From Tomocerus qinae (taxonomy: Eukaryota > Arthropoda > Collembola > Entomobryomorpha > Tomoceridae), in assembly GCA_020055645.1 (NCBI GenBank), contig CM034546.1, positions 60,760,001 to 60,824,000 of the forward strand: a stretch of DNA of 64,000 nucleotides. Reading direction: 5' to 3'. How positions within the stretch are numbered: position 1 is the first letter of the stretch; every line of letters starts with the position of its first letter. The notes under the pieces were generated by a model. That model did not search any database. It worked only from the letters and a program-made list of their open reading frames with translations, and was not told the origin of the DNA. Both the position numbers and the translations under genes were made by a program. Positions 1 to 64,000 of this stretch are shown here, in pieces.

Positions 1-3000
1 AGGGTGGGGCCTATGTTTACCAGGGTGGGGCCAATGTCTACCATGGTGGGGCCAGAGTCTACCAGGGTGGGGCCAATGTCTACCAGGGTGGGGCCTATGT
101 TTACCAGGGTGGGGCCATTGTCTACCAGGGTGGGGCCTATGTTTACCAGGGTGGGGCCAATGTCTACCATGGTGGGGCCAGAGTCTACCAGGGTGGGGCC
201 AATGTCTACCAGGGTGGGGCCTATGTTTACCAGGGTGGGGCCGATGTCTACCAGTGTGGGGCAAATGTCTACCAGGGTGGAGCCAATGTCTACCAGGGTG
301 GAGCCAATGTCTACCAGGGTGGGGTCTATGTTTACCAGGGTGGGGCCAATGTCTACCAGGGTGGGGCCAATGTCTACCAGGTTGGGGACTATTTTTACCA
401 GGGTGGGGCTGATGTCTACCAGGGTGGGGCCAATGTCTAACAGGGTAGGGCTAATGTCTACCAGGGTGGGGCCTATGTTTACCAGGGTGGGGCCGATGTC
501 TACCAGGGTGGGGCCAATGTCTACCAGGGTGGAGCCAATGTCTACCAGGGTGGAGCCAATGTCTACCAGGGTGGGGTCTATGTTTACCAGGGTGGGGCTA
601 ATGTCTACTAGGGTGGGGACTATTTTTACCAGGGTGGGGCTGATGTCTACCAGGGTGGGGCCAATGTCTAACAGGGTAGGGCCAATGTCTACCAGGGTGG
701 GGCCAATGTCTACCAGGGTGGGGCCTATGTTTACCAGGGTGGGGCCATTGTCTACCAGGGTGGGGCCTATGTTTACCAGGGTGGGGCCTATGTTTACCAG
801 GGTGGGGCCAATGTCTACCATGGTGGGGCCAGAGTCTACCAGGGTGGGGCCAATGTCTACCAGGGTGGGGCCTATGTTTACCAGGGTGGGGCCATTGTCT
901 ACCAGGGTGGGGCCTATGTTTACCAGGGTGGGGCCAATGTCTACCAGGGTGGGGCCTATGTTTACCAGGGTGGGGCCGATGTCTACCAGTGTGGGGCAAA
1001 TGTCTACCAGGGTGGAGCCAATGTCTACCAGGGTGGAGCCAATGTCTACCAGGGTGGGGTCTATGTTTACCAGGGTGGGGCCAATGTCTACCAGGGTGGG
1101 GCCAATGTCTACCAGGTTGGGGACTATTTTTACCAGGGTGGGGCTGATGTCTACCAGGGTGGGGCCAATGTCTAACAGGGTAGGGCTAATGTCTACCAGG
1201 GTGGGGCCTATGTTTAACAGGGTGGGGCCAATGTCTACCAGGGTGGGGCCAATGTCTACCAGGGTGGGGCCAATGTCTACCAGGGTGGGGCCTATGTCTA
1301 CCAGGGTGGGGCCTATGTTTACCAGGGTGGGGCCGATGTCTACCAGGGTGGGGCCAATGTCTACCAGGGTGGAGCCAATGTCTACCAGGGTGGAGCCAAT
1401 GTCTACCAGGGTGGGGTCTATGTTTACCAGGGTGGGGCTAATGTCTACTAGGGTGGGGACTATTTTTACCAGGGTGGGGCTGATGTCTACCAGGGTGGGG
1501 CCAATGTCTAACAGGGTGGGGCCTATGTTTACCAGGGTGGGGCCATTGTCTACCAGGGTGGGGCATATGTTTACCAGGGTGGGGCCTATGTTTACCAGGG
1601 TGGGGCCAATGTCTACCATGGTGGGGCCAGAGTCTACCAGGGTGGGGCCAATGTCTACCAGGGTGGGGCCTATGTTTACCAGGGTGGGGCCATTGTCTAC
1701 CAGGGTGGGGCCTATGTTTACCAGGGTGGGGCCAATGTCTACCATGGTGGGGCCAGAGTCTACCAGGGTGGGGCCAATGTCTACCAGGGTGGGGCCTATG
1801 TTTACCAGGGTGGGGCCGATGTCTACCAGTGTGGGGCAAATGTCTACCAGGGTGGAGCCAATGTCTACCAGGGTGGAGCCAATGTCTACCAGGGTGGGGT
1901 CTATGTTTACCAGGGTGGGGCCAATGTCTACCAGGGTGGGGCCAATGTCTACCAGGTTGGGGACTATTTTCACCAGGGTGGGGCTGATGTCTACCAGGGT
2001 GGGGCCAATGTCTAACAGGGTAGGGCTAATGTCTACCAGGGTGGGGCCTATGTTTAACAGGGTGGGGCCAATGTCTACCAGGGTGGGGCCAATGTCTACC
2101 AGGGTGGGGCCAATGTCTACCAGGGTGGGGCCTATGTCTACCAGGGTGGGGCCTATGTTTACCAGGGTGGGGCCGATGTCTACCAGGGTGGGGCCAATGT
2201 CTACCAGGGTGGAGCCAATGTCTACCAGGGTGGAGCCAATGTCTACCAGGGTGGGGTCTATGTTTACCAGGGTGGGGTCAATGTCAACCAATGGGGGGGG
2301 CTATGTTTACCAGGGTGGGGCTAATGTCAACCAGGGTGGGGCCTGTGTTTACCAGGGTGGGGCGAATGTCTACCAGGGTGGCACCAATGTCTACCAGGGT
2401 GGGGCAAATGTCTACCAGTGTGGTGTCAATGTCTACCAGGGTGGGGTTAATGTCAACTAAGGGGGGGGGGGCTTTGTTTACCAGGGCGGGGCTAATGTCA
2501 ACCAGGGTGGGGCCTACGTTTACCAGGGTGGGGCCAATGTCTACCAGGGTGGGGGCAATGTCTACCAGGATGGGGCTAATGTCTACCAGGGTGGGGCCCA
2601 TGTTTACCAGGTTTGGGCCAATGTCTACCAGGGTGAGGCCGATGTCTACCAGGGGGGGCCAATTTCTACCAGGGTGGGGCCGATGTCTACCAGGGTGGGG
2701 CGAATGTCTACCAGGGTGAGGCGAATGTCTACCAGGGTGGGGCCTATGTTTACCAGGGTGGGGTCAATGTCAACCAATGGGGGGGGCTATGTTTACCAGG
2801 GTGGGGCTAATGTCAACCAGGGTGGGGCTAATGTCAACCAGGGCGGGGCTAATGTCAACCAGGGTGGAGCCAATGTCTACCAGGGTGGGGGCAATGTCTA
2901 CCAGGATGGGGCTAATGTCTACCAGGGTGGGGCCCATGTTTACCAGGTTTGGGCCAATGTCTACTAGGGTGGGACCAATGTCTACCAGGGTGGGGCCTAT

Positions 3001-4730
3001 GTTTACCAGGGTGGGGCCAATGTCTACCAGGGTGGGGCCAATGTCTACCAGGGTGAGGCAAATGTCTACCAGGGCGGGGCCAATGTCTACCAGGGTGGGG
3101 CCAATGTCTATCAGGGTGGGGCCAATGTCCACCAGGGTGGGGCCTATGTTTACCAGGGTGAGGCCTATATTTACCAGGGTGGGGCCAATTTCTACCAGGG
3201 TGGGGCCTATGGTTACCAGGGTGGGTCAACGTCTACCAGGGTGGGGCAAATGTCTACCAGTGTGGTGTCAATGTCTACCAGGGTGGGGTTAATGTCAACT
3301 AAGGGGGGGGGGGCTTTGTTTACCAGGGCGGGGCTAATGTCAACCAGGGTGGGGCCTACGTTTACCAGGGTGGGGCCAATGTCTACCAGGGTGGGGGCAA
3401 TGTCTACCAGGATGGGGCTAATGTCTACCAGGGTGGGGCCCATGTTTACCAGGTTTGGGCCAATGTCTACCAGGGTGAGGCCGATGTCTACCAGGGGGGG
3501 GCCAATTTCTACCAGGGTGGGGCCGATGTCTACCAGGGTGAGGTGAATGTCTACCAGGGTGGGGCCTATGTTTACCAGGGTGGGGCAAATGTCTACCAGG
3601 GCGGGGCCAATGTCTACCAGGGTGGGGCCAATGTCTACCAGGGTGGGGCCTATGTTTAACAGGGTGGGGCCTATGTTTACTAGGGTGGGGCCAATGTCTA
3701 CCAGGGTGGGGCCAATGTCTACCAGGGTGAGGCAAATGTCTACCAGGGCGGGGCCAATGTCTACCAGGGTGGGGCCAATGTCTATCAGGGTGGGGCCAAT
3801 GTCCACCAGGGTGGGGCCTATGTTTACCAGGGTGAGGCCTATTTTTACCAGGGTGGGGCCAATTTCTACCAGGGTGGGGCCTATGTTTACCAGGGTGGGT
3901 CAACGTCTACCAGGGTGGGGCAAATGTCTACCAGTGTGGTGTCAATGTCTACCAGGGTGGGGTTAATGTCAACTAAGGGGGGGGGGGCTTTGTTTACCAG
4001 GGCGGGGCTAATGTCAACCAGGGTGGGGCCTACGTTTACCAGGGTGGGGCCTACGTTTACCAGGGTGGGGCCAATGTCTACTAGGGTGGGGGCAATGTCT
4101 ACCAGGATGGGGCTAATGTCTACCAGGGTGGGGCCCATGTTTACCAGGTTTGGGCCAATGTCTACCAGGGTGGGGCCAATGTCTTTCAGGGTGGGGCCAA
4201 TCCAATGTCTACCATGGTGGGGCCAATGTCTATCAGGGTAAGGCCAATGTCTACCAGGGTGGGGCCTATGTTTAACAGGGTGGGGCCTATGTTTACCAGG
4301 GTGGGGCCGATGTCTACCAGGGGGGGGCCAATGTCTACCATGGTGGGGCCAATGTCTATCAGGGTGGGGCCCATGTCCACCAGGGTGGGCCTATGTTTAC
4401 CAGGGTGGGGCCCATGTTTACCAGGGTGGGGCCGATGTCTACCAGGGGGGGCCAATGTCTACCAGGGTGGGGCCTATGTTTACCAGGGTGGGTCAACGTC
4501 TACCAGGGTGGGGCAAATGTCTACCAGTGTGGTGTCAATGTCTACCAGGGTGGGGTCAATGTCAACCAAGGGGGGGGGCTATGTTTACCAGGGTTGGGCT
4601 AATGTCAACCAGGGTGGGGCTAATGTCAACCAGGGCGGGGCTAATGTCAACCAGGGTGGGGCCTACGTTTACCAGGGTGGGGCCTACGTTTACCAGGGTG
4701 GGGCCAATGTCTACCAGGGTGGGGCCTAAG
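1..4730 (+). repeat. Satellite array, left arm (21-bp unit, G-rich on +)
   Basis: Uninterrupted tandem repeats with a period of 21 bp, each unit holding an AGGGTGGGG core followed by a variable part ending in ATGTCTACC or ATGTTTACC. Variant units recur in a fixed order, giving a higher-order repeat of about 840 bp (40 units): the block at 598-999 reappears at 1438-1839, and a block near 2401 reappears near 3243. Because 21 is a multiple of 3, several frames stay open for long distances, the longest from 4 to 2460. The usual differences between units are non-synonymous in that frame (TCT against TTT), so no protein is supported. The array runs off the left edge of the window. From about 2280 poly-G expansions and 1-2 base slips appear. 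Confidence 0.97.
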
Positions 4731-7480
4731 GTAAACAGAGTTGGGCCTAAGGTAAATATGGTGAAGCTTTAGTGAAACTGATGATTACTGGTGAAGTGGT
4801 ATGTTTAACTGGGTAGGGCCTAAAATAAATAGAATGGGGCCTTACTTAAACAGTAAAGGCGTAATGTCTAACAGGGTTGGGCTGTTGTTAAACAGTATCA
4901 GTATAAGAGGTATGATTAACAGGGTGGGGCCAAAAATAAACAGGGTGGGGCCTTTGTTAAACAGTACAGGCGGTATGTTTAACAGGGTGGGGCCTAATAT
5001 AAACAGGGTGAAGCCTTAGTTAAACAGTACAGGCGGTATGTTTAACAGGGTGGGGCCTAAGGTAAACAGGGTGGGGCCTTAGCTAAATATCGTGAATATT
5101 TAGTAAAACAGTACAGACGGTATGTTTAACATGGTGGGGCCTTTGTTAAACAGTAAATGCGGTATGCTTACCTTACACCCCACCTAGTTAATTATTACAC
5201 CTGTACTGTTTTACTAAGGCCTCACCCTGTTTGTTTTAGACCCCACCCTGTTAAAAAATCACCGCCTGCATACCGTCTGTACTGTTTTACAAAGGCCCCA
5301 CCTTGTTTATCTTTGGCCCAACCCTGTGAAAACATACCGCCTGTACTGTATAACAAAGGCCCCACGTTGTTTTTTTAGACCCCACTTTGTTAAACATACC
5401 TCCTGTTCTGTTTAACCTAGGCTACACCCTGTTTACTTTACGCCACACGCTCTTAAACATTAAGCCTCTACTGTTTAACTAAGACCTTCCCTGTTTATCT
5501 TCAGCCCCACACCGTTAAGCATACCTTCTGTACTTTTTAAAAATGCCCCCTGCTTAAATAAGGCCCCGCGCTGTTAAACGTAACCCTTGTACTTTATAAC
5601 ACTCTGTTTAACCAAGGCTCCACTCTGTTTAACTAAGGCCTCACCCTGTTTAACTAAGGCCCCACCCTGTTTAACTAAGGCCCCACCCTATTAAGCATTA
5701 CGCCTATACTATTTAAATGAGGACCAACCCTGTTTACCTAAGGCCCAACCCTGTTAAACATAACCATTGTACTTTTTAACTAAGGCCTCACCCTGTTTAC
5801 CTAAGGCCTCACCCTGTTTACCTAAGGCCCCACCCTGTTAAACATTACGCCTGTACTTTTTTTAATGCACCATTTAGTTAAGCATAACGTTAGTACTGTT
5901 TAATTAAGGCCCACCCTCTTTTACATAACGCCCCATCCCGTTTAACTAAGGCCCCTCCCTGTTTACCTAAGGCTCCATTAGGTTTAAGTATAGGACCACC
6001 CTGTTTAACTAACGCCCCACTCTGTTAAACATTACGCCTGTACTGTTTTCCTAAATCCCCACCCTGTTAAACATTACGACAGTACTGTTTTACTAAATCC
6101 CCAACATGTTAACTAAAGCCCCACCCTGTTAAACATTACGCCTGTACTGTCCTATTAAACCCCACAATGATAAACATAACCCTTGTACTGTTTAACTAAG
6201 GTCACTCTCTGTTTAACAAAGGCCCAAACCATATTTAATAAGGCCCTAACCATTTTAACGAAGGCCCCTTACTGTTTACCTAAGACCCCATCACGTTTAA
6301 ATAACGCTCCACCCTGTTTACCTAAGGCCCCAACTTGTTAACCATAAACATTGTACTTTATAACTAAGGCCCATCCTGTTTAACTAAGCTCTCACCCAGT
6401 TAAGCATTACGACTGTACTGTTTTACAAAAGGCCCCACTTTGCTTAACTAAGGCCCCACCCTGTTAAACATTACGACTGTACTGTTTTTCTAAAGCCCCA
6501 CCCTGTTTAAAAAAGGCCACACCATGTTAAACATTATCCCTGTACTGTTTTACTAATACCCATCCTGTTTAACTAAAGCCACACCCTGTTTTACTAAGGC
6601 CCCACCCTGTTTACCTAATGCCCCACCCTGTTTACCTAAGCCCCCACCCTGTAAAACATTGTGCCTGTACTGTTTCACCAAGGCCCCACACTGTTAAACA
6701 TTACGACTGTACTGTTTTACTAAAGCCCCTCCGTGTTTAATTAAGGCCCCACCCTATAAATCTAAGGTCCCACCCTATTTATCTTAAGCCCTAACCATTA
6801 TAACTAAGGAGCTAATCTGTGTAATTGGGGCCCCACCCTGTTTACCTAAGGCCCCACCCTGTTAAACATTGTGCATGTACTGTTTTACCAAGGCCCCACA
6901 CTGTTAAACATTACAACTGTACTGTTTTACTAAAGCCCCTCCTTGTTTAATTAAGGCCCCCCATGCTAAACATTACCCCTGTACTGTTTTACTAATCACA
7001 TCCTGTTTAACTAAGGCCACACCCTGTTTTAGTAAGGCCCCACCCTGTTTACCTAAGGCCCCACCCTGTTAAACATTGTGCCCAAACTGTTTTTCCAAGG
7101 CCCCACACTGTTAAACATTACTACTGTACTGTTTTACTAAAGCCCCTCCCTGTTTCATTAAGGCCCTAATCTGTTAAACATTACGACTGTACTGTTTTAC
7201 TAAAACCCCACCCTGTTTAATTAAGGCCACACCCTGTTAAACATTACCCCTGTACTGTTTTACTAAAACCCATCCTGTTTAACTAAGGCCTTACCCTGTT
7301 AAACATTACGCCTGCACAGTTTTATTAAGGCCCGACCCTATTTAACTAAGGCCACAACCTGTTTAAATAAGTCGCCACCCTGTTTACCTAAGGCCCCACC
7401 CTGTTAAACATTGTGCCTGTACTGTTTTACTAAAGCCCCTCCGTGTTTAATTAAGGCCCAACCCTATTTAACTAAGGCCC
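4731..7480. repeat. Degenerate core of the satellite with orientation switch
   Basis: Diverged relatives of the flanking 21-bp unit, with spacings of about 21 and 42 bp. To about 5160 the G-rich strand is + (GGGTGGGGCC followed by TTAAACAG). From about 5178 the C-rich strand is + (CCCCACCCTGTTTAAC, and CCCTGTTAAACATTACGCCTG). The switch lies at about 5161-5178. Units differ far more from each other here than in either outer arm, the reverse of the usual pattern, in which array edges are the most diverged. Confidence 0.9.
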
Positions 7481-10275
7481 CTCCCTGGTAGACATTGGCC
7501 CCACCCTATTTAACTAAGGCCCCTCCCTAGTAGATATTGGCCCCCCCCTGGTAGACATTGGCCCCACCCTGGTAAATATAGGCCCCACCGTGGTAGACAT
7601 TGGCCCCACCCTGGTAGACATTGGCCCTACCCTGGTAGACATTGGCCCCACCCTGGTAGACATTGGCCCCACCCTGGTAGACATTGGCCCCACCCTGGTA
7701 AACATTGGCCCCGCCCTGGTAGACATTTGCCCCTCCCTGTTAGACAGAGGCCCCACCCTGGTAGAAATTGGCCACACACTGGTAGACATTGGCCCCACCC
7801 TGGTAGATGTTGGCCCCACCCTGGTAAACATAGGCCCCATCCTGGTAGACATTGGCCCCACCCTGGTAAACATTGGCCCCACCCCCTGGTAGACATCGGC
7901 CCCACCCTGGTAAACGTAGGCCCCACCCTGGTAAACATAGGCCCCACCCTGGTAGACATTGGCCCCCCCTGGTAGAGATTGGCCCCACCCTGGTAGGCAT
8001 AGGCCCCACCCTGGTAGACATTGGCCCCACCCTGTTAAACATAGGCCTCACCCTGGTAGACATTGGCCCCACCCTGGTAAACATAGGCCCCACCCTGGTA
8101 GACATTGGCCCCACCCTGGTAAACATAGGCCCCACCCTGGTAAACATTGGCCCCACCCTGGTAGATATTGGCCCCACCCTGGTAAACATTGGCCCCACCC
8201 TAATATACATTGGCCCCACCCTGGTAGACATCGGCCCCACCCTGGTAGACATCGGCCCCACCCTAGTAAGTATAGGCCCCACCTCAGTAGACATTGGCCC
8301 CACCCTGGTAGACATTGGCCCCACCCTGGTAAACATAGGCCCCACCCTGGTAGACATTGGCCCCACCCTGGTAAACATAGACCCCACCCTGGTAGACATT
8401 GGCTCCACCCTGGTAGACATTGGCTCCACCCTGGTAGACATTTGCCCCACCCTGGTATACATAGGCCCCACCCTGGTAGACATTGGCCCTACCCTGTTAG
8501 ACATTGGCCCCACCCTGGTAGACATCAGCCCCACCCTGGTAAAAATAGTCCCCACCCTAGTAGACATTAGCCCCACCCTGGTAAACATAGACCCCACCCT
8601 GGTAGACATTGGCTCCACCCTGGTAGACATTGGCTCCACCCTGGTAGACATTGGCCCCACCCTGGTAGACATCGGCCCCACCCTGGTAAACATAGGCCCC
8701 ACCCTGGTAGACATAGGCCCCACCCTGGTAGACATTGGCCCCACCCTGGTAGACATTGGCCCCACCCTGGTAGACATTGGCCCCACCCTGTTAAACATAG
8801 GCCCCACCCTGGTAGACATTAGCCCTACCCTGTTAGACATTGGCCCCACCCTGGTAGACATCAGCCCCACCCTGGTAAAAATAGTCCCCAACCTGGTAGA
8901 CATTGGCCCCACCCTGGTAGACATTGGCCCCACCCTGGTAAACATAGACCCCACCCTGGTAGACATTGGCTCCACCCTGGTAGACATTGGCTCCACCCTG
9001 GTAGACATTTGCCCCACCCTGGTAGACATTGGCCCCACCCTGGTAAACATAGGCCCCACCCTGGTAGACATTGGCCCCACCCTGGTAGACATTGGCCCCA
9101 CCCTGTTAAACATAGGCCCCACCCTGGTAGACATTGGCCCCACCCTGGTAGACATTGGCCCCACCCTGGTAGACATTGGCCCCACCCTGGTAGACATTGG
9201 CCCCACCCTGGTAAACATAGGCCCCACCCTGGTAAACATTGGCCCCACCCTGGTAGACATTGGCCCCACCCTGGTAAACATAGGCCCCACTCTGGTGGAC
9301 ATTGGCCCTACCCTGATAGACATTGGCCTCACCCAGGTAGACATTGGCCCCACCCTGTTAAACATAGGCCCCACCCTGGTAGACATTGGCCCCACCATGG
9401 TAGACTCTGGCCCCACCATGGTAGACATTGGCCCCACCCTGGTAAACATAGGCCCCACCCTGGTAGACATTGGCCCCACCCTGGTAAACATAGGCCCCAC
9501 CCTGGTAGACATTGGCCCTACCCTGTTAGACATTGGCCCCACCCTGGTAGACATTGGCCCCACCATGGTAGACTCTGGCCCCACCATGGTAGACATTGGC
9601 CCCACCCTGGTAAACATAGGCCCCACCCTGGTAGACATTGGCCCCACCCTGGTAGACATAGGCCCCACACTGGTAGACATTGGCCCCACCCAGGTAAACA
9701 TAGGCCCCACCCTGGTAGACATTGGCCCCACCCTGGTAAACATAGGCCCCACCCTGGTAGACATTGGCCCCACCCTGGTAAACATTGGCCCCACCCTGGT
9801 AGACATTGGCCCCACCCTGGTAAACATAGGCCCCACCCTGGTAGACATTGGCCCCACCCTGGTAGACATTGGCCCCACCCTGTTAAACATAGGCCCCACC
9901 CTGGTAAACATTGGCCCCACCCTGGTAGACATTGGCCCCACCCTGGTAAACATAGGCCCCACCCTGGTAGACATTGGCCCCACCCTGGTAGACATTGGCC
10001 CCACCCTGGTAAACATAGGCCCCACCCTGGTAGACATTGGCCCCACCCTGGTAAACATAGGCCCCACCCTGGTAGACATTGGCCCCACCCTGGTAGACAT
10101 TGGCCCCACCCTGGTAAACATAGGCCCCACCCTGGTAGACATTGACCCCACCCTGGTAGACATTGACCCCACCCTGGTAGACATTGGTCCCACCCTGGTA
10201 AACATAGGCCCCACCCTGGAAGATATTGGCCCCTCCCTGGTAGACATTGGCCCCACCCTGGTAGACACTGGTACC
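7481..10275 (-). repeat. Satellite array, right arm (same unit, inverted)
   Basis: Homogenised 21-bp units as in the left arm, but reverse-complemented. The array ends abruptly after about 10270. The right arm carries the same rare variants in the same order as the left. For example, the variant with GGGGACTATTTT next to ACTAGGGTGG at 601-630 appears reversed at about 8540-8570, and the paired GGCTCCACC units at 8395-8450, 8605-8650 and 8965-9010 mirror paired GGAGCC units at about 280-310 and 1010-1050. The arms therefore share a history. A long open frame (7740-10268, -) has the same repeating peptide as the left arm and is judged non-coding. Confidence 0.96.
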
Positions 10276-10416
10276 TGCGTGAAAATTTATATATAAAAAT
10301 ATTATTTCCACCCTGTACGTATTGAGCATGGTGGGGCGGGTGGGGCGCCCCACCCTAGGGAGGGGCTTTTTAGTCTGGCCGTCATTATAGCACTTAAATC
10401 AAGTTAATAAATAAGA
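10276..10416. other. Satellite boundary and short palindrome
   Basis: AT-rich sequence just outside the array. Positions 10338-10355 form a perfect 18-bp GC-rich palindrome (GGGTGGGGC followed by GCCCCACCC), which looks like two half-units of the satellite joined head to head. Confidence 0.6.
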
Positions 10417-10472
10417 AATTCATGACTCTCGAGGTTAACTAACTGAGAAGTTAACCTCGAGAGTCATGAATT
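10417..10472. repeat. Perfect 24-bp inverted repeat (hairpin)
   Basis: Arms 10417-10440 and 10449-10472 are exact reverse complements with an 8-base loop. The stem contains a CTCGAG site and GTTAAC. It could form a stable cruciform or RNA hairpin. It is isolated, with no recognised gene beside it. Confidence 0.9.
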
Positions 10473-11290
10473 ACATTTGAAATTGTATACCATAAGTTTC
10501 TGAATTATTAGTTTTAGGATTATATTTATACAGAACTTAGGTGGCAAGATTTCATGACAGAAAAACACCGTAAACAAGTCACTTTTCTTAACATCAATAT
10601 ACAAGACTCAAATATCAGTAACAAAAAAGAATCAATATACATTTTAGTTGTGTAGCTTACAATAATAGCCAAGTAATTACATGTCCTTATTATAATAAAC
10701 TAAATAGTTATAAATTGTCCGCGGCAACTGCCCTTTTTTATCTGCCCCCTTCTCATCCTTTATTATTAATAATCCTAAGGGTACACATAAGCCTTACATT
10801 CTATAGTAAAGACAGATGTTATTAGTATTACATTTCTAATAACAAGAATTAGGTGTGAAATAGAGCAATGTGTCTACTCATTTTGAAAGAATGGGATTAG
10901 GGATTGGTAAGTGCTTAGATCACTTACTTGAAACTATATTAAGCAAACATCCATAAAATTAAGTAACCTACTTAACTGTTACAAAATAACTATACAGTTT
11001 AAGATGTAAAATAACCTTAATTTGAAATATATATAACAAGTATAAATATATGTAAATATATATAAATAATGGAATATAACAAGCAATATATAAAACGGGA
11101 TAATCATTCATTATTACCTACAAAAAATTAGCAAATTATTTTCTTCACAAAATTGAAAATGTTCTCGAATGTCTTAATTGTTCACAGTTACAGTATTATC
11201 ATATCATAATAATTATATTATTCGTCCCTACATTCTGACGTTGTTGCGGGTTGTATTTTCATATCTACTTGTCTGTTTAAATGTTATTTT
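10473..11290. other. Intergenic, AT-rich
   Basis: No coding signal was recognised. There are runs of TATATA-type low-complexity sequence around 11020-11090. Confidence 0.6.
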
Positions 11291-11600
11291 CAAATTTAAT
11301 AGAGAGTGAATTGTGATGTTCAAATTTAATAGAGAGTGAATTGTGATGTTCAAATTTAATAGAGAGTGAATTGCAGGCACGTATCTAGAAATTTGGTCAA
11401 GGGGGGCGGAACCAAAAATGATGCCAAAAATAAGACATATTCGCGCGAAGCGCGAAAAATTTTTGCAATTTTTGGCCTCTTTTGGAAAAAATCCTCTCTT
11501 TTTCTCAGGTTTAGGGGGGGCGCTGCGCCCCCCCCCGCCCCCCTACTGGATACGTGCTTGGTGAATTGTGATGTTCAAATTTAATAGAGAATAAATTACC
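11291..11600 (+). repeat. 30-bp tandem repeat, about 4 copies, split by a MITE
   Basis: Copies begin at 11291, 11321 and 11351 (CAAATTTAAT then AGAGAGTGAA). The third is interrupted at 11373 and resumes at 11561, and a fourth, diverged copy follows. The MITE insertion postdates the tandem duplication. Confidence 0.9.
11374..11560. mobile_element. hAT-type MITE, family A, copy 1
   Basis: A 187-bp element with terminal inverted repeats: the left end is CAGGCACGTATC, and the right end GATACGTGCTTG is its complement with one mismatch. It is flanked by a perfect 8-bp target duplication, GTGAATTG (11366-11373 and 11561-11568). The interior has a G run, a core with TTCGCGCGAAGCGCGAA, and a C run. 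An 8-bp duplication and CA(G/A)G termini are typical of the hAT superfamily. There is no coding capacity. Confidence 0.9.
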
Positions 11601-11691
11601 ACATAAACTAAATTGATTTTTCACCAATGTTGATTTCTCTGGAGGTACGATTTTTGAAATGTTTGAAATTGATTTTCTCCCAGTGATAAGA

Positions 11692-12490
11692 CTATGATTC
11701 ATTGTGAATTGTCTTTTTATGTCGCTGCATACTTCCTTGATGAGCAAACGATCTTCCACATACATTGCACTTATATGGCTTTTCTCCGGTGTGAACTCTT
11801 GTGTGAATGTTTAAATCATTTTTATGCGAAAATCTTTTACCACAGAGACTACAATTGATAGACTTTTCACCAGTGTAAATTCTTACATTATGCTGATATA
11901 AATGCCCTTTCACCGAAAATATTCTTTCACAAAAGTTACATTGGTAAGGTTTTTCTCTAGTGTGGATTCTTGTGTGATTTTCTAAATGGACATTGGACTT
12001 AAAATCTTTGCCACACAAATTTTTGCTGACTGTGTAGTCTTGTAGTATGAGTGGTTAACTTACTTCTTTCGGAAAATGATTTATTACAGAATTTACAATG
12101 ATAATCTTTTCTCATATTGTGGATTGTCATATTATGTCGAACCAATGTTCGTTTTCTAGAAAATGATTGGTGTTGGAATGGCTTTTCATCACTGTGAATT
12201 CTTATATGTTGGGATAATTGTGCTTTCCACGGAAATGATTCTACACACAACGTACATTGGTAAGGTTTTTCTCTAGTGTGGATTCTTGTATGATTATTTA
12301 ATTGGATATTGTATTTAAAATCTTTGCCACACAAATTGCACCGATGTAATTTTTGCTGACTGTGCATTCCTGTATGAGTGGCTATAAATTTCTTATTTCC
12401 GAAAATGATTTACAGTAAAATTTGCTAAAAGTTTTCCTCACTGTGGGTTTTCATATGTTGAACCAACGTTGAAGGATAAAGTTGTTCTGG
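11692..12490 (-). pseudogene. C2H2 zinc-finger protein, broken copy
   Basis: About eight C2H2 units linked by HT(G/R)EKPY-type linkers, reading on - in two frames (12367 to 11999, then 12018 to 11692), with a further degenerate finger above 12368. Four or five fingers keep both Cys and both His. One has lost its cysteine pair (FQHQSFSRKRTL), and one ends HNVRIY in place of a final His. The frames are broken by a 14-bp loss near 12015-12025. The same stretch at about 12325-12345 still has those bases, and the loss is flanked by a short AATT repeat. The intact family is usually nuclear and binds DNA. No start codon or upstream exon is visible, so this is called a decayed fragment. Confidence 0.85.
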
Positions 12491-13940
12491 ATGTCAGTTA
12501 TGATGAGAGAACTTTATTCAAGAACTCGGACCTGCAAGACAGAATATAGGTTATCGAACACACGGGTACATAAAAAATTAAATAACTTTGAAATGCATAA
12601 AAATAAAATTGAAATATATAAAATAATATAAGTTTTAAAATATATAAAAATGTTTTAAAATGAAATAAGAAATATAACAATTAAATAAATTCGAATTTTA
12701 TGAAAAAATAATTTTATAAAATAATCTTACTTAATAAATTTACTTTTGTAATGTTTGAAATATTCTTCTTTAAACTTTTAAGCGCCAGGTATTGATACTT
12801 TACTGTTGCTGTAGGTTATTTGGCTGTCCGATCATTGCACAGTAGTAGAGCTTTATTTTAAAATTAGTTGTCAGATCATAAAATAAAAGAAGGATAAGAT
12901 AAAAGGAAATTGTGTGTTTATATATGCACTCAACAACGGAGAACACTCACAATCCCAAATATAGTCTGATTCACGCTGGTCATTAGACCCAGTTTATACA
13001 AGGGTACATATCTTATGAATGACGTACACAAGTTCTTAGGTAATGACTCACAATTAAGTTTTATCAAGATACCTATTAATCCTACTATAGTAGTACTAAG
13101 TTCACTTGTTCAACTGCCTATGTCTATAAAGTCCATTCCAAGTAAATAATATATTCATAAAAATGGAGCAAGCCTGTATCTATATTGATCCGTTGATACA
13201 GTAAATAGCCTATTATTATATCCATTTTTCTTTTGGTGCAGTAGTTGCAAAGTTGCAACTTATCTATTATAAACTAAACAGGGACGCAGCGATGGGGGTA
13301 AGCGACCAGACGCCCTCTCAAAATCGAAAGAAGGAAATTTTGCTTCAAATCCGAAAAATTTGGACTTGAATACCATATATTTTCTGTAAAACTTTGTCGG
13401 GCCCTTTCCAAAATTTTATTCTGCTACGACCTTCATTATAGACACAAATTAATATTTTTTTAGTTAGGTTAGATTCCCCGACCGAAAGCGTGCGATACAT
13501 TAGTAACCCCAGTATCTGATTTATTGAAGGGCGACAAATTAGGTTAATAGATTAAAAATATCAACGCAGCAAGCAGGCAACGGGATGGTGAATGATTTAC
13601 AATTTTGTTAAAAACAATATTGGACTCAAGTTTCATAATTACAAAGAAGTTAACAGAAGTGAAGTCTAGACTTTAATCGATGTCTGTGTCTGCGTAGAAC
13701 ACTTAAGTAGGTTAACTTTCTGGACTAAACTAAGTTGAGTGAGTTGGAGGAAAGCATAGTGAAAGTATACCGTGGAAAGAGAAACTATTTAATATTATGT
13801 ATGAAAGTTATAAAGTATTTAAAGGGTCGAGTTGCCAAGCAGTTGGCTCCACTAATTGATTCTCAATCATCTTAATCTGACTACCACCTCACTAGTTCAA
13901 ACCATCATGGATCAAGGAAAGATTGTCTGGGTAATTTTTT
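12491..13940. other. Intergenic, no gene recognised
   Basis: AT-rich. Open frames here are short and without family resemblance. A fairly GC-richer stretch at about 13270-13560 shows nothing recognisable. Confidence 0.5.
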
Positions 13941-13944
13941 AGCT

Positions 13945-14015
13945 TATCATGGAATAGAACAATCGGAAACAATCCATAGCCAAGCATCATCAATGTCATG
14001 AAGAGATGCACAAAT
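13945..14015 (-). pseudogene. Short degenerate copy of the neighbouring MULE fragment
   Basis: This stretch shares most bases with about 14405-14470 (CGGAAACAATCCA, CATCATCAATGTC and AGATGCACAA in the same order), so it is a diverged duplicate of part of the transposase fragment next to it. Confidence 0.6.
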
Positions 14016-14337
14016 GGTTATGAAAGTAAAGTTATTCCTAAAATGTTTGTAATACATCTACTGTAACATACGGCATTCAATTATTCATGTATTACTCAGC
14101 ATAATATTACAATGAGCCCTACTTAAAATAACTGTAGATACTACGACGTAATGTTTTAAAACTGTTTAAATAATTGTATCGATATTCTTTTAGCTGAATA
14201 ATGCAAATACACGTATACAACAAAATATATCAGATAGTCACAATAATTTCTTAAAAATATTACCTATTCTACTACTACTAAACTACTGCACTTTTGCGTA
14301 TTCACCTATTTTAACATATTATAGCAGGTGAATAACT

Positions 14338-14709
14338 TTATAAAATACAATTATCTTCTATTAAGTAGACACTAAATAGTTCTGTAATTGCTAAATAATC
14401 TGGCTCATCGGAAACAATCCAAATCTCATCATCAATGTCTTCAAGATGCACAACTTGTAATGAAAATATCTTCCGGAACCATTTTCTGTGTTCATTGTTG
14501 TTATTGTATGCAACTATGAGTCCAATAATTTGAATTGTTTTTCCAAATTGCTGGACCAAAGTGGAACATGCATCCTTTAAGTTCAAATTTGTGAACTTCA
14601 AATTTGCATTAAAAGCATTAAAAACAGCTGTATCAAAATCAAGCTGAAAGCTTTTGGGATAAAATCGTAGATTACGTTGACTGGCTATATGCAAAAGCAC
14701 TCTTAACAT
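14338..14709 (-). pseudogene. MULE transposase fragment
   Basis: A 123-codon open frame with an ATG at 14709. It resembles the middle of MULE-domain transposases found in arthropods: a D-F-(x)-T/A-A-x-x-x-A-F block (FDTAVFNAF), then where a Cys/His helix should be (degraded here), then KTIQIIGLIVAY, a WFRKIF segment and HLEDIDDEIW. The GCxFH-type motif of the family is not preserved. The N- and C-terminal parts are missing, so it cannot be an active enzyme. Identification is from remembered family pattern, not from a search. Confidence 0.55.
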
Positions 14710-15592
14710 CTTTTCGTAAGTGATCTACTTTTTATCAGGTTATAAACAAAATACAAGAGGGATTTTTTGTATGAATATAGTATAATTTATTTTAGTATTT
14801 GTGTTGTAAAATGGCATTTAGAAATAGTTTTTAGTTTCTATGTTGGTAACTAAGCCATGAATTGCATATTACTGATAGCACAATTTTGAAACTGTTTTAA
14901 ATGTTCCATCCATGAAAACTGATTTGGACAGAGCTTCAAGATTAATTTCATAAAAATTTAACTATGCAAAGCTACAACTACTTACATTATATTCATGCCA
15001 ACAATGGAATTAGAAGTTCATGGAAATGCAGATTCGAGCGATATACCAAATAAAAATATGATTGTCCGAGCAGTGCACAAATATTAGCTTTGTTGAAGTG
15101 TCATTTTTTACAGGAGTTTACAAGAATAATGTACATGAACCGTTTTACAAGAACAATGTCCATGAACCGGATACAGCTTCAAATAGTATCTTCTGTTAAT
15201 TCTTATCGGCAATGCTGTTTTAATTTTATTTTCGAGTTTTGACGGAACGAAAAGGATTGTGGAACAAGTGACCGCGTAGAGAAGATTATGTACTACAACC
15301 TGCAACCCCTACTAATTATGTTACAATAATAAACCTGCCTTGGCTATCGCGTAATTCATTGACATCCTTTCATTTTGCATAATACACAAACCTCAGATAC
15401 CATCATAATCCTTTGAGCGAGTATCTATTCGAGCAGGAACTTAAAAAAGGTCAAGCTCCCAGAGACTTAAAAAATTAGCCATGGCAGGATTTAAAAGTAG
15501 CTTTTTTGTAAATTACTCAATTTAGTTGAAATGATGACTAATGTCTACTTATTTGTCCTGCACATATTTATTTACTACATTACTTATTGAAG
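14710..15592. other. Intergenic with a small 30-bp repeat
   Basis: Two imperfect copies of a unit with ACAAGAA-AATGT-CATGAACCG lie at about 15119-15170. No coding signal was recognised. Confidence 0.5.
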
Positions 15593-17202
15593 TTAAAAAT
15601 AGTTCGGAGGAAGGGCAATCAGAAATGAGACAACATAATTGGAGATGGAAAGATAATAAGAGAAAAGGTATAAATATTTTATAGCCCTTAAAACTCCCAA
15701 TCGAATACCGAATGGTTGTAGACATTTCAATTCCTTTTTAAACGAGAGACTTTTTTCTTTTCTTGCCTTAAGTTTGTTGATGTAGATTAACGAACTTTCA
15801 TAGACTTGGGACGCTTGGAAAATAATTAACGACGAACCGTTGAGACAGCAAATCCCAACTGTCGGGTACAGAGCATATATGGACAATGGAACGCGGCCGT
15901 AGAAACGAATTGATGCAAAAATTGAAAACGTAGCTAAAATACCAAATATGGTAACCATAAATGGAGTATATCCAATCACCAAGCTTTTGTTAAAACATTC
16001 GTTCAAAATTTTTAGAAATTGAAACTTTTGGAAAATCGTCAAGGAACTTTTGTGGGAACTGGAAACAAAATTGCATTACAAAATTATTTTCTTCTTCAAT
16101 CAAATTATTTTTTTTTAAATCTTGTATCATTAACAAATCGGTTTTTCTTATAATTTTGGCTTCTCTTGAACTTAAAATAATTTAATAAAAATATTAAAAA
16201 ACGTTTATCAATTAATTTCATTTGGAGTACAGAAACGAGTGTATAAATATATTTATGTTCGAACATAAAAAGTAATATTGTAACTGTTTTGATTCATGTT
16301 CATAATTCATAATAATATTAACCCTAACGTGATATAATGAAAACTTTATTACCTTAAAACATTAGACCAGTATGGAGCGACAGAAATATATATTTGTATG
16401 TATGTACTAATGTGAAACATCGAGTACAACATGCAAAATATAGGCAACATTTCAAATGGTGCGAAGATCAACATTGTTGTTACTGTCAAATATTCCTGGG
16501 GTAGTAATGATACCATATAAACCTTATTTGGAAAGGTCATGAAGTACATCACTGTGAAAACAAAGTTGAGTGAGAAAAATTGAATTATAAATAGCAGGAC
16601 TGTCAACTCTAGAATTAATGATGGGCTCAATTTTGAACCTTTTTTAATATCCACCTCACCTGAAACAAAAACATGATTAACAATTACACTTGCAAATGGG
16701 TATATTTTACATTATGCAACTAATAATGATAATAATGAATTAGGGCCTTGAGCACACATTTGCAAAATTTACAAAGGTATATATAAATATATAAGCATAA
16801 ATTATAAATACAATACTTAATATAAATAAATACTGACTTACTGCTGAATGATGAGTCTATTGAAACCAGTTCTTGAAAAAATGCAGTCATTTCGTGATTT
16901 CTTTTGTACATACTGTAATATGTCACACTACCCCATAAATAACCAAATCCAAGAAGCAGTAAAAGGGAGAGCTCAGAATAATTATGAGAACCATATTTTA
17001 TTTCTGTAATTAGTCTGATAGGCAAATATACCAAATAAAGATAACAACTGCCGGCACAGAGTTTCCAAAAAAATTGTCGAAACCGATTTTTATGTAATGA
17101 TAATGATTGTTTATCGGTATCCCAAGAAAATGGAGAAACTGCAAAACATGCTCCAATTTTTGTAAATATCCTGAAATGGTTTATTGTATTTCTTGTCAAC
17201 AT
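15593..17202 (-). CDS. Gustatory-type seven-transmembrane receptor (GR-A), intact
   Basis: Three exons on -: 17202-16842, 16659-16353 and 16058-15593. All junctions fit GT-AG and the reading frame (phase 1, then phase 2), giving 1134 nt and 377 aa. The ATG is at 17202, and the first exon opens with a block ending in PFSWD, followed by hydrophobic segments. The last exon has the IFQASQVYESS and LQPFGIRLG region, where insect and springtail GR/OR proteins carry their last two helices. The family forms ligand-gated cation channels in the dendrites of taste or smell neurons. Its exon pattern matches the three related genes in this window. The ligand is unknown. Start and splice sites were chosen by frame continuity. 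Confidence 0.8.
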
Positions 17203-18536
17203 CTTAACAATGATAGAAAGTATACTATTCTGTGGAACTAATTTTATTTTAAGCCAGTTCTATCTTGCAATTGTTTGGGATTGGGATATATTTGTACTAA
17301 GAACTTCCTTCATATACCTAAGCATTATCTAATGTTGTTCTTGACAAGTGACATAACTTCATTCAACTTATTCACCATACATTTAACTTAACACGGCTAT
17401 ATGGTAGTTCTTTTTGACAGACAAGACAACGACCATAAATGAATACTGTAATATTCTATCCTCCCTTAATCTAATTTAATCGACTCCATTAATTATCTCA
17501 TTATCTGTCATAACTCATAGTATACAAAATTGAAGTAATTTCGCCCTGGTATTGAATGCTATGTCGTTATGTGTCATTTACAGATAAATGTCATGATAAA
17601 TTACAAGCTATAATTTACACAAAATCCACATTTTCATAGTTGCCATTATTTAATTAAATGGAAAATATAGGTGGGGCGACATCAATCAAAGTGAAAGGCT
17701 TAAATAGGTTTTAGTACAACTTTCAAAACATTATTATAATTTTTTTAAGGATTTTACACCCAATTTCGCTAAGGTGCCAAAATTACCTTTGCATTAAAAC
17801 AAAGTAACCCTTTTACCAGTACCACAAACAAGTCTTGTTTTGATTCTGACATTTTCATGAAACATTATACAATATGGTGGAAAGAAAATCAATTGACCTT
17901 CAAGAATCTGGATGCACGAAATAGAAACACCATTCATCAAGCAGTTAATGTCAATCCCAAACCCAAGGATAATATTTTAAAATGGCTTTAATTTCAAAGA
18001 ATGATTATTGTACCGCTCAGCATTGACTTTATTTATGTATAATTATGATTTTATTTCAAGGTCTCTACGAACTCAGTATTTACAATTATTTAATTACATA
18101 GTAATTAGCAATAATTTCTATTATGATTTCATGTCATTCCATAGACATTAATAAACATTGAATAATTCATGACAAAAATACATGTAGCAAAGTAGCTTAG
18201 TAGATTTGAGACGTTACATGGCGTTATTCACTACTTAAGTCCCTTAAATTAAGGGTAGGTTTTTAATGGTATTTTGGCCCCGTAAGACCCAAACTTGACC
18301 TGACCTAACTAGTGGTTCGTTTAACGATACGAAGGACTTAATTTACGTTAATTTTTCGACAATGTAGAAAGTCATGAGACAGCTCGCCCAAAAGGTCGTG
18401 TCATACGGATCAGAAGGTCAAATGTCATTGGAGACGTCATGTAACGTTTAGGGCTACCAGATTTTCTTCAATGAATTAAGGCATCCTAACCATCACAAGC
18501 CATTTCCCAATCCGCGCCCTTTCTGGTGAATTTTGG
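17203..18536. other. Intergenic, no gene recognised
   Basis: The upstream region of GR-A. AT-rich, with no element recognised. Confidence 0.5.
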
Positions 18537-18718
18537 CAAGCACGTATCCAGGAATTTGACCTAGGGGGGCGCACCAAAATATATTAGTAAATATAATATG
18601 TCATATTCGCGCGAAGCTCGAAAATTTTTTGGATTTTAAACCCTTTTTGACAAAAAAATCGTCTATTTTGGGACCTCAGGGGGGGCGATCCCTCGGCCCC
18701 CCTCTGGATACGTGCTTG
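18537..18718. mobile_element. hAT-type MITE, family A, copy 2
   Basis: A 182-bp element with ends CAAGCACGTATCCAG and CTGGATACGTGCTTG, perfect inverted repeats of 15 bp. The interior has the same G run, a TTCGCGCGAAGC core and a C run as copy 1. The flanks AATTTTGG and CGTTTTGG agree at 6 of 8 positions, consistent with an aged 8-bp target duplication. Confidence 0.88.
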
Positions 18719-19626
18719 CGTTTTGGTATAGGTTATCAAATTTCAAAAATTAGTGTTTTACCCTCACGTCCGAAGCAGAAGAACTTCAAGCCAGTGTGTA
18801 CATATCAAAATGACGCACTTTGCGATCAATAATTTCATAATAGGTCATGAAATCTTCAGCGAACTTAAACCTGGTGAGTCCTGTGTGGTTATTATGGGAT
18901 TCCACTCTTCCCTCATTTTCCCCTCCTCTTCTTTTCAGAATAAATTGGCAAACTACAGCATTCTTCTATACAGTGATTATAGTGATTACCACTATGAACC
19001 ACTGTAGGGTATACAATTGAGGGATTTTAAATTAAAGTACGTCGTAGCTAAGATGATTTAAAAAAATTTTGACTCTTGATTCTCTTATTATTTCATAATA
19101 AGAATAGAATACTGGATACTTGACTTGGGGTATAATGTTACGTTACTTTGACTCACCATTATGCATACTGCTAAGGTGCCAAGTGTTATTCTCTGATATC
19201 CTACGGAAAAAAATAAACTACTTCCCCTTACTCATTTTCATATTTTGGATCTTTTACTAATTTAACTCCAAAGGCTGATTACCCATGATTACTTGAATAT
19301 TGGTCCCAGTATAACAGACCGCTAAGACAGGATTAAGGACTCAATACGAAGAATGATGGGATCAATACGAATAAAAAGTCTCATATAAAAGTTCAAACTC
19401 TCTCATGGGGCCAAAAAATTACAATCCAATGCATTCAATTGTCTAATTGACCGCTATATTGCCAATTAAGGCTAATTTAACCTCAAAATGGTCCATTGTC
19501 AATTAATGGCAGTCTTGGCAGTATGTATAACTTTGGTTCAAATTACCGTAAACCCTTAGCCAAGTGATCATGGTGGGTGACCGGAGTAAGTTGCCAATGC
19601 CTACATTTCAATTTAGAAACAAAATT
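18719..19626. other. Intergenic, no gene recognised
   Basis: No gene is supported; the open frames here are short. Part of the region (about 18540-18720) is the MITE described separately. Confidence 0.5.
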
Positions 19627-19684
19627 TGGTTGAAGTAAGACAATGGTTGCACAAATACCTATCACAACCACTCTCTCTCTCAAC
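19627..19684. mobile_element. Small TIR element, family C, degenerate copy
   Basis: The left end TGGTTGAAGTAAG and the following ATGGTTGCACAAATACCTA match the left end of the family C element at 51798-51949. The right end is worn (CAACCACTCTCTCTCTCAACC). Confidence 0.55.
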
Positions 19685-21140
19685 CCAAAAGGTTGATTCG
19701 GTCTTAGTAAGGCGAAGTTTTGGAATAATTTTCGACTCTCTTCTATTAATTAATGTTAAATCTCTACCTCTGGCCCACTAAATGAGAAATCGTGAAAAGG
19801 TCAATTCGAATTAATATAAAACATCTATAGATGCATATGAATTATATTATACTTAAATAGCATAATACTGCCCCGGAATACACTCTAGCTTTATTTCTAA
19901 CAGGGCCTGGGCCCTGTGACCGCCTAGTTAAAATACAAAAGCTAAATAATATTATGTTGCTTCCACCTGATTAAATTTGTTTACATTTGTAATAGAAATG
20001 TGAGAAAATTAGTATGTTTTGCTTATCTAGATGGAGCTTTATTGTACATTATTGTATGTTTTGTAAAAACCCAATAAGCACAGGGTTTTTTAATAAAAGG
20101 AGGTGGGTTTTTTGCCAAAAAACCCCAGCCCATAAAAACCCGACCCACAACCCTGGTAACCCTGATTTTATTACTGGATTTTGACGATAAAAGATTTTCC
20201 ATTTAGAGAAACAAAATCCTCAAGAATTTTGAGAACGGGACAGCCCCAAAGTTAGGAAAATTTTTGAGTAAGTTTGTCTAAAAATTGGAATTATTATGGA
20301 AACTTATTTTTTTGCGTTTTAACTTGAGTGCAAAGTAGTTTGTAGGATATTCGCAGCAGTTTTAGTAGCTATGATTGTTGTTTTATGCTCATTGTTATAA
20401 TAAATACAGTATTGCGACTTTGCGACGTTATTTATTTCGATCTAGCTTTTACATCTACAATTTGCTGTGTTTCGGAATGATATTTTCCCATTAATTTTAG
20501 AATTAGTTTTGTGTCAGTGGTATGGAGAACAAAGACATTTTCCTTGTCCTTTAATTGCTTTATATGTAAAGGAATCGATATTACTGTTTATTTCTTTTTT
20601 CATAACATCTAAACATTTACGACTTTCAAATTTTTACTGGATGGGTACATCATAGTCAGAACCCCAAACCTCGAGTTTCAAAACGATATCATTCATAGAA
20701 ATCGTTTTACGATTTTTTGAATTTGGAATTTTAACATTGAAGGAGTGGGAGAAAACGCTTCGATCTGTCACGCTTTGTCCAGATACTCCTCCTACAGTTT
20801 TCATCCGATCTTTACCAAACTTTTTCCTAGCCTACTTGACTTAATAATGAAGACGGTAGCCACTCCAGGTTTTTATTTTTTAGTAGAAAATTTTTTGCCA
20901 GTGAATTTCAAAAATTTGACAAAGTTCTACTCTTTAAGCAGGCAGGCCTCCGCCATGTAAAGGGATTAGTGTCCCATTCACCTCGAACGGGACGACCGCA
21001 GCGGAGTCAAACTATTAATACCAAGGCAATGTTTATATAGTTAGTATCGTTTGGTTGTGGATTGAATAGGTTGACTTGACTTGACATAGAATTGGTTAGT
21101 TAATGTAACGGGGTAATAAAATAGACAGAAATAACGAGAA
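19685..21140. other. Intergenic, repeat-derived
   Basis: Positions 19870-19930 match the reverse of about 40990-41060 (CCCGGAATACAC, CAGGGCCT and CCTGTGACC), a dispersed repeat. Positions 20390-20640 resemble 28180-28470, another dispersed repeat. Positions 20102-20125 include a small T/A hairpin (GGGTTTTTTGCCAAAAAACCC, split stem). No gene was recognised. Confidence 0.5.
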
Positions 21141-21144
21141 CGAT

Positions 21145-22010
21145 TAAAATAGTGGTAGCTAATTAAAGTAACAGAGCTACTTAAAATGAAGAGGTGAAAA
21201 TGACGGAATATTTAAGATGAGGGGAATATTTAATATAGAGATTATTTAAAATGACAAGAATATTTAAAATGACGAGGTTATTTAAAATTACGAGATTTTT
21301 AAAAATGACATTTATAGATTTAAAACAACGAGGTTATTTAAAATGACGTCTATTTAAAATGTAGCAAATGAGGATTTAGTTTCAAAGAGGGTGACATTGT
21401 GCGTCTGCTTACAATAATTCCTTTATAGACGTTACTAAAAATAATACCAACTAGAATCCAAAAGCCAAAAGTGATAAAAAGTCTTATTTTTTCTATATTT
21501 TGACAAAAATTAATACCCTGCTCAATAAATGACGAGGTTATTTAACACGATGGGGTTATTTAAAATGACAGGGTTATTTAACACGATGGGGTTATTTAAA
21601 ATGACGGGGTTAATTCGGGGTTATTTAAAACGTCGGGGTTATTTCGGGGTTATTTAAAACGTCGGGGTTATTTCGGGGTTATTTAAAATGACGGGGTCAT
21701 TTCGGGGTTATTTAAAATGATGGGGTTGTTTAAAATGAAGGGGTTATTTAAAATGACGGGGTTATTTAAAATGACGGGGTTATTTAAAATGACGGGGTTA
21801 TTTAAAATGACTGGGTTATTTAAAATAACGGGGTTATTTAAAATAACGGGGGTATTTAAAATAACGGGGTTATTTAAAATAACGGTGCTATTTAAAACGA
21901 TGGGGTTATTTAAGATGATGGGCTTATTTAAAGTGACGTCTATTTACAATGATGAGGTAATTGAAAATGACGCGAGGTGATGTAAAATGACGGGGTGATT
22001 TAAAATTATA
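21145..22010 (+). repeat. 18-bp minisatellite
   Basis: Tandem units of about 18 bp containing TTATTTAAAATGACGGGG. The array is diverged at both ends and most regular at 21700-21900. Because 18 is a multiple of 3, a frame of 87 codons stays open (21717-21980), but it is repeat peptide only. Confidence 0.93.
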
Positions 22011-22612
22011 TATTATGTCCATATAATATTAATGATAATATGATAATATGAAAATCAATATTTACTTTAATTTCGGTGTTTAGTTAAATGAATTTGAATT
22101 TGGTTCGCTATTATTATGCTGATTCGATTAGCATTGTATTTGTTCCCCGTCCGTAGGATGTTGTAGCAATGCAGCAAGCAATTTTTTAAACATTTTAATC
22201 TGTTAATTTTCATAGTTTTTCAAATCCATAATGCAAACGCATATTCATGATTTACCGTCCCCATTACGGGGTTACCCATTTCCCGTTCGGAGAACGGGCC
22301 TATTACTAGTAAAGTGGATGTTTTCATTCTGTTTATTGTGTTTTATTCAGTAAAAAGTTATATAATTGATATTTTGCTTGTTATGTTGACCTGCTTGAGC
22401 CAGCCATCGTGTTGTGGACAGGCATGTGCATCGTGCCATGTGCATCGTGTGGACAGGCGAGTTTCTGCTAATTTAAGAGCAATGTGCAATACAAAGGGTC
22501 GCGGCCTGGAAGATTATTAATGAGATTTTTTCTCAAAACGCAATAAAGTTAAAATACTTTTCCCAGATCACCGGGAAAAAGTAGTACTTTTTTGACCCCA
22601 GCCCGCAAAATC
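22011..22612. other. Intergenic, 3' side of GR-B
   Basis: No gene recognised. AT-rich, with a single short open frame that has no family resemblance. Confidence 0.5.
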
Positions 22613-23926
22613 TTAACCAAATGTTAAAAAAGCCTCTGAGGTTCCCAAGCTAACAGAATATATAAATTTAATTAGTTTGTTTCGTTTTATCGTGGAGAAT
22701 TCTCCAATGCAAAATTGACATGTGAGACAGGATTTGGAAAATTTTTTGAAAAGGCGGTTCTCCCACTTGGAATGATCCGGATTTGAGCCATGTTTCCAAG
22801 AGTTAATACATGAAGAGGACGATTCATAGACTAAGGACGCCGTAAACAGTGCCATCAACCAAATGATGGTCATTAATACAGCCCATAACAAAATCAGCAT
22901 GCTGAGACCAGTTCCCAACTTAGATTGGTGCAGAATTAGCAGATAGTTGGCTAAATACAACTGCCTCTTGAACAAGAAATTGAAAACGACGAGTAAATTG
23001 CTGTACACATCATTTCCTTTGTTAACAATTAATTGTAACAATCTGTAGACTTGAGGCAATGTTATGATATGTCGGAATTCATTCTTCGTTCGATACCATT
23101 TTCGATTATAGCTATAAAAAAATATTTTGTTATTAAAATTAATATATTGTAGTAATAAACTGTTTATTTCAAAATTACCTCAACTCTTCAAAGAATGCTT
23201 TTAGTTCTGGAAGCATAATGATTGGTGCCGCAACATGAAACATCGACATTGCAAATCCACAGAATACACACCACATATGAAGGAATGTCAAAGCAGTGAA
23301 TGCTATATAGCTGAAGTCGTTGGGGTCGAGAAGAGACGTCATGAATAAGTGTTCGAAAGGAATTATGAATATAGCACCTCCAAATACAAATGGATATGTG
23401 ACAGCAATCAAAAATCCCAAGAAGACAAAGACGTCCGCTGCATTAAGGCGGTTTCTATATTTCCTCTCAAAGTATTGTTCTGTAATAAAACCAAGTATTA
23501 CTGTACTTGACAGTTAAATTTTAATGGTATTTAAACTAATTTCATAACGAATTAATTAAACTTACTACGCCATTTAAAGCAAGCCGCAATCGTGACATTA
23601 AGTGAATTTGCCAATCCTTCATGTTTGAATATTATTGCGTGGATATTGATTATCCCCAAAGCCGCTCCCAAAACGTAAACATAACTCACACACGCAGTTA
23701 CTTTATCCCCGGCGAATGTCTCATGTAAAGCCCTCGCCCAAAGATAGAACCAGTAAATATGTACGTACAGCACAAACAGCCACCACTTCAACCTCACCCA
23801 TTTACTCGTAGACCATTCCAAATATTTACCAGGACAGTCAGATACCCAATCGAATGGTAGACCTCCCCAAAAGTTACCCCATTTGACATACCAAGAAAAT
23901 ATTTCTATGGAAATGGCTTTTACCAT
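22613..23926 (-). CDS. Gustatory-type seven-transmembrane receptor (GR-B), intact
   Basis: Three exons on -: 23926-23566, 23479-23179 and 23111-22613, with GT-AG junctions in phase 1 then phase 2, giving 1161 nt and 386 aa. Exon 1 is 361 nt, exactly as long as in GR-A. The first exon has LPFDWVSDCPGK and a Trp-rich hydrophobic stretch. The second holds two hydrophobic helices. The third ends with the family-like block CQFCIGEFSTIKR and TSEAFLTFG. It is presumed to be a chemoreceptor channel subunit in sensory neuron membranes, ligand unknown. A tandem duplication lies about 130 bp upstream of its start and could affect its promoter. Confidence 0.82.
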
Positions 23927-24059
23927 GGTGACAAATGACTTGTGTTAACTAGCAATAATTATTGATCCATTTGGTAAAGCTAACGATTTTGTTGAACAAG
24001 GCCTACTTTACCGATCAAAGACATTTTAAACTAGAAATGACGGAGGAAATTATACGAAT

Positions 24060-25291
24060 TTCCTACAGCTAGCAGCTTCTTATTACTATTTTACTTAAAG
24101 ATATAATATGAGTATTATGTAGTCAATGGCACTAGGGAACCTGTATTTTTTATTTGAAGTGCTCTCACTTTTGATTTTATTCTTGGCTTCTGTAGTCTGT
24201 AGCTGCACTAAGGGGATAAACCGAGGAGTAGTTAACAGTTGTTGCTTCAGTTCCGTGGACAGTTTGAAACAATTGATTTTGTGACTGACCAAAAGTGAAC
24301 TTACTCGCAAGGTTGAATTGCTTATATAGAGACTGTTGAATTTGAACAGTTTATGTACCTATCTAGTATAATAAAAAGCTTTGCCTCGTTGTCAGAATGT
24401 GCACATACAGATGTTGTAGTACCAAAGTGCACCAAGTGCGAGAAAAAACAATTTCGCGAAATTAGAATTCCATGTTCACATAATATAATATTTAATGCTA
24501 TATTTTCTCACCAACTCCACACAACTAAACTAAATAGCAAAATAATAAAACAATGTCACGTCCTGCCATTAGTAGTATTAGAAAGAGAATTCGCTCAATA
24601 AATCGACTTTGAAAGTAGATAGTACTAGTGTTGTACTTATTCTGGCTGGTATTTTCCATAGGCTCTCTCTATTTGTTCCTACAGCTAGCAGCTTCTTATT
24701 ATTATTTTACTATACGATATGAATATTATGTAGTCAATGTCATTAGGGAAGTGTATTTTTTTAGTTGAAGTGCTTTCACTGTTAAGATGATTTTATACTG
24801 ACTTCTGTAGTCTGTATCTGCACTAAGGGGATAAACCGAGGAGTAGTTTAACACAACGTTGTTGCTTCAGTTCCGTGGACAGTTTGAAACTATTGATGGT
24901 GACTGACCAAAAGTGAACTTACTGGCAAGGTTGAATTGCTTGGAGACTGTTGAATTTGAATAATTTATGTACCGATACAGTAATAAAAAGCTTTGCCTCG
25001 TTGTCAGAATATGCACACAGGTTTTGTAGTACTAAGTGCGAGAAAAAACAATTTCGCGAAATTAGAATTCCATGTTCACATAATATAATATTTATTGCTA
25101 TATTTTCTCACCAACTCCACAAAACTAAATCGCGAAATAATAAAACAATGTCATGTCATGCCATTAGTAGCATTAGAAAGAGAATTCGCTCAATAAATCG
25201 ACTCTGTTTCTATATACTACTATATACTTTGAAAGTAGTTAGTACTAGTATTGTACTTATTCTAGCTGATATTTTCCCTAGGCTCTCTGTA
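24060..25291. repeat. Tandem duplication of about 615 bp
   Basis: Two direct copies, about 24060-24674 and 24675-25291. Both begin with CCTACAGCTAGCAGCTTCTT and include AAGGGGATAAACCGAGGAGT and AAGCTTTGCCTCGTTGTCAG. They differ by scattered substitutions and small gaps. No coding frame is conserved between the copies. Confidence 0.9.
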
Positions 25292-25902
25292 TTTGTGTCC
25301 ATTGTTTGGTTGATACTTCTCTACAAGATTCCATGATATTTGAATCACCATTCTCCTGTATAGTATCTTGGAAACATGGGATAATTGCGTTTATGTGACT
25401 AGGTAATAAACTACTACCTATTATTTGGCTACATTTCTAAACTCTCAAAGCTAATTTTACATGACAAATATATTCATCTACTTCCACCCTTTACATACAT
25501 TATCTCTCTAGTCAGGACCGACTTTAGCAGGAATGTTGTTCCATTCAGTAATATGCACTGTCTTTCCAGGAGTAATATTTTAACAATATTTTCTAAATAT
25601 GTTATTATTTGTAAGCCAATAAGAAATACCCAATATACTAGTTTTCCCTCAAAATGCTAGACAATTATATTTTTATGTCATGATAAATTCCAGTCTCTCT
25701 ACGTCTATGCCTATGTCGAAACTTACTTATGCCTAAAAAAGTACATTCTGGGAACATAAAAAACTGTATTCGACACTTTTGGGAAACCATATTGACGTTT
25801 CATAAAACAAGAACTCCTTGAAGAACAATGAGAAGCTGCGTTACCGTTTAGTGAACGGTTAAAAATTATTTCAAAGTTAGTCCGGAGTGTTTTGTCTTAT
25901 TT
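25292..25902. other. Intergenic, 3' side of GR-C
   Basis: No gene recognised. Confidence 0.5.
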
Positions 25903-27394
25903 TTACATGAAATTAAATATTTCTTCGCCTTTTGCACCAGCAGACATTGACAGTAATTTTGCTACTCCTCTGCTAAGACTTAATATAAACTTTGGTCCAC
26001 TTTGATTTGTCACAAACTCATCTAACCCGAATTTGAAATGGAATTTTTTACTACCCCTTTTGAACTTCATTATATACATTTTGTCTCTTCTGCTTCTTGA
26101 CGAGTATTTTTCTAAGCTATCAATAGTGGATGCAATGTTGATATATGCTGCCAAATTCGCGCACCATGCAATAATAATTAATGAAGCTATACAGAGTATT
26201 TCAAAGAGAATAAAGGCTCTGTTCTATACTTAAGACAATGAGGACTATTGCTATTCTCAAAATAATTGACTGAATAGGTCCCAAAAGTAATCCAATTGAG
26301 TCTTGTGCAAACTGCAGAATATATTTCATTACGTTGGAATATTTTGTGAAAATTTCTGGGCAACTGCGAACGACATCTTTGGACTTGTATAACTGGTTTC
26401 CATGCCTAAAAATTAACAGACTTATTATATTAAAATTAATTCTAACTGCTGTTTTGTACTTAAGCTAGGTTGTTTAATTATTAATCAATTTTGGCCCTAA
26501 TATTAGCCAAAAGGTAGCAAGCATGAGAAAAATTTATGTTCTTTATTTGTAAATATATTATGGCTTACATTAATTCCTTTCCAAAAACTCCACATATCGA
26601 AGAAGTAAATAGTATTAGTGCCAATAGAATATTTGACAGGCACGAAATACTAAACGTCATCCAAAAGAAAGCCACTGTAACGAAAATTACAAAAGAGAAA
26701 TTTTGGTATTCTCTTGGGAGGTCGACGTAAATAAAAACAGGTTCATTATAGTAAAATAAATAGACTGATGCCCACGAACAACCCACCGTGAAAGGGATAG
26801 AAAAGAATGGAAGCTTATAAAGAAGGCTTTTCGGTGGATCGACCTTCAGTTCGACAACATAATTTTCTATAAAAAAATAAAAACCTTATACATTATGAAT
26901 TTCTGAATACGATTCTTTTAATTTGGTATTAAATTAAACAAAAAATAAGTACCTTCAAACTCCTGGAGACCCCTTAACAGATTATTTATCATTGCCACTA
27001 CGTCACCGGAGCATTTTATCCAAAGGATTTTGAGAAGGATGAAAAACAAGAAAGTCATCATAAAAACTAACGAAAAGATGTACGAAAGTGAAACGTCTTT
27101 TATTTTTGAAAATCGGACGAATTGAATGAAAAAGAAAATGAAAAATAGGGAGCAAAGTGTGTCAACAAAGCAATTTAAAATAAATGGAATTTTTGATTTT
27201 GTCTTTTTGATTGAAAATTCCTGCCTGTCCCAGTAGTACGGAGACACTCTCAATAGGTATCCAAGATTAACGATGGATTCCATTTGGTTGATTATCTCTT
27301 TTGGAATCAAATTGATGGGTTTATTCTCATTTGCTTTAACAGCAGTTATATTTAGAAATGAAATTAGACTGGTTAATCGTTTTGACACTCGCAT
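25903..27394 (-). pseudogene. Gustatory-type receptor (GR-C), one frameshift
   Basis: Three exons on -: 27394-26953, 26876-26579 and 26405-25903. The first two junctions fit the same phase-1/phase-2 pattern as GR-A and GR-B. The last exon reads HGNQLYKSKDVVRSC... in one frame until a stop at about 26204, and RAFILFEILCIASLI... to the final stop in another. The frames overlap at about 26204-26226, and exon length is off by one base modulo three. The block MYIMKFKRGSKKFHFKFG fits the loop before the last helix of the family. With the shift corrected it would be a full-length receptor of about 413 aa, so either a young pseudogene or a base error in the sequence is possible. A decayed relative lies at 58596-60580 on +. 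Confidence 0.75.
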
Positions 27395-28771
27395 TGTAAA
27401 TTTTATTTGAATGAAGATATTCGAATTTAAGAAACTTTTTATGAGTATTTAGGACTAATTAGATTGTTCTTATTTGTGGCCGTATAAATATTATCGTATG
27501 CAACTAGCTCTTTATTTGTCTAATTTGTAATTAAAACTTAACTGCTCCTTAATTTCTAACGATATAAGAATATATATTGGGGCGTTTGAATGCCGTTCTA
27601 GCTATATCAGACTGAAGATTTGAAATGGTTTAAATAGTTTTTTGAGTTGTATCTGGAGTTCAAATTTTTAAAGGTATTGCATATTGCAAGCCACAAATAA
27701 TAGTATGAATACCGCAATGCGACATTTAAGATATATTTAGATGTAGCTTCTATATATATATCGATATAATGTAATTCGTTCAACAACGAGCACCAGCAGT
27801 AAAGGAGTAGAGTATATTCCCAGTATTTTCGAGTTGAAGGTATGTTTTCCACTAATATAAAACGACTTTTATGACATTAGTAGTGAAAGACCAACATTTC
27901 TCTTGTCCTTCCTTAAATTACTTTATGTAAAGTAACCATTATTGACCTTTATTGCTTTTTTCACAACATCTTAACATTTATGTGACTACATACTTCCACA
28001 TGGCATACCAACTATAATAGAAATTATTTTGGACAAGTTTTCCCTCAGTATGATTTATATTTATTCTATAGCTACATTCATTTACTTACTGTAGAATTAG
28101 GTGGATTGGTTTTAAATTGCTCTATCTAAAGTCATTGTGTTGGAAGCTACAACTAAAACATTAACATTTGCTGTTTTAAGCTCAGTATTATAATGAATAC
28201 CTCAATGCGACATTTATGATATTATTTATTTGTTTAGTTCTAATTCTAGCTCCACTAAATCATTTTAAAACGAGCTCAAGTTGTAATGTAATATATATAT
28301 ACAGAATTTAGAAAATATTCCCATTAATTTAAAACTACTTTTGTGTCACCGGTAATAAGAGAGGAGAGACCAACATTTTTCCTGTTCTACTTTAATTGAT
28401 TTTTGTAAATATTAAAGCAATATTGTCCTTTATTGGTCTTTTATAAGATATAAAGCTTTGATTACAAACTTCTACTTCACATACTAGCAAACTTTATATT
28501 ATAATTTTTACCTGGAACATAACATAAGCAACTTGGAAAGGACTTTTTCTATAATTGAACACTCCACTATAAGAGCCAAAACAACAGGAGTGAAAACAAT
28601 TCCTATGAAGTCTGCACTAAGTTATTTAAATAGTTGAAAGCACTTAATGGGTCATCATTACTTCAGCAAGAAAAGATCTATGAAAGTCTGGAGTTTTGGC
28701 AGTTATTAAAGCAGTGACTATTGGGTTCCAAGTTTTCTCCAAGCAAGCTTCATTGCTGTATAATTGTAACT
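27395..28771. other. Intergenic between GR-C and GR-D, with a duplicated segment
   Basis: Positions about 27607-27990 and 28150-28480 are related to each other and to 20390-20640, and the first is also related (reversed) to 57950-58380. Shared blocks include AGAAGCTACATCTAAAT and GAGACCAACATTT. The gap is probably the divergent promoter region for GR-C (-) and GR-D (+). Confidence 0.55.
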
Positions 28772-31326
28772 ATGTATCACAAAAACATTCTTCGTCTTTA
28801 CAATTTTCAATTGAAAATGGTACGAGTCTTTGGTTCTGTGCCTCTCTTGTGGGATCCTAAATCCTTCAAATTACGTCATGCTTCAAACCGAAAGCAAAAC
28901 ATATTGTGGAGATTAAAATCAGGGATTTATTTCTTTCATTGCATCTACCTGTTAACTGGAGTGACCAAGTCAAGAGCTGCCTCTTCCGCTGGGATTTCTG
29001 AATTCGATATTTATTTCCACTTATTTTGGATCTCGTGTCTCGTCGCTGGAATTCTGCTCGACTTAAATATGTTTATGAAGACCTACAGCATTGTACAATT
29101 TCACAACTCCTTAATACATACAGATGATTATTTACAGAGTAAGCACAAATAAGAATTATAAAATTGACACCATCAGTTACCTACTATTATCAATTTTTGG
29201 ACATAACTGTTAAAAATAACATGGTTTTTTGATATCTTTGAAACCATCCACACAAAAATCTATACAGGGTTAGTCATTTTAGGTTAAATATTGGGATTTT
29301 TACTAGTGCTTTAATTTCATAAATTAAAAAATGTTTCATGTGACCCACTCCTACTTCTCCATTCTTGGTTTTCCACGTTAATTTACGGTAAAGAGTTTCA
29401 TCAGGATCAGATCAAGGCCGCAGCCAGATAAAAATTTCGGGAGGGGCACCGAAAAAAATTAGCCAATTTTCGCGTTTTTTGCGATTTTAGACAAAAATTT
29501 CTTTATTTTCTCGATTTCGGGGGGAGGGCACGTGCCCGGGTGACCCCCACTCGCTGCGGCCCTGATCAGGATAATACTTGCAATCTCAGCGACACCGACC
29601 ACTAAATAAGACTGTACAATAAGACTGCTATTGACGTATTATCCCCATGGTGCAGTTTATATAATAGGGTAACAACCAATAACCAAAAGGGTAACAAACA
29701 ATACCCAAACAATAGCAATAGCAGTCTTATTGTACAGGGACATGTTTTAGTCTATGTCTCAGCGACAATGTTATCATGCATTATTCTTTCTGAATTCCCG
29801 GGTTTAAGGGCTATTGATTGTGCAACTGATAAAACTGAAATTGGTTGCGTTTAAATATTCGCTGATTGGGCTTTCCCCTATTTACTAATTTAGACTCATG
29901 TTTGAAACAATTGCACTCTTAAAACTAAACGTCAAATTGCCCCAACGTGTCTAATCCAATCGTGCCAATCTTCATCATCTCATTAGTAACGTTAACAAAT
30001 GTAGAAATGAGAATCTCTGTTACGGTATACTCTTTTTTGATTAGATTACATTTTGTCACGTTATTTTTTCACATGATATGTTATGGATACGCTGAACAAT
30101 TAAAAGCTGACATTAACTATAGTTAAAAGTTTGACAGTCTTGGATCATTCATGTCATTTTAACGAGAAAAAATTTAGGTCCAAAAAACAGGATAAATAAC
30201 TGGAAATAATGTTAAAAATAACAAAAATGACTGTTATCATTTTTAAGAGTGTGGCTGCTCCGAATGACCTCCATTATAGCTTGCTAGTCTTTGACTTAAT
30301 GCTCGACTTACTGGAAAACCGAACGGAGCAGTAGGAGGGGTCACTTTGAGCATTTGTAAAATTTATAAAAGCATAATATGTAAAAATCCGATACTGTCTT
30401 TAATGAATATAACCCTGTATATTGGCTAAATTAAATTAAAGTAAAAACTCTATGGATGGAGTATTTAAATCGATGAAAGGTTAACTTATATATTCTGTTT
30501 TTTTTAAAGAGTACGTGCGTAGATTTGGAAAGGCCCAAAAAGAAGGGAAATGGTGGAAAAATAAGATGGCTGGATTAATGATCATCCTTACGCTGTCCAG
30601 CTTAACTCTTCCGACTGTCTACTCTTCTGTCGTGTTTCAAATGCCTTGCAGTCCCCGGTACTATGTCTCTTTATTTGACGATTGTGAAAATGTCCATCTG
30701 ATTTGGCTGCTGGCCAACTTCTTGTTCGAAGTCTGGATGTTTTACCATATGTGGGCCACAATATTGTTCCAGATCTTCCCAATTGTGATGAGCTCGTTCA
30801 CTGTCTCCCGATTGCTTACTACTTTGAGGTAACATTGAGATTTACATCATTGTACGTATATTCATACTATCATTTTAGGTGGTACTACTATTGAGTGTTT
30901 TGATGCATTAGGTCAGGGGTAGTGAAAGATTGGTATATGAAACAACAACAATATGTCTACCGGACTCTCCAACTGACGACTGCACATTTTATTTATTACA
31001 ATGAATACATATCGCCTATTATGATAAGTTTCAATTGCTGTATTAACATCATTGAAAATTATATGATTATCACCATGCTAGGAAAGATTCCAATGCATTT
31101 CTACATTGGCTGGTGTTGTGCGGCAATAGCAACTATCATAGGGAATATGTATTGCATTAATCTTCAATCGGAAATTTACGGATCATCCGTGAAATATATT
31201 GAACAACAGAAAAAGAGGTTTCCGGGAAAAGAAGAAAGGCTTATGCTCAACTCATTCCAACCGCTTAAGTACACCCCTTTGGCAAATGTTTTCGTTCTCC
31301 AAGAGAACAGTTCCTGCGGTTTATGA
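28772..31326 (+). CDS. Gustatory-type seven-transmembrane receptor (GR-D), unusual C-terminus
   Basis: Three exons on +: 28772-29138, 30510-30828 and 30912-31326, GT-AG, phase 1 then phase 2, 1101 nt and 366 aa. The first exon has the family block FGSVPLLWDPKSF. The last exon has YNEYISPIMISF, a pair of helices and SFQPLKYT. After that the open frame ends NSSCGL, unlike the family. A one-base shift at about 31273-31277 would instead read FGKCFRSPREQFLRFMKQLL, much closer to the usual end of these receptors. So it may be a very recent pseudogene, have an altered tail, or contain a sequence error. Intron 1 (about 1.4 kb) holds a hAT-type MITE. Confidence 0.72.
29408..29564. mobile_element. hAT-type MITE, family B, copy 1 (in GR-D intron 1)
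   Basis: A 157-bp element ending GCTGCGGCCCTG, with GGCCGCAGCC near its other end. It is flanked by perfect 8-bp duplications ATCAGGAT (29400-29407 and 29565-29572). The left terminus has extra or changed bases compared with copy 2. The interior has CGGGAGGGGCACCG, TTTTCGCG and GGGCACGTGCCCG. Confidence 0.85.
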
Positions 31327-32060
31327 AGCAGTTATTGACTACACAGTAACTTTAATATTACTGTAGAACACGAGTACATTATGGCTCTTCAAAATGTAGT
31401 TTAATTTTCGAATAAAGTCATTTCAGTGTAGAAATAAGTAGAACAATCTAGTAAATGAACAATAGTATAAACTTGAAGAGATTTCTAATGAAAAAGAAAC
31501 ACTTTAGAACGATAAAAATAGGACATATGTGAAAATCTAGCAAGCGTAGCAAAATGTACTTAAATAATTTGTTCCTTCGGTCTGAGCATCATGACTATGA
31601 CTACCTTAACAAAAAATTTAAATCTTTAATTTTGCTTTCCCGAGTACTTTCTGTCTTACTTTTTCAATCGATTTTCGCTTCCTTCTTCAGAACTTTGATG
31701 TTTGTTAACCATGATCTGAATTTTCGGATAAAATTGTTAAATTAGTAAAAACCAAATTACAAAAGCATTAAAAACTCTAAATGACTATGGATAGCTGAAA
31801 TCCATCCTTTTTTCTCCAGATGCAACTGCAACCCTGAATGGTGGTGACCACTTTTGTTTCCATGTAAATTAGAGTCAATTCGGGCTCATTATTAATTAAG
31901 TAACCTAACACAAATATGACGGGTACCTTTATCCCTCTTGCCTCCAGCTTTGCAACTAGTTTACCATTAGTGGTTTACCTGTCCCAAAGGATATCCTCGT
32001 TAGGGCACTCACAATTGCACACTAAATCAGACATGCAGTGCCTCCTTAAGTATTTTCTGT
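31327..32060. other. Intergenic between the GR and IR clusters
   Basis: No gene recognised. Confidence 0.5.
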
Positions 32061-32300
32061 CCAGTAAAAGGATCAAATTCTTTCGCTATGTTCACTGGAT
32101 GCAGTAATAGGATCACATTCTTTCGCTTTGTTCACTGGATGCAGTAATAGGATCAAATTCTTTGGCTTTGTTCACTGGATGCAGTAATAGGATCAAATTC
32201 TTTGGCTTTGTTCACTGGATGCAATAATAGGATCAAATTCTTTTGCTTTGCTCCATGGATGCAGTAATAGGATCAAATTCTTTCGCTTTGCTCACTGGAT
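32061..32300 (+). repeat. 40-bp tandem repeat, 6 copies
   Basis: Units start at 32061, 32101, 32141, 32181, 32221 and 32261 with no length change. Each has AGTAATAGGATCAAATTC followed by TTTCGCTTTG or TTTGGCTTTG and ends in TGGAT. Copies differ at a few bases. Confidence 0.95.
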
Positions 32301-32455
32301 GAATTCTTTGACAATTACAAAACTTTTCCTACGGGTTTGTAGTGGTAATGACAGCATAATAAGTCCATAATTGAAATCTTCTTTCATCGGGTCCCATTTC
32401 TCGTAATCGCAGCTAGTCTGAATCTGAAACCAAATAACCCCCCAAAACAAATAGT

Positions 32456-34894
32456 TTACCCAATGTTCTGTTCCCTAATTTGCATGTCAACTCTGGCTCT
32501 CTTGTATATCCTTATATTTTGCAATGACTGTCGGTCCTTCATGTTCCATCTACAAAGCTTCAAGTGTGTAAAACTATGAACACCTTTTTTACAAAATGTG
32601 GATATAAAGTTTTTGATGCGCTTAAGTGCCCTGTAAATATTACGCATAAAAGTTACAATCACAATTCTTAAGGGTACTCGGTTTTCCCAAATAAATGAGG
32701 CTATCCATATCAGTGCGATGCTCAGACTGATGTGGAATATAGTGGCTATATTGGAGTTGTAAAATGTCACAGGCCGAGGCAAAACTCTTCCCCAACAAGT
32801 TCTACATTTGGTGAAATTGCGTGCCTGAAAATGTTGTAACCATACTTGAAATATTCCTGAGTGACTTAGAGCCGTCAATCTCTTCTTTAGAAATGGAGTG
32901 AGTAAGGGGACGTTTACATTTTCAATGTAAGTGATGACCGATGTGGGTAAAAACGAAGTTTCGTGTGTACTATGATACAACTTTTTAGATGGCTTGAAAC
33001 CGCCTACGTTTGGATCCCAGTGAGAGTCATTGAGCAGTCGATGAAGTTCAATGTTAGAAAGAATAAGAGCGGAATTGTTGCATTTGGAAATCCAATTTAG
33101 TGGATGGCTGTAATAAAAACCAGGAGGATATCGATAAATTTTTTTGAATTTGTTGTAGATCCTAGCCAGTTTAGGAAATCGTTTTTTATCTCTGTAACCC
33201 CTAAGCTCCCACAGAAATAGACTTCTTTCTTCTGCAATTTGAAACGAACTAAGAGCTTTCTCGACCATGGTTCGGTTATGATTTGCAAAATAACAATCTT
33301 CGATTGTGTTCTCACATTGCCAGCATTTCTCGGTATAAAATGATGAATTCTTTGCCCTTTTCTTATTGCAATAGTATTCTTTCATCGTCGATTTTTGATT
33401 ATATTGACTCATATAGAAAGGTTCAAACTCATTTGGGGTGCCGTCAACCCTAAGAGACCCGAAAACTCTAATATCAGATAAATTGACCAAATGTTCAATG
33501 GATTCAATTTGTTTCACCGGCCGTGGTTCAACCAAATCTGTAATAACAATTCCTTTATATCCATTTGTCAATACAATAAGCATTAACAGCAGAGGACCGA
33601 TCACAATTTTGACCCAGAATCTTTTTTCTGCTGATGATGACAACGAGTAGCTGACTTCCAGCGCATATGCATAGCAGATCATCAGAAATGGAATGCTGCT
33701 TTCATTTTCTTTCCAAAATGTGACACCGTGGACGAAAGAAATCACAGAGAATAGAGTAATCACAATAGCCAGCCAAGCATAAGGTTGAAATGGTCGTATG
33801 TATCCGTAGAACGAGAGACTCTCATCTTCCAAAACGACACAAGACAGAATATTGTAAGTTGTTTCCATCGTTGGGATACTAATGACACTGGGCTCTCCAT
33901 TTATATCAACCGTATTTGAAGAATTTATTTGAAATATAAATTCTGCATGGAGCTTTGTCTGTTGTTCTCCAAAGCAAACATTTTCTCTGTGTCTTCCTAT
34001 AGTAGCGTTTGGATAGGTTTCCAAAATAATCGAGACTAGTGCGAACGATGGTGTTTTTTCTCCTTTAAAATTGATGTTTCCAAAGTAACTCTTTCGAAAT
34101 GGGGGCCCACAATATGGGCTAGATGTATATTCTTTCTTCCTAGTGTTGTATTTGTCCTTTACGTTGTATATCGTATAAGTGTCATCTACTATGACTAGTG
34201 CGCCTCTCTTAGCCACACTGCTTTTCTCAAGGAAATTTCGGATAGCCATTTGACGCAGTTGTTGCCAAAAGCAATTTTTTGCAGAACACAAGGGTACCGT
34301 TTTATATAAATAGCGTGGTTCATATTCTGGAGAAATAAAATACACATTTGGGTCGATCTTATTATTCGTGGACAACAAAAACCACGGTTTGTGCAAAAAA
34401 CAACGCTGAAGAAGAAGTGCATATTCTGTGTCGCTCGAAATCAAACTGAAACTCGTTTTCCGTTTTCTTAACACATCTCCAACGACGAAGAGATAAACTG
34501 CTGAATATTCTCCTATGAGGTACCATCGACGACTAAAGAATTTCGCTTTTTTAGAATATCTAGTAGAGAAAAACGTACTTACGTGATTAATCAGTTTAAA
34601 ATTTTCCAAATCTTTCGGTTTGAAATCGACTATTATATGAACGAAGCAAACAAAACGATTAATCTTTCCTGGTCCGGGTAACTTGGCTTTTTTCCAATCA
34701 GATCGTAAATTTGAGAGGGTATATGGAATGTCCACGATTTTCAGTGCAGTCCCTACTTTGTAATAAGGCTTCCTTGAGAAAACCAATTCAATGTAACAAT
34801 CTTTTTCCAAGCGCATCACATGTTTTAACTTCCAACCAAAAATCAACTCTGTCCAATGTAATAACACTAAAAAACAAATTTTTGAAATGAACAT
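32456..34894 (-). CDS. Divergent ionotropic receptor-like protein (IR-1), intact
   Basis: A single intronless frame of 812 aa from ATG 34894. The open frame extends further upstream to 35086, but this ATG begins a hydrophobic signal peptide (MFISKICFLVLLHWTEL) and matches the starts of the paralogues. The layout is that of IR-type glutamate receptor relatives: a ligand-binding half, first membrane helix at about 372-394, pore loop at about 398-424, second helix at about 426-448 followed by LTNGYKGIVITDL and PRPVKQIESIEHL, a long second ligand-binding half with many Cys, and a last helix at about 715-736. It is presumed to be a chemosensory channel subunit at the surface of sensory neurons, ligand unknown. 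It shares about 450 bp of near-identical 5' sequence with IR-2. Confidence 0.8.
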   Translation of the reverse strand: MFISKICFLVLLHWTELIFGWKLKHVMRLEKDCYIELVFSRKPYYKVGTALKIVDIPYTLSNLRSDWKKAKLPGPGKINRFVCFVHIIVDFKPKDLENFKLINHVSTFFSTRYSKKAKFFSRRWYLIGEYSAVYLFVVGDVLRKRKTSFSLISSDTEYALLLQRCFLHKPWFLLSTNNKIDPNVYFISPEYEPRYLYKTVPLCSAKNCFWQQLRQMAIRNFLEKSSVAKRGALVIVDDTYTIYNVKDKYNTRKKEYTSSPYCGPPFRKSYFGNINFKGEKTPSFALVSIILETYPNATIGRHRENVCFGEQQTKLHAEFIFQINSSNTVDINGEPSVISIPTMETTYNILSCVVLEDESLSFYGYIRPFQPYAWLAIVITLFSVISFVHGVTFWKENESSIPFLMICYAYALEVSYSLSSSAEKRFWVKIVIGPLLLMLIVLTNGYKGIVITDLVEPRPVKQIESIEHLVNLSDIRVFGSLRVDGTPNEFEPFYMSQYNQKSTMKEYYCNKKRAKNSSFYTEKCWQCENTIEDCYFANHNRTMVEKALSSFQIAEERSLFLWELRGYRDKKRFPKLARIYNKFKKIYRYPPGFYYSHPLNWISKCNNSALILSNIELHRLLNDSHWDPNVGGFKPSKKLYHSTHETSFLPTSVITYIENVNVPLLTPFLKKRLTALSHSGIFQVWLQHFQARNFTKCRTCWGRVLPRPVTFYNSNIATIFHISLSIALIWIASFIWENRVPLRIVIVTFMRNIYRALKRIKNFISTFCKKGVHSFTHLKLCRWNMKDRQSLQNIRIYKRARVDMQIREQNIG

Positions 34895-35240
34895 GGTGAT
34901 CTTGTGGTGCAAAAATGTTTTATTATTAATACAGTAAACTGATGTATGTAATAAAAGATCAGCAAAGACGGTTTTTCTGTTCCCTTTAATAATAACTCTT
35001 TTAAATAGTGGTTGTAGCGATACTAAATTGTTTTGTATTAAGTACTTCTGCAAATGAGCCTTAGTTGGGACGAATACTTTCAGCATTTATTGCTGACTAA
35101 AGCTGGTCATAAATAATTTATAGCAACTTCTGCAAACATTTATAGTGCTATCGACATATAAGCGAATTTGTTAGCTCTTTCGTGCTACTTTGTATAATTA
35201 TGTGTATTACTTTAGTCCTAATGGATGCCATGAGTATGAG
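34895..35240 (-). promoter_or_regulatory. Duplicated upstream block of IR-1
   Basis: Sequence upstream of IR-1 is also found upstream of the IR-2 fragment (40177-40560) and IR-3 (44071-44440). All three carry GCTCTTTCGTGC (35174-35185 here) and a TCATAAATAA-TTATAGCAACTT block. It is conserved more than expected for spacer, so it is a candidate promoter, but co-duplication alone could explain it. No TATA box was placed with confidence. Confidence 0.45.
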
Positions 35241-35705
35241 ACTTCATTTCAGCCTTTTTGGTATTAATAATAAATCATACTAGCAACCAGTACATATAAA
35301 TAGCTAGATTCATCATCAATACCTGCCAGAGTAATAACTGACTAAATATGTATTAAGAATATTAACACGAACAAATGTGTTTGGTTTTACTCTGTCCTTG
35401 CACGATCTTAAACAATTTCATGAATTAGTTACATCACTTATTTTTATTTGGTTTTTGTTCTCACGCAAGACTAAGACCATGACGGAAATATTCTTACATA
35501 TTGAGTTGAGTTGAGATACCCCATTACATACAAAAAAGTATTTCTAAGCTAAATTAAAAATTGTATTCATGATTTACTTTTTAGCGTAAAATTTTTTGTC
35601 TTCTTAGTGATATACAAAAAATGACTGTCCATTAGAAATCTAAAGAGTTGGCGACCTGTAGCCTAGGGAGGATAATTCTAGGTCCATAGTAAACTGGTGC
35701 CAATT
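35241..35705. other. Intergenic upstream of IR-1
   Basis: Includes a block with AAGAATATTAACACGAAC that also occurs near 40620 and 44590, showing that the duplicated unit reaches this far. No gene. Confidence 0.5.
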
Positions 35706-36112
35706 AATTTGTATGGCACACACATAACTTAACTTTTGTATGGAGGATTTTTTGACATTTAGTGTGACATTGTATGGTGTGTTATGGCTTACTTAAGGAA
35801 TTTGTATGGAAATAATTACTATGTATGGTGAAAAAAATATGCATAGTATACCGATACACGATATATATCACCATAGATCGGTAAATTTATTCAATATTAA
35901 TAATAATTTTGGAATGATTAGACCCAAGTAGAAATTGCACAACCATGAAAAAGAGTTTACCTATTATGTTAAATTAACTTACCTTGCATATTCAATATTG
36001 CCATACAAAGTCATAAACCGCCATACAAAGTCAAACACCACCATACAAAGTAATACTATCTATTTTTAGCTCCCCCATACAAAAGGCATGTCATGTGTGT
36101 GTCATACAAACT
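35706..36112. mobile_element. Foldback element 1 (imperfect arms of about 120 bp)
   Basis: Left arm TTTGTATGGCACACACATAA and right arm reading, reversed, TTTGTATGACACACACATGA. Both continue inward with several TTGTATGG (or CCATACAA) blocks at matching spacing (left to about 35835, right from about 36000). The arms would form a long imperfect hairpin. There is no coding capacity and no clear target duplication. Confidence 0.75.
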
Positions 36113-36370
36113 ACTGTTTTCCAATAGTAAACTATTATATTTAATCTCTAAAAAGTCAGTTTTCAAAATAATGTACATCTTTCGCTTTTTTAAATTCCAC
36201 AAACGTGAACTAAAGAATCAGTTAAAAGAACAATTTGGGGCAATTTCCGTCAATTCCATAATTCCATCTTATCTACATTTTACAATAATATTTTTCAATC
36301 AATCAGATTAGTATAATATTATGCTGATTTGAAGTTGATTGGCAAATACAGGTGCTTGTATAGAATAGTT

Positions 36371-36646
36371 ATATCGTCTGCTTAATATTACAAGGTAACA
36401 AGCCATTTTATCATGACTGCTACAAAGTAACAAACCATTTTATCATGGCTGAGACAAAGTAACAAACCATTTTATCATGACCGCGACAAAGTAACAAACC
36501 ACTGTATCAGGAGTTAGGTTTGTTACCTTGTCGCAGCCATGATAAAATGGTTTGTTACTTTGTCTCAGCCATGATAAAATGGTTTGTTACTTTGTAGCAG
36601 TCATGATAAAATGGCTTGTTACCTTGTAATATTAAGCAGACGATAT
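36371..36646. repeat. Foldback element 2, 130-bp near-perfect palindrome
   Basis: Arms 36371-36500 and 36517-36646 are reverse complements at about 127 of 130 positions, with a 16-base loop. Each arm also contains three tandem units with ACAAAGTAACAAACC and TTTTATCATG. It is the most strongly self-complementary sequence in the window. Confidence 0.93.
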
Positions 36647-37240
36647 GTTAACATTTTCAATCCCATTAACCATCTGTAGTAATGCATTACTTTACTACGA
36701 AGCTCAAGCACAGTTCTTTTACTACATACAGGAGACTGAGGAGACTTTTATACTAATATGTTTAAATTAGATGATGAATATTATTACTTATGTTAAACTG
36801 TTACTAATTGGATACTGTATGAAATGATTTATATTAAATTCATATGGTTGTATATGCAAAGAAACTATCAATACACACAATACTCTACTGATAATACTAC
36901 TAGTGTATTAATTTTATTGGCTTTTGAATATACTAAACCTACTTCACCTTATTTCTATTCCAAGAGTTATGAAAGCAAATAAACCATTTTTTAGCAGTAC
37001 ACAATAAACTACGAGATTGTTAAGTCTAACTACGTAACAGAGCCATACAACTAATTTATGTTCGTTTCATATATATTATATTAAAAACGATTATTTTATA
37101 TTTGGTTGTTTGTCTTGGAAAATTTTCCATTTTCACAATGGATTGTACAAAAATTTTGCTTTGAAAGTATTTTGCAAAATATTTATTTTTGACTTGGCTT
37201 ATTTAATTTACAATTTTATTTTAGGTAATTTTTTTGGCTT
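36647..37240. other. Intergenic 3' of IR-2
   Basis: AT-rich, no gene recognised. Positions 36130-36240 (just before foldback 2) resemble 44935-45020, a further trace of the duplicated unit. Confidence 0.5.
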
Positions 37241-39559
37241 TTAGACATGCATGTATTTTTTACAAAATGTGTATATACATTTTTTGATGCTCTTAAGTGC
37301 CCTGTAAATATTGCGGGTAAAAGTGATAATCACTAGTCCTAAGGGCATTCGATTTTCCCAAATAAATAAAGCAATCCATATTAATGCGATGCTCAGACTG
37401 ATGTGGAATATGGTGGCTATATTGGAGTTGTAAAATGTCACAGGTCGAGGCATAACTCTTCCCCAACAAGTTCTGCATTTGGTGAAATTCCGTGCCTGAA
37501 AATGGTGTAACCATACTTGTAATATTCCTGAGTGACTTAGAGCCGTCAATCTCTTCTTTAGAAATGAAGTTAGCAAGGGGACCTTTTCGTTTTTAATGTA
37601 ATTGATGATCGGTGTGGGCAAAAACGAAGTTTCGTAAGTACCATGATACAATTCTTTTGAAGGTTTGACGCCACCAACGTCTGGATTCCAGTGAGAATCG
37701 TTGAGCAGTCGATGAAGTTCAATGTTAGAAAGAATGAGGGCGGAATTGTTGCATTTGGAAATCCAATTTAGAGGATTGCTGTAATAAAATTCTGGAGGGA
37801 ATCGATAGATTTTTTTGAATTTGTTGTAGATTTTGGCCAGTTTAGGAAATTGGGTTTTATTTCCGTAACCCTTAAGCTCTCTAAGAAATAGACTGGTTGA
37901 TTCTCTAACTTGAAGCGAAGAGTATCTAATAGCTTTCTCGACCATACTTCGGTTTTGATTTGCAAAATAACAGGAGCTAACTGTGTTCTCACATTGCCAG
38001 CATTTCTCTGAATAAAATGATGAATTCTTTGCCCTTTTCTTATTGCAATAGTATTTTATCATCGTCCATTTTTGCTGAAATTCACTCAAATAGAAAGGAT
38101 CAAACTCATTCGTGCCGGCGCGACGCTGAAGAGCCCCGAAAATTCTGAAGTCAGATAAATTCATCAAATGTTCAATGGATTCAATTTGTTTCACCGGCCG
38201 TGGTTCAACCAAATCTGTAATGACAATTCCTTTGTATCCATTTGTCAATACAATAAGCATTAACAGCAGTGGACCGATCACAATTTTGATCCAGAATCTT
38301 TTTTCTGCTGCTGACGACAACGGGTAACTGACCTCCAGTGCATTCGCATAGCAAATCATCAGAAATGGAATGGTAGGTTCGTCTTTCAAAAATGTGACAC
38401 CGTGGACGAAAGAAATTACAATGAATAAAGTAATCACAATAGCCAACCAGACATAGGATTGAAATGGTCGGATATATCCGTAGAACGAGAGACTCTCATC
38501 TTCCAAAACGACACAAGACAGAAAATTGTAAGTTATTTCCGTAGTTGGGATACTAATGACACTGGGCTCTCCATTTATATCAACCGTATTTGAAGGATTA
38601 ATTTGGAAAATAAACTCTGCATGTAACTTTCTCTGCTGTCCTCTGAAGCATTCACTCTCAGGGTCTTGTCCTATAGTGGCGTTTGGAAAAGTTTCTAAAA
38701 TAATGGACGCTAGAGCGTACGAAGGTGTTTTTTCTTCTTTAAAATTGATTTTTCCAAAATAAGTCTTAAGAAGTGGCGGTCCACAATACGGGTTATATCT
38801 GAAAATTTTGTTGGTAGTTCGGTATCTTATGTAATAGTACTTATAAGCGTCATCTATTATCTTCATTGCGACGCTCTTAGCCACATTGCTGTTTTCAAGA
38901 AAATTTCGGATAGCCATTTGACGCAGTTGTTGACCAAAGCAATTGTCTGCAGAACACAAGGGTATCATTTTATATAAATAGCGTGGTTCTACCTCGGGAG
39001 AAATGAAATACACATTCTGGTCATCATTATTGTTCATGGACAACACAAACCACGGTTTGTGTGTGAAACAACGCTGAAGATATTCACTTCCCTTGTCGCT
39101 CGAAATGAAAATGGAATTCGTTTTGCGTTTTCTTAAAGTATCTCTACCGACGAGGAGATAAACTGCTGAATATTCTCCTATGAGGTACCATCGACGACTA
39201 AAGAATTTCGCTTTTTTAGAATATCTAGTAGAGAAAAACGTACTTACGTGATTAATCAGTTTAAAATTTTCCAAATCTTTCGGTTTGAAATCGACTATTA
39301 TATGAACGAAGCAAACAAAACGATTAATCTTTCCTGGTCCGGGTAACTTGGCTTTTTTCCAATCAGATCGTAAATTTGAGAGGGTATATGGAATGTCCAC
39401 GATTTTCAAGGCAGTCCCTACTTTGTAATAAGGCTTCCTTGAGAAAACCAATTCAATGTAACAATCTTTTTCCAAGCGCATCACATGTTTTAACTTCCAA
39501 CCAAAAATCAACTCTGTCCAATGTAATAACACTAAAAAACAAATTTTTGAAATGAACAT
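37241..39559 (-). CDS. Divergent ionotropic receptor-like protein (IR-2), chimeric
   Basis: An intronless frame of 772 aa from ATG 39559. The domain order is as in IR-1, with LTNGYKGIVITDL after the second helix and the last helix near the C-terminus. The first 140 or so residues are identical to IR-1, while the second ligand-binding half is closer to IR-3 (GTNEFDPFYLS). Near-identity to IR-1 starts at about 39155 and stops at 39606, only 47 bp upstream of its ATG, where a fragment of another receptor begins. It therefore appears to have received its 5' end from IR-1 and has no full upstream block of its own. It is presumed to be a channel subunit, if it is expressed. Confidence 0.75.
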   Translation of the reverse strand: MFISKICFLVLLHWTELIFGWKLKHVMRLEKDCYIELVFSRKPYYKVGTALKIVDIPYTLSNLRSDWKKAKLPGPGKINRFVCFVHIIVDFKPKDLENFKLINHVSTFFSTRYSKKAKFFSRRWYLIGEYSAVYLLVGRDTLRKRKTNSIFISSDKGSEYLQRCFTHKPWFVLSMNNNDDQNVYFISPEVEPRYLYKMIPLCSADNCFGQQLRQMAIRNFLENSNVAKSVAMKIIDDAYKYYYIRYRTTNKIFRYNPYCGPPLLKTYFGKINFKEEKTPSYALASIILETFPNATIGQDPESECFRGQQRKLHAEFIFQINPSNTVDINGEPSVISIPTTEITYNFLSCVVLEDESLSFYGYIRPFQSYVWLAIVITLFIVISFVHGVTFLKDEPTIPFLMICYANALEVSYPLSSAAEKRFWIKIVIGPLLLMLIVLTNGYKGIVITDLVEPRPVKQIESIEHLMNLSDFRIFGALQRRAGTNEFDPFYLSEFQQKWTMIKYYCNKKRAKNSSFYSEKCWQCENTVSSCYFANQNRSMVEKAIRYSSLQVRESTSLFLRELKGYGNKTQFPKLAKIYNKFKKIYRFPPEFYYSNPLNWISKCNNSALILSNIELHRLLNDSHWNPDVGGVKPSKELYHGTYETSFLPTPIINYIKNEKVPLLTSFLKKRLTALSHSGILQVWLHHFQARNFTKCRTCWGRVMPRPVTFYNSNIATIFHISLSIALIWIALFIWENRMPLGLVIITFTRNIYRALKSIKKCIYTFCKKYMHV

Positions 39560-39606
39560 GGTGATCTTGTGGTGCAAAAATGTTTTATTATTAATACAGT
39601 AAACTC

Positions 39607-40176
39607 CGGTAAAATAAAATAGACATTTGGGTCATCCTTATTGTTCTTGGACAACAAAAACCACGGTTTGTGCCTGAAACTACGCTGAATCTGATAAGCT
39701 TCACTTCTTGTGTAACTGGAAATGAAACTGGAATTCGTTTTTGGTTTTCTTAAATCATCTCCATAGGCGAAAATATAAACTGCTGAATGTTCTCCTATGA
39801 GGTACCATCGACGACTAAAGAATTTCAACCTATAACCTGTAGCTGAGAAAATTGTACTTACGTGACTAATTAGTTTTCCATTTTCAAAATCTTTCGGTTT
39901 GAAATCGACTACTATATGAACGAAGCAAACAAAACGATTAATCATTCCTGGTCCGGTCAACTTGACTTTATTCCAATCAAATTGTAAGTTTGAGAGGACA
40001 TATGGAATATCTACGATTTTCAATGCAGTCCCTACTTTGTAATAAGGATTCTTTCGGAGAATCAATTCAATGTAGCAGTCTTTCTCCATGTCCATCAAAT
40101 CTTTTAACTTCCACCCTAAAATCAACTCCGTCCCTAATGCTAACACAGAAAAACAAATAATTCTTGAAATGTTCAT
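39607..40176 (-). pseudogene. N-terminal fragment of an ionotropic receptor-like gene
   Basis: From ATG 40176 (signal peptide MNISRIICFSVLALGTEL) it codes about 190 residues related to IR-3 (RSFRHKPWFLLSKNN, DDPNVYFILPEF). It then runs at 39606 into the 5' leader of IR-2, giving a 214-codon frame that stops at 39532 after 24 unrelated residues. Membrane helices and most of the ligand-binding region are missing. It is probably the original N-terminal half of IR-2, cut off when IR-1-derived sequence was placed inside. Its frame overlaps the IR-2 start by about 28 bp in a different phase. Confidence 0.8.
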
Positions 40177-40560
40177 GGTGATACTGTGATCTAAAAGTTA
40201 GTATTACACTTAGAATAACCTGATATTATCTATATTATATAATAAAAGAACACCAAAAACGTTTGCTGTTGCTTTTAATACTAACTTTATTAAATAGTAG
40301 TCCTAGCGGTAAACATTATTTTTATAACATACTTTTAACCTTAGCTTAGTTGATACGAATCCTTTCAACATTTATTGGCGGATGCCTGGTCATAAATAAA
40401 TTATAGCAACTTTTACAAACCGTAATAGTATATGGGCATGTAAGCAAACTAGCTCTTTCGTGCCACTCAGTATAATTATTTGAATCATTTAAGTCCATAT
40501 GGATGGCATGAGTATGAGACTTGGGCATTTTTGGCATTATAAATTTATACTTAGATCCAT
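40177..40560 (-). promoter_or_regulatory. Duplicated upstream block before the IR-2 fragment
   Basis: Related to 34895-35240 and 44071-44440. It contains GCTCTTTCGTGC at 40452-40463. An open frame of 73 codons (40567-40346) has a counterpart upstream of IR-3 (44540-44241), sharing WHERA and RIRIN, but the copy upstream of IR-1 is full of stops. It is probably leader or promoter sequence rather than a gene. Confidence 0.4.
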
Positions 40561-41679
40561 TATGCATATAACCATATATAATATACCATACCAGAACACC
40601 AACTGATTAAATATGGCTCAAGAATATTAACACGAAATATCTTATATTTGCTTGGTTGTCCTCTTGTCCTTGGTCCTTGCACGATCTCTAACAATTCAAT
40701 AAGGATTTTGCAATCACGGAATACCAGGACAACGATAAGAATATAGTTCTTTACATATTGGAATATATCCATTTACATACAATACTTTTTACGTTTACCT
40801 ATTGAAAAGACTATTGATATTGCCGTTCCTGATATAGACTTTTGGGAGAAAATTTTAATAGATTTGATGAGACGAAAAGTAGTAGTAATCGCTTAAACGG
40901 CCATGAGCTTATTATGCTCGAGCTTATAGAGCTAAAAACAGTATGGCTAGTATGAATGGTGCTGCTTCTGAAGCAGACAATCAACGTTTAATACTTACTA
41001 GCCGGTCACAGGACCTAGGCCCTGTTATGAATAAAGCTATTGTGTATTCCGGGGGCAATATTGTACAATGAGACGAAGTATTTCAGATGCATGGCTTTTT
41101 CTAATTGAACTTTTCGTGGTTTCTCATTTGGTGGGTCGGCGTCGGAGGTAGAGATTTGACATTGATAGGTGTAGGGACTTTTGTTTTAGAAAACTGTCCA
41201 TATCTCCGGACTGGGAGGAGGTACTTGGCAAGTGTGTTGTCTTGTATCATAATTTCAGCAATTTTAAATTTTCCCGTACATAAAATAATAGAAACCTTAA
41301 GCGAACTGAAAGCTGAAAATATTTGCATACAGAACGCATGAACTGCTTTGTTATGAAATATAAGGACTTTTTGGGATTTACCGCACATTTAGGTAACGTT
41401 TAAGATTAGGTTCTGCTTAGCTGCGTTACTAGAGCGGCAAATTAACACACGATGATATAAACAAACAAACCTAAGGAATTTTTCACTTCGTAACTCGAAC
41501 AATATCATTATACTATAGTGATAAAAGGTAAACTACCAAGTGGCATCGAGAAAAATTACAGCAATAACATCAATGGGTATTTGTGCAACCACTGCCTTAC
41601 TTCAACCCTGTTATCAGTGTATAAATCAAATCAAACTTTAACAATAAATAAACTTAGTTGATTTCAAAAGGCTTCATCA
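40561..41679. other. Intergenic between IR-2 and IR-3
   Basis: Contains a dispersed repeat at about 40990-41070 (reverse match to 19870-19930) and one end of a family C TIR element at about 41576-41608 (GCAACCACTGCCTTACTTC). No gene recognised. Confidence 0.55.
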
Positions 41680-44070
41680 TTATCTGGCACGTCTCTTCTG
41701 TGCAATAATCACTACAGTTCTGGTACGTTTACAAAGCTTACAGTTTGCAATACTATGCACGCATTTTTTACAAAATGTGGATATAAAGTTTTTGATGCGC
41801 TTAAGTACCCTATAAATATTACGCATAAAATTGACAATCACAATTTTTAAGGGCACACGATTTTCCCAAATAAATGAAGCTATCCATATTAATGCGATGC
41901 TCAGACTGATGTGGAATATGGTGGCTATATTGGAGTTGTAAAATGTCACAGGCCGTGGCATAACTCTTCCCCAACAAGTTCTGCATTTGGTGAAATTTCG
42001 TGCCTGAAAATGTTGTAACCATACTTGAAATATTCCCGAGTGACTTAGAGCCGTCAATCTCTCTTTTAGAATTGGAGTGAGCAAGGGGACCTTTTCATTT
42101 ATAATGAAAGTGATGATCGATGTGGGTAAAAACGAAGTTTCGTGTGTCCCATGATACAATTGCTTAGATGGTTTGACACCGCCAACGTTTGGATTCCAGT
42201 GAGAGTCATTGAGCAGTCGATGAAGTTCAATGTTAGAAAGAATGAGGGCGGAATTGTTGCATTTGGAAATCCATTTTAGGGGATTGTTGTAATAAAATCC
42301 TGGAGGAAATCTGTAAATTTTTCTGAATCTCTTGTAGATTCTGGCCAGTTTAGGAAATCGCTTTTTATTTCTGTGGTCCATCAGCTCTCGAAGAAATATA
42401 CTGATTGATTCTCTAACTTCAAACGAAGAGTACCTAATAGCATTTTTGACCATGCTTCGGTTTTGATTTGCAAAATAACAGGAGTGAACTATGTTGTTAC
42501 ATTGCCAGCATTTCTCGGTATAAAATGATGAATTCTTTGCCCCTTTCTTATTGCAATAGTAATTCAACAACATCCATTTTTGATTATATTGACTCAAATA
42601 GAAAGGATCAAACTCATTTGTGCCGGCGCGATTCGTAAGAGGCCCGAAAACTCTAATATCAGATAAATTGACCAAATGTTCAATGGATTCAATTTGTTTC
42701 ATCGGCCGTGGTTCAACCAAATCTGTTATGACAATTCCTTTGTATCCATTTGTCAGTACAATAAGCATTAACAGCAATGGACCGATCACAATTTTGACCC
42801 AGAATCTTTTTTCTGCAGCTGATGACAACGAGTAGCTGACTTCCAATGCATAGGCATAGCAGATCATCAGAAATGGAATGGTAGGTTCGCCGTCTTTCCA
42901 AAATGTGACACCGTGAACGAAAGAAATGACAGAGAATAGAGTAATCACAATGGCCAGCCAAGCGTAGGCTTGAAATGGTCGGATGTAGCCATAGAACGAG
43001 AGACTCTCATCTTCCAAAATGGCACAAGACAGAAAATTGTAGGATATTTCCATCGTTGGGATACTAAATACACTGGGCTCTCCTTTTCTTTCGATCGCAA
43101 TTGAAGGATTAATTTGGAAGTCAAAGTTTGCATATAGTCTTCTCTGTTGTCCTTTAAAGCATTCACTCTCTGGGTCTTATCCTGTAGTAGCGTTTGGAAA
43201 AGTTTCCAAAATAATGGACGCTAGAGAGTACGAAGGTGTTTTTTCTTCTTTAAAATTGATTTTTCCAAAATAAGTATTGCGAAGTGGGGGTCCACAATAC
43301 GCGTTATATCTAAAAATTTTGTTCGTAATTTTGTCTCTATGATTATAATGCTTGTAAGCGTCATCTATAATAACCAGTGCGGCGCTCTTAGCCAGATTGC
43401 TTTTGTCAAGGAAATTTCGGATAGCTATTTGACGTAGGTGTTGACCAAAGCAATTTTTTGCAGAACACAAGGGTACCATTTTATATAAATGGCGTGGTTG
43501 AAATTCTGGTAAAATAAAATAGACATTTGGGTCATCCTTATTGTTCTTGGACAACAAAAACCACGGTTTGTGCCTGAAACTACGCTGATGCTGATAAGCT
43601 TCACTCCTTGTGTAACTGTAAATGAAACTGGAATTCGTTTTCCGTTTTCTTAAATCATCTCCATAGGCGAAAAGATAAACTGCTGAATGTTCTCCTATGA
43701 GGTACCGACGACGTCTAAAGAAGTTCACCGTATCATCTGTGAAAAACGAACTTACGTGTTTAATCAGTTTTTCTTTTTCAAAATCTTTCGGTATGAAATC
43801 GACTATTATATGAACGAAGCAAACAAAACGATTAATCATTCCTGGTCCGGCCAACTTGGCTTTTTTCCTATCAGATCGTAAGTTTGAGAGTACATAAGGA
43901 ATGTCCACGATTTTCAATGAAGTCCCTACTTCGTAATAAGGCTTCCTTGAGAAAACCAATTCGACGTGACAATCTTTTTCCAAGCGCATCACATCTTTTA
44001 ACTTCCAACTAAAAACCAACTCCGTCCAAGGTACTAGCATTACAAAATAAATTATTTTTGAAATGTACAT
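41680..44070 (-). pseudogene. Divergent ionotropic receptor-like protein (IR-3) with one in-frame stop
   Basis: From ATG 44070 the frame would code 796 residues to the stop at 41680, except for a TAA at codon 298 (43179-43177). Both sides are in the same frame, with no other disruption. IR-2 has CAA at this place (GQDPESEC), so a single C to T change explains the stop. The rest is complete: signal peptide, membrane helices, LTNGYKGIVITDL after the second helix, and the last helix near the C-terminus. It is either a young pseudogene or a gene expressed by stop-codon readthrough, as described for the Drosophila sechellia Ir75a gene. The sequence alone cannot decide. Confidence 0.8.
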
Positions 44071-44440
44071 TGTGATCTTGTGATGCAAAAATGTATTATT
44101 ATTACTTAAGGTAAACTGATATCTATATAATTAAAGATCAGCAAAGACAGTTTTGCCGTTGCCTTTATTACTAACTTATTTTAATAGTTGTTGTAATGAT
44201 AAACATTATTTTGTATAACATACTTTTCTGCAACTGAGCCTTAGTTGATACGAATCCTTTTAACATTTATTGACGGCTGGCTTGTCATAAATAATTTATA
44301 GCAACTTCTGCTAACCTTAATAATATAATGGACATTTACATAAGCGAATTTGTTAGCTCTTTCGTGCCACCTTGTATAACTATTTGTATTATTTAAGTCT
44401 AAATGGATGGCAGGAGCATGAGACTTGTAAAAGGAATTTG
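44071..44440 (-). promoter_or_regulatory. Duplicated upstream block of IR-3
   Basis: Third copy of the shared upstream block, with GCTCTTTCGTGC at 44356-44367 and the TCATAAATAATTTATAGCAA element. Confidence 0.45.
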
Positions 44441-45525
44441 AATTAGAGCCCTGGGAGCCCGAATTTCCATTTACGAATATCGAAAGGTTATCAGAAAAAC
44501 ACAAAATTTTTTTCGCAAATGTCTTGACAACTAGATTCATTATGCATTAGCATATACCATGCCATAGCAACAACTGATTAACTGTCCCAAGAATATTAAC
44601 ACGAACTGTCTTATGTGATTGGTACTAAGTCCTTGCCTGATCTATAACAATTTCTGGAACTAGATAAAGCATCTACTTTTATTTGGGCTATCACACAAGA
44701 CTAAGACTGTGACGGAAACATTATACTTCCATATTGAGTTGAGGTACCCCATTATACTTACTAAAACACTTTTTTATGCTAAATTAAATATTGTAATCGT
44801 GAATAATTTTTTCATGCAATATTTCTGGTCATGTAATAACCTAGAGAAAGACCAAATGACTGTCATAATTAGAAATACAAAAGGTGGGCAATCTATGAGC
44901 AGGATAAGTAAATGTCAACTAAAACTATATTTACTCTCTAAAATATTGTTCAAATGTACATCTTTCCCTTTTTTAATTTTTCATAAAAAAGAACTAAAGA
45001 TTCAGTTAAAAGAATAATTTGGAACAATGTAAAACTCTTTTCTGTCAATTTCATATTATTTACATTTAAAATAATATTTGTAATAAGAAATGATGATCTG
45101 AAGTCGATTAACAAATACAACAACATAGGCACAAGACTTATACCTTGAAATTTTCAATCTGATTCACCATGTCTTCTGCTTTTATTAAATTTTTTGGTAA
45201 AATATAATTGGATACTAGACATGTTAGACACCTTCATCCATTATGATACATATAATATTGTACATTTTAAACCACCATGCAGTGCCATTATGTAATAGTT
45301 ACGTTAGTTAGTAGTATTTTATCAATAGTTATCAATCATTGATCGTCTCAATTTCCAACAAAAACTATCATATCGGTTGCGGTTTACATTTATCTAGTGC
45401 ATCAATGCCATTTTTGAAAATCATTAAAAATCGTTGACATTTTTAATATTTAACTTATTCAGCGTATGTGACATCAATACAGCTTAGACCGTTTAAAAAT
45501 TATGTTTGTTGTTAGTTAGGAGACT
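44441..45525. other. Intergenic between IR-3 and IR-4
   Basis: Positions 44935-45020 resemble 36130-36240. No gene recognised. Confidence 0.5.
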
Positions 45526-45533
45526 GACCTAGC

Positions 45534-45702
45534 CAGGGCCGCAGCGAGGGGGGGGGGCACCGGGGCACGTGCCCCCTCCCCCGAAATCGAGAAAAATAAA
45601 GAAATTTTTGTCTAAAATCGCTAAAATTTTCGCGCTTCGCGCGAAAATTACCTAATTTTTTCTCGGTGCCCCTCCCGAAATTTTTTTCTGGCTGCGGCCC
45701 TG
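45534..45702. mobile_element. hAT-type MITE, family B, copy 2
   Basis: A 169-bp element with perfect terminal repeats CAGGGCCGCAGC and GCTGCGGCCCTG, flanked by perfect 8-bp duplications GACCTAGC (45526-45533 and 45703-45710). The interior has GGGCACGTGCCCC and TTTTCGCGCTTCGCGCGAAAA, a core like that of family A. Confidence 0.95.
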
Positions 45703-46012
45703 GACCTAGCGATATTTAAAATCCCGCTAAACAAGGTGACTTTGTTTTCGAAAATAAACGCCAGATCTAGTTAGTGATAAGGGGGTTCCCTTTACTATTT
45801 TCGTCTCAGCGCCACTATAACAGGAAAGTCGAGAACAAGTTGGAGGCAGATTTTGTCTCCCGCCCGGAGCCAAAATTTTGGGCCACAGTCTTTTAACTCA
45901 TTCAACTGATTTACAACGTAAAGCGCAAAGTTCGAATGAGTATAAATATTTTAACTAGTTTGTTGTGATGTAATAAAATCAATTTGCGCAATTAAAGCTT
46001 TAATCATCAATA

Positions 46013-48437
46013 TTATTCAAGAGTGATATTCGAAGGTTTGCACATGAGTTTGGGCTTTTGTAAATAGATGGAGAATGCGAGGCAACATTTATTTTTCATA
46101 CAATTAGAAACTCTAGCTGATTTGAAGAAGATAAATTGTTTATACATTGTCCTGTTTTCCCAAGTAAATACTACTGCAAATATCAGTAAAAAGGACGAAA
46201 AAATAGGAAATATTGTACCTATATTGGAATTTAAAAAAGTTAGAGGTCGTGGAAGAGTTCGGCCCCAGCAAGTTCTGCATCTCGTGTAATTACGTTGCTG
46301 GAAATGATCTATCCATTTTTGGTAAAGTCCCGAGTGAATCACAGAACGTAATTTTTCTCTCAGAAATGTGGTGTACATTGGAATTAGCTTATTTCTAAAA
46401 GACGTATGAATAGACAAAGGCAAAAATGGATTTTCTTCCTTTCCTTGATACAATTGCTTGAGAGGTCGGACTCCTCCTCTATCTGGATTCCAGTGAGAAT
46501 CGTCCAGAGTTCGATGCAAACGAGAACTTCTGATAATAAATACAGAATTGTTGCATTGGGATAACCATTTTGAAGGACTGGTTGTAAGGAATCCATGTGG
46601 GAGTCGAAAAGTTTTGCTTATTGCGTTGACGAAATTTAGCGTAATTAAACTGATGGTTTTCTTCTGCTTTAGAAGGTCTAAAAAATAAAATAACTTAAAA
46701 TGACTATTTTTAAACAATCCAAAATTGTTAAGGAATTCGATAATTTTATCGTCAACCTCGTGGTATACATTTTTCCATGAAAAATTGGCAGTTAAATTGC
46801 GCAATTTATCACAGTCGGGATAATAGTCATGCTTGAGACAAAACTCGATGTAACCCTGGACGGATTCTCTTGCTTTGTCGCTTATATTTGGGATAACGTA
46901 GAAAGGATTGAATTCATTGTTATTTTGCAATTCACCAAGAGCAGTAATATCTGTTACATTAACCAAATGCTCCATCGATTCAATTTGTTTCACTGGACGT
47001 GGCTCCACTAAATCCGTAGTTACAATTCCCTTGTACCCGTTTGTCAGTACAATAAGCATGAGCAGTAATGGACAGATTATCACATTGATCCAAAAGGTTT
47101 TATTGGCTTGCGTTGATAACGGGTAACTTACTTCTAACACATACGCCCAGAAAATTAACGCAAACGGAAAGCTATTATAATTTTTGTAGAATACTGCTCC
47201 ATGGACGAAAACAGATACAATAAAAACAGTAATCAGGAACCCTATCCACGCATAGAGTTGAAATGGTTTAATGTATCCAAAGAAAGAGAGACTCTCATCT
47301 TCTAAAACGACGCAGGAGATAAAATTGATAGAATCCTCCATTGTTGGAATTACTATGTAGTGAGGTCCAAAATGTTGCTGAATCTCTGACTCTTGCTGGA
47401 AATGAAACTCAATGAAATTTTTGGTTATCTCAAGTTTACTTTTATCACTAAGTGCTAATGTAAAATTTGGGAGATTTTGGAAAATAATTGAAGAAATTGG
47501 AATTGAAGGTCCAAACTCTTCATCCAAAAAAGTTTTCGTAAAAGAAGTTTTCTGTAATTGTTGTCCATAGTATTGTTTTTTTCCAATTCCTTCCCAAACT
47601 TCACCGTCAGAAATTTTTAATCGTGCTGAGTTTGCAATTTTACTTTTTGTTATGAAGTTTCTGATTGCTAATTGACGTAACGTTTGGTCAAAGCAATATT
47701 TCCTGAAGCATATAGGAATTATTGTAAATGTAAATTCTTTAAAATCAGCATCTATTGACTGTGGACATATAGAATACACGAAATGATACTCTTTAACGTC
47801 AAAAGACAATATAAACCACGATTTACGATAGAATAGACGATATATGTTTGTATAACTGTAACTACTACTGTCAGTTATTGATGTTTGGTCATCGATAAAG
47901 ATATTGTGACCTGATTTGGTCAACTCTAGAAAGTTCCTCTCAACAATGACGTAAACAGAAGTATATTCTTCATAATTATAAAAATTCAGCCAATATGCTC
48001 CCGTTTTTCGTTCATATTCTGCTAATTTGGCAAAAGTTTCACTGATGTAATTGATAAGTAACATTTCATTACTATTAGTAGCATGGAAATTCACCAAAAT
48101 GCTGACAAACCGCCACACAAACAAAACGGCTCAGAGGTCGAGGAGAAGAAATGTTTTGATCCATTTTGTTTATTCTAGTAATGCATCTTGGTATATAATA
48201 AGAAGTATCTACAACTTGAGATAATGGACAACGAGAAAATTCTTTATGAACTTTCAGTCTTGTAAATGCAAAAGGAATATCTACTTCTTGCAGTGTTTCT
48301 TCCAATACCCGAGTAAAGACATTATCTTGGAATAGAAGACTGATGTAGCAATTTTTTTCAATTCCCAAAAGATTCTTCAATGTCCACCCCAAGCGCAATT
48401 TAGTCACTAAAAGTAGAACCATCAAATTTTTAAACAT
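46013..48437 (-). pseudogene. Divergent ionotropic receptor-like protein (IR-4), one frameshift
   Basis: From ATG 48437 (MFKNLMVLLLVTKLRLGW, signal peptide) the frame runs through SRFVC and is then off by one base. The second frame starts within the same short stretch (about 48100-48125) and continues to a stop at 46013. It includes GYIKPFQLYAWIGF, LTNGYKGIVTTDL, PRPVKQIESMEHL and the last helix. The 2425-nt span is one base too long for one frame. If repaired it would be about 807 aa. It is clearly the most diverged member of the cluster and lacks the shared upstream block. A sequence error is possible. Confidence 0.75.
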
Positions 48438-51400
48438 TTTAGAATTTAGTATAAATGACGCCTAATCAATACGCAGTTTTATTAAAAAATGAATAACAGG
48501 TGATATACTTTTTGCAGTAGTTGTAAAACATTCTGAGTTGTTCCCTGTTCAAATGCCACCCGATGGAAAATTAAATTTCAGCCATGAAAATTAAAACTAA
48601 ATACTAATAATTAGTAGTACTAACTCAAGTCCCACAATATTGGTTTAAAATTCAATGGGAAAGCAATTATTTTGCTAAAATTATAAAGTAAATATATCTA
48701 GCAATTGCCCATTGCACTGTAGACTTCGACATTACGCTCGAAAGTAAGAAGTCCAGTATTGGTAGATGAACTGTTATGCACTGATATTTTATTGGAATGG
48801 CGTGATTTGTATCGGCAAAAACTTAAATATCGTAGCAGTATGCTTGCTTGTATACAACATTAAATAACATTAATGTACTTTCACCTGATGCGAGTAATTT
48901 ATTTGTACCTTAGATTATATAACTAGTACTGTAGATCTAGATGCGACATACGGTCACATGATTGAACTTTTGTTTACATTTGGAATTTGGGTAAACTGAG
49001 GCAAATACAAAAAATGCCGCTTGCCTAATACAATATGACAATCTCAATATTCTCAATGTTGTCAAACAAATCAATTGAGCTTTTAAATTGCCCCGCCTTT
49101 TACCCAATTCACTCTTCAGTCTGTCCATCGCAGGTCATAAAAATGCAATACATTAAATGAATGGAGATGTCCAATCTATCCAAATCTATGATTTGTACAC
49201 AACGTTATCGACGCAAGGAAAATGGAAGGAATGAAAATATCTATTTAGACCTATATAAGAGTAGATTTGAATTATAGAATTTGAATTTGCTAGTCATTCT
49301 TTTGTGTTTAACCAGGGAACACATATAGATATGTAAACAATGCCAGTATACTTAGTATTAGTGTCGTCTTATATATATTATATTCGTTGTGAAAATTTTT
49401 TACCACGTATATAGACTCTTGCCTATACTTTGTGTAGTTTGGGTTTCCAAAAGAGACAAGCCAAAACAATGCCAAATTTCATGCGTCATGTCAAACACTA
49501 CACCAAGTGAAACTTATACCCCGAGTTAGAACGCGAGTGGTACGTATTTTCTTATGCCGATATTATAGAACTTTATATTTTATTATTTCTTGGATCATTA
49601 AACATTGTCTTCCCTCACGTTATTTTAAGGCCGTACAGTAGAGGTAAGTAATATTCACTTCACATTGTATGCTTTAACTTTTGTATGAACCTATTCATGC
49701 TGATATAGTGTGTGTTTAATGGTTTATTACATTTGTTCGAATTAGGACGGGTTAAACATTTGAAATCCATTGGTTTAACTTTCTGCAAAATAAGGTCTTG
49801 AATTCTAGTCGACAAAATGACAAAGTTTGTGTAAATAATGTACTAGATTAAAAACAACACAATATTAGGACTTTGCATACTTTATGTAATATCTCAACCT
49901 TTTCACATGCTAAATTCAAGTAACATGAAACTTCAATACATCTGTGATTGTTAGATGTGGTAGAAGCAATGCAGTATTATAATCACTATATAATAAAGCT
50001 GATTGTACCTATGTCGGTATGTCTCTATATATGGTCTAGCGATGGAATTCGAGGCTTTTTGTTGGAATTCACCTATATTATATATGCGTCTATGTATAAC
50101 AATAAGCCCACCACGCACACTGGGACACATGGTATACTGCTAACTTCCCATGTCGCTAGTATTAACAAGTCGTATACCATTCGAAAACCCGTTTCAAGGC
50201 CTATGAATTGATATCACAAGTTTTGACATTTTCAACCCACAACTAAAGTGTCAAAATTTCTTGTGATCCATGTTTTAATTTTGAAATTGTAAATTACAAA
50301 ATGGAATTTTGGAATAATATTATATTACTAGGGCTCCGTTTATATGTATCGTTTAAATATAGATTATGAAATTATGATAGTCTTGGACAAAAATCCATAA
50401 CAAAATATGAACAGAGGACCCGGGCATATATCACCGTGCCCCAATTCATCGTCATTAGTCATCGTTATGATCACGTTTTCTAACTCTAAAATAAATTGTG
50501 TAAATACATTGAAAAGTATTATACCATTCGAAGGGTCGTCTCAAGAACTATGAAATTTATACTCAATACTGTAAACGCTGAACGCATCAGTTAAATGGTA
50601 GAGTGTCTGGTATATTTATATTTTGAATTGGTACCATTTTCGGTAGTAATTCTTCTTTTTGTGTAAAACCGAAATTTTTCGTGTCTTAGACTTTGAACGC
50701 CATGCATCAAATCATTCATCCATTTATTCTCCTGCAGCTACTCCTGTTGGTATCACTTTTTATTTTATTTGGAGCACAATTTTGCACACAGGAGAACAAA
50801 ATAACATTGATTTACAAAAAACAATCAAATGCTATGAAAAATACATAAGAAAGTACTTATATCAGAACTAAATTCTAAAATTACTTAACAATATTATGCT
50901 CGTTAATCTAAATACAGTTAAATACCTACAAAAAACAATTGTCTTAGCCTTCAAGAGCCTCTTTTATATTTTATTACTCACTCACGAGTTATTGATTTAT
51001 TTGTTGGGGAAATTTGTGTCGTGGCATGGTTGCGTGTAGCTTAAGAGTTCACGATTGTACCTCATGGGATTTTTTTCATATTATTACATGCAAAGAGGAC
51101 ATGTAAAAGGAATTACTAGGGTTTATATAGAAAAACACGGGGCTAAGGTACTTATCATTCCATTACCACTTACTACCATTTTACTACCTTGCTTCATGCA
51201 AAAGAAATTGTAGAGCTGAGTTAAGTAAACAATTACAGATATTGTACATATTACAGGAAGTATTGATCGACTTAAGTTTATTGACACATTTTCATGGTGC
51301 CGTTGACTTAAATAAAATTACTGAGCACAGTAGTCTATTCACAGCTTATTACGTCGCATTAAAAAGTGGCCACGCGTCACATAATTTTATTACTTATCAC

Positions 51401-51512
51401 TAAGCCCGAGTTTTGGTATAATAAATGCTAAAATCGCATTTAGGTAGCATTTTCAAGTTTTCTGGGTACAGAAAATGTACTTGTCAACGTAGTAGATTAC
51501 AGATATACTAAA
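48438..51512. other. Intergenic, 3.1 kb
   Basis: No gene is supported. Two distant direct matches (TATACCATTCGAA near 50172 and 50520) suggest an old duplication. A 70-codon frame at 50659-50871 and a 63-codon frame at 49128-48937 (-) have no convincing family resemblance. Confidence 0.5.
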
Positions 51513-54500
51513 ATGAAAATTAGAAGTTTGTATCAGTGTATATACTTAAAGAGAAAAATACGAAGGTGGTTACCTAATAGCACCACAATACTATTTCTGC
51601 TCCTTCTATTGTTATTGGGACTATTGAAATACTATTATTGGCTGCAGGAAGAGGAAGTTACTGACACTGACACTACTCCAATTTATTCTACAAACGACAC
51701 TGTTCGAATCTTCCCTACATTAAATTTTTCTGATGTGAGAAACAATTACAATCAAACTTATTGGAGAAGAAATTATTATTACACTCATTATAACACATGG
51801 TTGAAGTAAGGTAGTGGTTGCACAAATACCTATCAGTGCTATTGTTTTAATTAGATTAGGTTCTTCGAAAGCGGGTCCTGGTATGCTCTGTGTCTGTATA
51901 ATTCATGGCGCGATTTTTAAAATGTGTAACCACTGCCTTACTTCAACCAATAATTTCATACTAATCAACTGATTTATTATTATATAACAATTTAAACTTA
52001 ATTTATATTGCTTTTATTTCTATTTGTACTGATCCATTTCAATGATTTTTCTGCAGTTTGAATGGACGAATTCCAAAGATTATTTCTGGAACTCATTCTT
52101 TGAGAATAGATTTATAACTGCAAAGAAAAAGTTCCCCTTGAAAATAATTGTGATTCCTCATTCTCATAATGACCCAGGGTGGGGTTGGACTTACGAACAG
52201 TATTTCACGGATAAAACTAGCAATATTCTCAATTTAGCAGTGGATAAGCTCACTCAGTATCCTAATATGACTTTTCAATGGAGTGAAGCATCTTTCATGG
52301 ATATTTGGTGGTTGTCAGCAACCGATCAGCGAAAAAAGCAATTAAAAAAACTTGTGATGGAAAAGAGGTATGAATTTTACCATAATTCAAGTTTAAACAA
52401 CTTTAATCCATAAATCTGTCTTTTAGATTCCAAATCGTTACTGGAGGTTGGGTAATGACTGATGAAGCTATAGTTCCACTATACTCAATGATAGATCAAT
52501 TAATTGAAGGTCAACACTGGTTCAAATATCATTTAGATGTCTCTCCTAAAGTATCTTGGTCTGTAGATCCGTTTGGGTTAGGATCAACGTTACCTTACTT
52601 GTTAAAAATCTCGGGAATTGACTCTATGGTCATTTTGGTTCGTATACATTATCTTATAAAACCGAAATTGGGTTTAATTATGTCACTAAATAATTAACAT
52701 TTTAATTATTATCTGTAACTATAGGATAATCTTGATTGCTGTGGTAAACTTTTATATCACTTCTTTCATTATTTTAGAGAATTCACTACGCATGGAAAAA
52801 ATGGATGGCTGAAAATCAGCATGGAGATTTTCAATGGGTACAACGTTGGGATAAATCAGGGCGACATAAAGTTTTGTGTCATCAGGTCTTCTACACAATG
52901 TATCTTCTGGCTAATTCATTAGGGCCACATAGTGAGGTAATACTGAATCAAGACATTTCAAGTCGACGCCTTCTCCCACGTTTTATGCTTATCTCACAAC
53001 CACCCTTGAGGATTGGGAGAAACTAACACTTATTTGAACTTAATTGGCGATTTTGGCAGTTCATGTTACCCAAAATGTTAATTTCTCCAGTTTCTCCCAT
53101 TTCTACCAGTTTTAGCATCCGTAATTCATACTCACGTCCCAGTTTTTCTCCCACTGTGGGAGAGTGTACTCTGATAAATTGTAGCTAAATAATTTCAAAA
53201 CATTGTGTCAATTTAATACAAAATTCTTTATTTATTACGTATTTTTAATGCTCTTTGTAAAATATATTTATCACAGATTTGTAGGACATTAGACTTTGCG
53301 ACTGATCCAAAATATACCTTAACTAAAGACAACATTGAAGATACGGCAATACATTTTGTAGCAGAAGCAGGACGAACAGCATCATTGTATGAACACAACG
53401 TAGCACTTCCAATTTTAGGGGCAGATTTTGCATTTCGCTATTCAAATGAATGGGACAAAACTTACAGCAGTTATATGAAACTATTCGACTATATTAATTC
53501 AAAGAAAGACTTTTTTAAGGCGGAAGTATCATTTGGAACTCTTGATGACTACTTTAAGGTAAAAACTAAAGGACATAAATTTATGAATGAACAAAATGGG
53601 CAAAAAATATTTTGTTAATGTTAAAAGGTCATTCGAGGGCGGCAGGAGAGATTTCCTGCTTTAACGGGGGACTTTTTCCCCTATAGTGACACGGAATCCA
53701 AACCAACGAAGAGAACAGCTTATTGGTCAGGATTTTATTCAAGCAGACCTTTCTGGAAGAAATTGCATCGTGAGACGGAACATCAAGTTCGAACAGCAGA
53801 AATATTATTTGCAATTTCAAATATCCTGGAGTCGAAGAACCCGGAAACTAATATACTTTCTGTAAATACATTAAAACGTCATATAATTTAAAACTATAGT
53901 TATAACAAACGAGTAAGAAATGTATGGATCAAAAAAGAGAAAGAAGTCTTCAGGTTAACAGGGATAGTTAATTATAAGTAAAATAATTAATGGTATGGTA
54001 TTTTTAGTTGACTTATCCTCTCCTTGTGAAAGCGAGACAATATTTGGGCCTATTCGCCCACCACGACGCTTCTCCGGGAGTGTCTTCTGCACTAGTAATG
54101 AAAGATTATCAATCCAAATTAAAGGTAGCCATCGAAAACAGTTTGACTGTTCAGATAAATGCGTTACAAAGAATACTAGGCCATCTGAAACTATACTCCG
54201 TTAAACTTTCGCCGTGGCACAAACTATCCATACCTGTGAACAGGTACAAGGGATGGGGAGACAAGATTTTCGACCTGGAGAAATATGAAGTGCATCAAAT
54301 TGTAATATTTAACAGTTTAGGATGGGAAAGAGAACAGTACGTGAAAATCAAAGTTAACACACCTTATGTAGGAGTCGTTGACCAACATGGATACCATATC
54401 AACTCACAAGTTAGTATAAAATTTTAATTTTAATTACAATACGTAACGAATATAAATAACAATTATTTTTGGGTTATTTATGCCTTTGCATTTTATTAAT

Positions 54501-56495
54501 TTTTTATTTTCTGAAAATTATAAAACAGTCAAAATACATAAACCTAATTTATTTTTAGTTGAATCCAGTAATTCAAAATTCGCCAATTGATAACAAGTTG
54601 AAAATTATCACTTCTGTATATGAATTGGTATTTATTGCCAAAGTACCTGGTTTATCTGTGCCAATGGTATTCAAGATTAAAAAGCTACGTAAAGATTCTC
54701 CCTATGTGGCGTCTAAAAGCAAACTTGTATCAAATGTTTTCGAAAGTAATGATGCATTTAAAATATCCAAATGGTCTGCGAAAGTAAGTGGTTGCTATTT
54801 TTGATGCAGTTATACATTTATCGCTAATATTTCTTTTTTCATTAATTAAAATATATTTGCCCAACTCAGAATAGTTTCTGCTATTTGGAAAATGGACAAA
54901 TCAAATTGGGATTCTCAACCACTACAGGATTGTTGAACGTGATAAAAAATGCCGAAGGGAGCACAAGCGTAAATATGAGTTTTGGTGGATATGTTTCTGT
55001 TGCTCGCCACAGCGGACCTTATTTATTTATGGCCAGCGAAGAAAAGATTAAAGTAATTTATTGCTGATGCAGAATTGACTAGAATTTTTAACAGATTTTA
55101 AATAGCTTTCTATTTAAAATCTAATAATGAGATATTAAATAATAATTTGTTAATGAGTTTTGATTAACAATTACTTTTAGGTTCCATTTACAAGGTCTTT
55201 TGATCCTTCTCCGGGTCCTCAAATTATTGGAATAAATGGTGCCGTTTCTTCCGAAATCATTGTCGCCCAAGACCCAATACACCTTTCCGTCCGAATTCTT
55301 AAAGACAGTATAGAAAATGGAGATTCAGTGTTCATAGAAAATAATTTCGATAGTAAAGCCAAGGAGGGCGAATACTTTATGAAATTTGATACTGATATCC
55401 AATTTACTTGTACAGATGAAAACGGAAATTCACCTGTAGTATTTTACACCGACCAAAGTGGGTATACTTTAGAAAAGAGGGTCAAAGTGGATTCTATTGG
55501 CATAGAAGGTAATACTGTCAACAATCTTACATGATATATAACGAGTGTTGTACTGTGTACTTCAATTTGTCGTTACTTAATCATAATTTTAGGAAATTAC
55601 TACCCCGTGACAACAATGGCATCCATTCAAGACTCCAAAACTGGCAAAAGATTATCCCTCCTTGTTGATAGATCTCACGGAGCTGCTTCCCTTTCTTCAG
55701 GAAGTCTTGAAGTTATGATTGGTAAGTTAAACTATCGTGAAATATTTCTCAGCTGCATTTTACCTTTGGTAAACTTTGAAATGACTAGTTAGAATGCTGA
55801 AAAATTAGAATTTAGTACTCCATAAATTACAAAATTTATTGGTTTTTTAAGAACGCCGCTTATTGTACGATGATCATCGAGGAATTGGACAAGGAATCAT
55901 GGACAATCAACTTACCACTTCCAATTATATTCTGAAACTTGGAAATATTGATTTAAAAAGTCGCTCGTCGACTGAAAATTCGAAAAATACAATTGTCCCA
56001 ACATTGAGCGAACATCAGCAATCTCAAACTCTGATTTACCCATTTTCAATATTTGTCGTTACAACAACTGAAATAATCTACCAAAAAATCAAAAGCTTAA
56101 ATCTATTTAGCAAAGACTTGCCAAAAGACACAAAATTTTTAAACTTAAGAACTCTTCCCAAATTCGGCACAGCGGATGGAGTAAATACGAGCATCTCTAA
56201 ACTATTTTCGGAATCACACAGTGCAAATGCATTGATGATTTTTCATAAACTTGATTTTATGTGTGCTAAAAACGAGGACTGTAAGAGTGCTAGAAGGGAT
56301 GGTTTGAATGGAAGATTATTCAAAAGTGGAACAAAACTGAATGCAGACATTTTTCCTAAAAGCATAAAAAGAACTGATTTGAGTGGTATTCGAGGATATT
56401 CAAGTATATTTTCTGATCAGAATGAGATATTTGTGGATTTGGATGAAATGTATTCTAATGCAAATGAAATATCTTCTTTTGTTTTAACTTTTTGA
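51513..56495 (+). CDS. Golgi alpha-mannosidase II-type glycosidase (GH38)
   Basis: Twelve exons: 51513-51734 (end uncertain), 52057-52367, 52427-52637, 52778-52936, 53277-53558, 53646-53861, 54008-54409, 54559-54783, 54870-55052, 55181-55508, 55593-55721 and 55852-56495. Exons 2-12 join in frame to 1029 aa, and with a 74-codon exon 1 the total is about 1103 aa, close to human MAN2A1. Exon 1 codes a type II membrane anchor. The family trims mannose from N-glycans in the Golgi. Zinc and catalytic residues are visible: HSHNDPGW, WSVDPFG (nucleophile Asp) and HHDA. Acid/base Asp is kept in GADFAF, but the usual preceding Asp is Ala, and the normal FYSYDIPHTCGP stretch is altered. Splice sites were chosen by frame; the exon 3 donor is weak. 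Exon 1 could instead run into a TIR element at 51798. Confidence 0.9.
51798..51949. mobile_element. Small TIR element, family C, complete copy
   Basis: A 152-bp element with terminal repeats of about 26 bp (TGGTTGAAGTAAGG at the left; CCTTACTTCAACCA at the right) and two mismatches. It sits at the end of the open frame of mannosidase exon 1 and itself supplies GTAAGG, but that donor would put exon 2 out of frame. Related ends occur at 19627 and 41608. No clear target duplication. Confidence 0.85.
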
Positions 56496-57129
56496 TAATT
56501 TGTTACATATTATTTGTCTGCTTTATTTAATGTGTTTAACTTAGGAATTTATATCACTTTACAAAATGCAATTTGTGGATAGTCTATATAGCCACGATAC
56601 TTTTACTGTTTTGGATTCTATGTACCTATGACAAATTAATTTTGTTTTGGGCATCAGGTTGGTATTTCTAAATATCTAAATAGTTAAATATTTTGTAACG
56701 ATTTAAAAATTTTGTCGCACAAAGGATTGTTCATGTAATGTAATTTAATCTGCAATGGAATAAAAAGAGATGGGGTGTGCTTGTGTACATAAACTATAGG
56801 ATTACAGAAATACGGTGGGCGAATGGTAGCTACAGTTGCCTACAGAATTGTACCTATAGATCTCAATGTCAATTTATGTAGATTCGACCAATTAAATCAA
56901 ATCTGAACTATCGAAACCCAGCCAATAAGAACAAAGTAGCACAGATATCCAATGTGCATTATCCTAATCCTCTTTTACAGTAAAAGAGGGGTGGCGACCT
57001 GAGCCATCACTAAAAATTGTGTAACCATATAGTCCTTTAAGCATCCAAAGAGCCTTACACCATTTTTCGTTTGGCAGGGTAAACGGCCTCCCACCACTTG
57101 TTGTGGTATGGTATATATATGGATTAAGG
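56496..57129. promoter_or_regulatory. Mannosidase 3' flank and spacer
   Basis: An AATAAA at 56759-56764 is a plausible polyadenylation signal, about 260 bp after the stop. The rest holds no recognised gene. A small inverted repeat lies near 57063-57145 (TTTCGTTTGGCAG and CTGCCAAACGAAA). Confidence 0.5.
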
Positions 57130-57770
57130 CAATATATCTGCCAAACGAAAGGTAAGATAAATTTTGAAAAAGAAAAACACTTTCGTACGCACTAGCCTCC
57201 ATTATTTTGGAAACTTTTCCAAACGCCACTATAGGACAAGACCAACCGAGTAATTGCTTTAAAGGGCAACAGAACAGAATCCTCTATAGACGGCTGAAAT
57301 AATTAAAAATTCAAGCATATTCATTACAGTACCGTATTTCGGATGGGGCAAGGATGTCATATGTTGCATGTCAATAAGCATATTCGTGCTATTTTATTCT
57401 ATTTTTGTCGAAAATGAAGTAATAATTGCCTACATCTCGCTTAAAATCGGGCAAGGCGTTTTTGGAATCTCTTAGATTTTGTGGGGGCGCATTTGTCCCC
57501 AATGCCCCTCTTAATACAGCCTTGCTTCATTATGCCAACGACGGAAATATCGTACAGTTTTCTGTCTTGTGCCATTTTGAAAAAAGAAACGTTTCACCTT
57601 CTACGGTTACATTCGACCATTTCAACCCTACTATGCCTGCCTGGCCATTGTATGGTTACTCTTATCTCTCTTATTTCCTTCTACCACGCGTGGTGAAAGG
57701 TCCAAAATTCCATTTCTGATGATCGACTATGCGTATGCACTTAAGGTCTGCTACTCGTAATATTTAGATG
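57130..57770 (+). pseudogene. Ionotropic receptor-like remnant, opposite strand
   Basis: Two pieces on + match the IR cluster genes. 57130-57285 reads GKINFEKEK, then (shifted) YALASIILETFPNATIGQD and CFKGQQ. 57530-57770 reads PTTEISYSFLSCAIL, then FYGYIRPFQPY and IPFLMIDYAYAL across frameshifts. Between them are about 240 bp without IR match. Everything after the second membrane helix is missing. It derives from an IR-2/IR-3-like gene placed in reverse orientation. Confidence 0.85.
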
Positions 57771-58595
57771 AATATATAAAGTTTGCTTAGTGAAGTTCTA
57801 TATGTAGTCAAATAATACTTAGTAGTACGTCCATTACGGTTTAAAATACACAATATACACTTTCAGTTGGTACCCAAAATACACAATATACATTTTCAGG
57901 CTATGCATATTTCTTATTGTGGGCATCAACCTGAAAAAGCATATTTGCGTATTTGATACCCTAAGGAAAGAGAATGTAGTCACATAAATGTTTAGATGTT
58001 GTGGAAAAAGCAATAAAGAGTAATATCGATTCGTTAAAATAAAGCAATATAAGGAAGAACAGGGAAAACGTTGGTTTCTCATTGCCAGGGTAGGGGCACA
58101 AATGTTTTAATTTAATGGAAAAATATACCTTCAACCCGAAAATACTGCGAATATATTCTAATACTGCTGGTGCTCATTGTGGAATGAATTGTATTATATC
58201 GATGTAGAAGCTACATCTAAATAAATAATATCTTAAATGCCGTATTGCAGTATTCACCATAATATAATAATATACGTACAAAACGACAAATAAAACTATT
58301 CTTTTATTTGTCGCTTGGAATACCTTTAAAATTTGCACTCCAGTTATAACTCCAAAAATATATTATAAAAACCATTTCAATTTTTCAGTCTGATATAGCT
58401 ATAGAACTACATTCAAACCCCATAATATATATTATTATATCTATAGATTTTAAGAAGGACTTAAGTTTTAATTACAAATTTCAGCTAGTAGTACACAATA
58501 GTACTATACGGCTACAAATAAGGACAATCTATATCGTTCCAATACTCTTACAATTTTTTTTGAATTTACATACCCTGGTATAAATGAAATTTACA
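57771..58595. other. Duplicated GR upstream sequence
   Basis: About 57950-58595 corresponds, reversed, to 27395-27990 upstream of GR-C, so the GR pseudogene was copied with its 5' flank. Confidence 0.65.
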
Positions 58596-58615
58596 ATGCG
58601 AGTGTCAAAACGGTT

Positions 58616-59508
58616 CCCGGATATATGTGCCAACGGTCAAATGTGCCAATTTTTTTTTCAGAGATTTTGAGAAGTGCCAAAAACAAAAGTGCCAATGAAA
58701 TTAAAAGCCAATACAAGTTTAATTAGTCATTGTTAAGTCTCATGTTATGTACGCTGTAAATTATAATCGTATGTGAGTTTAAGCCTTTCATTTTGATTAT
58801 TCCGTCCCACAAAATGTGTACATGTTTTTAAATAATCGATATTAGGTTTTGTAAAATACTGTGCAACCTGAAAAGAAATCTTTTCATCAAGCTCCCTGTA
58901 CTTCTTCTTTTGAGATGGTGCCATTCCGCTGTTAAAGTAAACGATCATAAGCGAACAGTTGCTTTGTTCGCTTTGGAAATGGGACAACAACATCCAAATT
59001 GATGGATGCGGTTCCACTCTATAATTAAAACCATGATGACAAACTTCCAAGGAATTTGTTGTTCTTAGTACATCCTCTTGTACACGTTTCCAATATCTTA
59101 CGTTTTTAACAACACTTTTTTTATATATGAATACCTGTGCAGGTGTTTCTTTTAAACTACTATAGGGCCAAGGCAAATGATAAACATCAACTGAAAGAAA
59201 TAAATGGATGATATATTTTGTTCCCTAAGTTAAGACTTTAGCTTATCTGCTTAGCGTTTACATATCAGCGTGTTCAAACTACACAAGTCTTGATTGATCT
59301 AAGTTCGCTAGTCTTCCATTTTTTAAAACTGCAAATAGAAATGCTAGGAAAGCATAACGATTTTAGCATAAACCATCCAAAGCAAACTTTTGGCATTTTG
59401 GCATTAAATGCTTTGGTACTTAAGTTTATGGCACTTTTGAAATTGACACTTATGGACATTGAGAGTGCCAATTAGCACTTTTATTTTGGCACTTATATCC
59501 GGACACCG
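58616..59508. mobile_element. MULE-type DNA transposon, internally deleted
   Basis: The insert splits GR exon 1 and is flanked by an 11-bp duplication TCAAAACGGTT (58605-58615 and 59509-59519), within the 9-11 bp usual for MULEs. Comparison with GR-C confirms that the uninterrupted site existed. The ends carry GGATATATGTGCCAA and TTGGCACTTATATCC, inverted with one mismatch. Repeated GTGCCAA motifs occur inside both ends. Confidence 0.85.
58745..59176 (-). pseudogene. C-terminal part of a MULE transposase
   Basis: A 143-codon frame inside the element above. It has the C-terminal signature of MULE transposases: RTTNSLEVCHHGFNYRV (the R-T-N-N-x-x-E-x-x-H block), HPSIWMLL, a basic KKKYRELDEKI and a final IDYL. 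The N-terminal zinc-binding and catalytic regions are absent, so it cannot transpose by itself. Assigned from remembered family pattern. Confidence 0.7.
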
Positions 59509-60165
59509 TCAAAACGGTTATCCAGTCTAATTGCAACGCAAAGTATAACTACTGACAAAGAAAAAGAGAGTAAGCCCATACTTTCAATTCCCGAAGAGCT
59601 ATTCAGCCAAGTGAGCTGTAATTGAGCCTTTTGTATTGCAACATATGATTCATTGTCTTTCGAATGCAAACAGAGGACTTTGAGAGTGAAAGAATAATAA
59701 CATGAATTAGCCCATTAACCCACATAATTTAATTGCTATTATTTTATTTTCCCCAAAAATATTTATAGCTTTTCAAAGCAATATGTCCAAATATTGCATT
59801 AAAATTAGAAAACCTAACTTGAATAAGAAACATCAGCTACAATTATAAAGTTGGATTAATTTTTCAGGCATGGAAACCAGTTTTACAAGTCCAAAGATGT
59901 CATTCGCAGTTGCCCATAAATTTTCACAAAATATTCCAACATGTTGAAATATACTCTGCAGTTCATACGTCTCTGTCCTATGTATTGAACACCACGATAT
60001 CATTCACCCTTATGTTCTCTTTCAAATGCTTTTTTGGGTTGCCTTTGGTATTTGTTTATGGTGCACATTTTTGGGAGCAATAAACAAGACTACGTCTACG
60101 TACAACAACGTTATCGAAAGCTGAGGAAAATACTCGTCACTAAGCATAAGTGATAGAATGTATAT

Positions 60166-60421
60166 GTTACAGGAAATTTGTACAGACCGGACATATGCAA
60201 AATGCCTAGGACATATGTAAAATGGAAAACCAAAATTTTGATTTTTAACGAACCTAACCTAATTTAAAACAACTTTATGACTGTCAAATGTGCTTTCATG
60301 TAATTTTGATTGATTTCAATTAAGTTTGGTTCGTTAAAAATCAAAGTTTTGGTTTTCCATTTTACATATTATTATGTCCTAGGCATTTTCAAATGTCCGG
60401 TCTGTACAAATTTCCTGTAAC
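60166..60421. mobile_element. Long-TIR element in GR pseudogene exon 3
   Basis: A 256-bp insert with inverted repeats of about 95 bp: the ends are GTTACAGGAAATTTGTACAG and its complement, with a few mismatches and one small gap inside. The flanking ATAT on both sides is a possible 4-bp duplication. GR-C lacks it, so the empty site is known. No coding capacity. Confidence 0.9.
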
Positions 60422-60580
60422 ATATATAATGAAATACAAAAGGGCTAGTAAGACATTCCATTTCAGAATAGGATTAGACGAGTCCCTGCCATTGCCATGT
60501 CAAAGTGGGGGATTGTTTATTGAGTCTTAGCAGGGTGCAAAAGGCGAAGATTCAATTTCATTTGAAATTAAACAAATACA

Positions 60581-61554
60581 GTTCGGATGTAATCGGAAAA
60601 TATAAAAAAATGGACTAAGGAACTAATTAAAAACTATATTATATTGAAACAAATTTTATTCAGTATTCTACAGTTCTAAGTATTAATTTGTAACTGCTAG
60701 CTAAAATGTCAAAGGGCGGCATGGCTGCGTTTAGTATTACTATACAGGATATCCATTTGCATGTATTCTAATTGTCACTTTACATATTAGTATACAGGAT
60801 ATCCATTTTGCATATATACGAGACGTCACTACCAAGACTGCCATCATATATACGAAATATTTTATACAAGTTATCCAAACAACTCTACCCATACGACCTA
60901 AACTGGTTCTTATTTCCCTATTCTAGTTTTTTATTTCAATAGTAACAATTAAGTATAGTCTATAGCGAATACATATTCATAATAAATCGCTATGAGTGGA
61001 TCAGTAGCTTTTGAATACCTACCTTTTTGGGTATTAATGCTAATGCATCTAGTAATTAGTACTATTTCAATTTACGAATGAATAAAGAATAAAAATTCTA
61101 AATTTTAATTTCTAACCGTTTAATTTCACTTGAATACAATACGCAAAGCAGAATAGAAATGCAATTCGTAACCACAAATAAAATATATTTACGAGTTCAT
61201 GAAAATATTTGAGTTGGATAATTAGAGATGCTTGACTTAATTTTCGATTGTTTTCTGTTTTTAATGTTCATGTAGAAATTTACGCATGTACTTTATGGCC
61301 TTAATAAATTACTGCTGAATAAGATTTTAAGCATTTATACTACTGTCTAGGAATTACAAATATGACACACTTAGTAATACTTGACTCTTTTCGGTATCCA
61401 ATTTAATACCCATTTTACATGTTTGTTTGCATTGAGCTTATTTCATAACTTATTACCGCTAACATGTACATGCTTAAGATTCCTTTGATGCTGTGTAGTC
61501 AGTTGTTGTCGGGAGCTTGAGTAGAATTGATTACCTTTAAGTATAGGACAAGCT
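60581..61554. other. Intergenic upstream of the oxygenase gene
   Basis: Contains two direct copies of TATACAGGATATCCATTT about 50 bp apart (60743 and 60793). No gene recognised. Confidence 0.5.
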
Positions 61555-63902
61555 ATGAACAAAGTACAACTTTTAATTTTTCTATTTGGTCTTGCAAATT
61601 TGGTTTCGTCAGATTTGCTATTAGACCCAACTTTTCTTATTCCAAATATGAATTCCAAACTTTCGGCTTTATTTCCAATGGGAAATCATGGCGCACAATC
61701 GTCAGACCCATCATGTCGAGCAAATTCCACGTCGTAAGTATATTTAATGTGTTAGTGTATAACTTATAACACTTACATTTACGCTTATCACTTTGAGGAT
61801 ATTTTTATAAAGATTTCACTTTATATATTAACTTATTATATTATAACTACAATTAACTGACTATTACTACCTTATTATTATTAATTTAATATTATAATTA
61901 TAAAGAATGAACTAAGCGTTAACAAACAATTAACTAAAGGCCAGAATAAAAATCTTAGGGTGATTTACAATGATGACACATGAATAATCCTGAGCGTGAT
62001 TTTTAACTCAACTCAAATTCAAAGTTCAGTTTTAGCCATTCAAAACCACTTTTAGCCACCAATATGGGCAAAAAGATTAAAATGGGTAGTAAGAAAAAGG
62101 GGCAAAAATACTTAAAATGCAAAATATTGCTCAAATGTTTGCAATTTTAAGTGTATTTTATTCCCAATTTGAACTTGTCCTAATTTGCCCCTTTTGTCTA
62201 TACTAGCCAGACTAGCCACTCTCAATTTAACGGCCCACTAGACATTTTTGTCCCTTCACAACCATTATTATCCACCAGCACCAGTTAGTTGAACCCTGCT
62301 TGAATTACTTTAAAGTACCTCGGCATATAAATCATAATAAATATAGAATTACTTTCATGTATAAATTACAGAAGCAGCGTTCCACCTTGTTCTTTAAAAC
62401 TTGAAAATCTTACAACAGGACAATTTGTTGCTGGATCGATGTCAAGGTCAAATTTTTTGCCAAAGTGGATTAATTTAACTTTAGCTAGAGAGGGTCAAAA
62501 ATTTGGTCGTGATTTTAGAGTAAGCATAGTATTTGGACATATTTTCGGACTCATTAGTGGTTTCGGTGTCCCTGAATTAACAAATGTCCTCATCTTCACC
62601 GAGAAATCAGATACTCAAGAAAAAACAGAATTGCGTTACATGGCAACAGCTGCACAAGTCTTAATATGGTATGACGATATGCTAGAAGATAAAAGTGACA
62701 ACGTAGTTCTAACTAGTTTACAAAATGTTCGAATTCGCCATATCACATCTGCACAAAAAGCTGCAGAGCGATTGAAGGACAATGGAACTTTAATTAAACC
62801 TGGAATATGCAACGTTTCTGTAGACAATGCCCTGTGGGAAGATTACGAAAATGACATAACAGCTTCCTCAATTCCAAAACGCTTTCGAGAATTCTCTTCT
62901 TCATTTTTAAATCAAGGCGAGCCAATCCCTATCAACCAATTTGCACAGGCATTAACAATATTCGCATTTTCGGGATTCATAACACTTTATCCTGAAAGAC
63001 TCGCAATTGATACTAATGATGAAGACTTGTTTGCATTTAACCATTTATGGGCAGTCATAGGCTACGCTCTTGGTATTGATGACAAGTACAATATTCAACT
63101 GCAGCCTGATTTTAAACATCTCAAGGAGTATTACCAACAAATAATGGAAAAATACTGGATCGCTGCCTTTTTTAATCTCTATAAATATAACTGCGCCAAA
63201 CTTCTCGCAGATACTTTTCTAAAGGTAAAAATTGACAATAATAATTATTATCATCCTACAATGTAATATAATTTACTGTAATAACCTAATCTATTAGCCT
63301 ATTAGTAATACCGTAAATCATTCATGACGTCATTGATTACACTGAAATATTCTGATATAGGAAATTAGTTTGAAGCCTTTTCCATTGAAGCAATCTAATC
63401 TTTCCAACAATAAACTCGCACAGAATTTTGAAAGAATTCTGCAAAAATCTATCCTGAATAATTTTTTGTAACTAAGTATGATAATAATTAGCAGGGGAAA
63501 ATTCAGAATTGATTCAATAATCTGTATTACAATTACAAATAGGTAAATATCGTACAGCTTATGTTATGACATTTTTTAAATTTAATTTTGCAGGCATTTT
63601 CAAAAATGATACCTATATTAACTCCCCGTGTACTGCTTATGAGGCTACTTACAGTCGTTTTGGATATTGAAGTACCAAACTTGAGAGCCCATATGTCATC
63701 AGATGATCAGGTAAAAGAAACTGCATTGGACGCTCAGTATTTACCAATGCTCAGAACTCCTACTACAAGATCCGTAGTAAATGACATGGCAAACCAATAT
63801 GTAGAAGTCATTGGGTCAAAATATTTTGGATCAAATTACTCTAATGAAGCATCCAAAGCAGAAGGTGCCTTTTACTCCATGAAAGACACGAACGAAATTT
63901 GA
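61555..63902 (+). CDS. ER-bound oxygenase mpaB/rubber oxygenase family protein (DUF2236)
   Basis: Three exons: 61555-61733, 62372-63224 and 63594-63902, GT-AG, phases 2 and 0, 446 aa. An N-terminal signal peptide (MNKVQLLIFLFGLANLVSS) begins at ATG 61555. The catalytic domain spans about 100-400, with the pattern shared by this family: ELRYMATAAQV at about 147, RIRH at about 180-183, FSGFITLYPERL, and HLWAVIGYALGIDDKYN at about 283. Related bacterial and fungal proteins (rubber oxygenase, mpaB) bind haem and cleave carbon-carbon double bonds in polyprenyl chains. Haem-ligand His candidates are H183 and H283, by position only. The animal substrate is unknown. Secretory or ER location is inferred from the signal peptide. 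Family assignment is by remembered motif. Confidence 0.82.
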
Positions 63903-63970
63903 TATCACGCATAATTTTCAGGTTTTTTCGTTATAAAATTTTCGTAGTGAGATATACCAAGAAGCAATTT

Positions 63971-63985
63971 AATAAAATTAATAAA
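63971..63985 (+). terminator. Polyadenylation signals of the oxygenase gene
   Basis: AATAAA at 63971-63976 and again at 63980-63985, about 70 bp after the stop codon. Confidence 0.65.
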
Positions 63986-64000
63986 CGACAGAATTGTCCA

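Follow-up and report, generated by a model that had tools for sequence, protein, structure and literature searches.

Transposons of the kind described here are already known, with FB, Tm1, Tetris and Galileo as examples. The account of Tm1 from root-knot nematodes (Mutator/Foldback) describes composite inverted ends in which a short motif is tandemly repeated a variable number of times, target duplications of 9 bp, a MULE transposase in one class of copies and a MITE-like class with the same ends, all of which resemble what we report; the Tm1 motif measures about 14 bp, however, compared with a 21-bp unit and arms of up to 13.4 kb here, and its transposase is given as Phantom-type with FLYWCH, whereas the frames that we scanned hold no FLYWCH match (PMC3169594). 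Tetris/DAIBAM of Drosophila virilis is likewise a foldback element as described, with tandem repeats (TIR-220) in its inverted ends, arrays of satellite size, ends common to a MITE, target duplications of 8-10 bp and a stretch common to terminal domain and unit (PMC4079207). The same account reports no autonomous copy, whereas three copies here hold a putative transposase gene; its unit is 220 bp rather than 21 bp; and its authors suggest that the element is disrupted by large TIR-220 arrays, while ours lie inside elements that have both ends and target duplications (PMC4079207). In the descriptions of Galileo, a foldback-like element of the P superfamily, long inverted ends, internal tandem repeats that vary independently and two-TIR copies without transposase recall the present family, and transposase-binding sites within the repeats are shown; a P-type transposase, 7-bp target sequences and TIRs of 18-1,250 bp in D. 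mojavensis set it apart (PMC3573991, PMC3688188).

Phantom and Rehavkus are presented as Mutator-type elements of arthropods with target duplications of 8-10 bp or 9 bp, some of them with a minisatellite, but their TIRs are given as 18-613 bp and 26-400 bp and the minisatellite is placed on one side, either downstream of the transposase ORF or ahead of the 3' TIR, rather than in both arms (PMC6446971). A survey of 322 arthropod MULEs gives a length range of 1.4-10.0 kb, and the longest TIR that it reports has 1,193 bp (PMC13359780). What is unusual in the family described below is the size of the arms, their outward layering and an outer edge that is unworn. Pipelines that require short unique TIRs are expected to class such arms as satellite DNA.

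Borders and arms of the element

The window is a stretch of 64,000 nucleotides of Tomocerus qinae (contig CM034546.1, positions 60,760,001 to 60,824,000). What a sequence-only reading had called an inverted satellite of about 10 kb is most of one 14-kb Mutator-type transposon, both inverted ends of which are swollen into arrays of a 21-base repeat; it belongs to a giant foldback MULE family and is not a free satellite. The element measures 14,285 bp, carries a non-repetitive domain of about 120 bp at both ends and is flanked by a 9-bp target duplication, TCATTATAG. The right terminal domain (10262-10381, + strand) begins with bases that are also the last part-unit of the array, ends in AGTCTGGCCG and is followed by the right copy of the duplication (10382-10390, +); its mirror copy (C1:60756097-60756216) and the left copy of the duplication (C1:60756088-60756096) lie outside the window. 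The array itself, at 1-10261, is real but incomplete in the window, as the left arm continues for 3.8 kb beyond the left edge to C1:60756216. The two arms are unequal, with 8.9 kb on the left and 5.1 kb on the right. A Pfam scan of eight open frames taken from elsewhere in the window gave no match at E 0.01.

The change of strand near 5161-5178 is confirmed by three measures. TRF places the 21-bp array on the + strand in 1-4726 and, as the reverse complement, in 7476-10271, and reports weaker repeats of the 21-bp family between the two; GC skew has one sign in the 4-5 kb bin and the opposite sign in the 5-6 kb bin; and the 10-mer AGGGTGGGGC, counted over the whole element with at most one mismatch and the outer 130 bp excluded, occurs 382 times forward and never in reverse to the left of the split, as against 0 forward and 167 reverse to its right. 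This 10-mer is exact in both the unit and the terminal domain, a match that 5 of 2,000 base-shuffled versions of the domain also attained. The proposal that the two sides present opposite G-quadruplex-prone strands is weak: neither arm holds a strict motif (loops of 1-7 nt), motifs appear only with loops of up to 15 nt, and the G4Hunter means of the arms do differ in sign (+0.78 and -0.78).

Four zones make up the array. The homogeneous outer array of the left arm (1-4726, +; TRF consensus AGGGTGGGGCCAATGTCTACC) extends out of the window to C1:60756216 and passes inward into a degenerate zone (4727-5175, +), 80% identical over 338 nt to the left inner zone of E64, a transposase-bearing copy. 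On the right, a degenerate inner zone (5178-7480, -; majority unit AGGGTGGGGCCTTAGTTAAAC), 80% identical over 1,221 nt to the same zone of E64, precedes the homogeneous outer array (7476-10261, -, by TRF and unit counts). The strand switch at 5161-5178 is the join of the two inner zones, and at this place the transposase-bearing copies have their unique core. Averaged over every 20 units, divergence from the consensus stays at 0.05-0.13 in the outer arms and reaches 0.35-0.43 across most of the centre, while the two end bins of the right inner zone give 0.20 and 0.25. These values bear out the earlier picture of homogeneous arms around a diverged centre.

The origin proposed for that centre does not hold. 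The inner zones are unequal (0.45 kb left, 2.3 kb right), and the left one aligns with the mirrored right one at 80% over 398 nt, its best mirror alignment falling at 6944-7365, in the outer part of the right zone; these two observations rule out a palindromic core, and with it growth outward from one. In pairwise local alignments, each set against 5 shuffles, the centre scores 235 and 660 against the left inner zone of E64, compared with weak scores of 56-150 against the E64 right, E2.1 left and E2.1 right inner zones. The centre of the window element is two worn, unequal inner arm zones that abut where the core is missing. The apparent reversal of normal satellite ageing stems from reading two arrays as one, since each arm is worn at its inner edge. 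Across the family, in an analysis restricted to 21-base units, the outer edge is unworn in 16 of the 16 arms examined, and five of eight elements (E18, E56, E51, E1.3 and E43) have no worn inner edge; the E64R and E2.1R cut-outs include core sequence innermost, and their innermost divergence and edge values are not satellite. In a worn-zone consensus built from 21-base units with at most 7 differences, conservation per position is 0.55-0.93 in the AGGGTGGGGC part of the unit and 0.93-0.96 in the AAC tail. As AGGGTGGGGC is not the best-kept part, purifying selection on it as a binding site finds no support in the worn zone.

Sister copies and the transposase core

A search with the terminal domain gave at least 48 matches, a lower bound from 40 scored of 80 candidates. 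Thirty are long: nine pairs account for 18 and the interior of E18 for 6, and the other 6 are unpaired. Another 16 are MITE-like (7 pairs and 2 single). Two further matches belong to a palindrome beside the window element. The domain thus occurs in at least nine long inverted pairs, and all nine paired elements checked have target duplications, of 9 bp in seven and 10 bp in two (E1.3 and E2.1, TATGTGGTGG and GTCCTTTGCT, read by eye), although the two lengths are indistinguishable at some ends. Elements that were read through measure 5.4-25.7 kb, and one known only by its ends and core 39.6 kb (E50 was read at its ends, and its core is known from the search); the duplications match across this whole range of 5.4-39.6 kb. 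All eight elements read through have the inverted 21-bp arms, with arm lengths of 1.4-13.4 kb across the family. MITEs of 129-147 bp carry the same outermost ends as the long elements, and the five of their seven pairs that were read have target duplications (9 bp in one, 10 bp in four). Long inverted repeats made of tandem repeats, together with transposase-bearing, transposase-less and MITE forms that have common ends, are the features of a foldback-type family.

Inside E18, about 95 bp of the terminal domain recur six times, five times in the right arm and once at the strand switch, so that amplification can include the outer edge. One of the six unpaired ends, at C1:14.86 Mb, was read inward; it is a solo arm, in which left-array units extend to 1.3 kb and no right arm follows within 16 kb.

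The MULE (Mutator) transposase domain PF10551 lies between the ends of three of the nine paired elements; open frames of two cores reach 37.8 and 38.0 bits against a cut-off of 27.6, and the putative gene is spread over several open frames. A DNA search with 3.6 kb of the core, in which 40 out of 235 candidates were scored, found at least three copies that match the full length of the query, and each of these lies inside paired ends; three paired elements hold the core and six are without a match to it. Target duplications in the Mutator superfamily measure 8-11 bp, and the family agrees in this and in having a transposase between its TIRs, the window copy being one without the core. Phantom transposases carry a FLYWCH zinc finger before the MULE domain, though not in every Phantom, and those of Rehavkus a PHD finger; neither domain had a match at E 0.1 in the nine larger open frames scanned from two cores. 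The unique core of E64 has no match and no detectable trace in the window element, and the descent of that element from a transposase-bearing copy therefore rests on shared ends, units and inner zone.

We regard it as very probable that the window element is a non-autonomous Mutator foldback element; it would have lost its core, had its arms amplified near the termini and had tracts copied between them. It would descend from a transposase-bearing copy that lost the core, at the strand switch (5161-5178), and part of the left inner zone, and would have been inserted by a transposase acting in trans.

We give almost no credence to a free-standing satellite, one half of which was inverted by a chromosome break before conversion homogenised the two. 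It would account for the 21-bp unit family, the single strand switch and the mirrored variants, but here inverted terminal domains and a 9-bp duplication bound the array as they would not bound an ordinary satellite, seven other loci show the layout too, every one flanked by a target duplication of its own, and three of nine copies contain a MULE transposase; the duplications at nine of nine loci refute it. Long similar arrays are hard to assemble, and a repeat wrongly joined or inverted could in principle give such a picture. That the inverted layout is an artefact of this kind is nevertheless highly improbable, because all eight elements read through share it, two sister pairs have matching swapped arms, and target duplications at all nine loci agree across 5.4-39.6 kb. 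The array lengths in the assembly may be wrong.

Probable exchange between arms

Exact inverted matches of 105 bp or more occur 13 times between the arms of the window element, and the longest of them is a 527-bp tract at 991-1517 (+) that is identical, inverted, to 8491-9017 (-). The rare variants that had been described as mirrored are indeed common to both arms, but their order is mirrored only locally and the arms are not in register: the left-arm copy of the 527-bp tract is 4,894 bp away from its end of the element, as against 1,364 bp for the right-arm copy. With units of more than 6 differences from the consensus excluded, as in every comparison of unit types here, 16 unit types are common to both arms and absent from the seven other elements, and the types that the two arms share account for 66% and 74% of their low-divergence units. 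Left and right types interleave, contrary to the pattern of two separate clades that would have refuted the sequence-only reading.

These tracts might instead have entered both arms of the foldback element from another copy. Six unpaired ends, one of them read inward, in a search with at least 48 matches leave room for a donor that is unread or lost. We judge this unlikely, as exact matches to either arm reach no more than 83 bp among the seven other elements and no more than 103 bp in the C1:14.86 Mb solo arm, and as a tract within E43 is polarised. This 390-bp tract, the longest exact match between E43L and E43R, is largely present in E1.3R, the sibling of E43L (117 bp exact, 0.70 of 42-mers), compared with a background level in E1.3L, the sibling of E43R (63 bp, 0.28), and in other type-B arms (67-72 bp, 0.21-0.32). 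The comparison supports a polarised arm-to-arm transfer in this sister element. Together with the 527-bp identity and the 16 private types, it supports the arm-to-arm conversion or exchange that the sequence-only reading had suggested.

Such transfer is not the general rule. Two sister pairs have matching but swapped arms: E56L with E51R gives 0.83 against 0.46 for E56L with E56R, and by shared 63-mers each arm of E56, E51, E1.3 and E43 is closest to the opposite-side arm of its sister insertion. The exception, by unit overlap and longest exact match, is E43L, which is nearest to its own E43R (0.67, 390 bp). Constant homogenisation was thus rejected; the arms of sister pairs keep their own identity, which argues that transfer is episodic. 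Comparison of the sister copies suggests an origin of new repeat variants close to the ends, with occasional copying from arm to arm.

Layered arms and their possible renewal

After insertion, the arms would have lengthened by tandem amplification near the termini, and tracts would then have been copied between them, most simply by repair or replication templated by the opposite, folded-back arm. The value of the arrays to the element probably lies in repeated binding sites for the transposase, by analogy with what was shown for Galileo, and their amplification is probably in part a by-product. In the right arm of E2.1, type B lies outside type A, which lies outside the worn type. We tentatively propose, as a possibility that we rate somewhat below even, that the arms renew themselves: amplification beside the terminal domain would produce new unit types that push older ones inward, and foldback pairing would template the other arm. 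If this reading is true, both ends stay fresh and matched for the transposase while the interior ages, and concerted evolution takes place within a single transposon. Because the order of unit types along the arms can be read as a succession, and because sister insertions keep older states, the family makes two things testable: how a foldback element keeps its two inverted ends alike, and whether a satellite begins inside a transposon arm.

A transposon cut by the window edge

The 21-bp array (window 1-10261, with a single strand switch near 5161-5178) borders on its right a terminal domain of about 120 bp (window 10262-10381), which is mostly non-repetitive and closes with AGTCTGGCCG. A genome search (334 Mb, 115 contigs; the window is 60760001-60824000 of contig CM034546.1, here C1) with window 10262-10500 as the query located a reverse copy of this domain about 14 kb leftward and outside the window, at C1:60756097-60756216. 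The element so delimited, E60, is 14,285 bp long, starts with CGGCCAGACT and ends with AGTCTGGCCG (both sides read), and is flanked on either side by TCATTATAG. With its inverted ends and this flanking sequence directly supporting a transposon structure, the window array therefore makes up most of a single transposon that the left window edge truncates. The sequence-only observation holds, and E60 is a giant foldback MULE, a variant of an already known kind. Just beyond its right target duplication lies a short palindrome (window 10417-10472), with a relative at C1:60656851 (85%).

Among the systems compared, those closest in build to the E60 family are Tm1 (PMC3169594), Tetris (PMC4079207) and Galileo (PMC3573991, PMC3688188). 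In kind, Tm1 comes closest: it too is a MULE, and it has foldback ends, 9-bp duplications and MITEs (PMC3169594). Minisatellites are listed in Rehavkus and aphid Phantom elements (PMC6446971), a survey of 322 arthropod MULEs gives 1,193 bp as the longest TIR (PMC13359780), and passages about giant transposons in PMC6431247 name no such element. No foldback MULE with arms of this size was found among titles and abstract openings, a scope outside which most subscription journals lie.

Three other features of the window were recorded. A foldback-like hairpin (window 36371-36646) has two 130-nt arms, 98% complementary and 16 nt apart, both with 32-bp tandem repeats; in appearance it is a scaled-down version of the E60-type design with an unrelated unit. 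On the minus strand, four tandem copies and a partial fifth of a long open frame, reaching 876 aa, are spaced about 4.3-4.7 kb apart (window 32456-48130); by eye the frames resemble a divergent ionotropic-type chemoreceptor, and Pfam returned nothing at E 0.01 for the two of them scanned. Tandem 18-bp repeats, AAATGACGGGGTTATTTA, occupy window 21197-22006, in a kilobase with strong GC skew.

Related elements and their cores

At least 48 terminal-domain matches are present in the genome, of which at least 30 are long: 18 forming nine inverted pairs, six within element E18 and six unpaired (40 of 80 candidates scored). All 30 long matches among those listed are on C1, as are all three full-length core matches; this contig makes up 42% of the assembly, and MITE-like matches occur on C2 and C5 too. 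The confinement of the long matches to C1 may be a sampling effect, half of the candidates being unscored. Eight paired elements were read through and a ninth, E50, at its ends. All nine have target duplications, of 9 bp in E60, E18, E64, E56, E51, E43 and E50 and of 10 bp in E1.3 and E2.1. The eight measure 5,384-25,675 bp, and their 21-bp-unit arms are oppositely oriented in every case. There are at least seven further, MITE-like pairs; the five read are 129-147 bp long, have the outermost domain in common and carry target duplications, 9 bp long in one and 10 bp long in the other four. A few TTAGG-like repeats lie between the ends of the MITEs; they resemble the insect telomere repeat, possibly by chance.

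The Pfam MULE domain (PF10551) has 59 genome matches, three of them inside paired ends, in the sister copies E2.1, E50 and E64. Open frames from two of these cores (the unique DNA between the arms) exceed the cut-off of 27.6 bits, scoring 37.8 and 38.0, and the seven other open frames scanned from the two gave no MULE match. In E64, a frame 3' of the MULE frame shows a weak, below-cut-off match to an Ulp1-type protease (18.6 vs 20.7 bits, E 0.0018). With 3.6 kb of E64 core DNA as the query, three whole-query matches emerged among the 40 of 235 candidates that were scored, at 100, 95 and 94% identity, and these are E2.1, E50 and E64; the remaining matches are confined to about 440 bp of the query, a stretch that is probably another repeat. 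Among the elements read through, the unique E64 core matches that of E2.1 (94% over 7.0 kb) and none of the six others. E60 is one of these six, and, having no match to this core, it is on its sequence classed as non-autonomous.

The degenerate centre and probable exchange between arms

Comparison with E64 provides insight into the centre of E60, which the sequence-only reading had taken for a reversal of satellite ageing, with growth from a palindromic core among its suggestions. In the E64 left arm a worn zone, made of units of the same family and lying about 1,490-2,690 bp from the end, separates the homogeneous outer array from the core. At 80% identity, the right half of the E60 centre aligns with this worn zone over 1,221 nt (score 660, against at most 28 in five shuffles) and the left half over 338 nt (score 235, against at most 29 in shuffles); in mirror orientation the halves also match each other, at 80% over 398 nt. 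Scores of the halves against the inner zones of E64 right, E2.1 left and E2.1 right reach just 56-150. The plainest reading is that the core was lost together with some of the left inner zone, so that two worn inner zones now adjoin. Abutting worn zones would explain a degenerate centre between homogeneous arms, so reversed ageing need not be invoked; nor is a palindromic origin supported, as the halves are unequal (0.45 kb left, 2.3 kb right) and match the E64 zone. Core and worn inner edge are both absent from five of the eight elements (E18, E56, E51, E1.3 and E43), so the family does not always include a worn zone.

The strongest part of the sequence-only reading, exchange between the arms, is supported. 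The E60 arms have 23 unit types in common (66% of low-divergence units on the left, 74% on the right), 16 of them absent from all seven other elements; such private shared types number ten in E18, three in E1.3, two in E2.1, one in E43 and none in E64, E56 or E51. The longest exact inverted match between the E60 arms is 527 bp; matches with other elements reach at most 83 bp, and that with an unpaired, solo arm at C1:14.86 Mb is 103 bp. A single palindromic duplication of one arm is ruled out, because the match is out of register from the ends. The shared block occurs several times in the left arm, where direct repeats are offset by 735-882 bp and more, and 8 of 13 inverted matches hit one right-arm stretch (window 8464-9017).

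Similarity is also arm-specific. Likeness is 0.83 between E56 left and E51 right and 0.78 between E56 right and E51 left, against 0.46 and 0.48 within E56 and E51; it is 0.73 for E1.3 left and E43 right and 0.57 for E1.3 right and E43 left, against 0.41 within E1.3, and the 105-bp ends of E1.3 right and E43 left are identical. The simplest reading is that each pair represents sister insertions in opposite orientation that kept their arm identity. The E43 arms share 0.67 and an exact 390-bp tract, present twice in the right arm. Much of this tract is found in E1.3 right, the sister of E43 left (117 bp exact, 0.70 of 42-mers), and in E1.3 left, the sister of E43 right, it stands at the level of other type-B arms (63 bp, 0.28). 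This polarity indicates that the tract most likely passed from the left to the right arm of E43 once the sisters had separated. Copying between arms appears to be genuine, but it happens in episodes.

Unit turnover and a possible mechanism

The outermost ten units differ on average by at most 1.2 of 21 bases from some other unit of their own arm in 16 of 16 arms. The innermost ten are 4.7, 3.7 and 2.8 bases away in E60 left, E60 right and E64 left and 0.0-0.8 in eleven other arms (E64 right and E2.1 right were excluded, their cut-outs including core). The right arm of E2.1 runs inward from about 180 units chiefly of type B (169 of the first 190) through 15 consecutive units of type A to the worn type and the core; its left arm has no such type A layer. 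The outer arms of E2.1 are type B and those of E64 type A, although they share a core at 94%, so unit types have been replaced in both arms more quickly than the core has changed, unless cores were exchanged between elements. Of 10 type-B arms, 9 still have one or two A-class units among their three outermost, and a run of four A units lies inside B in E56 left and E51 right. Both findings speak against a strict outermost growth point; the new unit type seems to have expanded immediately internal to the end. The outer border, too, can be amplified: in E18 (C1:18492199-18502726) about 95 bp of the terminal domain is built into the array six times in direct orientation, five times in the right arm and once at the strand switch.

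We propose that the core would be lost through internal deletion, that unequal exchange or replication slippage near the ends would amplify the arrays, and that templated repair in a folded configuration would copy sequence between arms. Conservation of individual positions across the worn zone gives no support to a binding-site role for the unit. The motif AGGGTGGGGC is common to the 21-bp unit and the terminal domain (5 of 2,000 base shuffles attain 10 bases), and in Galileo transposase-binding sites in the repeats have been demonstrated (PMC3688188). On these two grounds, the arrays may act as repeated transposase-binding sites.
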